The notes beneath the pieces were generated by a model. The model did no database searches. It was not told the origin of the DNA and saw only the letters and a program-made list of their open reading frames with translations. Source: Antedon mediterranea (taxonomy: Eukaryota > Echinodermata > Crinoidea > Comatulida > Antedonidae). Taken from it: a DNA stretch of 64,000 bases. The stretch is taken from the NCBI RefSeq assembly GCF_964355755.1, contig NC_092673.1:6391001-6455000 (forward strand). Direction: 5' to 3'. Positions 1 through 64,000 of the stretch are shown here, piece after piece. Each line of letters opens with the position of its first letter. Within the stretch, counting starts at the first letter, position 1. Position numbers and translations under genes: made by a program.

Positions 1-410
1 GAAAATTGAGAGGAGACAGAGAAGGAGGGTTATGTTATGTTGAAGCAGAAAGGAAGTAAAGTGGTATATATGAAGTTAATAAATTGTGGGTTGGAAAGAA
101 GTATGGTGATATAGAGCTGAAGCGGAAAGGAAATAAGGTGATCTACATGAAGTTAGTAAATTGTGAGTTGGAAATAATTATGGTGTTATAGAGCTGAAGC
201 AGAAATGAAATAAGGTGATATACATGAAGTTAATAAATTGTGAGTTGGAAATAATTATGGTGATATAGAGCTGAAGCAGAAATGAAATAAGGTGATATAC
301 ATGAAGTTAATAAATTGTGAGTTGGAAATAATTATGGTGATCTAGAGCTGGAGCAGAAATGAAATAAAGTGAGGTACATGAAGTTAATAAAGCGAGTAAT
401 AACTGTTGGA
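1..410. repeat. 77-bp tandem repeat array
   Basis: About five copies of a purine-rich 77-bp unit. The marker GAAGCAGAAA or a close variant recurs at 42, 119, 196, 273 and 350, exactly 77 bases apart. Copies differ by a few substitutions. The array may start before the window. No coding potential is visible. Confidence 0.9.
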
Positions 411-1105
411 AATAGCAGAATAAATTGCTTTTAAAGAATTGTTGAAAGTATCGAAGACTGACTTTATTGATACTGATATTATGTTACGGGGAAAAGGAGA
501 AAGAAATAATTGATCGGGGAGCGGATTGCAGTGCAGAAGGACATCAAGAAACATTTTTAACTTTATATTTCATTTATTTATATGTCAGAAGATAGTTGCA
601 GGTTGAGAAGAAGTATAATTGGGAATACAAGCAGAACGGGAGCAGAGGAGTTGTTTAGTTGCGGAATCGTTTTAACTTTTATCTTTCGAATTTGTTTTGT
701 GTCAGCGTAGGGGAAAAGGCAAGAAGGAACGATATTGTGGACATTTATTATTGTATTAGTCATCTTGTGATATTATTGTATTTGGAAGGGGGGTTTCTGG
801 GATTTATATCTGACAATAAGAAGATTGTCGATATTTTGTCTGGAAGGATTGGGAATTTGGGAAAGTGTATAAATTGTGTGGGAATAGGGATACTGTATCA
901 TTGGTTGAGAATTGCTTGGGTTTTTTTGTGGGTTTTTTTTTAGGTGGGGTTTGGATTATAGAAGGAAGAATTGTTTGTCAAAAATTATTATTAAATTTAC
1001 TTTTTACATTTATATGTGTACAGTTGTGGCTATTTACCGTTTTTTACCGGTGGTTACCAGATATTACATGTCCGAAAGAGCCGTAATTGCGGCTGTGTGA
1101 CAGAC
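411..1105. other. no recognisable gene
   Basis: AT-rich sequence with short overlapping open frames that have no recognisable domain or codon pattern. A G/T-rich stretch lies near 905-960. Nothing supports a gene here. Confidence 0.5.
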
Positions 1106-1284
1106 ATAAATGGTAATACTATACATCTATAAGATGCTTATAACACAATATATGCACATATATAGCAATATTATTGCATAATAACAGTATTTAAAAAAGT
1201 GCGTATTTTGGCCATTTTTCGAAAAAATCCCTTACTATAGTACAGGGATTTTTTCGAAAAATTGCCAAAATACGCACTTTTTTT
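1106..1284. repeat. palindromic repeat, left copy
   Basis: A flank of about 90 bases leads into a long hairpin. The arm at about 1193-1231, with core GTGCGTATTTTGGCCATTTT, is mirrored at about 1244-1282, with a loop around TTACTATAGTA. The whole unit recurs in inverted orientation at about 3080-3243. This is MITE-like; its superfamily cannot be told. Confidence 0.75.
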
Positions 1285-1671
1285 TTTTATCAACTAATCA
1301 TTTGTGTTGGTATTAATTAACAGTATTGATAAAAAAATATATAAAATTATGAAGAAGATATTAACTGATATCAATACTTGTGATACTGATATATTGATAT
1401 TAATAATATATCTTAGCCAAGGATTTTTCTTTAACATATAATTTTAAATTTTTAAGTGAAATTTTTATTTTTGGTTCCGATCTTCTTTCGAATTGTGAAA
1501 ATGCTTTATTATTTTATTATGTACAACAATTTCTTGTTAATTCTGGAAGATTTGATTGATGTTTCTGTTAGTTGTTTTAAAATGTTATATTTGTTAATCT
1601 GAGGCGCCTTGAAGCTAAGGTGGTTCCATCTTTTAAGGCGCCTCTGTGTAATGTACTGAATAAAAAGAAAA

Positions 1672-1695
1672 TATATATATATATATATATATATA
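1672..1695. repeat. (AT)n microsatellite
   Basis: A simple AT dinucleotide run directly before the 27-bp tandem array. Confidence 0.85.
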
Positions 1696-1975
1696 TTGAT
1701 TAATTGTATTGGTTTTAATATATCGATTAATTGTATTGGTATTAATATATCGATTAATTGTATTGGTATTAATATATCGATTAATTGTATTGGTATTAAT
1801 ATATCGATTAATTGTATTGGTATTAAGATATCGATTAATTGTATTGGTATTAATATATCGATTAATTGTATTGGTATTAATATATCGATTAATTGTATTG
1901 GTATTAAGATATCGATTAATTGTATTGGTATTAATATATCGAATAATTTTATTGGTATCAATATATCTATATCGT
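1696..1975. repeat. 27-bp tandem repeat
   Basis: About ten head-to-tail copies of a 27-base unit (ATTAATATATCGATTAATTG plus TATTGGT). The last copies are diverged. The unit is a multiple of three, so several frames stay open on both strands and give repetitive pseudo-proteins; these are artefacts. There are no spacers, so this is not a CRISPR array. Confidence 0.93.
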
Positions 1976-2864
1976 TCTCGTTTTTAGGACCTCATGCATA
2001 TCAGCTTTTCAATCACCCTCATTATACAAAGTTTAATAAATTATATACAACTTATTATATTAACTTTTAGCATTGTCAGTTTTCATTAATTTGCCTTTAG
2101 CTGGATCGTAATTGTAAAAATAAAATAAAGAAAAAGCTAAAACAAAACGACAAAAGTAAAACAGCCATGGTTTAGACACAGAGCTAAAGATTGAGCATTC
2201 TCCATGTTTACACGATTAACACAATATCGGCATTGGTGCAATAAGATTATTGTCAATAATGTGCTCTATGGGAAATCTTTCAGTTGCAGATTATCAAATG
2301 ATCCACGCGCTAGACAAGGATGTGTGTACACCGGTGCCATACGCGCTATCCTTATCAATGTATTAACCAATATAATCTAATGATAGTTTATCTATGGTTT
2401 ATTGAAGGCACCAATGTACTTGTAATACATCTTCCGTAATAATTGTACAAGTATACTATGTCCCTTTAACAGCTGCTGCTTGTGTACCTCTATTATTACA
2501 ATTAGTAGATAGTAACTAATTTCGAAGTGTACTAAAAAGTATAGTTGTTCGACCAATTTATTTTTTTACATGCCGTGCATGTTATTTCCTGATCAATACA
2601 GTTTGAAAAATCGATATTGTGATCATTTAAAAAAACTGTAGGCCTGCCTATAGTAAGGGATTTTATTTTTAAAAACATGGTCAAATTTCGACCCTTTTTA
2701 TTTTTTGACATAACGCAAGATAATATTATCAGATTTATATATATTTGTATTTCTGACATAACTGATTATTTTTTCTGTGACATGCGCAGAATGACATCAT
2801 GTGTTCAGAGAAATGTTAAACTTTGACCCTGACATAACTAGTTAAATTACAATGATGATACACA
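1976..2864. other. no recognisable gene
   Basis: AT-rich intergenic sequence. Short open frames occur but none has coding features. Confidence 0.4.
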
Positions 2865-3243
2865 CTATATACACATGGCAATATTACCGCATAATAATTG
2901 AAGTCGATATTTTGTCAATTTTTTTATAAAAAAATATTCTTTTCAAAGTAGATCCTCACTATTTTGCTTAAATCCAGTTTTTCGAAAAAATCCCTGCACT
3001 ATAGTACAGGGATTTCGACCATGAGTAGAATCACGCTATGTAGTCAAACGTATTTGGAAAAGTCAATGTTTTGGTCATTTTTATAAAAAAAAATCTCTGT
3101 ACTATATAGGCCTACATGGATTTTTTTCGAAAAATGGGCAAAATACGCACTTTTTAAAATACTGTTATTATGCAATAATATTGCTATATATGTGCATATA
3201 TTGCGTTATAAGTATCTTATAGACGTATAGTAACCATTTATGT
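2865..3243. repeat. palindromic repeats, inverted copy
   Basis: The segment 3080-3243 is the reverse complement of 1106-1245 with moderate divergence, including the GCACTTTTT block and the end block ACATAAATGGT. A more diverged partial copy lies at 2865-3030 around the small palindrome AATCCCTGCACTATAGTACAGGGATT. The left and right copies could be termini of one element of about 2.1 kb, or independent insertions. Confidence 0.65.
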
Positions 3244-3794
3244 AAAAAAATAAAAATAATAAAAAAATCCCTGTTATACTATACTAATCCATGTAATATA
3301 TAGCGTGTGCAGAATTAACGTTTTGTTTTATAGGATACACACATTTTTTACAAATTTTTACAAAGGGGATGAACATATCAGACAATACTGTAATAATCGT
3401 TCTGTAATTGGCCGATACAGATGAGTAGCATGATGAGTCAGCCAATCAGGGGGTCCAATTATTGCGACTAGACAGACGATCTCAACATCTTTCAGACAGG
3501 AGTAAAAAAAGCATTTCCGACTGAAAGTTCATCTGGCATTAACATACTGACCCACCACGAAGTAAGCTATTTATTTGCGTTCAAACTATTGCTAAGTCGC
3601 ATGACAACATACAGGGCGCAGATGTAAGTGGTTTATTCATTCGAAAACGTCACATAAACTTTGAAAAGCAGTTTTAAAGCAAAGCTTTGCAAGTTGTCCC
3701 GCGTGGAGGAGAAAAGTAAATTTGTGGCGCCAAGTTTTACCCCGAGGGTGGTGTAGCTCACTCACTTGACGGTGATTTACTGACAACTGACAAA
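3244..3794. other. upstream region of the ADMP-like gene
   Basis: Intergenic sequence ending in the probable 5' UTR and promoter of the ligand gene. It becomes less AT-rich from about 3660 on. No core promoter element can be assigned securely. The start codon has a favourable purine-rich context (ACAAAATGA). Confidence 0.35.
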
Positions 3795-5756
3795 ATGAGG
3801 GTTTGTTTACCTGCTGTACAATGGTTGGTGTTAATCTTCATTGTTTTTTTATTGGAAGTTGTTGATGGAAAGACAAAGAATTGGGACAATAGCATGGAAA
3901 GTCGAATCCTTCGCTTCTTTGGTTTGACACAGAAACCAAAGATTGGGGTAAACGCTACGGCTCCTCGCTATATGATTGATATGTACAGAAGAATGGAAGA
4001 ACAGCACCAACACAACATCTTCACGACTAGTAGCAGATGTGGATTCGATGACAATGATATTCCGGGCAACACAGTTAGAAGTTTGCAAAATACAGGTATG
4101 TCGACTATACATTAGAAAAGATACCTCATAGCCGATACGTACACACAAAATAGTCTTCCATGGTAAGGAACGACAAATGTACTTGTATAGATGTACTAGG
4201 CTACTAGGTCACGATTGAACGAAAAACGACTATAGTTTCTACCTACAGTATATTTCGTTGAACGAAAAACGACTAGTTTTGGTATAGGAGCAAGTGGATA
4301 ACACAATTATTCACCTATCTATACTCGCTTTAGACGATGTAAAGTAACATAGACTTTAAAAGGCGGATACCTTTTCTTTATATTAATATTTTTTGTGAAA
4401 TAACTTGGATCGCAATGAATAATGGTAGTTGACAGACTACTTGTTGCAGTACGGGTGATAAAACCTAAATACCAGCGAAAGTATTTTAACTAATTTTTAT
4501 ATAATTTCTACGTGTTTGTATGTAAATATCTCGCAGTGAGATGGTTGTATATCATTGTAATGGCTTGAAAACAATCATTCTTTAGTGCCCAGCCATTTTA
4601 CAGAAAATTTTCGACCACCACGGCTTCTGCGTAACTGCCTATAAACCCAATGTAATACCGTAATAAATTATAAAGATCTATAGTAAGCATACGTTGCTGA
4701 TACTGATATTTGACATTTAAGAAAATAAATCAAAAAAATCACCTTATTATTTTGTACCTTTTGCTTCTGATGGCCGTCATTTATTGCGCGCTATACGCAT
4801 ACCGTACGCGTTGGTCTATCAATTCAGACCTTTGCAATAAAGTGAATAAAGATATAAAGTATGTAGACATAGTAATACTAATTATTAACTTATATTTTTA
4901 TTAATTAATATAGTGTATTATCATCATTTTATTGACAGGTCTGAGCATGCGTAAATCAAGCACCGGAAGTGGCCGTTACCATCAGTTACTTTCCTTCAAC
5001 CTGTCAACAATCCCAGAGACCGAAAGTATAACAAAAGCTGAAATCAATTTCGGAATTTTTGAGAACCGAGATGAGGCAAACAATAGACACACGGCAGTTC
5101 AAGTTTCTCTTTACCAATTACTTAAACGAAATAAATTTAATGAAAACAATCTTCTTGACGATCAACCAATTTTAGAGTTTCATTCGTTGCATAACTTTAC
5201 ATCCGAATTTGACGAATACGCAGTCATTGATATTCTAGACCTTGTCGAGAAATTTCGCTCGCAATCGATGAAGAATCTTCAACTATACGTTGCTTTTCAA
5301 TTTAGCGGTAATTCGTTAGAAAGCGAACGGGATCTGCTCTCTAGTCAAACGTCGCTAATCGTCGTGTCAATAGACCATAGCCAGTGCAAGAGTCGGATCC
5401 GGCGTGACGCAGAACCCGCAGACGTCCACAACAACAATCCTAACATCTGTAAAAGAAATCGACTACTCGTGAATTTCAAAGACGTAGGATGGGATGATTG
5501 GATTATCGCACCGATGACGTATCAAGCGTATTATTGTGCTGGGGAATGCCCCTTCCCAATGAACGAAAGACTTAACACAACAAACCACGCTATAATGCAG
5601 ACTCTGGTCGTGTCATTAGACAAATCGGCCGCACCTCCCGTCTGTTGTACACCGACAAACTTATCACCGATTTCGATGTTGTATTTTGATACAAATGACA
5701 ATGTTGTTCTTCGCCAGTACGAGGATATGGTGGTACAAGACTGCGGATGTAGGTAG
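3795..5756 (+). CDS. ADMP: BMP/ADMP-type TGF-beta ligand precursor
   Basis: Secreted TGF-beta superfamily ligand that should signal through BMP-type receptors in dorsoventral patterning. There are two coding exons, 3795-4095 and 4939-5756. The donor CAG|GTATG and acceptor TTGACAG join in phase 1, and the split codon gives Gly101. The 372-residue precursor starts with a signal peptide (about residues 1-25) and a short prodomain containing NTVRS, as in BMP2/4 and ADMP. The furin site RIRR lies at 253-256. The mature domain (257-372) has seven cysteines at 271, 300, 304, 336, 337, 369 and 371, and ends in CGCR. ADMP is preferred over BMP2/4 because of the two-exon layout, the short prodomain and the C-terminal [11 protein letters not shown], where BMP2/4 usually has VVLKNYQEMVV. 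That subfamily choice is inference from remembered family patterns; a BMP2/4-type paralogue remains possible. The gene appears intact. Confidence 0.85.
4096..4938 (+). other. single intron of the ADMP-like gene
   Basis: GT-AG intron of 843 bases between the signal/prodomain exon and the main exon. No gene is visible inside it. Confidence 0.85.
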
Positions 5757-5838
5757 ACATTCCAACATGTACTGTTTACACAGTTCTCCAGATGATATGT
5801 TTATTTTAGTCAAATTAAATACACAAATATAACGGTAT

Positions 5839-5844
5839 AATAAA
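5839..5844 (+). terminator. polyadenylation signal of the ADMP-like gene
   Basis: The hexamer AATAAA lies 83 bases after the TAG stop codon. It would imply a short 3' UTR. It is the first canonical hexamer downstream. Confidence 0.55.
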
Positions 5845-6640
5845 CGCAAAAACACGCTAAAATTGCTAAAAATAGGTAGCTTACTTGATACTATTGTTTA
5901 CTCGTTGCAAACAACGTATGATGGGACTTGTTGAGAATATATAAATACTGCATTCCATTGTGGTCAAATCAGAATTATTATAGTATTTGAACAAATAGAT
6001 AAGTGAGGGGAGGGGGGCGGGTGACGTAAGAAGGAAAACAATAAATAGAATGGCAACATGGAATAAAGCGAAACCACGGTAAAATAAAGGACAGAACGGC
6101 TTGTATAGAAAAAAAGGTACTAAAAACATATCATGCAATAGCAGGGTTTGATTCTGACCAAATGAACAGCACACTATATTCTCTCGTAACATCGGATGTT
6201 ACCTCCAGACATATTTAATCCTAAATAGCACAAATCAAACCAATTTAGACAGCAATATTGCAGAATAGTACCGACTGAGTAATAATCCAATGTTAATCCT
6301 ACAGGCATAGCAAAAGAGTTTCTTTAACATGTAAAAGATTGAATGTACAGTTCACTGTTACCTGAGGCCTTGTACTTTATAATCGACTTTTTAGTATTAA
6401 GCACACTTAGTGCATTCTGTTATTTCTATAGGCTCATTTTCTTGTCTAGTCGACCATTCAATATTATTCAATATCACATTCATGACTTAATTAACGGAAC
6501 ATCGCCAATTTAATTGTTTCTTTGTTCCTCACCTTGTGTGAGTGATGTGCAATATATTATTCGTACAATAAAGGGCCGGGGGTAGCGTTGAATGTTTTTG
6601 GACCAAATTAGGATTCGTGGTTTTGCGTGACGTAAGGGTC
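5845..6640. other. no recognisable gene
   Basis: AT-rich intergenic sequence with a short G-rich stretch near 6003-6024. No coding or RNA gene is supported. Confidence 0.4.
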
Positions 6641-6790
6641 AGAGCGTGGATACGTCTGCGTATTTAGCGCGCTAAAGCTTAGTTCTCTCGCAAATGAATT
6701 GACCAATCACAAGCGAACACAATTAGGATAAGCCATCGTGTCGTGATTGGTCAACTCATTTGCGTTGCGCTTACGTATTTAGTACAGTAC
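6641..6790. mobile_element. MITE-like palindrome of the GTGATTGGTCAA family
   Basis: The arms 6689-6710 (core GAATTGACCAATCAC) and 6743-6764 (core GTGATTGGTCAA) are inverted repeats. Both resemble the middle part of the PIF/Harbinger-like MITE at 25590-25769, which also contains GTGATTGGTCAA and AAGCCATCG. It is probably a diverged or partial family member. Confidence 0.5.
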
Positions 6791-7607
6791 CGAATGAGAA
6801 ATTATTTATTGTACGGTATTATTGACGCTAGAAAGTATGTCCTACGTTTTGGACCAATACTGATTTTTTTATTTAAATATATTGTTTATGTTTATCTTTT
6901 AGAACCGATAAGTTTGCATAAAACACGACAGTACGTGTGTATCTCCAACCAGGAGTATAACTTGGTACGGTGCATGATAACAAGTGAATGTTATTTGTTT
7001 GATGTATTTGGTATGTGTTCGATACAAGTGACGTCATAATGATCATTAATTAATCTAATTAATAATTAAGGAAATCGCGTTTGCTAACAAAATGTAAACA
7101 TTTTTATATGGAGAAAATAATTATTTAAATAAAATGCTTGAGTGAACTTTCGTATACAATTTAGGCCTACATTCTTTCGTTTAAATTTGTCTATACACAG
7201 TAAGTACACTTGGTTGTCTTTAAAGGGCTATTTTCTTTGTTTTCTAGATATACCACAGTGAAATAGGTGACACATTGATAAAACAATTAATATTGATAGA
7301 AGAAAATGGTAGTAAATTACAATTTGTTAGTTTGGTACTATCATTTTTCAACACTTTGATCAGCTAGGCCTATACTCTACTCTACTCTACTGGACCGGGG
7401 AAGAATAAATTACTGAATGTAATTTCACTCTTCACTGATTAGACTAAAAGTTCTAACTCTTGTCAATGTTTGTTTGTGTAGTTATTGTATTACAGGCCTA
7501 TACAGTTTAATCAATTGTATTTTTATATGCTGTATAATATATAATTGATAGTAATTTTAATATCTGGTATAATTGTTTTTTTATAGAATTTTTGCTAAAC
7601 TGTTGCA
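6791..7607. other. no recognisable gene
   Basis: AT-rich sequence with a short ACTCT-type repeat near 7373-7392. A possible acceptor (TTTTTTATAG) at about 7585 may belong to a 5' UTR exon of the gene model that follows. Confidence 0.4.
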
Positions 7608-8314
7608 ATGTCAGCTGTTGCACACAAACAGTTGTTGAACAGGGTAAGGCTATATTATTGTTTTATTTAAACAGTTACAATGCATTTTTTTTGTAGAGCC
7701 CAGTGACTTAATTCACTAACCACACTAAAACTAAATAAGAAACATTTATCCTTAGATTAAAAAATTGTTCTTTTTTATCAACACTTAATCCACAAAAACT
7801 CTTCATTGATCTATATTTATTTAGGGAAACTTGGAAACTTCTTTTGTTAATGAAGAAACTCGATCAGGGAAATGGATGAAGACAGTGAGACCACGCCCTT
7901 CCGCAGAGTTAGACAACGATAAATCAACCTTTTAATTTTCTTTTCTTTTAGGATTTAATGTTGTCGTCAATTTGGGATGTTTCTATGATTCAACTTCAGT
8001 CAGGTGCAAAGATTACAGACGTTAGTGAACTTGAGGATGATAAAAGTATCAGTGGTGATAAGGCAATGATCGAAGAGGACGTTGCTAGAGAGGATCAAAC
8101 TCTAAACGAAACTCGAACACCACATATAGAAAAGGGGTAAGACACATAATCGAAATTTGGCTACTGTCATGGGTATATGGTGCTTACAAGAGTATATGTC
8201 TATAGAGGCACACTGTGTAAAGGAACTGAGGATCCGGATGAAAACATTATTAAAGAAAGAAGGTATGGACGGGCTGAGTGGTGGCCCTCGCAACAGAGAT
8301 TTTGTTCGCCGTGA
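7608..8314 (+). CDS. putative small multi-exon gene, unrecognised
   Basis: A gene model by eye. Exon 1 is 7608-7643 (ATG, 12 codons, donor GTAAGG), exon 2 is 7825-7884 (acceptor TTATTTAG, donor GTGAGA), and exon 3 is 7952-8136 (pyrimidine-rich acceptor, donor GTAAGA). A possible last exon is about 8206-8314, ending in TGA. All junctions keep one frame and give about 129 residues. Exon 3 is the strongest part. It is acidic (SELEDDKSISGDK, MIEEDVAREDQ), lacks membrane segments and looks like a soluble or disordered protein. The last exon is the weakest call, because another frame of 8157-8459 is also open and carries GGPRNRDFVRREISRGIP. No family was recognised. A gene fragment or pseudogene is possible. 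Confidence 0.38.
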
Positions 8315-9700
8315 AATATCACGAGGCATACCTGTACTAACTTCTAACCTCTGTTATGCTAATGAAACAGTACTTTCTGAAACAACAGCAGAAGGAACCA
8401 AAAGTTTAACATCAGCGATAAATGAGACTGGTAAATCTTTGTGGAGAGTTAGCAGATAAACCATACAAAATAAAAAGGTTTACCTGTCGCCTTGGGCAAC
8501 GTGCAAAGAACATATTGCTACATAGAGGTATGTAAAGTTGCTTTAGTTTTTTGTTGGTTGGTTTCTAATTACTAAATTACTTACACAGACACAATAATCT
8601 TTTGTAAAAGTTATTGAGAGGATTAGGGTTAGTACAAAAGGTATTTAGTTATTTTTTATCATAATTTTTGTCTGGAGGAAATAAGAGAGCTAAGTGCATG
8701 ACGGGATAAATGTGATTTATAATTAGATTAGACAATAAATTTAAATATAGAGATGTTCTCTGAATAGAGGTTGACTGTTAAAAATATTCTCCTTGTTAAT
8801 TTCAAGGGAAATTGTCCCCATATTAGGAATTCCCCCTGAATATTGGTTTCCCAAAAGAGGAGTTCTATTAGATATTTCACTTAATATTCACTTCTGTAAT
8901 ATTTTTTTTTATATGTATCATAACAAACGTTTTGTTCCTTTTCTTTGAAAGATGTAAAACTTTAGATTAAAGTGAAGTCCAAGTGTAATCTACCATCGGG
9001 TTATAATCCGGTATGCATCGTGCTATTGTAACAAACCAGCCATTTTGAAAATATGTGTGGAGGCTGTTGAGCAACAGAACAAATTAAAATAAAGTAGGCC
9101 TATATTGTCATCATTTAAGTTTAATGGATTGGGAATCAAAGATCCAAAAGCATCGTTGTCTTATTGTCTGTGTACAAGTAATCGAAAAGTTTATAAAAAA
9201 ATGGTTGAGCATTCATCTGAATGACAAACAAATCAATGGTTTAGCTTACGTTTTAGTACCAGCCAGAAATTTTTAGAAGACTAGGCAACCGAAATTTAAT
9301 TGACTAATTTGTTTGTGGACACTATTTGGAACATTATTTCCAAGATAGACCAAAATGGGATTAGTAATGTTATTAAATTAAAAACAGTAACAACCTCCTA
9401 ATCTTGCTGATATGTCAACTCATTACTCTTTATTTGTACTCGGTTTTACCGTCACACCAAAACCAGTCCTGTGGACTTGTTTTGCATGTTTTTGGTGGAC
9501 CATTTATGGCTCTTAAAACCAGTTCAGGCAAACTAATTTGAAAGAAGCGACAGGCTTGCTGAGTACTTGCTTGTACCTGTACACATGGAAGTCACCTGGT
9601 GATCAATATCATTATGAAAAGAAGATAAAAATCAAGTGTAATGGAACAAAGACACATCCCAGGGTTGACTGTGATACACATACTACTAGCAGCAAAGATG
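8315..9700. other. no recognisable gene
   Basis: AT-rich sequence with no recognised domain. Open-frame fragments downstream of 8315 may be remains of the preceding gene model. Confidence 0.35.
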
Positions 9701-11870
9701 CGAAGAAAGCCAACATGAGTCAAACTGAAGTGAAGACAAGAGAAACTGAATGCTTGTCATTAAACAATTGGAGAGCAAGGAACCTTAGACTTTTTGAAAA
9801 GTCACAGTTTTGTTAACAAGTTTAGCTTTAGCTTCATTATAATCCAGTAAAGATAATTAGTAAAAACATGGTGAACCTAGCACAAATTGCAACAGAATTT
9901 GTTAATTGTCTGGTTGATATGGTCCAAATGACCAAAACTGGACAAGAAGTGATTTAATTATTATAAATTCAAACTATACCATTTTGAAGCTCTGTATCTA
10001 CTTAACTGTTGGTTTTAGACTACTTAAGTGCATTACTGTACGAATAAATATAAATGTGATGTTTCCAATTAGCATATTTAAATTACCATAAACGTACATA
10101 TGATGTCATAAGATAGTTATGATGTAAAATTATGGCAAAATAATGCTCAATTGGCATTATTCTAAAGGAAAATATATAAACGGCAGGAAAAATGTTTTAA
10201 ATCTCATGAAAATAGTAGAACACATCCAGGTAAAGATCATCAACTGGGTATCAGAAGTTATATTGCAACTGCATCTTTTCATAACTGTAATAATCCCATT
10301 TATATTAAGTTTCTTGCATCTGATAACTTTATAAAAAGAGATTCTTAAGTTTGTAATGTGGTTTAATCCTATCAATACTCAAACTCTATCCATAATCTTG
10401 AGTTGGATCACCAAAGTACATATGCATCCAAAGTACATATACATAGAAAATGTTATAGTTGGCGCCGTCAAAATATCCAAAGGTTCCACCATATAGACAG
10501 CAATTGTATACTTCAACGACTTTTCTGATGTCTTGTTTTGGAAGGAACAAAAGATGTCAGTTCTTGTTTCGAATAATATTCATCCTTTTGATTCTTTGGA
10601 AGTGCAGCGCCTTTCTCATTCGAAATAACTACGAAGATTTTGACAGTTCTGAAATAAACTGTTGATTGAACAGTTAATTGCAAATTTGCTCCTCAAGATG
10701 TTTCTTTAACTACCGATTATTCCAGTGTTTTGCTTCTTCTGTCTTAAAACGCCATCACTTTTTCAATTATGGCAAAGTAGACAAAATAGATTTCTATCTG
10801 TTCAAAGTTTCCATTCCATTTTCTTTCAAGTTAGTTAAATAACTGCTTGTTGTCGAAAATTGAAATACGAAAATTGAAATACTAAAATTAGTATTGAAAA
10901 GTTTGAAACCATCTTGTTGTTCATCCTTGTTGGCAAATTATTGAATGTCCTTGTTATGCTCATTGAATCTTGGAAGCAGTATTTTAAAGATAAACATTAG
11001 GTCTATGTGCCATAACAAGTTTGAATAGCCTGAACCACAGACAATGGCCTCAATACAATATTTGTTTTATTATGCTTTACCAATGTAAATGAGATAAAGT
11101 TCTAAAAGATGTAGTTGTAGGAAACACAAAACAAGATGTGCTATTACTACTGTATGTGGTGAGTACAAATCAGTTTTTGATCTTATCACAACCTTCATAA
11201 GTTCTGTAGAATTACTATTTTCATGAGATTTTGTAAATGAAGACACTTAATGATCAATTTCAACAGGAAATATTTTTTGCAGTTTTTCTGCAGTTTTTTA
11301 CATTTTCCCTATGCCATTTGAGCAGTATTGTGACATTTTATGATGTCATAACTACAATATGATGCTATATGTCACATGGTAATTATGCTAATTGAAATGT
11401 TTAACATCACATTTTTTTTGGTAAACTTTGAATGATATTTATTTGGACCATGTCAAACAGACAAAACAAAATTCTGTTACAATTTGTTCTACATTCAACC
11501 ATACTTTTACTGAACTATTAATCAAGCCATCTATTTTGATGTGCCTGAACGTGTTAAAAAAAGATAACATAGTCCGGTGGCAGGGTTATCATTACCCAGC
11601 GGGCACAAATTGCCATCCAACATTTCTACCCCAGAATTTTCCGTAGATTTAATTACAACATATCATATCTATCTATATATAAGATCAAGAGTTAAATGGA
11701 TAGAAGAAGGTGTACAAAATACTTGAGAATACTAGAGAAAAGTAACGGATCAAAAAAAACATATACATTGTAAAACCCAAAAGAAATATTGGGTGAAGAA
11801 ATAAAATTTTTTGAACAACTATAAGCTAATAAGAGGATTTCCAAAGAAAATGTAAATAAATACCTAGATC
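9701..11870 (+). mobile_element. scattered fragments of an L1/Tx1-like LINE ORF2
   Basis: Several degenerate pieces match parts of one non-LTR ORF2. At about 9757-9850 a frame reads NNWRARNLRLFEKS, which parallels WKARNLKLFEKI at 12600. The piece 11520-11575 parallels 12675-12720 at the DNA level. At about 11700-11830 one frame reads LRILEKSNGSKKTY and then EILGEEIKFFEQL, the linker between endonuclease and RT in L1-clade elements. All pieces carry frameshifts and stops. The sequence between the pieces is not assigned. Confidence 0.5.
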
Positions 11871-12048
11871 ATTTGAATGTGATTGTCACGGAAACCTGCA
11901 AAAGTTGAATAATCTAGAGCCAATGGTTATACAAAATGTGTGATGGCGTGTCATACTAATGTTTACTCTACAATGTACTGTATAACGTAATTAATATGCA
12001 AAGATACATGGCAAGTCGTACATATCGCTACAGGGAGAGGTTTAGTTA

Positions 12049-12282
12049 GTGTACTTCGAGTTAAATGTATTTGTGATTTTATTTCATTTCTGGCTTGTTA
12101 CATTATCATTACACAGTACCGGACTTCCACCTCCTCTCGCAATTAACGGCAGTACAGATCTTCCCTATCTAGGCTCGTGTATGGACTACGTCTACAGCCC
12201 TGGATTCTTCTTTAAAACATTTATAGCAAGACAGAATGTGTCATTGTTAACTATGGTTTTGTATCCGAAAATGTTGAAATGA
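12049..12282 (+). other. exon-like open segment, unassigned
   Basis: After a possible acceptor (ATTACACAG, about 12117) a GC-richer stretch stays open to a stop at 12282 and includes LPYLGSCMDYVYSPGFFF. Its composition stands out from the AT-rich surroundings, which suggests a displaced exon or gene fragment. No family was recognised and no partner exon was found. Confidence 0.2.
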
Positions 12283-12439
12283 AATAATTGCAATAATGTA
12301 AAAAACGATTTAAACTTTTAAGGAATTATCTTGCCTAGTCTATAAAAGATGACGCCATTATAGCACAACTTGCATATGATACAGTCTCTATTCATTGTTA
12401 GTAATTTCTGTGAAGTATCTGTTTAAATAAAAAAAAAAC

Positions 12440-13650
12440 AACTCATGTGGATTGGTAAGAATAGATATAAAAATGATAAACCATATAAATTAAACTGGGT
12501 CACAGATCCAATAAAGATATTAGGAATCTACTTATATGATACAGAATTATGCAAAGAATTAAATTGGGACAAAAAGTTAAATTTTGAAAAGTTGTTATAC
12601 ATGGAAAGCAAGGAACCTTAAACTATTTGAGAAAATCAGTTTAAAAAAATTTAGCTTTAGCTCAATTAATTTACAATGCATCTTTAATTGATGTTCCAGA
12701 AAGTGTTGTTAAAGGATAACACAGCTTTTGAATTACTATGGAATGGAAAAAAGGAAAAATAAAAAGGAAAACATTAATTGGTAAAATAGTTAATGGCGGC
12801 ATTAATATGCATGATTTTTCTATTCAAGTGAAAGCTATAAACATCTTATGGGTAAAAAAATTCTTTGTAGAAAGCATGTAAAATGGAAAATACTTCCTTC
12901 GTATTACATAAAACATGCACTGGAAATGAGTTTATGGTATTGAACACGTCAGATTTGAATAATATAAGTGAGTGCAGTTATTTTTTAAATAAGATGCCTT
13001 TATTTTATTGAAATGTAATAAAATGTTGTTCAGAATTCTATGCGAATTTTAAGCATAGTAGGCCTATGAAGTTATGCAAAAAACCTTGGGGAAATAAGGA
13101 AATTGTATGTAAAAACAAAGCTAAAAATGTGAAGTCATGAAGGTTTTAATGAGATCAATGATTTAGTCAAAATTAATAGACTAATGTACCCAGGTGAAAT
13201 TCAATGTTAGAAGTCAGAAGAAACTGGATTAGTAAATACTGCTGTTTCCCCCATTACCATTCCCAAAGGGGAACATGAAATTAGTATTGAAAATGTCAAT
13301 TGGTTTAACAATTTGATCAAGCAAAGTTAGAAATAAGAAAAACAAAAAATATGCACAACTTAATTACAAATTACTGCTTAGAATTATACCAACAAAATAC
13401 AATTAAATAAATAAATGAAAAATACAAACAAATGATGTGAAATACCAGAAGATGAAAAACATATGGTTTTCAAATGTAAACATAGGCCTAATGTTTCACT
13501 ATGTAAAAAGGTTGGAGATAATTTTTTTGAGACAATAGTGCCTGTTCTTTTAAAGAATTAGTTTTTGGTTGTAAATGCAGCATGAAGAACAATATTCAAT
13601 TGCTCTTACTCTATTTACAAAATAAAAATATTTTTAGCACTAAATAAACC
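12440..13650 (+). mobile_element. degenerate L1/Tx1-like LINE, RT to 3' end
   Basis: The order of motifs fits an L1/Tx1-type ORF2 from the RT thumb onward. WVTDPIKILGIYLYD is followed by LLYTWKARNLKLFEKI, then KIKRKTLIGKIVNGGINMHD, then ILWVKKFF. Near 13440 comes EIPEDEKHMVFKCKH, the C-terminal Cys/His motif of these proteins. Frameshifts and stops throughout make it inactive. Confidence 0.65.
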
Positions 13651-14237
13651 AATCTGTAATAACACATAGTTCTGTTACATAAAAAAGGGGCAGAGAAAAT
13701 AACTCAGTACAGTGGCATGCACCAGCTAGCTTCATTTCCCAAATTCACCGCCGACATTTTAGGACATTCATTTTAAATCATTTATTAAAAGATTTTATAT
13801 AAATTGATCTAGGCCTATTTGTTAAAATTACAATTTACTGTGCTACATAATAATACATGCAGTAACCACTATTCGTCAAATCTGTTTATTGAAATACTGT
13901 CGTTCAAAAGTGAGTGCGATTACTGTAGCCATTACATGCAGTAATTAACGAACACACAATAACATACTAAGAAGCTAACTAACCTGAATACCAACTAAGT
14001 GTGGATTTGCTGCAACAAGATAAGGCTTAACCCTTTTAGATGTATACAGGATTAGAAAGGAATAGTCCGTCAAAAGACGCTAGATAGATAGAATTAAACT
14101 TACTAAGGTCTAGCGTCGTCATAATGACTACCGTACAGCTTCTGTTTTCTTCATTTACACTTTGGAAAGCAATGGCATTATTGCACACCTTCCCTGCTAA
14201 CCAGACCACTTGATAATGATTGAATACACATACCGTA
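13651..14237. other. no recognisable gene
   Basis: AT-rich spacer between LINE remains and the first copy of the lectin-locus duplication. Confidence 0.4.
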
Positions 14238-14552
14238 GATCAAAGTCAATTGTTTCTTACGCACATGGTGTAATCAAATATGCAAATCCGTAAATGCTTC
14301 ACTTATTTTAGCTTCTAGAACCCGGTTCTAAAACAATTATCAGACTCCATTTGGTAATGTTTAACGCAATATAAGGCCTACGTACTGTCTCGACATCCCA
14401 TTATTATATAACTAATACAATTCTAAAAACGTTCACAGGAAAGGTTAGAGAAAAATCACATTGGGCATGCCCAGACCGTAGCATAACCTATGAGATTTTC
14501 CGATGTCCCATACTTATATTTATGTATATATGATAAGACGTACGGTACTTAA

Positions 14553-14766
14553 AAACGTGATTCCCACTAGAACGCAACGCAACCTCTACGCAACGTAAGA
14601 AAAAGTGCTGTATTGCGTAATCACAAGTGGGAACCGACGACGCGAAAATGCTGCAAACATCACAGGTTTGATTGCACGCAGGCGGGGGCAAACACAATTA
14701 TTGGAAGGCCATTTTCTTACGTTGCGTAGATTGCGTTACGTTGCGTCTCTAGTGAGAACCACGCTT
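14553..14766. mobile_element. PIF/Harbinger-like MITE, copy 1
   Basis: The termini are inverted repeats (ACGTGATTCCCACTAG on the left, CTAGTGAGAACCACGCT on the right) flanked by TTA/TAA. The equivalent site in copy 2 (about 25134-25416) carries about 70 more internal bases, so this copy has an internal deletion. The TWA target site and TIR form fit PIF/Harbinger-derived MITEs; the superfamily is inferred. Confidence 0.6.
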
Positions 14767-16208
14767 AATAATTGTGTTTGCGCGTCAAACGTTAGTTGCC
14801 GTAGACTTTGATGCATATCAGTAATAGAGATAGCATGCACTCAAAGTCATATTCACATCTTAACACCCGCTTAAATATTCGCCAAACGTTTAAATGTTGT
14901 TTTCAGGGGCCTCTAAGCAACGTGGCATCTATACCCAGGAGAACCTAATTCCTGGGATACAAGTAAACCTAAAGTAAATAAAAGCCTAAGTAAATAAGTA
15001 GGCATACTTGCAACCCACGATTCAGGTAAGGTCATATTTTTGCTAATCGCCAAAAAAATAAATATATGTTATAATGTCGCATAGGCCTATGTCGGTAGCT
15101 TTTTGTATCAAAATAATAAACGCAATACCATTAATTTCTAATGTTCTTTATTCATATGCATTTGTTAGAAGACAAATTGACAAAATACGTAAACATTGCT
15201 TATTATGTATGTTTCTGTTGCCCGATACCGTTGAATATACGATCAAATTTAACCTGTATTTGCATTATCACCCTGCATGTCTGAAAAAGCTGTAAAAGAA
15301 AAATTAAATTTTAATTCTGACAATCCATAACAAAAACACCTTATAAACAGAAGAAGAAAGACTGAATAAAATGTGTAAACTCAAATAAACAAAGAGAACA
15401 CATTTTGAATTTGACGTTTCGAACAATTTCATCCTTTTCAACTGTTTCTTCAATTTTGTTTGTCTATTACTCTTTTTTACAAATATAATAAAAATAATTC
15501 TAGGCTTAAATACAAACAAAAAATAATAATAAAACAAATAAATAACTATAAAAAGATTACTATGAAATAGAAAAATAAATTTTAAAAGGAAACCCGGTTT
15601 CTGGAAAGAAGTATTATGAATATAGGCCTAATATAGATGTAAAATCACGAAACATTCTGTTATGGATGTGTGACGTGTCACAACTGCAGTTAGAAAGAAA
15701 ACAAAGTGATACAAAATGCAAAAGCAAAAGTCATAAATAAATCAACTTTCTCTGGCAAATGTAGGCCTCGGTTGGTAAATAAATTTCATTTTGTACGTAA
15801 ATAATTGGGTGACAAATTTCAGGTACAAAAAATAATCTAATTGAGCACTTAGGTTAGGCCTACACTACTTTAGTTGCTTCTTAACTTGCGTTTTTGTCGT
15901 AGATGTATTGTTCCCGAAAAACACGAAAATTGAAGATTAGGTAGGCCTAAATAAAACTATTTCCGTAGATAAAAAATACTTCGGCCTAAAAAACGGTTAA
16001 ATTAAACCAAAAAATCCACTGCCTGGCAATCAATTTGACTATATCTTTTGCTTTAAATTACATTTTTTTTTCTTTTTCCGATAAGTACATTTTTTTGATC
16101 CAATTTTTGGTCAAAGTAAATAACTATATTATGTGACAATAAAATGGCATATGCAAAACAAAATTGAAATTTGGAGAACAATAACAGGCATGCATCTTTA
16201 ACTTTTTA

Positions 16209-18443
16209 TTAAAGATTACGATTGAGCTTACGATGACAATTATAACTCGTGCCCATTGGCATACACATTTGTCCGATTTCACAAGGACTTCCTTCACATG
16301 GGTCTGAAACAGTAACCAAAATACATTTTAGTAGTCATCCCAAAGCTGGTTCCCACTAGCGACGCAACGTAAAGCTTGGTTCCCACTAGAACGTAACGCA
16401 AGGACGTAAACGCAAGGCAAGCGTTTTAACCAATGACAAGCGAAGTTATAGACAGTTAAGGCTGGTTTCCTGTCGACGTAAGAACATCACTTTTGTTGCG
16501 ACTACGTCGATTTGTCGTAAGAAATGCGGATTTTACAGGAAACCGATTACGATCGAAAATTTATAAAATCGACGTAACGTAAGAAAAATGGTAACGACAA
16601 ACGATTTTACAGGAAACCGATGACCTAACAATTGTTGCGTTACGACGTTTTCTTCCGATTTTACAGGAAACCGGGATTTTTTATCTTACGCTTGAATGAA
16701 CGCCCTTGCGTCACGTTTCTTACGTCTCTTACGAAAGTTGACTTGAAGTCAACTTTCGCAAGAGACGTAAGCGCAATCGTAACAAGCAACCAATGAGCGA
16801 CAAGAGTTATGACGTAATGTGTATGACCTTACAGTGAAATATAGCCGGACAATAACATTTGTATGTATTTACCGTACTACTACAATTTTAGCCCACTTTA
16901 CGATGTTGTACAATGTACATACTTTACAAATGCACAGTAGTTTCAATATAATATTGTTCTAATCAGGGAGTTTACAACTCACATCAAAATATAATACTCT
17001 TATTTATGGACGTGCAATAAACAATCCGCATTGAAACATTCGACATTCTTCTGTTCTATTTGTTGGTAGAAACGTCGCGAAAATGAACATTTGCAACAAG
17101 ATAAGATATAGAAAGCCCTTGTAAGCAATATAATATTATTATGTAACTTTAAAAAAAATGTTTGCTTGATTTTGTATAATTTATATTGTTTTGTCAATAT
17201 AAATTATATTTTGGTAGGCCTGGGCCCATAGGTAGGTCTAATAATAATAGGAATCCCGAAATGATTTGCCGTTTTTTAATTTTGAAAACTATTTAAGGCT
17301 AGGCCTACTAAGGCCAGAATAATTAATTCATATTTTGGTTCATACAATAGTGCATAGGCCTAGCCTATTAGCCTGGCTCCTAGGCTAGTTTGATATTTTG
17401 GTCAAATCCATTCCTATTAGTACAGTATTAATTAAGTATTATCACTAATACTAGGGCCTAGCATATCTACTAAAAATAATATGTTGGTGTGCTGCACTGA
17501 CACTGAGTAGCTACAGGTACAATAACAACATTCAACATTTCGCGCGAAAAATGACAAAACCCGCTCTAAAAAGAAACACCAATCATAGATGTTGTTTCAA
17601 ATACGTCATAAATCCGACCGACGTAAGAAAAAAATTTCAACTTTCGTAACAACACTAAAATCGACGTAAGCATACGACGTGTGTTTCACAGCCAAAATTT
17701 CAACTTTCGGGAGCAGCATAACTACAGATGTTTCTCTGTGGCCCGACACGATCTTGACTAACGTCAACGACGTCAATTTTTTCTCAACTTTCGTAAGAGA
17801 CGTAAGAAACGTATGAAACGCAAGAATCGTTGCAAAATTCAACTTCTTACGTCGACAGGAAACCAGCCTTTAGCAATCACAAGCGAATAAGCCATCGCTT
17901 GTGATTGGTCAATTCACTTGCGTTGCGTTACGTCCTTGTGTTGCGTCGCTAGTGGGAACCACGCTTAACGCAACGCTACGACGTATTGACGCAAAGTGCT
18001 GTATTGCGCCGTAATCACAAGTGGAAACCGACGACGCAACAGTGCTGCAAACAACAGGTTTGATTTCACGTAGGAGGTGGGGGAAAACTAAAAAATACGC
18101 GGGATGAACCAGGTCAAAGTCTACGGCATGCTAACATGACGCGCAATAAGCATATTTTTTTTTATTTCACGCGGACGGAGGCAAACACATTTACTGGAAG
18201 AGCATTCTCTTACGTTGCGTAGGTTGCGTGACGTTGCGTCGCTAGTGGGACCCTAAACACACCAACATCTAAGATTAAAGTGGGAGATGTAAGCGTGGTT
18301 CCCACTATAAATACCTAGACTAGAACCAAGCTCTACTGGTTGATATTTCGTATAACGTTTGTCAATAATTACTAACCATATGCCATTACGACTGCTGCAC
18401 ACAAGACAATAAATGCGATTACAAGAAATGCTCGATTCATCAT
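16209..18443 (-). CDS. CTLD-less two-exon secreted peptide gene (lectin locus copy 1)
   Basis: Exon 1 is 18443-18377. It starts with tandem ATGs and encodes a 22-residue signal peptide (MMNRAFLVIAFIVLCAAVVM, then AY), with donor G|GTTAGT. Exon 2 is 16303-16209, with acceptor GTTTCAG and stop TAA at 16211-16209. They join in phase 1, and the split codon gives Asp. The product would be about 53 residues. The mature part, about 31 residues, has four cysteines in an EGF-like start (DPCEGSPCEIGQMC, later YNC) and a basic end. In copy 2 the same two exons flank two CTLD exons, so here the lectin domain is missing. The MITE stack fills the intron. Both splice signals are intact. It may be an expressed short peptide, or the remnant of a lectin gene that lost its domain. 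Expression is unknown. Confidence 0.55.
16373..17965. mobile_element. middle MITE, split by an inner element, copy 1
   Basis: The TIRs are AGCTTGGTTCCCACTAG and CTAGTGGGAACCACGCT, flanked by TAA on both sides (16370-16372 and 17966-17968). Without the inner element the two halves match the intact 180-bp MITE at 25590-25769, including the join at ATAGAC(A/G)GTTAGCAATC. This shows it was whole before the inner insertion. Confidence 0.8.
16459..17869. mobile_element. inner 1.4-kb TIR element, copy 1
   Basis: The TIRs are AGGCTGGTTTCCTGTCGACG and CGTCGACAGGAAACCAGCCT, flanked by TTA target duplications at 16456-16458 and 17870-17872. The 3-bp TWA target fits PIF/Harbinger. The interior repeats TTTTACAGGAAACCG three times near 16525-16675, has a long hairpin at 16716-16771, and shows no transposase frame, so the element is non-autonomous. 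Confidence 0.75.
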
Positions 18444-19736
18444 GGTGATTCTAGTATTTAAAAAAAACATATTATTTGTGAACTCGCCACTTTGGACGGG
18501 ACGAGGTTAACTAACATGACACATGAACGACGTGTACATTGGCTATAAACGGAAAAATTGATTAAGTATGCCATTCTATGTGACCTGAAGATGCACGTTT
18601 ACAGTACTAAGTTGTTTGAATTTACAGAATATTTTATGTATACAGTGTATTAGGTACAATTACGGGACCCCACTTATATATTCTACATTTTGTATATGAT
18701 ACGTCAGCAAAAAAAAATTAAAAAAAATATGAAGGTAAAATTTCGGACGATATTTTTCTGAGCAACAACATTCAGTATTACAATTTCAAAGAAATTCGGC
18801 ACGTAGAGGCGGGAAGCGCGCTCTTTTTAAAGTAGATAAAGTATGACCAGAATTCATATCTTAACAATCAACACGTCCAGGTATGCGTGTAGTTCACAGT
18901 CATTGTACTTACCGTCCTGATTCCTAGCCTAAATAATACCTACCTTCTTTCAATAATACCAACTTAAGAGATGTTCAATAATTGGCAGCTGGGACAGGAA
19001 TACAAGTTGTATAGGCCTGTACGCCGCGACATTTATATTCGTTACAAAATGCAAATGTATTCAATAAAATGTGTTTGTTATGTTAAAAATTAAAAGGTTA
19101 TATATAAATTTAAGGTTGTGGCATTTACGTATCTGGCAAAACAAAAGTTTTATTTTATTTAAAGGTTATCTTGTAAATATATAATTCGTAACTGGGACAG
19201 GAATAGAAGTTATATACGGCGCGACATTTTTATTCGTTACAAAATGCAAATGTAATCAATAACATGTGTTTGTTATGTTAAAAATTAAAAGGTTTTATAC
19301 AAATTAAGTAAGTTTGTTGCATTTATGTATCGGGAAAAACAACAGTTTTATTTTATTTCTAAAGGTCATCCTGTTGTAAATATAAAATTAAAATTTAGAA
19401 TTTTGAATAATATTAAATAAATTTATGGTTGTGAAATTTTACGTATCGGACAAACAGAATAGGTCATCGGTAGGCCTAATTCAAATTCATTTCAAATAAA
19501 AAAATGTCGGTAAATTGTACAATTAAAAAAAAACACATTTGATTTGATTAAAAATTCACACGGTCATACATGTTTGTTTATGTTAAAAATGAAAAGGTTA
19601 TATATACATTTAAGGTTGTGCCATTTACTTATCGGGCAAACAAAATGATTTAAAATTCACACGATCATAGCACAAGAAAATCAAAATGGGTTTAACAATT
19701 AAATCTAAGAAAAATTAAAATCAAAATAATTAGGAA

Positions 19737-19935
19737 AATGGCAGTCTTATCACTATACAGATATACCATGGTTGACACAATTTATGAGTGAGTGGCCGAG
19801 CGGTTAATGGCAGTCTTATCACTACAGATATACCATGATTGACACAATTTATGAGTGAGTGGCCGAGCGGTTAAAACAGTCACACGGTAATTACGTAGCC
19901 ATAATATCGACAAGGGTTCGAAGGCTCACTCGCTC
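19737..19935 (+). repeat. tRNA-like sequence (SINE or tRNA pseudogene)
   Basis: It has an A-box-like TGGCCGAGCGG and a B-box-like GGGTTCGAAGG, with ends GAGTGAG and CTCACTC that could pair as an acceptor stem. The T-arm 3' side does not pair properly, so a working tRNA is unlikely. A unit of about 68 bases containing the A-box part is tandemly doubled here (about 19737-19873); copy 2 of the locus has it once (33054-33120). Confidence 0.5.
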
Positions 19936-20099
19936 CGTTGTACGGAGAACAAGTCTTCTCGGAGAAGCTATAGTTTAAGCTCATGCGCAATTTAAAGAGT
20001 TACACACACACAGCCAATGTATAAAGGCAAAAACAACCCCTACTACCCATCCCCCACCCCTCCGCACTACAACAACCAATTATAATCGTTACTCTACAG

Positions 20100-20272
20100 G
20101 TAGTAGTAGTAGTAGTAGGCCTAGTAGCAGCAGAAGCAGCAGCAGCAGTGGTGTGTAGCAGCAGCAGCAGCAGAAGTAGCAGCAGCAGTAGTGGTAGCAG
20201 TAGTAGCAGCAGCAGCAGCAGCAGCAGCAGTGGTAGCAGCAGCAGTAGCAGCAGCAGTAACAGTAGTATTAT
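20100..20272. repeat. AGC/AGT trinucleotide repeat
   Basis: An imperfect (AGC)n/(AGT)n microsatellite, also present in copy 2 at 33301-33416 with a different length. The minus-strand reading (poly-Ala/Thr) is a repeat artefact. Confidence 0.9.
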
Positions 20273-20680
20273 ATAGTTTTCGAGTAGACTTTTTACTTTC
20301 CTGGAGTGTTAATTCCATAATAAAATTATTTCTTTATTCGATAAACACATTGATTTTTACTTAGTTTTCTATAAATTAAAATTGTCTTGCTGTCTGATAT
20401 TATACATTTATGGCTGTTTCTGTTTAATACCGTTGAATATAGGAAGAACTTGTTTTCTATGGGCTTATTACAGCAGTATTTAATTCGATTAAAAAAATAT
20501 GTAGTTTTGTTTAAATTAATTAACATCTGGTTTAGGTTTGAGTTGCATTTTATCTGGTTAGTATTAGGAGAGACTTCTTAGCAAGATGCTTGACTGCTCG
20601 CGAATTGCTGACTGTGTTCATCATCCTACACTCCTACATGATGATACTCCTCTCGCTATGCCTGCACCCGCTGCGGCTTC

Positions 20681-21073
20681 TACAGTCTAGTCCTCGCTAA
20701 TGATGATATACAACGAGCCCATCGAGTTGGACCACGTAATACCACCAGGGATAAACCGAGACCACTTGTTGCATACTTTCTCAGATATTCCACTAAAGAA
20801 AGAGTACGCAAGGCAGCTCCAAAAGTGAGACCTAAATTTAAAGATAATAACATCTACGTAAATGATGATTTTACCAGCAGAGTGATAAGTAGAAGAAAGG
20901 CATTATACTCATCGATGAAATACCTGCATTTCAACAAAGTAAAGGCCTGGCTCCACCTTGACAAATTGCGTTACATAGATGCAAATGGTTATGTTCGCAC
21001 ATTCATCGACATGGATCATCTTGCCAAAATACTACCCGAACCTCAAGGAAGCACATGCCCCCGAAGCTACTAA
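20681..21073 (+). pseudogene. LINE ORF1 remnant
   Basis: An open frame from about 20681 to the TAG at 21073 shows the C-terminal domain pattern of LINE ORF1 proteins. DIQRAHRVG comes first, then KPRPLVAYFLRYSTKERV, then NIYVNDDFTSRVISRRK, then KAWLHLDKLRYID. These proteins bind RNA and act as nucleic-acid chaperones. The N-terminal part is missing or unrecognisable and no start codon is clear. Confidence 0.65.
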
Positions 21074-21261
21074 GTAATTCTAGTCGTCGCAATAATTTAA
21101 CTTTACTTTGACTCTACTTACCGTCAACCGAAATATTACCTATAATATATTTTTATTTCAAGAATTGTTTATTTTGCTTCTCATTAATTATGTATTAATG
21201 TATACAGTCTCATGCATGCTTATTGCTGTATTTCTTTTTTAGATAACGCTATACGCAGCTA

Positions 21262-24200
21262 TTGTTAATGAATGTTAATTATCTTCACTTACTTCCTTTT
21301 TATGACTTTAATGTGAACTCTGAACTTACTAACAACAATGATATTTCTAACATAACTTTTAATCCAGTTAATTACAATGAAAATGACAAATATGATGAAT
21401 CTTTTGATCAACTAATTAATAATCTCAATTCACAGTCAGTTACCCTAGATGAATGCAGCTTTTATGATTATTCACAATTTAATTCTAAGTTTAATACATC
21501 CTTTAATACTAAACTATCTCTCCTGCATCTTAATATTAGAAGTATTACGCATAAAGTTAATGATCTCGAATGCCTTTTGAATTCAATTAATAACAAATTT
21601 TCCATAATCGGTATCAGTGAAACATGGCTTAATGAAAACTCCCCTATTCCTTTCATTAATAACTACTCCTTCTTTGCAAGCAATAGAAGCAATAATCAAA
21701 TTGGCGGAGGAGTTGCATTTTTTATACGTAATGATATTAGCATTACAATTCGAAATGATTTAAAATTACCAGACGACCTTTCCGAATCACTTTTTGTTGA
21801 GATTGAAAATTCAAAGACAAAAAATGATATTATAGGCATTATTTACAGAGCCCCCTGTGGAGGGCTAGATTCTTTTACTAAATCCGTCGATAATGTATTA
21901 ACCCAAATTAACAATGAAAACAAAAATTGTCATCTCATGGGAGACTTCAATATTGATTTATTAAAATTCCATAACCATAAATTAACAAACACCTACCTAA
22001 ATACCTTAATTTCCCATTCTTTTTTTCCAACTATTTCAAAACCAACTAGGATTACCTCAACTTCGGCCACCTTGATTGATCATTTTTATTCCAAACAATC
22101 TAACTATAAAATAGTTGCTGGTGTTTTACTTAATGATATCTCCGACCACCTTCCTATATTTCAGTTCATTGATCAAGAAATTAATGATCAAAACCTTGAT
22201 GATAATAGCGCCAACTATTCATTTCATATAAACGACCTAAATGCCTTATCGATTGATTTAGAAGGTGAAGACTGGTCTATGATATTTGATTGTGACCCAA
22301 GATTGAGTTTTGATATATTTATTGAAAAAATTTACAAATATCCACTCCAGACACTTGATTAAAAGTAGTATAAAATCAAATAAAACGTTTAAACAACCAT
22401 GGATGTCATCTGCTCTCTTAAAATGTAGTTCTCGGAAACATAAACTTTATAACAAATATATGCACACGTAGTAATAATGACAAATTAAACTATACAAAAT
22501 ATAATAATATTTTCACTAATCTTTGTCGCACTGCTAAAAAGAATTTCCCAGTTTGATAGATATAAAGGTAATCTGAAGAACACATGGCTTGTAATAAATT
22601 CTGTTTTAAATAAAGGTAATAATAATAACAAGCACCCGAATCTAATTAAAGACGGTGATAATATTTACAAAACTCAAAAAGAGATATGTGAATCGTTTAA
22701 CAACTATGTTTCTACAATTGGTCCTAATCTTATTAATACTGTAGTATGCCAACTAATATAACTGATCCATTATCTTATCTTCATTCTGCGTTTGCCAACT
22801 CATTTTATATTAGCCCAGTTTCAATCGATGATGTTAACCTAACTATATACAATCTAAATTCTAATAAAGGGTCTATTACTGCTCGTGTCTTAAAATCTGT
22901 ATCTCCCTTAATCATCCACCAACTTACCCATTGTATAAATTCATCGTTTTTATCTGGCACTTTTCCAACACACTTAAAACTAGCTAAAGTTGTGCCCATT
23001 TTCAATAAAAGTGAACGAAGTCAATTATCTAATTACCGGCCAATATCACTACTTTCAGTCTTTTCCAAAATTATTGAAAAACTCATGTATTCTAAACTTT
23101 CTGATTATCTCACAAAATTTGATATACTTAATAAACGCCAATATGGTTTTTCGAAAAAATCACTCTACATCCCATGCCGTTTTAGATCTTATTAATAATA
23201 TTACAAATTCATTTGAATCAAAAGAAAATTTATTAAGTTTATTTATTGATCTTTCAAAGGCCTTCGATGTTATTAATCACGATAATTTAATTTAAAAACT
23301 TGAGTGCTATGGAATTAGAGGTATTTCATTGAATTGGTTTAATGGTTATTTGAAAGATAGAAAACAATATGTTGCGTTAGGATCTTGTACATCGTCGACG
23401 ATGGATATTACTTGCGGAGTGCCACATGGATCTGTGCTTATTTATGTTAATGATCTGGCTAATGTCAGTAACAAAATGCAAGTAATATCCTTCGCCGACG
23501 ACACCACCTTATTTTACTCTAATTCAAATATTGATTTATTATTTACTACGTTCAATGATGAATTAACAACATTTTGTGACTGGTTTATTTCAAACAAATT
23601 ACTTATTAATACTCTTAAAACAAATTATTTAATTTTTCACAATTCTCAACGTAAACTAAAAGTTGATAACCTAAATATACTTCTTGACGGAATTCAAATT
23701 GAACGCAAAACTGAAACACTTTTTTTAGGTGTATATATTCATGAAAACCTCAAATGGACCAGTCATCAAAATTACGTTTCGAAAAAAATATCAAGATCTA
23801 TTAGTATTATTAACAGACTTAAGCACTTCTTCTCTCTAAATATTTTAATTTCTCTTTATAACACACTTGTACTTCCTTATTTCCAGTATTGTAACATTAT
23901 TTGGGCTGCAGATTACTCTTCTAATATTGCTAGATTAACTATTATAGAACCTCATCTGAACCCCTTTTTAAACGTCTTGGTATATTAAAATTAACGGATA
24001 TCCACAATGTTCAAGTTGCCAGTTTTATGTTTAATTATTTTAAAAACCAACTTCCTATTTCTATGATTGATATGCTCTGTAAACGTACCAAATTTCACAA
24101 TTACAATTTAAGAACTTTTCATTTAAACATTCCTTTTGCTAGACTTACTAAAACTAATTTTTTTATAACTATATCAGGTCCTAATTTGTGGAATCATATC

Positions 24201-24374
24201 CCGCCAAATATCAAAACGTCAATATCATTATTTACTTTCCGAAAAAAGTTAAAGAATCATTATATATCTAAATATTATACTGCTTTGTTAATATGCTTAT
24301 TATCATTATTTATACTCGTATACTATTTATGTTTACACAAAATATTAGTTGTTGTTTATTATTGCAATCTTTAA
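21262..24374 (+). pseudogene. LINE ORF2: AP endonuclease and reverse transcriptase, broken
   Basis: The endonuclease part is intact over 21262-22362. Counting from 21262, catalytic residues are Asn91 (LHLNIRS), Glu120 (ISETW), Asp228/Asn230 (GDFN) and Asp295/His296 (SDHLPIF). RT motifs follow in pieces. NYRPISLLSVFSKIIEK lies in 22746-23195. A frameshift near 23150 leads to FIDLSKAFDVINHDNLI with a TAA at 23293. GVPHGSVLIYVNDL lacks about six residues where GPLLFL is usual. FADDTTLFYS follows near 23491. A frameshift near 23960 precedes the C-terminal part (24027-24374), which includes GPNLWNHIPPNIK. The motif set fits the CR1/L2/Rex group; the exact clade needs a tree. Confidence 0.9.
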
Positions 24375-24420
24375 TTTATACTATATATAATGTATATATA
24401 GTATATACTATATATATACT

Positions 24421-24822
24421 GGAATTATAATTTATGTATACATATTTTTTTTTTCATTTACCAATATCGGTAGTTATTTCATTTATAATTATCATGAAAC
24501 TATTGAAATATAATTTAAATAATTTTTATAAAGAAGATGTGCATGCGGAAGAGCGTGAGGGACCGGAGGAAGAGGGCCTGCAGGCATTGGTTAACCGGAT
24601 GGTTCCAACAGTACTGGAATTCCTATGAGTCGACCACGTGCAACGTAAACAACTGAAAATTGAGAATGCACTTCATCAGTCACACCTCCACTATCAATTC
24701 ACATGCATCAGTTGCATGTGGTTGCATAGGTGTTGTATACAGGTAGTGCCAGCTAGGTGGCGAACACAGTCAGCATTCTTGCCCCATCGTTATCTCCACA
24801 AACATCACACCAGTAGCCATCA
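24421..24822. other. unassigned spacer with a coding-like fragment
   Basis: Between the LINE end and duplication copy 2, the GC-richer stretch 24536-24628 stays open to a TGA and includes AEEREGPEEEGLQALVNRM. It could be a displaced exon piece. No family was recognised. Confidence 0.25.
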
Positions 24823-25133
24823 GATCAAAGTTAATTGTTTCTTACGCACATGGTGTAATCAAATATGCAAATCCGTAAATGCTTCAGTTATTTTAGCTTC
24901 TAGAACTCGGTTCTAGAACTATTATCAGACTCCATTTGGTAATGTTTAACGCAATATAAGGCCTACGTACTGTCTCGACATCCCATTATTATATAATTAA
25001 TACAATTCTAAAAACGTTCACAGGAAAGGTTAGAGAAAAATCACCTTGGGCATGCCCAGACCGTAGCATAACCCATGAGATTTTCCGATGTCCCATACTT
25101 ATATTTATGTATATATGATAAGACGTACGGTAC

Positions 25134-25416
25134 TTAAAAACGTGATTCCCACTAGAACGCAACGCAACCTCTACGCAACGTAAGAAAATGCCCTTCTAAA
25201 AGCGTGGTTCCCACTAGAACGCATCGTAGCGTAACGCAGCGACGTATCGACGCAAAGTGCTGTATTGCGTAATCACAAGTGGGAACCGACGACGCGAAAA
25301 TGCTGCAAACATCACAGGTTTGATTTCACGCAGGCGGGGGCAAACAATTATTGGAAGGGAATTTTCTTACGTTGCGTATATTGCGTTACGTTGCGTCTCT
25401 AGTGAGAACCACGCTT
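25134..25416. mobile_element. PIF/Harbinger-like MITE, copy 2
   Basis: Same site as 14553-14766, with the terminal core ATTCCCACTAGAACGC. Internally it shows a second terminus-like sequence (AGCGTGGTTCCCACTAGAAC near 25201), so it may be a MITE inserted in, or recombined with, a relative. It is longer than the copy-1 version. Confidence 0.55.
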
Positions 25417-25589
25417 AATAATTGTGTTTGCGCGTCAAACGTTAGTTGCCGTAGACTTTGATGCATACCAAGTAATAGAGATAGCATGTACTCAAAGTCA
25501 TATTCACATCTTAACACCCGCTTAAATATCCGCCAAACGTGGCATCTATACCCAGGAGAACCGAATTCCTGGGATACAAGTAAACCTAA

Positions 25590-25769
25590 AGCTTGGTTTC
25601 CACTAGAACGTAACGCAAGGACGTAAACGAAACGCAAGCGTTTTAACCAATGACAAGCGAAGTTATAGACGGTTAGCAATCACAAGCGAATAAGCCATCG
25701 CTTGTGATTGGTCAATTCACTTGCGTTGCGTTACGTCCTTGTGTTGCGTCGCTAGTGGGAACCACGCTT
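25590..25769. mobile_element. intact 180-bp PIF/Harbinger-like MITE
   Basis: TIRs AGCTTGGTTTCCACTAG and CTAGTGGGAACCACGCT with a palindromic centre, flanked by TAA at 25587-25589 and 25770-25772 (with one extra T beside the right end). The empty site is preserved in copy 1 at 14970-14972. This is a clean filled/empty comparison. Confidence 0.85.
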
Positions 25770-27143
25770 TAAGTAAATAAAAGCCCAAGTAAATAAGTAG
25801 GCCTACTTGCAACCCACGATTCAGGTAAGGTCATATTTTTGCTAATCGCCAAAAAAATAAATATATGTTATAATGTCGCATTAGGCCTATGTCGGTAGCT
25901 TTGTGTATCAAAATAATAAACGCAATACCATTAATTTCTAATGTTCTTTATTCATATTCATTTGTTAGAAGACAAATTGACAAAATACGTAAACATTGCT
26001 TATTATGTATGTTTCTGTTGCCCGATACCGTTGAATATACGATCAAATTTAACCTGTATTTGCATTATCACCCTGCATGTCTGAAAAAGCTGTAAAAGAA
26101 AAATTAAATTTTAATTCTGACAATCCATAACAAAAACACCTTATAAACAGAAGAAGAAAGACTGAATAAAAGGTGTAAACTCAAATAAACAAAGAGAACA
26201 CATTTTGAATTTGACGTTTCGAACAATTTCATCCTTTTCAACTGTTTCTTCAATTTTGTTTGTCTATTACTCTTTTTTACAAATATAATAAAAATAATTC
26301 TAGGCTTAAATACAAACAAAAAATAATAATAAAACAAATAAATAACTATAAAAAGATTACTATGAAATAGAAAAATAAATTTTAAAAGGAAACCCGGTTT
26401 ATGGAAAGAAGTATTATGAATATAGGCCTAATATAGATGTAAAATCACGAAACATTCTGTTATGGATGTGTGACGTGTCATAACTGCAGTTAGAAAGAAA
26501 CCAAAGTGATACAAAATGCAAAAGCAAAAGTCAAAAATAAATCAACTTTCTCTGGCAAATGTAGGCCTCGGTTGGTAAATAAATTTCATTTTGTACGTAA
26601 ATAATTGGGTGACAAATTTCAGGTACAAAAAATAATCTAATTGAGCACTTAGGTTAGGCCTACACTACTTTAGTTGCTTCTTAACTTGCGTTTTTGTCGT
26701 AGATGTATTGTTCCCGAAAAACACGAAAATTGAAGATTAGGTAGGCGTAAATAAAACTATTTCCGTAGATAAAAAATACTTCGGCCTAAAAAACGGTTAA
26801 ATTAAACCAAAAAATCCACTGCCTGGCAATCAATTTGACTATATCTTTTGCTTTAAATTACATTTTTTTTTCTTTTTCCGATAAGTACATTTTTTTGATC
26901 CAATTTTTGGTCAAAGTAAATAACTATATTATGTGACAATAAAATGGCATATGCAAAACAAAATTGAAATTTGGAGAACAATAACAGGCATGCATCTTTA
27001 ACTTTTTATTAAAGATTACGATTGAGCTTACGATGACAATTATAACTCGTGCCCATTGGCATACGCATTTGTCCGATTTCACAAGGACTTCCTTCACATG
27101 GGTCTGAAACAGTAACCAAAATACATTTTAGTAGTCATCCCAA

Positions 27144-27247
27144 AGCTGGTTCCCACTAGCGACGCAACGTAAAGCTTGGTTCCCACTAGAACGTAACGCA
27201 AGGACGTAAACGCAAGGCAAGCGTTTTAACCAATGACAAGCGAAGTT
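27144..27247. mobile_element. left ends of outer and middle MITEs, truncated (copy 2)
   Basis: Same sequence as 16344-16447 in copy 1, but it breaks off after CAAGCGAAGTT at 27247. The matching right parts resume only at 31060. The 3.8 kb between holds both CTLD exons and a full inner element. Confidence 0.8.
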
Positions 27248-27309
27248 GAGAGACGTAGAAAAGACGCCACTGTCATACGACGCGCAATTAATTAAATGCG
27301 CAAAATGAA

Positions 27310-27415
27310 AATTAATTTCAACGTTATAAAATTATTTTCAACATTATACAACTAATTTCAACGTTATAAAATTATTTTTCAACGTTATGAAATTAATTTG
27401 AACATTATAACTGGC
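27310..27415. repeat. short tandem repeat in lectin intron 3
   Basis: Four or five imperfect copies of a unit of about 22 bases around TTTCAACGTTATAAAATTA. It is found only in copy 2. Confidence 0.7.
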
Positions 27416-27965
27416 CTGAAACTACTACGTCACTGTCTTTTCATCACGGTATCGAATTAGGATTAGGAAACGTCTTATAGGTGGTTTAAACTATATGAAG
27501 TGCTAAAATGATTTAATTGTGTGGTGTGGTTAAAATGGATGGGCATACAATAGATTAGAAGACGAAGTAAGCAATGGACAGAAGGACAGACAGACCAAGC
27601 TGATTTCATTTACCTTCACCCTTCAAGGAGCAAGATAACTATTCTGACATATTTCAGTACCCTCTAATAGAGTAATTTAAAGACCACTAGTCGTTGGTAG
27701 TCGGAGGGGTTCTATACTAAAGACTCCTAAAACCTGGGTCCCAAAGGTGTTCTTTAATTGGATGGAGAGCTGTTAGTCCTTCCGTTTATAGCATGCTCAT
27801 ATGTATACCTTTTTAACACTGCTACAATTATTAAAATACGATAAAAACAATATTTACCCGCTTCGCAAATACTCGCTTTAAATACAGAACATGACACGTC
27901 ATTGTAACAGTATGAGTCACTAATGTACTCAACGCAATTTCCATCACCAGACGGGTTACCCGGAC

Positions 27966-28302
27966 GCGATATTTCTTTTCGTACATAAGTTGGGGACCCC
28001 TCGTGAAACGTCACAAAATATGCATGAATATTCATTAGTCATATCAATAAGGTGTGACGTAAGAATTAAGCTAACTACAATTCGCTAATGCAAACGATTT
28101 CTGTCGAGCCGTCTGTGTAGTCGAGTGGATAAGACTATGGACTTAACATGTCGATGTATGAGGTTCGATTCCCATGAGCTACTTCTTTTACTTTATAGTG
28201 AGAGAGAGATTATTAAGAGGGTTAGGTTTAGTTTATATTTAGGAAGTAGTTCGGCTGACTTTCACATGGGGTCCCCAACTTATGTACGAAAAAAAAAATC
28301 GC
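27966..28302. mobile_element. 337-bp MITE inside CTLD exon 3, 9-bp TSD
   Basis: TIRs of about 35 bases start GCGAT and share TTCGTACATAAGTTGGGGAC. TACCCGGAC is repeated directly at 27957-27965 and 28303-28311, a 9-bp target duplication. Long TIRs and a 9-bp TSD fit a Mutator-like MITE; this assignment is inference. Inside, at 28118-28128 and 28162-28172, are pol III A-box-like (TAGTCGAGTGG) and B-box-like (GGTTCGATTCC) sequences, as in a tRNA. Confidence 0.85.
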
Positions 28303-29547
28303 TACCCGGACACCAATCTGATTTAATAAGAAATAATGTACAGAAAGACAATTACATTTTCTTATGCTTATTTTTTATCTTTATACAGGATTATACAATC
28401 AAATACAAGAAAACCTGTTTTGCATTGTGGTCCTGTCTTAAATAAAAATAATAAACAAAAAGTAAAAAAAATTAGTTTTGTGAAAAAATCGATCGGTATC
28501 TAGCTTTAATTAAAAGGGGTTTGCAAAAAAAAGAAGACATTTTAACTGTAATACTGTACCTGAATATAAGAAGAACCTAAGTCCACACAAAAGTATTTTA
28601 AGAAAATAAAATATATTGTTGGTTATATGACAATTTACGTATTCATATCTAAATGTAAAATGATATAGCACATGATTATATGCGCTTCTGTTGCATCATG
28701 GGAACGCGTTAAAGACAATGGACTTGGGTCCTTATAATCATGTTGTATAGTGAAATCTACATATTCGTCAACAGAGAGCGCTATCAATTGTGTGTAAGAA
28801 AGGCCCAAGTCCCTGGGTTGGGCTCTTCTTGTATACATACCGGTATTCTATCACGTGTAATTAGTACTTGACTTGAGTCCATAATTCATACACAAGTTAG
28901 CCCTATGCATAAGTGACAATTTTCTATGCTTAACTAAATTTGGCCAAATTCTTCTTCTGATTTTGGAGAGTAGGCCTAATGAAAATAACCCGATTTTTTT
29001 TACTGGGAAGGTGTATTAGAGAAATACTATGAGTAAAATGAGGTATCAAAAGATTATTACTCTTACTTGAAAATGTACTTGTCGTGCCAGTTCGTGCCCA
29101 TTTAAACACATCGTCTTCTTTACGACTACCGATAAAAATCTTTTTATATTTTGACGTCAATATTGAAGTGCGGCGTACAAGGTTATCTAAAACTGTTTCT
29201 TCTTCTACCGTGTCATATGAAACAAGATCACCGCCTAACTGTTGGCACGTTTCTCTTGCTCTGTCGTAGGTCATGGGAGTTGTGTTTATGTAATATTTCT
29301 CATCATGCCATGGTGTCCAAGATATTTCTGAAATAAAAAGTCAACAAAAATACGATTTCAATATTTAGTTATATTTTCCATTTTTCACATTTATTTATAA
29401 AATAATATAAATAATGATAATGAATAATTTAAATAGTTTTGTTTCTATAGTAGTAATCTCCGTTTATGCCATACTCATATGTCGGGTTCGAATATGCGCT
29501 TCATCGTGACTGTGGTTACACACGCGGCTGCGGTGAATCTATTTTTA

Positions 29548-30983
29548 AGCCTGGTTTCCTGTCGACGTAAGAACATCACTTTTGTTGCGACTACGTCGAT
29601 TTGTCGTAAGAAATGCGGATTTTACAGGAAACCGATTACGATCGAAAATTTATAAAATCGACGCAACGTAAGAAAAATGGTAACGACAAACGATTTTACA
29701 GGAAACCGATGACCTAACAATTGTTGCGTTACGACGTTTTCTTCCGATTTTACAGGAAACCGGGATTTTTGATCTTACGCTTGAATGAACGCCCTTGCGT
29801 CACGTTTCTTACGTCTCTTACGAAAGTTGACTTGAAGTCAACTTTCGCAAGAGACGTAAGCGCAATCGTAACAAGCAACCAATAAGCGACAAGAGTTATG
29901 ACGTAATGTGTATGACCTTATAGTGAAATAAAGCCGGACAATAACATTTGTATGTATTTACTACTATAATTTTAGCCCACTTTACAATGTTGTACATACT
30001 TTACAAATGCACAGTATAGTTTCAATATAATAATGTTCTAATCAGGAGTTTACAACTCATATCAAAATATAATACACTTATTTATGGACGTGCAATAAGT
30101 AATCAGCATTTCAAAGAAACCGACATTCTTCTGTTCTATTTGTCGGTAGAAACGTCGCGAAAGGTGAACATTTGCAACAAGATAAGATATAGTAAAAAAG
30201 TGTTTGCTTGATTTTGTATAATTTATATTGTTTTGTTAAATTTATTCTTATTATAGGCCTGTAAATAATGGGTATCTTACTGCGGTAGTACTATCTCATG
30301 CTCGATTAGAGTATGCCTGGGCCCATAGGCCAAGGCCTAGCCTAGGGCATAAGTAGGTCTAATAATAATAGGAATCCCGAAATGATTTGCCTTTTTTTTA
30401 ATTTTGAAAACTATTTAAGGCTAGGCCAGAATAATTAATTCATACTTTGATTCATACAATAGTACATAGGCCTACTAGCCTAGGCTAGTTTGATTAGATT
30501 TTGGTCAAATCAATTCCTATTAGTACAGTATTAATCATGGAGTAAGTTATTACTAATTCTAGGGCCTAGCCTATCTACTAAAAATAATATGTTGGTGTGC
30601 TGCACTGACACTGCTGCTGAGTAGCTACAGGTACAATAACATCATTCAACATTTCACGCGAAAAATGACAAAACCCGCTCTAAAAAGAAACACCAATCAG
30701 AGATGTTGTTTCAAATACGTCATAAATCTGACCGACGTAAGAAAAAAATTTCAACTTTCGTAACAACACTAAAATCGACGTAAGCATACGACGTGTGTTT
30801 CACAGCCAAAATTTCAACTTTCGGGAGCAGCATAACTACAGATGTTTTTCTACGGCCCGACACGATCTTGACTAACGTCAATGACGTCAATTTTTTCTCA
30901 ACTTTCGTAAGAGACGTAAGAAACGTATGAAACGCAAGAATCGTTGCAAAATTCGACTTCTTACGTCGACAGGAAACCAGCCT
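29548..30983. mobile_element. inner 1.4-kb TIR element, copy 2
   Basis: Counterpart of 16459-17869 with TIRs starting AGCCTGGTTTCC, flanked by TTA at 29545-29547 and 30984-30986. The left flank is lectin intron sequence. The right flank is a truncated end of the same family (30987-31056), not the MITE directly as in copy 1. Confidence 0.75.
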
Positions 30984-30986
30984 TTA

Positions 30987-31056
30987 CGTAAAATCGACGT
31001 AACAATCGTAACTGACGTTAGAAAAACTTACTCTTACGTCGACAGGAAACCAGCCT
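30987..31056. mobile_element. truncated right end of a second inner element
   Basis: It ends in CTTACGTCGACAGGAAACCA plus GCCT and is followed by TTA and the right half of the middle MITE. Only copy 2 has this extra end, so two family members have been here. Confidence 0.75.
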
Positions 31057-31439
31057 TTAGCAATCACAAGCGAATAAGCCATCGCTTGTGATTGGTCAAT
31101 TCACTTGCGTTGCGTTACGTCCTTGTGTTGCGTCGCTAGTGGGAACCACGCTTAACGCAACGCACGACGTATTGACGCAAAGTGCTGTATTGCGCCGTAA
31201 TCACAAGTGGAAACCGACGACGCAACAGTGCTGCAAACAACAGGTTTGATTTCACGTAGGAGGCGGGGGAAAACTAAAAAATACGCGGGATGAACCAGGT
31301 CAAAGTCTACGGCATGCTAACATGACGCGCAATAAGCATTTTTTTTTTTATTTCACGCGGACGGAGGCAAACACATTTACTGGAAGAGCATTCTCTTACG
31401 TTGCGTAGGTTGCGTGACGTTGCGTCGCTAGTGGGACCC
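31057..31439. mobile_element. right parts of middle and outer MITEs, copy 2
   Basis: Counterpart of 17870-18252. The middle MITE ends at about 31151 with GGGAACCACGCT, and the outer one at about 31439 with TCGCTAGTGGGAC. They lie on the far side of the CTLD exons from their left ends. Confidence 0.75.
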
Positions 31440-33053
31440 TAAACACACCAACATCTAAGATTAAAGTGGGAGATGTAAGCGTGGTTCCCACTATAAATAC
31501 CTAGAACCAAGCTCTACTGGTTGATATTTCGTATAACGTTTGTCAATAATTACTAACCATATGCCATTACGACTGCTGCACACAAGACAATAAATGCGAT
31601 TACAAGAAATGCTCGATTCATCATGGTGATTCTAGTATTTAAAAAAAACATATTATTTGTGAACTCGCCACTTTGGACGGGACGAGGTTAACTAACGTGA
31701 CACATGAATTCGTTGGCTATAAACGGAAAAATTGATTAAGTATGCCATTCTATGTGACCTGAAGATGCAGGTTTACAGTGCTAAATTGTTTGAATTTACA
31801 GAATATTTTATGTATACAGTGTATTAGGTACAATTACGGGACCCCACTTATATATTCTACATTTTGTATATGATACGTCAGCAAAAAAAAAAAAAAATAT
31901 GAAGGTAAAATTTCGGACGATATTTTCTGAGCAACAACATTCAGTATTACAATTTCAAAGAAATTCGGCACGCAGAGGCGGGAAGCGCGCTCTTTTTAAA
32001 GTAGATAAAGTATGACCAGAATTCATATCTTAACAATCAACACGTCCAGGTATGCGTTTAGTTCACAGTCATTGTTAGACTTGCCCCAAGTCTGTATTGT
32101 TTTTTATTTTTATTTATTTGTTTTTATTTCGACTGCGATTTTTGTATCCAAACTCAAATAATACACGTATGAAACGCCATATGTGCAAAAATATTTATAT
32201 TTTACTCCGTCTGGAGCCCAGACTAAGTCATTGTACTGACCGTCCTGATTCCTAGCCTAAATAATACCTACCTTCTTTCAATAATACCTACTTCAGAGAT
32301 GTTCAATAATTGGCAGCTGGGACAGGAATAAACGTTGTATGTACGCCGCGAAATTTATATTCGTTACAAAATGCAAATGTATTCAATAACATGTGTTTGT
32401 TATGTTAACAATTAAAAGGTTATATATAAATTTAAGGTTGTGGCATTTACGTATCTGGCAAAACAAAAGTTTTATTTTATTTAAAGGTTATCTTGTAAAT
32501 ATATAATTCGTAACTGGGACAGGAATAGAAGTTATATACGCCGCGACATTTATATTCGTTACAAAATGCAAATGTGTTCAATAACATGTGTTTGTTATGT
32601 TAAAAATTAAAAGGTTTTATACAAATTAAGTAAGTTTGTTGCATTTATGTATCGGGAAAAACAACAGTTTTATTTTATTTCTAAAGGTCATCCTGTTGTA
32701 AATATAAAATTAAAATTTAGAATTTTGAATAATATTAAATAAATTTATGGTTGTGAAATTTTACGTATCGGACAAACAGAATAGGTCATCAGTAATTCAA
32801 ATTCATTTCAAATAAAAAAATGTCGGTAAATTGTAAAATTAAAAAAAAACACATTTGATTTGATTAAAAATTCACACGGTCATACATGTTTGTTTATGTT
32901 AAAAATGAAAGGTGATATATACATTTAAGGTTGTGCCATTTACTTATCGGGCAAACAAAATGATTTAAAATTCACACGATCATAGCACAAGAAAATCAAA
33001 ATGGGTTTAACAGTTAAATCTAAGAAAAATTAAAATCAAAATAATTAGGAAAA

Positions 33054-33175
33054 TGGCAGTCTTATCACTACAGATATACCATGATTGAAACAATTTATGA
33101 GTGAGCGGCCGAGCTGTTAAAACAGTCACACAGTAGCCTAATTACGTAGCCATAATATCATATCATATATATATT
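33054..33175 (+). repeat. tRNA-like sequence, copy 2
   Basis: A single, more diverged version of 19737-19935 (AGCGGCCGAGCTGTTAA). The B-box part has been replaced by TATATA-rich sequence, so it is not functional. Confidence 0.4.
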
Positions 33176-33300
33176 AAGATCATGCGCAATTTAAAGAGTT
33201 ACACACACATAGCCAATGTATAAAGGCAAAAACAACTCCTACTACCCATCCCCCACCACTCCGCACTACTACCAACAACCAATTATAATCGTTACTCTAC

Positions 33301-33378
33301 AGGTAGTAGTAGTAGTAGCAGTAGTAGCAGCAGCAGCAGAAGCAGCAGCAGTGGTAGCAGCAGCAGTAGCAGCAGCAC

Positions 33379-33410
<32 letters not shown>

Positions 33411-33416
33411 TAGTAT
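33301..33416. repeat. AGC/AGT trinucleotide repeat, copy 2
   Basis: Microsatellite counterpart of 20100-20272, shorter and with a different unit order. Confidence 0.9.
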
Positions 33417-33671
33417 TATATACTTTTCGAGTAAACTTTTTACTTTCCTAGAGAGTTAATTCCATAATAAAATTATTTCTTTATTCGATAAACACATTGA
33501 TTTTTACTTAGTTTTCTATAAATTAAAATTGTCTTTCTGTCTGATATTATACATTTATGGCTGTTTCTGTTTAATACCGTTGAATATAGGAATAACTTGT
33601 TTTCTATGGGCTTATTACAGCAGTATTTAATTCGATTAAAAAAATATGTAGTGTTGTTTAAATTAATTAAA

Positions 33672-34344
33672 AAAATGGTTTAGTGTTAGCCAAATCGTCA
33701 GCTTTATAGATAAATTATAAACTCGTTGGTAACAAAATGCTGTAATGTACTTTTATAAGTGTTACCCCATTTCACAACAATAAATAAATGTATGGTAATA
33801 CTAATAAATGATGGAATATACTTAGTTTCTCAATGTATATATACTGCTGTTTTTAGAAATGTTTGTTTGTATACGCCTAAGTTTAACATGTTTTTTCCAA
33901 TTTAGTCTACAATCTATTTCTATTCCGAGAAATGTTGTGTTAAGGGAGACAGATACATTTCAATTTATTGTTGCTTTAGTTTCACAAGTAACGTTTTTGG
34001 AATTGAAGATTATATAATTGGTTTTTTAAAACTTTTAACGAAAGTTTCTTGAATGTAAACCAATGAAGTTTATTTAACTCATTACTGACAATCATAGGCC
34101 TATTTTGTTGCAATGTAATTATTACCTATACTCTAGTAGCTGGATCAACTTTCGTATGCACTGAATAAAAGGTCCGGGCATTTAGTTATTCAGGGAAGGC
34201 GTTTATTTTGTTTGGGTGTAATAATGGTAACATGTATAATCAAATAAATACACCCCAGATTAAAAAAAAAAAATTAATATAATAAGAATAATAACTGGAT
34301 TAAACCTCATTCTATCCTGTTGCAAGTACAATCATGTAATACTT
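33672..34344. other. no recognisable gene
   Basis: AT-rich spacer between the duplication and a LINE 3' end. Only short open frames occur. Confidence 0.4.
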
Positions 34345-34662
34345 CAAGATTCAAGATTCAAGAAATTTTATTTGTCCATAAAATGGAAATTCACTTTGCT
34401 TGGTAGATTAAAACAACAGTATAGCAACAATTTAAAAACGTGCAGTATGATAACAGATTAAAGATACAAGATAAAAAGTTAAAAATACTGTTAAAAATGT
34501 AAAACTATTAAAAATTGCATTAACGTCTTACATTAGAATTAAAAATATGAATGCTATTTACAACGAAGGATTTTCTAGTTCTACAAAGATTTGCTCTCGG
34601 AGGTCGTAGCCTAATGCCTGATCTATTTAAGTTATAACAGTAATGTAACGGATGAGTGGGGT
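34345..34662 (-). mobile_element. LINE 3' end, part 1 (ORF2 C-terminus and 3' UTR)
   Basis: Read on the minus strand, an open frame gives HPLHYCYNLNRSGIRLRPPR, then RTRKSFVVNS, then a TAA. This is the usual C-terminal pattern of CR1/L2/Rex-type ORF2. A 3' UTR follows and ends in a CTTGAAT-type repeat tail. The frame continues from 41932-42270 on the other side of the foldback element. Confidence 0.75.
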
Positions 34663-35099
34663 ATGGCAAGCCTCAGCTGTCTGAAGTATTCAAAATATTA
34701 TATTATTATATCATTTTTTTATTATATTATATATTGTATTGTAATGAATTATACGTTTTGCATTATATTACTTGGTTTTAGCATTATAATTATATCTATT
34801 TCTAATATATTATGTGAAAAATGTAACAAATTATTGACTTTTTGTATTATATTATTTGGTTTTAGCATTATATTATGAACATTTAATATTATATTATTAA
34901 TAAAATACATTATATTATAATATAATTGTATTATATTAAACGCATTTACTTTACTTTATAACATACAACATTATTATATTATACGGATTCGTTAGTTATA
35001 TTATTATTTTGTATGATGTTTATTATACGTCACGGCTTATTTCAGTTCTTCTAACTCTTTCTCTCCCTCCCCCTGTTCACTAGCAATCAGCGGCCGGCA

Positions 35100-35455
35100 G
35101 AATCTGAATTGTGTGACTGTTGAAGAATAACTAAGTACTAGGCCTAGCCTAGGCCTACTAGGGGATCTAGACAAGTGACCAAGGATCACCGGACAGCTAC
35201 AACTAATACTACAATACAATAATACTACTACAATAACTACTACTGCTACTACCTAGGCCTAGCTAGTGAGTAGTAGGTAGCTACTACTAGGCTCTAGGGC
35301 GTATGTATGAATGATGTTAACTACTACGGCCTAGGCTAGGCCTAGAGGCCTACTAGTACTAGGCTAGGCCTAGACTTAAGTTGTAGTAGGCTAGGGCCGG
35401 GCCTGCTGCCTTAGGCTAGGCTACTACTACTACTACTACTACTAGGCAGCCCATG
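35100..35455. repeat. AGGCCTA/CTA-rich block in foldback left arm
   Basis: A dense run of TAGGCCTAG and CTACTA motifs, mirrored at about 41130-41465 in the right arm with more indels than the rest of the arms. Confidence 0.7.
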
Positions 35456-38195
35456 ATGGGTACGAGTAAGCCAACATTTTGGATATATGTAAACCAAAAT
35501 TTGGGTACGAGCGTGTTGGCATGGCATGGGTACGGGTTGACCTGTATCCTTCTAGCTAATCGTACTATGCCTAGGCCTCAAGTAAGTCTACACTACCCAG
35601 TCCGGCTACAATATGGTCTATTTTGTTTTATAGCTTTATTGATAGCTGGGTTCAAATCTGTGTTGGGACGGCTTTCTCTCATTCTAAAACAGATTTCCTT
35701 ATAATAAAATAATATATGAATTTATTTGTAATATTGTAATGTATACATAATATAAGTAATTGCCATTGCCTTTATTACTATTAATTATGTATTATACGGT
35801 TACCCCTTAATTATACTATAGTATAATTTCCTTGTTATATTTTACAATATTTTCATCCTAATTCTACAATTTTGTCTTTCACAGCACAAATTTATCATAC
35901 TGAATCATCACACACCAAGTCTCATAAATCTCTACTGTATTTGTCCAAGCTACTCCAGCTACGGTACATGGTATTGCCTTGAGGCTAAACTACACAGTAT
36001 ACTGGCACTACCATCATTCCTGGCTCGTCTACCTGTACCACATAAGCACAGTTTCAGTTTCAGTTTATTTACCATTTCAATTTCTGAACATAAGAGATGA
36101 ACAACTTATATGGATGGATAACCGTAAGAGCGAAGCTCGTTTACCGGTCACCCATTAGTCCAGTGACATTACAGACAACATAAAGACAGGACAAAGGTGC
36201 AATACTTAACAAGACATGTGAACACTTGTGTTTGCAACCCCTTGGATAAAATAATATATTTATATAATGGAGAAAGTTAGAAATTATAATATTTCTTTTT
36301 GATCATACAATGATAATTTTTAAATTACTTCTTAAGAAGTCATACTACTGATTCAATATAGTGACTTACACCCTGTGGTCAAGGCTTTCTTTGCTCTTAT
36401 GCTTATTTCCTCCAACATACAGAGTATATAGGACTTTTTTTATTCATAACTGTTGAATTGTTTCCCAATACATAGTACCTATTGGTATTATATCTAAAAA
36501 TACAAAGGCGGCTAACACAGATAGTTCCATATATACAGTACTCTTTTATAAATAAATTTATCTCTCCAAACTACTCCCAACTACCTAATCTAATAATAGT
36601 ACTATTAGCATACTACTATACACTTTGTAGATAAGAAATAAGTTGTATACACTAGAGGACTTATGGTAGTACAGTCGATCGCCCTCTCACTGGCCCGGTC
36701 AACATAATCTATACCTAGATTATTACAGTAATTAAAGTACATTATTACAGAGTTTTGTTTTTTTTTGCAGAAATCAAAGTTATGTGTATAGAAAGCAGTA
36801 CTCGTATTAAAAACTAAGCAGGTTGCAGGTCTTGAACGCAAACTGACAGGATATTTTGAATATTTTTTGTTGTTGAAATGATGGAATCCTAACTTCAATT
36901 TCCACGAACTGGAGACGAAGACATATTATGACCCTTTTATTTAAATTTATTTGAATAGACCTCCATGTAAACTAATTAAAGGCTACATGATTGTTTTATA
37001 TTTTAATATGTGATAGTAGAAAATCATTGTGTATAATGAGGACTATGAATCTGATATTTACTTGCATTCTTATCTTTTTAAAATATTATTTATAATGCCG
37101 GTAATGAGTTTAAAATTTAATTATATTGACTATTGTTGATAATCATCATGTCCTTATAAATTCATTTATACTTTTTTTGTGTAATATAGTTCATATATTA
37201 TGTATTAAATAAATTGGTAAGGCCCTATACTGTTATTATTTAAGGAAAGTTTATATATACTATTATTTTATGCCTACCAATATTAGTATTAATTGTTTAT
37301 GTAAATATTTTGTCTAATTGCCTTGATTTTTGTATAGGCCAATGGCATCAATGTTTTTCTCAAAGCAAATTAGCCTAATAATGCCACATTTAGACACATG
37401 ATTCATTGATTTCTGATATTCTGTACTTGTGTATGCATTACTAAAATAGTAGTTAATATTATTTCATTTATAATGTATGTATAAACATATATTCATATTT
37501 TTTTTAACATTTTTAAATTTAAAAATTATTACAATACCTATCTACCTTTCTGATATTGTTACTATTATATAATATTTTTTGAGGCAGCAATAAAAAAAAA
37601 TAAAAACATTTATTTGACTTATACTGTACTATGTTAGTTCAGAAGATGAAGTGTGTGTGGGCAGAAACTAGTGTGTTGGAGGTTGGTGGTGTGAGGTGTA
37701 TAGTTGTCACTTTAAGACCTAAATTAGATGTTTTCTGAAGAAAAGAAGTAAGCGGATACGCTTTCAAACAACTCCAAGAAGATTCACACAAAAATAGTTA
37801 CTTTCCAATAAAATAGTATAACAGTGTATATTACAGTACATTGAATAAACTCGAGCGGAATAATAACGCACATAAAAAACATTCATTTTCTTGTCGAAAA
37901 GTGCCCTCTCTAGTTTTCTATTAATTTATTAATAATTATTATCAATTAATGAGTAATATAAACATATTTTTAACATTTAATGCTGGAAACTGTATCTACT
38001 CCTAACAAAGTTTCATATCTCCAAATTTTATCAACGTATTCAAAGCACTTAAATAAATTACATTTAACATTACAAATTCAGGTTTTGGATATACGTAATT
38101 TTGCTTAAAAACATATACAAAAAACATCGATAAAAAATACTTTTCGTATTCAAAAACATTTGATACTTGGTATAAATGTTCAATATAGGTTGCTC

Positions 38196-38378
38196 CATCC
38201 ATATTGCAAACAAAAAATAACTATCAAGCCATATCACTGATTTTTTAAATTTACGTTTTTACAAAATGTACACTTATGAAAGACCATACAATTCCAACTC
38301 ATTTTTTTCAAGCTAATAACTATTTTGAAAAAACAACCAACAAAAAACGTTCATGAATGCAATTTTTTTCTGTGAATA
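38196..38378. other. foldback element spacer
   Basis: The 183 bases between the arms; AT-rich, no open frame of note and no terminal repeat of its own. Confidence 0.7.
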
Positions 38379-41300
38379 GAGCAACCTATAGTGAACATTT
38401 ATACCAAGTATCAAATGTTTTTGAATACGAAAAGTATTTTTTATCGATGTTTTTTGTATATGTTTTTAAGCAAAATTCTATCCAAAACCCGAATGTTTAT
38501 GTTAAATGTGATATTTAATATTGAAGTGCTTTGAATACGTTAATGAAATTTGGAGATATGAAACTTTGTTAGGAGTAGAACCAGCTTCCAACCATGAATG
38601 TTAAAAATATGTTCATATTACTCATTAATTAATAATAATTATTAATAAATTAATAGAAAACTAGAGAGGGCACTTTTCGAAAAGAAAATGAATGTTTTTT
38701 TATGTGCGTTATTATTCCGCTTGAGTTTATTCAATGTACTGTAATATACACTGTTATACTACTTTATTGGAAAGTAATTATTTTTGTGTGAATCTTCTTG
38801 GAGTTGTTTGAAAGCGTATGCGCTTACTTCTGTTCTTCAGAAAACATCTAATTTAGGTCTTAAAGTGACAACTATACACCTCACACCACCAACCTCCAAC
38901 ACACTAGTTTCTGCCCACACACACTTCATCTCCTGAACTAACATAGTACAGTATAAGTCAAATTAATTGTTCTAATTTTTTTTTTATTGCTGCCTCAAAG
39001 AATATTATATAATAGTAACAATATCAGAAAGGTAGATAGGTATTGTAATAATTTTTAAATTTAAAAATGTTTAAAAAAATATGAATATATGTTTATACAT
39101 ACATTATAAATGAAATATATTAACTACTATTTTAGTAATGCATACACAAGTACAGAATATCAGAAATCAATGAATCATGTGTCTAAATGTGGCATTATTA
39201 GGCTAATTTGCTTTGAGAAAAACATTGATGCCATTGGCCTATACAAAAATCAAGGCAATTAGACAAAATATTTACATAAACAATTAATACTAATATTGGT
39301 AGGCATAAAATAATAGTGTATATAAACTTTCCTTAAATAATAACAGTATAGGGCCTTACCAATTTATTTAATACATAATATATGAACTATATTACACAAA
39401 AAAAGTATAAATTAATTCATAAGGACATGATGATTATCAAAAATAGTCAATATAATTAAATTTTAAACTCATTACCGGCATTATATATAATATTTTAAAA
39501 AGATAAGAATGCAAGTAAATATCAGATTCATAGTCCTCATTATACACAATGATTTCCTACTATCACATATTAAAATATAAAACAATCATGTAGCCTTTAA
39601 TGACTTTACATGGAGGTCTATTCAAATAAATTTAAGTAAAAGGGTCATAATATGTCTTCGTCTCCAGTTCGTGGAAATTGAAGTTAAGATTCCATCATTT
39701 CAACAACAAAAAATATTCAAAATATCCTGCCAGTTTGCGTTCAAGACCTGCAACCTGCTTAGTTTTTAATACGAGTACTGCTTTCTATACACATAACTTT
39801 GATTTCTGCAAAAAAAAACAAAACTCTGTAATAATGTACTTTAATTACTGTAATAATCTAGGTATAGATTATGTTGACCGGGCCAGTGAGAGGGCGATCG
39901 ACTGTACTACCATAAGTCCTGTAGGTGTATACAACTTATTTCTTGTCTACAAAGTGTATAGTAGTATGCTAATAGTACTATTATTAGATTAGGTAGTTGG
40001 GAGTAGTTTGGAGAGATACATCTATCTATAAAAGAGTACTGTATATATGGAACTATCTGTGTTAGCCGCCTTTGTATTTTTAGATATAATACCAATAGGT
40101 ACTATGTATTGGGAAACAATTCAACAGTTATGAATAAAAAAAGTCCTATGTACTCCTCCTCTGTATGTTGGAGGAAATAAGCATAAGAGCAAATAAAGCC
40201 TTGACCACAGGGTGTAAGTCACTATTTTGAATCAGTAGTATGACTTCTTAAGAAGTAATTTAAAAATTATCATTGTATGATCAAAAAGAAATATTATAAT
40301 ATCTAACTTTCTCCTTTATATAAATATATTATTTTATCCAAGGGGTTGCAAACACAAGTGTTCACATGTCTTGTTAAGTATTGCACCTTTGTCCTGTCTT
40401 TATGTTTTCTGTAATGTCACTGCACTAACGGGTGACCGGTAAACGAGCTTTGCTCTTACGGTTATCCATCCATATAAGTTGTTCATCTCTTATGTTCAGA
40501 AATTGAAATGGTAAATAAACTGAAACTGAAACTGTGCTTATGTGGTACAGGTTGACGAGCCAGGAATGATGGTAGTGCCAGTATACCGTGTAGTTTAGCC
40601 TCAAGACAATACCATGTAGCTGGAGTAGCTTGGACAAATACAGTAGAGATTTATGAGACTTGGTGTGTGATGATTCAGTATGATAAATTTGTGCTGTGAA
40701 AGACAAAATTGTAGAATTAGGAAGAAAATATTGTAAAATATAACAAGGAAATTATACTATAGTATAATTAAGGGGTAACCGTATAATACATAATTAATAG
40801 TAATAAAGGCAATGGTAATTACTAATTATATTATGTATACATTACAATATTACAAATAAATTCATATATTATTTTATTATGATAAGGAAATCTGTTTTAG
40901 AATGAGAAAAAGCCGTCCCAACCCAGATTTGAACCCAGCTATCAGTAAAGCTATAAAACAAAATAGACCATATTGTAGCCGGACTGGGTAGCGTAGACTT
41001 ACTTGAGGCCTAGGCATAGTACGATTAGCTAGAAGGATACAGGTCAACCCGTACCCATGCCATGCCAACACGCTCGTACCCAAATTTTGGTTTACATATA
41101 TCCAAAATGTTGGCTTACTCGTACCCATCATGGGCTGCCTAGTAGTAGTAGTAGTAGTAGTAGCCTAGCCTAAGGCAGCAGGCCCGGCCCTAGGCTACTA
41201 CAACTTAAGTCTAGGCCTAGCCTAGTACTAGTAGGCCTCTAGGGCCTTAGGCCTAGCCTAGGCCCTTGTAGTTAACATCATACATAGCCATAGTAGCTAC

Positions 41301-41931
41301 CTATCCCCTACTCACTAGCTAGGCCTAGGTAGTAGCAGTAGTAGTTATTGTAGTAGTATTATTGTATTGTAGTATTAGTTGTAGCTGTCCGGTGATCCTT
41401 GGTCACTTGTCTAGATCCCCTAGTAGGCCTAGGCTAGGCCTAGGCCTAGTACGTAGTTATTCTTCAACAGTCACACAATTCAGATTCTGCCGGCCGCTGA
41501 TTGCTAGTGAACAGGGGGAGGGAGAGAAAGAGTTAGAAGAACTGAAATAAGCCGTGACGTATAATAAACATCATACAAAATAATAATATAACTGACGAAT
41601 CCGTATAATATAATAATGTTGTATGTTATAAAGTAAAGTAAATGCGTTTAATATAATACAATTATATTATAATATAATGTATTTTATTAATAATATAATA
41701 TTAAATGTTCATAATATAATGCTAAAACCAAAAAATATAATACAAAAAGTCAATAATTTGTTACATTTTTCACATAATATATTAGAAATAGATATAATAT
41801 AATGCTAAAACCAAGTAATATAATGCAAAACGTATAATTCATTACAATACAATATATAACATAATAAAAAAATGATATAATAATATAATATTTTGAATAC
41901 TTCAGACAGCTGAGGCTTGCCATAGTGGGGT

Positions 41932-42270
41932 CTTTCATAATATTGTTAACTTTTTTTAGAATACTCTTTTCATAGATAAATGAACAAGGCGTTAGATCAG
42001 CTTTAATAATACGTTGTGCAATTTTACGTGGTCTCTCAATATTTTTCTTATCATTTTCAGTAAAGTTACCATAAAAACATCCAATGCTAAAAGATAAAAT
42101 ACTTTGAATAATACTTTGATAAAATAGAATTAAAATAGTGTTATCAACTCTAATTTGCTTGAGTTTTCTGAGAAAGTAGAGCCTTTGAGATGCCTTCTTG
42201 GAAATCATGAGAGAGTTTGACTCCCATTTTAATTTGTTGTCAATTATAGTACCTAAGTATTTGTATTGGT
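41932..42270 (-). mobile_element. LINE ORF2 fragment, part 2 (RT thumb and C-terminus)
   Basis: The minus-strand frame reads KYLGTIIDNKLKWESN, then KKASQRLYFLRKLKQIRVDN, then FYGNFTENDKKNIERPRKIA, then NNIMKDPT. This is the RT thumb and connector of CR1/L2/Rex-type LINEs. The frame is interrupted exactly at the foldback element and continues at 34662 going down. Upstream parts of the LINE are missing. Confidence 0.8.
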
Positions 42271-43440
42271 ATTGGGTTTGTAAAAGGTATCACAGACAAC
42301 TATAATAGACCAATTCATTGTCATTATTCCGTAACACTTTTGCATAATATTTTTTAATGTTACCGACAAAACTTATACATAATATGTATAAGTTTTGTCG
42401 GTGTATATTATACACGTCTGTTCCCAGTGTAGATAATAAAACAATATATGTTTCTGGAGATTTATTATCAATACCACTAGAAACTTTGACATGTTTTAGG
42501 TACTGAATTCATTGACAATAAAAGCATCAGAAGTTATGATAAAATCATACTACAACACTGTACTACAGTACACAAGGGTGTTTTTAGGAAAGCTGGACAT
42601 ATTGTACAATAGTAATGAAGCTATGTATTGGCATTTAAAAATATGCAAAAGATTGTTGTCAAATTGTAGTCACAAACAAACAGATGATGGAATGAAGATC
42701 CATTATGAGTGCAATTGTGTCAGGATAATGATATGTCATTGTTTTATATCATTATACTGGCACCTGGAAGAGAAGATCCATTTAATGTTATCTATGACAG
42801 TGTCACTTTTATTCTAAAAGACAGAAACATTTCGTTAAAAAGCATAAAGAAGAAAACGAATCATGTAAAGTACCTTTTATCAGTTGAGAAACGAATTATA
42901 ATTATTAAAATTAGAGTATTTATTCGAATTAACACCCGCTTTGAATAAAAGCCTCTCTCAAATAAACGCCACCATTCCCTCTAATAGAACACCATGTGGA
43001 ATACGCCCGCCACATGCATTTACACAATAATTGTATCACAACACATTACATTAACTACCATAATCTACAATTTACCAAGCATTTTTTTCACTTTTTGATA
43101 TTAATTGTGCTGTATTTTTTTTTACATCTAGGTAGTATTTATTTGATTATACATATTACCATATTATACCACAAATAAATATGCCTCCCCTGCCCCTAAA
43201 AGCCCCTTTGAACAATAAATGCCCGGGGAGTTTAATCGGATACACATGGCAAGTTACTTCTAGCATTCTGAAAAGAACTGTTGAGCTTGACGTTTCTATC
43301 AAAATGTTCTTGGGGACAGCAATAACTAGTACTTGAAATTGAAACAAGTTAAAGTATCAGTTATTGCATAACATTACTGTCTAAGGATAAGTTATGTAGA
43401 GATATGTTTTTTGTTTGAAACATTAGTAATAGAATTTCTG
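42271..43440. other. no recognisable gene; one perfect hairpin
   Basis: AT-rich sequence. Open frames at 42512-42817 and 42709-42948 have no recognised domain. A perfect hairpin lies at 42362-42402. Confidence 0.4.
42362..42402. repeat. perfect 19-bp hairpin
   Basis: ACCGACAAAACTTATACAT and its exact reverse complement are separated by three bases (AAT). This could be a cruciform, a very small MITE remnant, or the centre of a palindromic element. Confidence 0.85.
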
Positions 43441-44035
43441 TTCATCTTTTAACCACATTTTTTCTATTACAATGAATGTAAATATGTATATTTCGAACAA
43501 TTTGATACCAAATTTAAGTTTCTACGACCAGTACTTACAGAGATATGAAGATGCCATGATATGTGGGTCAAAGGTCAGAAATGGCATTTCTGATATTTTT
43601 TGTCTAAAATGTCCCATTAGATTGAATATGAAAGCATGCCTTCTGAACATTTTGAGACTAAACTTGACTTGCTGCGACGAGTGGTTGCCGAGATACAAGT
43701 ATCTATTTTTATTTGTTCATATAACCTTTGACCTTGACCCCTTGACCTTTTGTAACATTTTTAAAAATGTGCTACAAATAATAAATATTTATTTCAAACA
43801 ATTTAAGATCAAATTTAAGTGTCTACGATCAGTAGTTACGGAGATACATACATGCCCTGAGGTGTGGGTCAAAGGTCAGAAATGGCATTTCCGGTCATTT
43901 TTGACTAAAATGTCCCATTAGACTGAATATAAATGTATACCTTCTGATCAATTTGAGACCAAAATTACTTCGCTGTGATCAGTGGTTGTTGAGATTTAAG
44001 GACATATTGGTGTTTGGATCTATTAGAGCCTTAAA
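43441..44035. repeat. 302-bp tandem duplication, diverged
   Basis: Two copies about 302 bases apart share GTGGGTCAAAGGTCAGAAAT and AAAATGTCCCATTAGA. The open frame at 43472-43921 spans them and is not convincingly coding. Confidence 0.75.
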
Positions 44036-44200
44036 TATGATGTAGACACTTTTTTTTGTAATGTTTTTGTTTTTGAGTTCGTGTTGTGTCCGTTGGATAT
44101 TGTGCTCCGCCAACAGAGCAAACAGAATTTCTATGTTTTTCCTAAAACAAATGATAATAAATGATACTTGACTTGACTTGACTTGACTTGACTTGACTTG
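44036..44200 (+). mobile_element. LINE-like 3' tail with (ACTTG)n
   Basis: A 3'-UTR-like stretch with TGCTCCGCCAACAGAGCAAA ends in about seven copies of ACTTG at 44165-44199, as in non-LTR elements that end in short tandem repeats. No coding part is attached. Confidence 0.5.
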
Positions 44201-44577
44201 GTCTTATGACCTTTCACCCTGACCTTTTGACCTTTCGCCACATTTTCAAAAATGTGTAACCAAGCCAAAAATGATAGTTTGACCACCCTAAACCAATTTC
44301 TGAAGTCAAATTCTCTGGACCTCAAAGTGCATACGAAAGTTGATCTAGCTACTAGAGTACTAAGCAAATTAGATCGGTACGGTAGCAAATGAGATGAAAT
44401 TAAGCATAAGAAAATTAGAAAGAAAAAAAAACCAGAAAAACATCTCAAACATTTTAATGCCCTGACTACATGAGACCTTGTCGTCACAAAGTGGTTGATG
44501 GTTTTTGAATGGAACGGTAGGCCTACACATTGGATATGGTATCAAAGTTGGGGACGGCTGACTTTGTTGATGGTTGA

Positions 44578-44672
44578 TTTTTAGTCGCGTGGACGCGACT
44601 CTATATTTCACTATGTCGGTTGGTCTGTCGGTCTGTCTGTCGGTCTGTTGGTCTGTCTGTCGGTCCGGTATC
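44578..44672. repeat. repeat with AGTCGCGTGGACGCGACT and (GTCTGTCG)n
   Basis: A short palindrome followed by a run of GTCTGTCGGTCTGT and then CCGGTATCACTATGC. The same block recurs at 45240-45323, 658 bases downstream in direct orientation. The two may delimit one element. Confidence 0.75.
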
Positions 44673-45239
44673 ACTATGCGTTTTATCGCTTTTCTGTACT
44701 TTTTGAACTGTTTTGATGTCAAACATGTGGGCATTTACGTGAAATTGTGCACCTCCTATTGTGAATGACGTTAGAGTTGCGCAACGTGATTTACGCGCGA
44801 TTTAACGATTTTCTCGTATTTAACATAGGTCAAAAACCAAATAACATTTTAAATTGAAACTTTGCAAAAGTTTAATTTATATCAGGCGCTAACTTTCTGT
44901 TGAAAAAAAAAATGTGTGTTTTACACAAAGTTACGCGCGCACGCGCATTTAAAATTTTAAAATGCGCAAAATTAATTTTTAATAAACTTTCTACGCGTTT
45001 CTTGTCATTTTGAGCATGTCAAAAATTCCCAAACGCGCGCAAATTTTTACGCGCGCGGTGCGCACGTAGCGTTAAATACATACTTTTTTCGTGTGATTTA
45101 TGTTTTTGCAGCCTTTTAATAATTTTACCAACTTTTAAACAATTTCGACTTAAAATTACGTCATACGAGCACGTCGAATTGGACATTTTGCGCACGTTTT
45201 TGATGAAAAAGTTAAAAAATTCGTCAAAATTATGCCTTT

Positions 45240-45323
45240 TTAGTCGCGTGGACGCGACTTTATAGTTCACTATGTCGGTCGGTATGTCTGTCGGTCTGTC
45301 TGTCGGTCCGGTATCACTATGCA
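45240..45323. repeat. second copy of the AGTCGCG/(GTCTGTCG)n repeat
   Basis: Direct repeat of 44578-44672 with a shorter GTCTGTCG run. CDC73 starts about 290 bases further on. Confidence 0.75.
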
Positions 45324-45612
45324 TTGTAGCATGCATGGCTGTTGGCCTTGTTTTAATTACAATCAAGTAAAATATAATTTCCATTATATTGTTGGTAAAA
45401 AGTGAATAACTATATAGTAAAATTGTCTATTAAACATAAACAAAATGATTTTTTAGGAGTCAATTAAACAAATAAAAACCATTGGTTACCGCTTAGGTCT
45501 GGTTTTGAAATAGAAACGCTCGAGTTTACATAGGCATCACAAGTCGCGCTTCGTTTGTTCATCAGAAATCGAATCAGGATCAGGACTGTATTTCCAAGGC
45601 ACCGAAGCAACC

Positions 45613-58880
<13,268 letters not shown>

Positions 58881-59309
58881 ATACCTCTCACAATGCTGAT
58901 ACAATGACAGACAATACCAAAAAGACTTTATCTGTTTTTCTTACAACAACCAATACTTTTGATATAGGCCTCTTGTCAAACATCTGTTAATTAATGCAGT
59001 ATACAGTAGATAGTATGAAGGTTTGGTTTTCTTTCCTTATGAAAAAAAACTAGACGTACTAATTTAAAACTGTTGTATTATATTATACAGTATAGCGAAA
59101 GGACAGAACAGTTTTCTGTACTTTATAACGATCATTGAAACATGATTTTGGTATAGCAATTCCATGACTTTCAATTCTGCAATTAATAATCTGTACACCA
59201 CCAACCTTCAATGCAAGGATCTGGTATATTTTCCCATTGTACCGCAATATGGCTATAGTTAACAGTGAGAATTATGTTTATGTTATTACATTATTAGCTC
59301 CACCTACAA
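58881..59309 (+). other. CDC73 3' UTR and downstream sequence
   Basis: AT-rich sequence after the TAG stop. No single polyadenylation hexamer stands out with confidence. Confidence 0.4.
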
Positions 59310-59420
59310 AAATAGTAGTGTGAGAAGGTTAGCATGCTTGGTTACCAATGGTGAGGTCCCATATTCAAATCCTGGCTATCACATTAAGTACCAGATTTTT
59401 TTTCCTGCCAAAATCAGCAA
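59310..59420 (+). mobile_element. tRNA-derived SINE-like sequence
   Basis: GAGAAGGTTAGCATGCTTGG (A-box region) and TATTCAAATCCTGG (B-box region) are followed by AGATTTTTTTTCCTGCCAAA, parallel to 50976-51085. Confidence 0.55.
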
Positions 59421-59519
59421 CACTACCCAAGCCCGATAGGTGACTTTATTTACCATCCTGTAATTTCATTTTAATTCTGGTAGTGTGTGTTCAAATAAGA
59501 AGGGCATGTTAGAAAAATT

Positions 59520-60003
59520 ACAGGGGCGGATTGCTATAAGTGGTCTATAAACGGTCTTAGCCGGCTCTAATTTGTGACGTAGCAAGTAGTCTTTATTATA
59601 GACCATTGCTATACAGCGGTCTAACCTGGAAGCGGTCTTTAAAATTAAAGCCTACTCGAAGGAGTCTTAAAACAGTCTGAAACCTCTATTTTTAATTATA
59701 TGTATTATTGATCGTGAAATGCAACCAATTGAACAAAGTTTTAAGTGGTAAATCAAGTAATAAACGGTGATCTTATCTTATATGGATCTAAAGTAGATTT
59801 TTTTGCATGGAAATGTAATAATAATAATAATAATAAGATTTATAGAGCATTACCTTATTTGGTATTCTCTGCAGTCTGCATTAGTCTTGGCTAACACTGT
59901 TTTATAGCAATGGTCTAACAGGGGTGGCTTTAGTAAGACTGTCTATCTGATAAAGACAACTTTAATCCGGGAGTTAAGACTGTTTTATAGCAATCCACCC
60001 CAG
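59520..60003. mobile_element. 480-bp MITE with GGGGCGGATTGC ends
   Basis: The termini GGGGCGGATTGCTATAA and TTATAGCAATCCACCCC are inverted repeats with one mismatch. The motifs GGTCTA and AGACTG recur inside. A (TAA)n run lies at 59817-59835. No clear target duplication was found. Confidence 0.75.
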
Positions 60004-60694
60004 TTCTCTGTAAACTATTTTTGGGGTTGTCATACGGTAATCCCACAATGCAACTGACTGAACTTTCACATTGAATCGTTGGTGGAAAATAAATTGTAAA
60101 ACGGGATATGGGTGTATTCAATTTGATATTTATTTCACTGTTCCTAATGAAAATGTTAATGACTGGTCATATATATTAAATATGATTTCTGAATTTCTTT
60201 TACAATATTGTGAATATTTATTGACATTTAAACATTAAAATTATTGTATAATGCATGTGTATAAGCCATGTATTGAAATCAAGATGTATGGACTCACCAT
60301 GCCTACTTTAAGTTTGAGGTGTTTTTAAAAAAAACCAATCAACTTCTCTTTATTATGTAATAATTAATGCTTTTTGTATTATTTAAGAATTTATTCACTG
60401 ATATGTAAATCATGTGTTATGTTATCTAAGATTTGCTGACAGTACATATTAGAGTGTTTATCAATAGAATATGTAGTTTTACATAGATAATTTGTGTACA
60501 TTAAATCCTTATCTTGGTAACTTATTTTTCTGTGTAGTGCAGTTATTGTGTTTAACACACTAAAGCGTAACCTTGCCTTTTGATTGGTTCATACATATTC
60601 ACATGGCATGCATTTCTTGGTTCCATTCTCATGATTAGGGTGGTACATTGCATTCAAATTTTTTTTTAAATGTAATTTTTTGGATTGGCTTAAG
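60004..60694. other. no recognisable gene
   Basis: AT-rich sequence. The segment around 60560 (CCTTGCCTTTTGATTGGTT) resembles 47930 (CCTTGCCATTTGATTGGTT) and may be part of another dispersed repeat. Confidence 0.4.
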
Positions 60695-60802
60695 GTCGAG
60701 CCTTCAACATTCACAGTAGGAAAGACAGACCATCTCATTGAGTTCATGGCCCTGGCTTGTCGTAGCAAGAAGTTAAAAACAGAAGAGAAAAAGATGCTTT
60801 AA
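60695..60802 (+). other. orphan terminal-exon-like segment
   Basis: After a possible acceptor (GGCTTAAG) 36 codons stay open to TAA, including VEPSTFTVGKTDHL and EFMALACRSKKLKTEEKKML. The codon use and basic end look like the C-terminus of a real protein, unlike the AT-rich surroundings. No partner exon or family was recognised. It could be a displaced exon, a retrocopy end, or an alternative 3' exon. Confidence 0.3.
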
Positions 60803-62114
60803 ATAGAATCATTAATATAAAATATCAAACTTGCTTAGCTTGCCTTAAATCCTTGATTTTGCCTAAATCAGATTATTAATATATCTAAGCAAAAATATTT
60901 GCTTAATTTTGTCTTAAATTTAAGACGAACAAAACCCTGCCTTAAGATGAAAAATTTCTTATTTCTGCAATAGAAACATTCTTTTTTTGACAACGCGAGC
61001 ATGCTAGGCCAGAACATTAAATATTCGGAAAGGCTACACTATTGCGTTTTCCGCTGTACTACGAACGCTAAAATAATGGTCTCAATCACGCAAAAAACAC
61101 ATTATAATAATATGAAATGGTAGAAAATAATCACATAAAATTATTTTTCTTTTAATATGAAAACCAGATATTTACACAACACAAAATACATTAAAACATC
61201 ATAAAATGGTAAACACATTTTAGATAAAACAGTTCTTGCATGGGTACATCTCTAAATCATTATGTAACATGTAGATTGTAGAATAAAATAAAGTATCTGT
61301 TCTTACAAACTAAAACAAGAAAATGTTTTCACAATGAAATATAACTGAATGTTGTAAAATAGTCTAAAATGCTTTCTTTCCTATACTTCATTATTATTAT
61401 AATTACATATAAATATATAAACAAAAGCAATCAAATAAATAAAACAATTTGCAACAGTAACATTCTTCGTTTAAAATGTTGGAAAATCTGTAGTGAAAAA
61501 AATAAATAAATTTTGTGCATAAAATAACACTGTAAAAATAATCTGTATTTCCAGATTTAATGGACAGAACTAAAATTTCTTTCATTTTTTGTTGTTGGGT
61601 TGTGTAACATCTTTTAATCATTGACCAGTATGCAATTTTAAAATGGAAACAGTTTTGAAATCAACAAATAATCCCATAATTCAATTGTACTGTAAATCAG
61701 CTCCAAAATGTCTTCAAAATTTAAAATATTTGCATTTAATTCAACTGGTGACCGCATCAGATTTCATGTGAATTGACAAAAGGTCTACAGACCTAATAAG
61801 CAATATATGTAAGTAAATTTCACTGACTAATTTATACTGACTTATACACAAGCTTTTAAAATGCAAATGTCATATTCAATGTTGTGTACACCAGAGACTC
61901 AGTCAGAACATACACTGGCAGACCTAGCATTTGGAATGTAACATTTTCATTTAGTACAAAATGTCCATTATAATGTGTCATTATTCATGTTGTGTAGACC
62001 AGAAAATCTTATATTCAATTGTACACTAGTGCAAGTCTCTTCAAAGAACATACACTGTTATTTTGGAATGTAAAATATAAATTTCAATACAATACAATTT
62101 CTATAATGTTACTT
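60803..62114 (-). other. 3' UTR / downstream of the minus-strand gene
   Basis: AT-rich sequence. The part 61870-62114 has diverged tandem repeats (see separate entry). Several possible polyadenylation hexamers occur and none can be chosen. Confidence 0.4.
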
Positions 62115-62165
62115 TCAGTGTTGTGTAGACCAGTTATTCCCATAATTAAATGGTACACCAGCGGT
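61870..62165. repeat. diverged tandem repeats across the stop codon
   Basis: GTTGTGTACACCAG at 61883, GTTGTGTAGACCAG at 61990 and again at 62120 mark three units 107 to 130 bases apart. Shared AGAACATACACTG and TTTTGGAATGTAA blocks follow in two of them. The third unit contains the C-terminal codons (GNNWSTQH) of the minus-strand gene, so the gene end has been copied into its own 3' UTR. Confidence 0.6.
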
Positions 62166-63682
62166 AGGCTGTCCAATGAACGGTGTATTTGTTGAAGGGT
62201 TGGATTGGCCTATGTAAGCATTATTATAGCTATGGCCGTGTTGATTGCCGTAATATTGGCCTGCTGGGAAGTTATACATGTTTTGATTCAATGAGTGGTT
62301 AACCTGAGATTGCATCATATACTGCAACCCTGGTTGTACACATGGAAGGTTTGGTTGCACATTCGGTTGCATGTTTGGTCTTACATTTGGTTGCATATTT
62401 GGTCTCACATTCGGTTGAATGTGTGGTGGAGGCATACTTGATTGCATGTGTGAGTTAAAGGTCGGCTGGATATGTGGTGGATTCCAGCTTGGTCTATGCA
62501 TGCCACGTTGTGGTGCCTGTTGAATTCCTTGTGGAGGTGGAGGCAGTCCTGGTGGTGGTCGAATCATATTTACTTGTGGTTGCGCTGCATACACCTGTTG
62601 AGGTTGTGACCCGTAAGATTGAGGATACTGGAGACAAGGCCGGAAATGATGGGTATAAATTTGCGTAGCTGAATTTACATGGGAACTTGGCGGATATTGC
62701 GGAGCCAGACTATAATACGTTGTTCCTTTTTGAGTGACAGATGCAGACGGGATGAATTCTGTACTTGCTGGAATGTTGAAACTTTCCAAATCTTCGCAAG
62801 GCTTAAACGGTTCAACGACGTTCATCTTCTTACAGGTGTCACCCAGAGTCAGTATTTTCTCACTTTTGATCGACACAGGACTTGTTAAATTCTTTCTAGT
62901 ATCTGAATTGGAGATTTGATCGTCGTGAACTGATGCATGCCTTGACGTGGACGATGTGTGGATAGACATTGTGGATGCATGCCCCTGGGAAACCAGGTCA
63001 TTCACTACACCTGTGAAAGTGGTATTACGAATAAAGGTAGTTTTATTGATAAACGTATACTCATACTACAGTAACAGAAAAAACAGTGATTTCTGTGTGT
63101 TATTTATAATATATTTCACTTTAAAACATATAAATCTAATTACTGTACAAACAATTCGTAAACAGAAACATAACAAATTAAACATTGCTGTATAATTAGG
63201 CCTTAAAAAATCTAAGGGTCAGAAAATAAATTATATTTTTTTCAAAAACCAAACCAACCAAATGATTGAATTAACAATAAAATCTCATTTACATTTTTTA
63301 TAATTACTGTATTAAAAATTAATCTATTTCCCTATAAAATAACACTAAATTCTACTATTTTAAGTCACTACCTAGTTTAAAAAGAAATATTGAAATTCAA
63401 TTTTTTAAACATTGTTAAATAGAAATTTCACAAAATCACTAAAACAATATATTTTTTTCATCAGCTTAAGTAGGCATATCAACTGTTTTCCCATCAGCTT
63501 AAGTAGGCATATCAATGTCGGTCTTATTAACAAGATATTGTATACCTCTTTCAATTTCTTCTGTTTGAATCTGCATGTTTTTCACTTTAGCTTTCACAAA
63601 CGCTATCTGCTGCTCAATTTCTGTCAGTTCATCCACCAAGCCATTTCCACCATCCTCCATCATCGCAATGAGTATCTTTTGC
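62115..63682 (-). CDS. C-terminal exons of an unrecognised Pro/Gln/Asn-rich protein (partial)
   Basis: Two exons on the minus strand: 63682-63546 (acceptor GTTTTTCAG, donor GAG|GTATAC) and the terminal exon 63010-62115 (acceptor TTTCACAG, stop TGA). They join in phase 1 to give EEIERG-VVNDLVSQG. The first exon encodes a coiled-coil-like helix (DELTEIEQQIAFVKAKVKNM). The terminal exon encodes about 297 residues of low-complexity sequence. It has a Ser/Thr-rich start, NIPASTEFIPSA (loosely like a PABP-binding PAM2 motif, but with one residue too many), PPPGLPPPPQ, and PNV/PNM-QPNVRP repeats near the middle. This suggests a disordered tail of an RNA-related or scaffold protein; that is inference. 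The N-terminal exons lie beyond the window end. Confidence 0.7.
63457..63515. repeat. short direct repeat in the last intron
   Basis: CATCAGCTTAAGTAGGCATA plus TCAA occurs twice, about 33 bases apart, just after the donor of the penultimate exon. Confidence 0.85.
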
Positions 63683-64000
63683 CTGAAAAACAAACATTTT
63701 GAAACAATCATTTACAGATGTACATATTTGTAGTTTGACAATAAAGAACCTCAGCGGAGGATCCAGGAAGATCCAAATGCCTAAAATTGTGAAATTAAGT
63801 GTTAAACTTATTTAGTAACCTGTCCTATCTTTTGCATTGCAATTCCCGAAATTTGTATTATGTCATGAGTTGTCTGGCAAATCGCGAATTTTTAGTAAAC
63901 ACACTTTGTAAATAAATCGTAAAAAATGTAAATGTTGATTTTTTTAAATTGTTTCTTTTGCTTATCTGGACTCATTAAATAGATATTGCAAATGCACCTG
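63683..64000 (-). other. upstream intron of the minus-strand gene
   Basis: AT-rich sequence upstream of the 63682 acceptor. No further exon is visible before the window ends. Confidence 0.5.

Follow-up and report, generated by a model that had tools for sequence, protein, structure and literature searches.

A recent exon-shuffling event with donor, target and both joints still readable: a lectin domain of chromosome C6 origin in a transposon nest of Antedon mediterranea

Introduction

The usual evidence for exon shuffling consists of ancient domain patterns. The locus described here resembles the classical shuffling of phase 1-1 modules, in that a complete C-type lectin domain (CTLD) with phase-1 introns on both sides lies in the sense orientation in a phase-1 intron. 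It differs from the classical cases in its divergence of ~1%, in a donor and joints that can still be read, and in a module that is now broken.

A second related process is the patching of gaps after transposon-linked breaks (PMC4423477; Wicker et al., 2010, as cited there). The course outlined through that citation, with a break at a DNA transposon, deletion of the flank, foreign DNA in the gap and gene movement, is matched by the reading preferred here. In rice, excisions commonly lose flanking bases and acquire foreign filler DNA, the fillers averaging 13 bp with a range of 1–123 bp (PMC4423477). The filler of 2.3 kb found here is far above that range, which is typical of filler patches without defining them. 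Furthermore, unlike the gap patching described (PMC4423477), the present case is found in an animal genome, and its filler corresponds to exactly one symmetric protein domain that abuts the terminus of a nested element. Pack-TYPE transposons are also similar: they hold coding DNA close to terminal inverted repeats, at a target duplication (PMC8903248). The present locus differs in having only the right end of its putative carrier, and no carrier copies were found elsewhere.

The kind of event is already known; the completeness of its record is unusual. With divergence at ~1%, the donor, the acceptor, a sister copy without the patch and the two joints can all still be found, so that this lectin-domain route to a new gene is directly testable, and the case shows a shuffled module being spoiled soon after its arrival.

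Results

The window, the whole stretch of 64,000 nucleotides of A. mediterranea that was analyzed (NC_092673.1, positions 6,391,001 to 6,455,000), was compared with itself and with the genome. Two tandem copies, 96–99% alike in most blocks, were found (Table 1). The sequence before 14237 was unrelated to that before 24822, as was the sequence after 20535 to that after 33683, and no gap or repeated flanks were found at the copy boundaries. The tandem copies, the ends of the outer and middle MITEs and the TAA and TTA duplications reported in the initial annotation were all recovered, as were the signal and tail exons, present in both copies on the minus strand. The outer and middle MITEs lie in the intron between these two exons in both copies. 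Non-LTR retrotransposon fragments were observed between the copies (21262–24374), with an endonuclease domain according to Pfam and later ORFs that were reverse transcriptase-like by eye.

Table 1. Features of the two tandem copies (positions in the window)
Feature	Position	Strand	Remarks
Tandem copy 1	14237-20535	+	Without CTLD; self-BLAST; divergence by block
Tail exon, copy 1	16209-16303	-	Apparent first half of EGF-like domain, then stop
Outer MITE, copy 1	16343-18252	+	Split by middle MITE
Middle MITE, copy 1	16373-17965	+	TAA on both sides; element C at its TTA; solo relatives known in genome
Element C, inner, copy 1	16459-17869	+	Young B/C-family element; TTA target duplication; independent of copy 2
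Signal-peptide exon, copy 1	18376-18443	-	MMNRAFLVIAFIVLCAAVVMAY; phase 1 at end
Tandem copy 2	24822-33683	+	With C6-derived CTLD piece; self-BLAST
Tail exon, copy 2	27009-27103	-	Third cysteine replaced by arginine
Left parts of outer and middle MITE, copy 2	27147-27247	+	Broken shortly before TTA; 11 bp including TTA gone
CTLD piece (patch)	27249-29547	+	Matches C6:6652052-6655347; one internal CTLD, two exons, introns
CTLD exon B	27858-28317	-	Interrupted by MITE
337-bp MITE in exon B	27966-28302	.	9-bp target duplication TACCCGGAC (27957-27965 / 28303-28311)
CTLD exon A	29067-29327	-	Phase 1 at both ends; Pfam Lectin_C 4e-8; splice sites
Element B	29548-30984	+	Complete B/C-family element; left end is right edge of patch
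TTA and last 70 bp of A-family element	30985-31057	+	At middle MITE's TTA; 99% matches elsewhere
Right parts of middle and outer MITE, copy 2	31058-31439	+	
Signal-peptide exon, copy 2	31557-31624	-	

In the genome-wide search the tail exon gave only weak EGF-like matches (39–57% identity), and its translation resembles the first half of an EGF-like domain. No further match to the signal exon was found in the window or the C6 region, the places searched. Copy 1 can still encode a 53-residue peptide of signal and half-EGF, which matched no Pfam family. The same lectin locus had been claimed for both copies; nevertheless, only copy 2 contained a CTLD, the source of which was traced to chromosome C6.

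The CTLD piece of copy 2 matched C6 colinearly from end to end, introns included. Substitutions were found at 20 of the 1916 sites compared with gaps ignored (1.04%, ~99% identity), and identity was 95–98% when gaps were counted. No other match over the full length of the piece was found in the genome, the C6 donor being unique in the assembly. On C6 the domain is internal to a multi-CTLD gene: one CTLD precedes it (exons at 6657742 and 6657143) and another comes after it (6651802 and 6651376). This order, shared by two paralogous genes, identified C6 as the donor side. These comparisons pointed to C6, another chromosome, as the place from which the CTLD piece had come into copy 2, and not to a loss by copy 1. 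The donor exons were thus found elsewhere with their introns kept, as in exon shuffling by duplication at the DNA level, and the symmetric phases fitted the host intron, with phase 1 at all joints and the same strand. With a unique donor on another chromosome and all splice phases being 1, the earlier proposal that a 2.3-kb CTLD-bearing phase 1-1 piece had entered the nest of copy 2 was supported.

Several other origins of the piece were considered. Retrocopying was ruled out by the retained introns. An assembly chimera joining C6 to the chromosome of the window (C4) was unlikely, since each side carried its own changes: an insert of ~1.3 kb in C6, on the left-edge side of exon B, that is missing from the C4 copy, the 337-bp MITE in C4, for which C6 has the empty site, and the 1% of substitutions. 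Recombination between MITEs beside the donor and in the nest was also rejected; related MITEs lie on C6 36 bp and ~120 bp outside the donor edges, and the joints are not inside them.

The initial annotation had placed the end of the left parts of the nest in copy 2 at 27247 and the resumption of the right parts at 31060. The break after 27247 was found as stated, the resumption was found at ~31058, and the CTLD exons lay between. Its two junctions, 27247/27248 and 29547/29548, proved to be sequence breaks within 1–3 bases. At the left joint the patch takes the place of 11 bp ending with the TTA of the middle MITE, its left edge being the break of the nest. At the right joint it stops exactly at the left terminus of element B with its TTA: C6 can be followed as far as CTATTTTT, after which the window reads A-AGCCTGG, with at most 2 bases in common. 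The microhomology of at most 1–2 bases at the joints does not distinguish copying from capture. As in a filler-DNA patch, the joint lay at the left terminus of B and the flank had been lost, namely 11 bp of the middle MITE together with A. For B to have landed at this joint later, it would have had to choose about 1 in 164 TTA/TAA sites.

The claim of a common three-layer nest held for the outer and middle layers, shared by both copies, and failed for the inner ones, which are element C in copy 1 and element B with 70 bp of an A-family element in copy 2. Element C differed from a sibling on C1 (C1:37991771) at 4 of 1411 sites (0.28%) and from a copy on C9 at 5 sites, and it differed from element B at 58 of 1337 sites (4.3%). 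Common descent of the inner elements of both copies was ruled out by this comparison (4.3% between C and B vs. 0.28% between C and the C1 copy). Element C entered the middle MITE's TTA later and independently.

This TTA was also found occupied by A-family elements on C2 and C5, and at ~85 sites of the genome the same left-hand sequence of the middle MITE was followed by another MITE-like end at, or within 1 base of, that TTA. The TTA is a reused target, and many copies of the MITE serve in this way; independent insertions at one TTA in both copies are therefore plausible. The initial annotation had regarded the rebuilding of the middle MITE of copy 1 as a puzzle. This puzzle falls away, since the inner element is an independent insertion at a reused target and copy 1 needed no rebuilding; most simply, its middle MITE was never broken. 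A solo middle MITE at 25586–25771, found in copy 2 and not in copy 1, likewise points to recent activity of the family. The middle-MITE motif AAGTTATAGACAGTAAAGCTTGGTTCCC was also seen repeated every 86–87 bp at C6:1226414-1226614 and C8:3483789-3484160, apparently as small arrays built from tandem copies of the element's left half.

To the right of element B, the A-family sequence TTACGTAAAATCG is followed by the middle MITE. A-family elements elsewhere in the genome are 2.5–7 kb long and 99% like the 70-bp remnant of copy 2. The two ORFs of a 7-kb member (L058) had no significant Pfam match, and no A-family transposase was identified. On C5 (L070, C5:3985400-3987200), a B/C-family element was found to occupy the same A-element TTA that was deduced for copy 2, so that element B had most likely been nested in A before the patch arrived. 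This C5 locus itself is seemingly part of a larger nest. The inner, middle, A, B and C elements have a 3-bp TTA/TAA target duplication, as in the PIF/Harbinger superfamily, and Harbinger-type elements target TAA/TTA (PMC4423477).

Divergence was used for relative timing. The outer flanks of the duplication differed at 36 of 1713 sites (2.1%), compared with 1.04% for the C6-C4 pair (Fisher p = 0.01), and by this measure the C6 transfer is younger than the outer flanks. The flanks adjoining the nest differed between the copies at only 6 of 1245 sites (0.48%), a value not significantly different from that of the C6-C4 pair (p = 0.11). The low divergence beside the nest suggests that the copies either have recently exchanged sequence or have an allelic history. 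Element B carried 17 private changes in 1426 sites, whereas for the C4 side of the patch ~10 in 1916 would be expected (p = 0.05), which hints that B may be older than the patch.

The signal exon, CTLD exon A, CTLD exon B and the tail exon all join in phase 1 and in the same direction, so that a chimeric signal-CTLD-half-EGF protein would have been possible when the patch arrived. In the assembly, the CTLD of copy 2 is not intact: exon B is split by the 337-bp MITE and reads into stop codons. The copied CTLD has been spoiled by a later transposon, and the tail of copy 2 lacks one cysteine.

Discussion

The structure of copy 2 is probably best explained by a break, with its right end at the terminus of element B and its left end in the middle MITE, that was patched with a copy of C6 DNA. 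According to this explanation, an A-family element would have occupied the middle MITE's TTA and carried element B close to its right end. A double-strand break would then have eliminated 11 bp from the left part of the middle MITE, along with the whole of A as far as the precise left terminus of B. We infer that transposase, cutting at the left ends of A and B, most likely opened or enlarged this break; cuts at these two ends would give the geometry of the gap, and reactions in which two adjacent elements each contribute an end have been described for maize (PMC4270019). The gap would have been filled by a 2.3-kb copy of C6, a chance piece reaching into the introns that flank one internal CTLD, and the CTLD would thereby have landed in a small secreted gene, with the signal exon on one side and the half-EGF exon on the other. 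A lectin domain could come to lie between these exons because the piece is a symmetric phase 1-1 unit, received in sense in a phase-1 intron.

Capture in the manner of Pack-TYPE transposons is an unlikely origin: an A-family transposon would have taken the C6 CTLD to the middle-MITE TTA of copy 2 and later lost its left end, B being inserted afterwards. The right side is indeed closed by A's right end, with the TTA target duplication that such an insertion would leave, and A elements use the same TTA elsewhere. Nevertheless, the left end of A is absent and the genome holds no second copy of such a carrier; moreover, B would have had to hit the boundary of the capture exactly, at one of the 164 sites mentioned above, and it looks older than the patch. 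Very unlikely is a piece that predates the tandem duplication and was removed from copy 1 by a deletion or by conversion from a CTLD-free allele. The initial annotation had left room for this course, with a loss of the exons followed by conversion of the nest. Its second half gained some support, since the divergence beside the nest (0.48%) is below that of the outer flanks (2.1%) and, not significantly, below that of the C6-C4 pair, and an exchange around the nest is likely. The loss itself is opposed by the greater age of the outer flanks relative to the transfer, by the unbroken middle MITE of copy 1 and by the finding there of no CTLD exon remnants and no remnant of the patch, A or B.

The assembler could also have strung together two alleles of a single locus, which would make the CTLD patch a presence/absence polymorphism, and this has a small but real chance of being the case. 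The inner elements differ as those of haplotypes would, and the divergence of 0.4–2.2% is within the allelic range of many marine invertebrates. Against it stand the copy boundaries, with no gap or repeated flanks and with unrelated sequence outside both copies. This reading is compatible with the patch mechanism and bears only on the duplication, the C6 origin being unchanged.

A wider role of nested DNA transposons as a recurrent site of exon shuffling in this genome, with paired left-end cuts, gaps filled with kilobase pieces of genes and a reused TTA that reloads intron sites, is quite unlikely. Elsewhere in the window, two further rearrangements were observed: a 7.3-kb inverted repeat with arms 94.9% alike and almost no spacer (34662–41924), and a tandem duplication of 694 bp, 99.9% identical (53363–54749).
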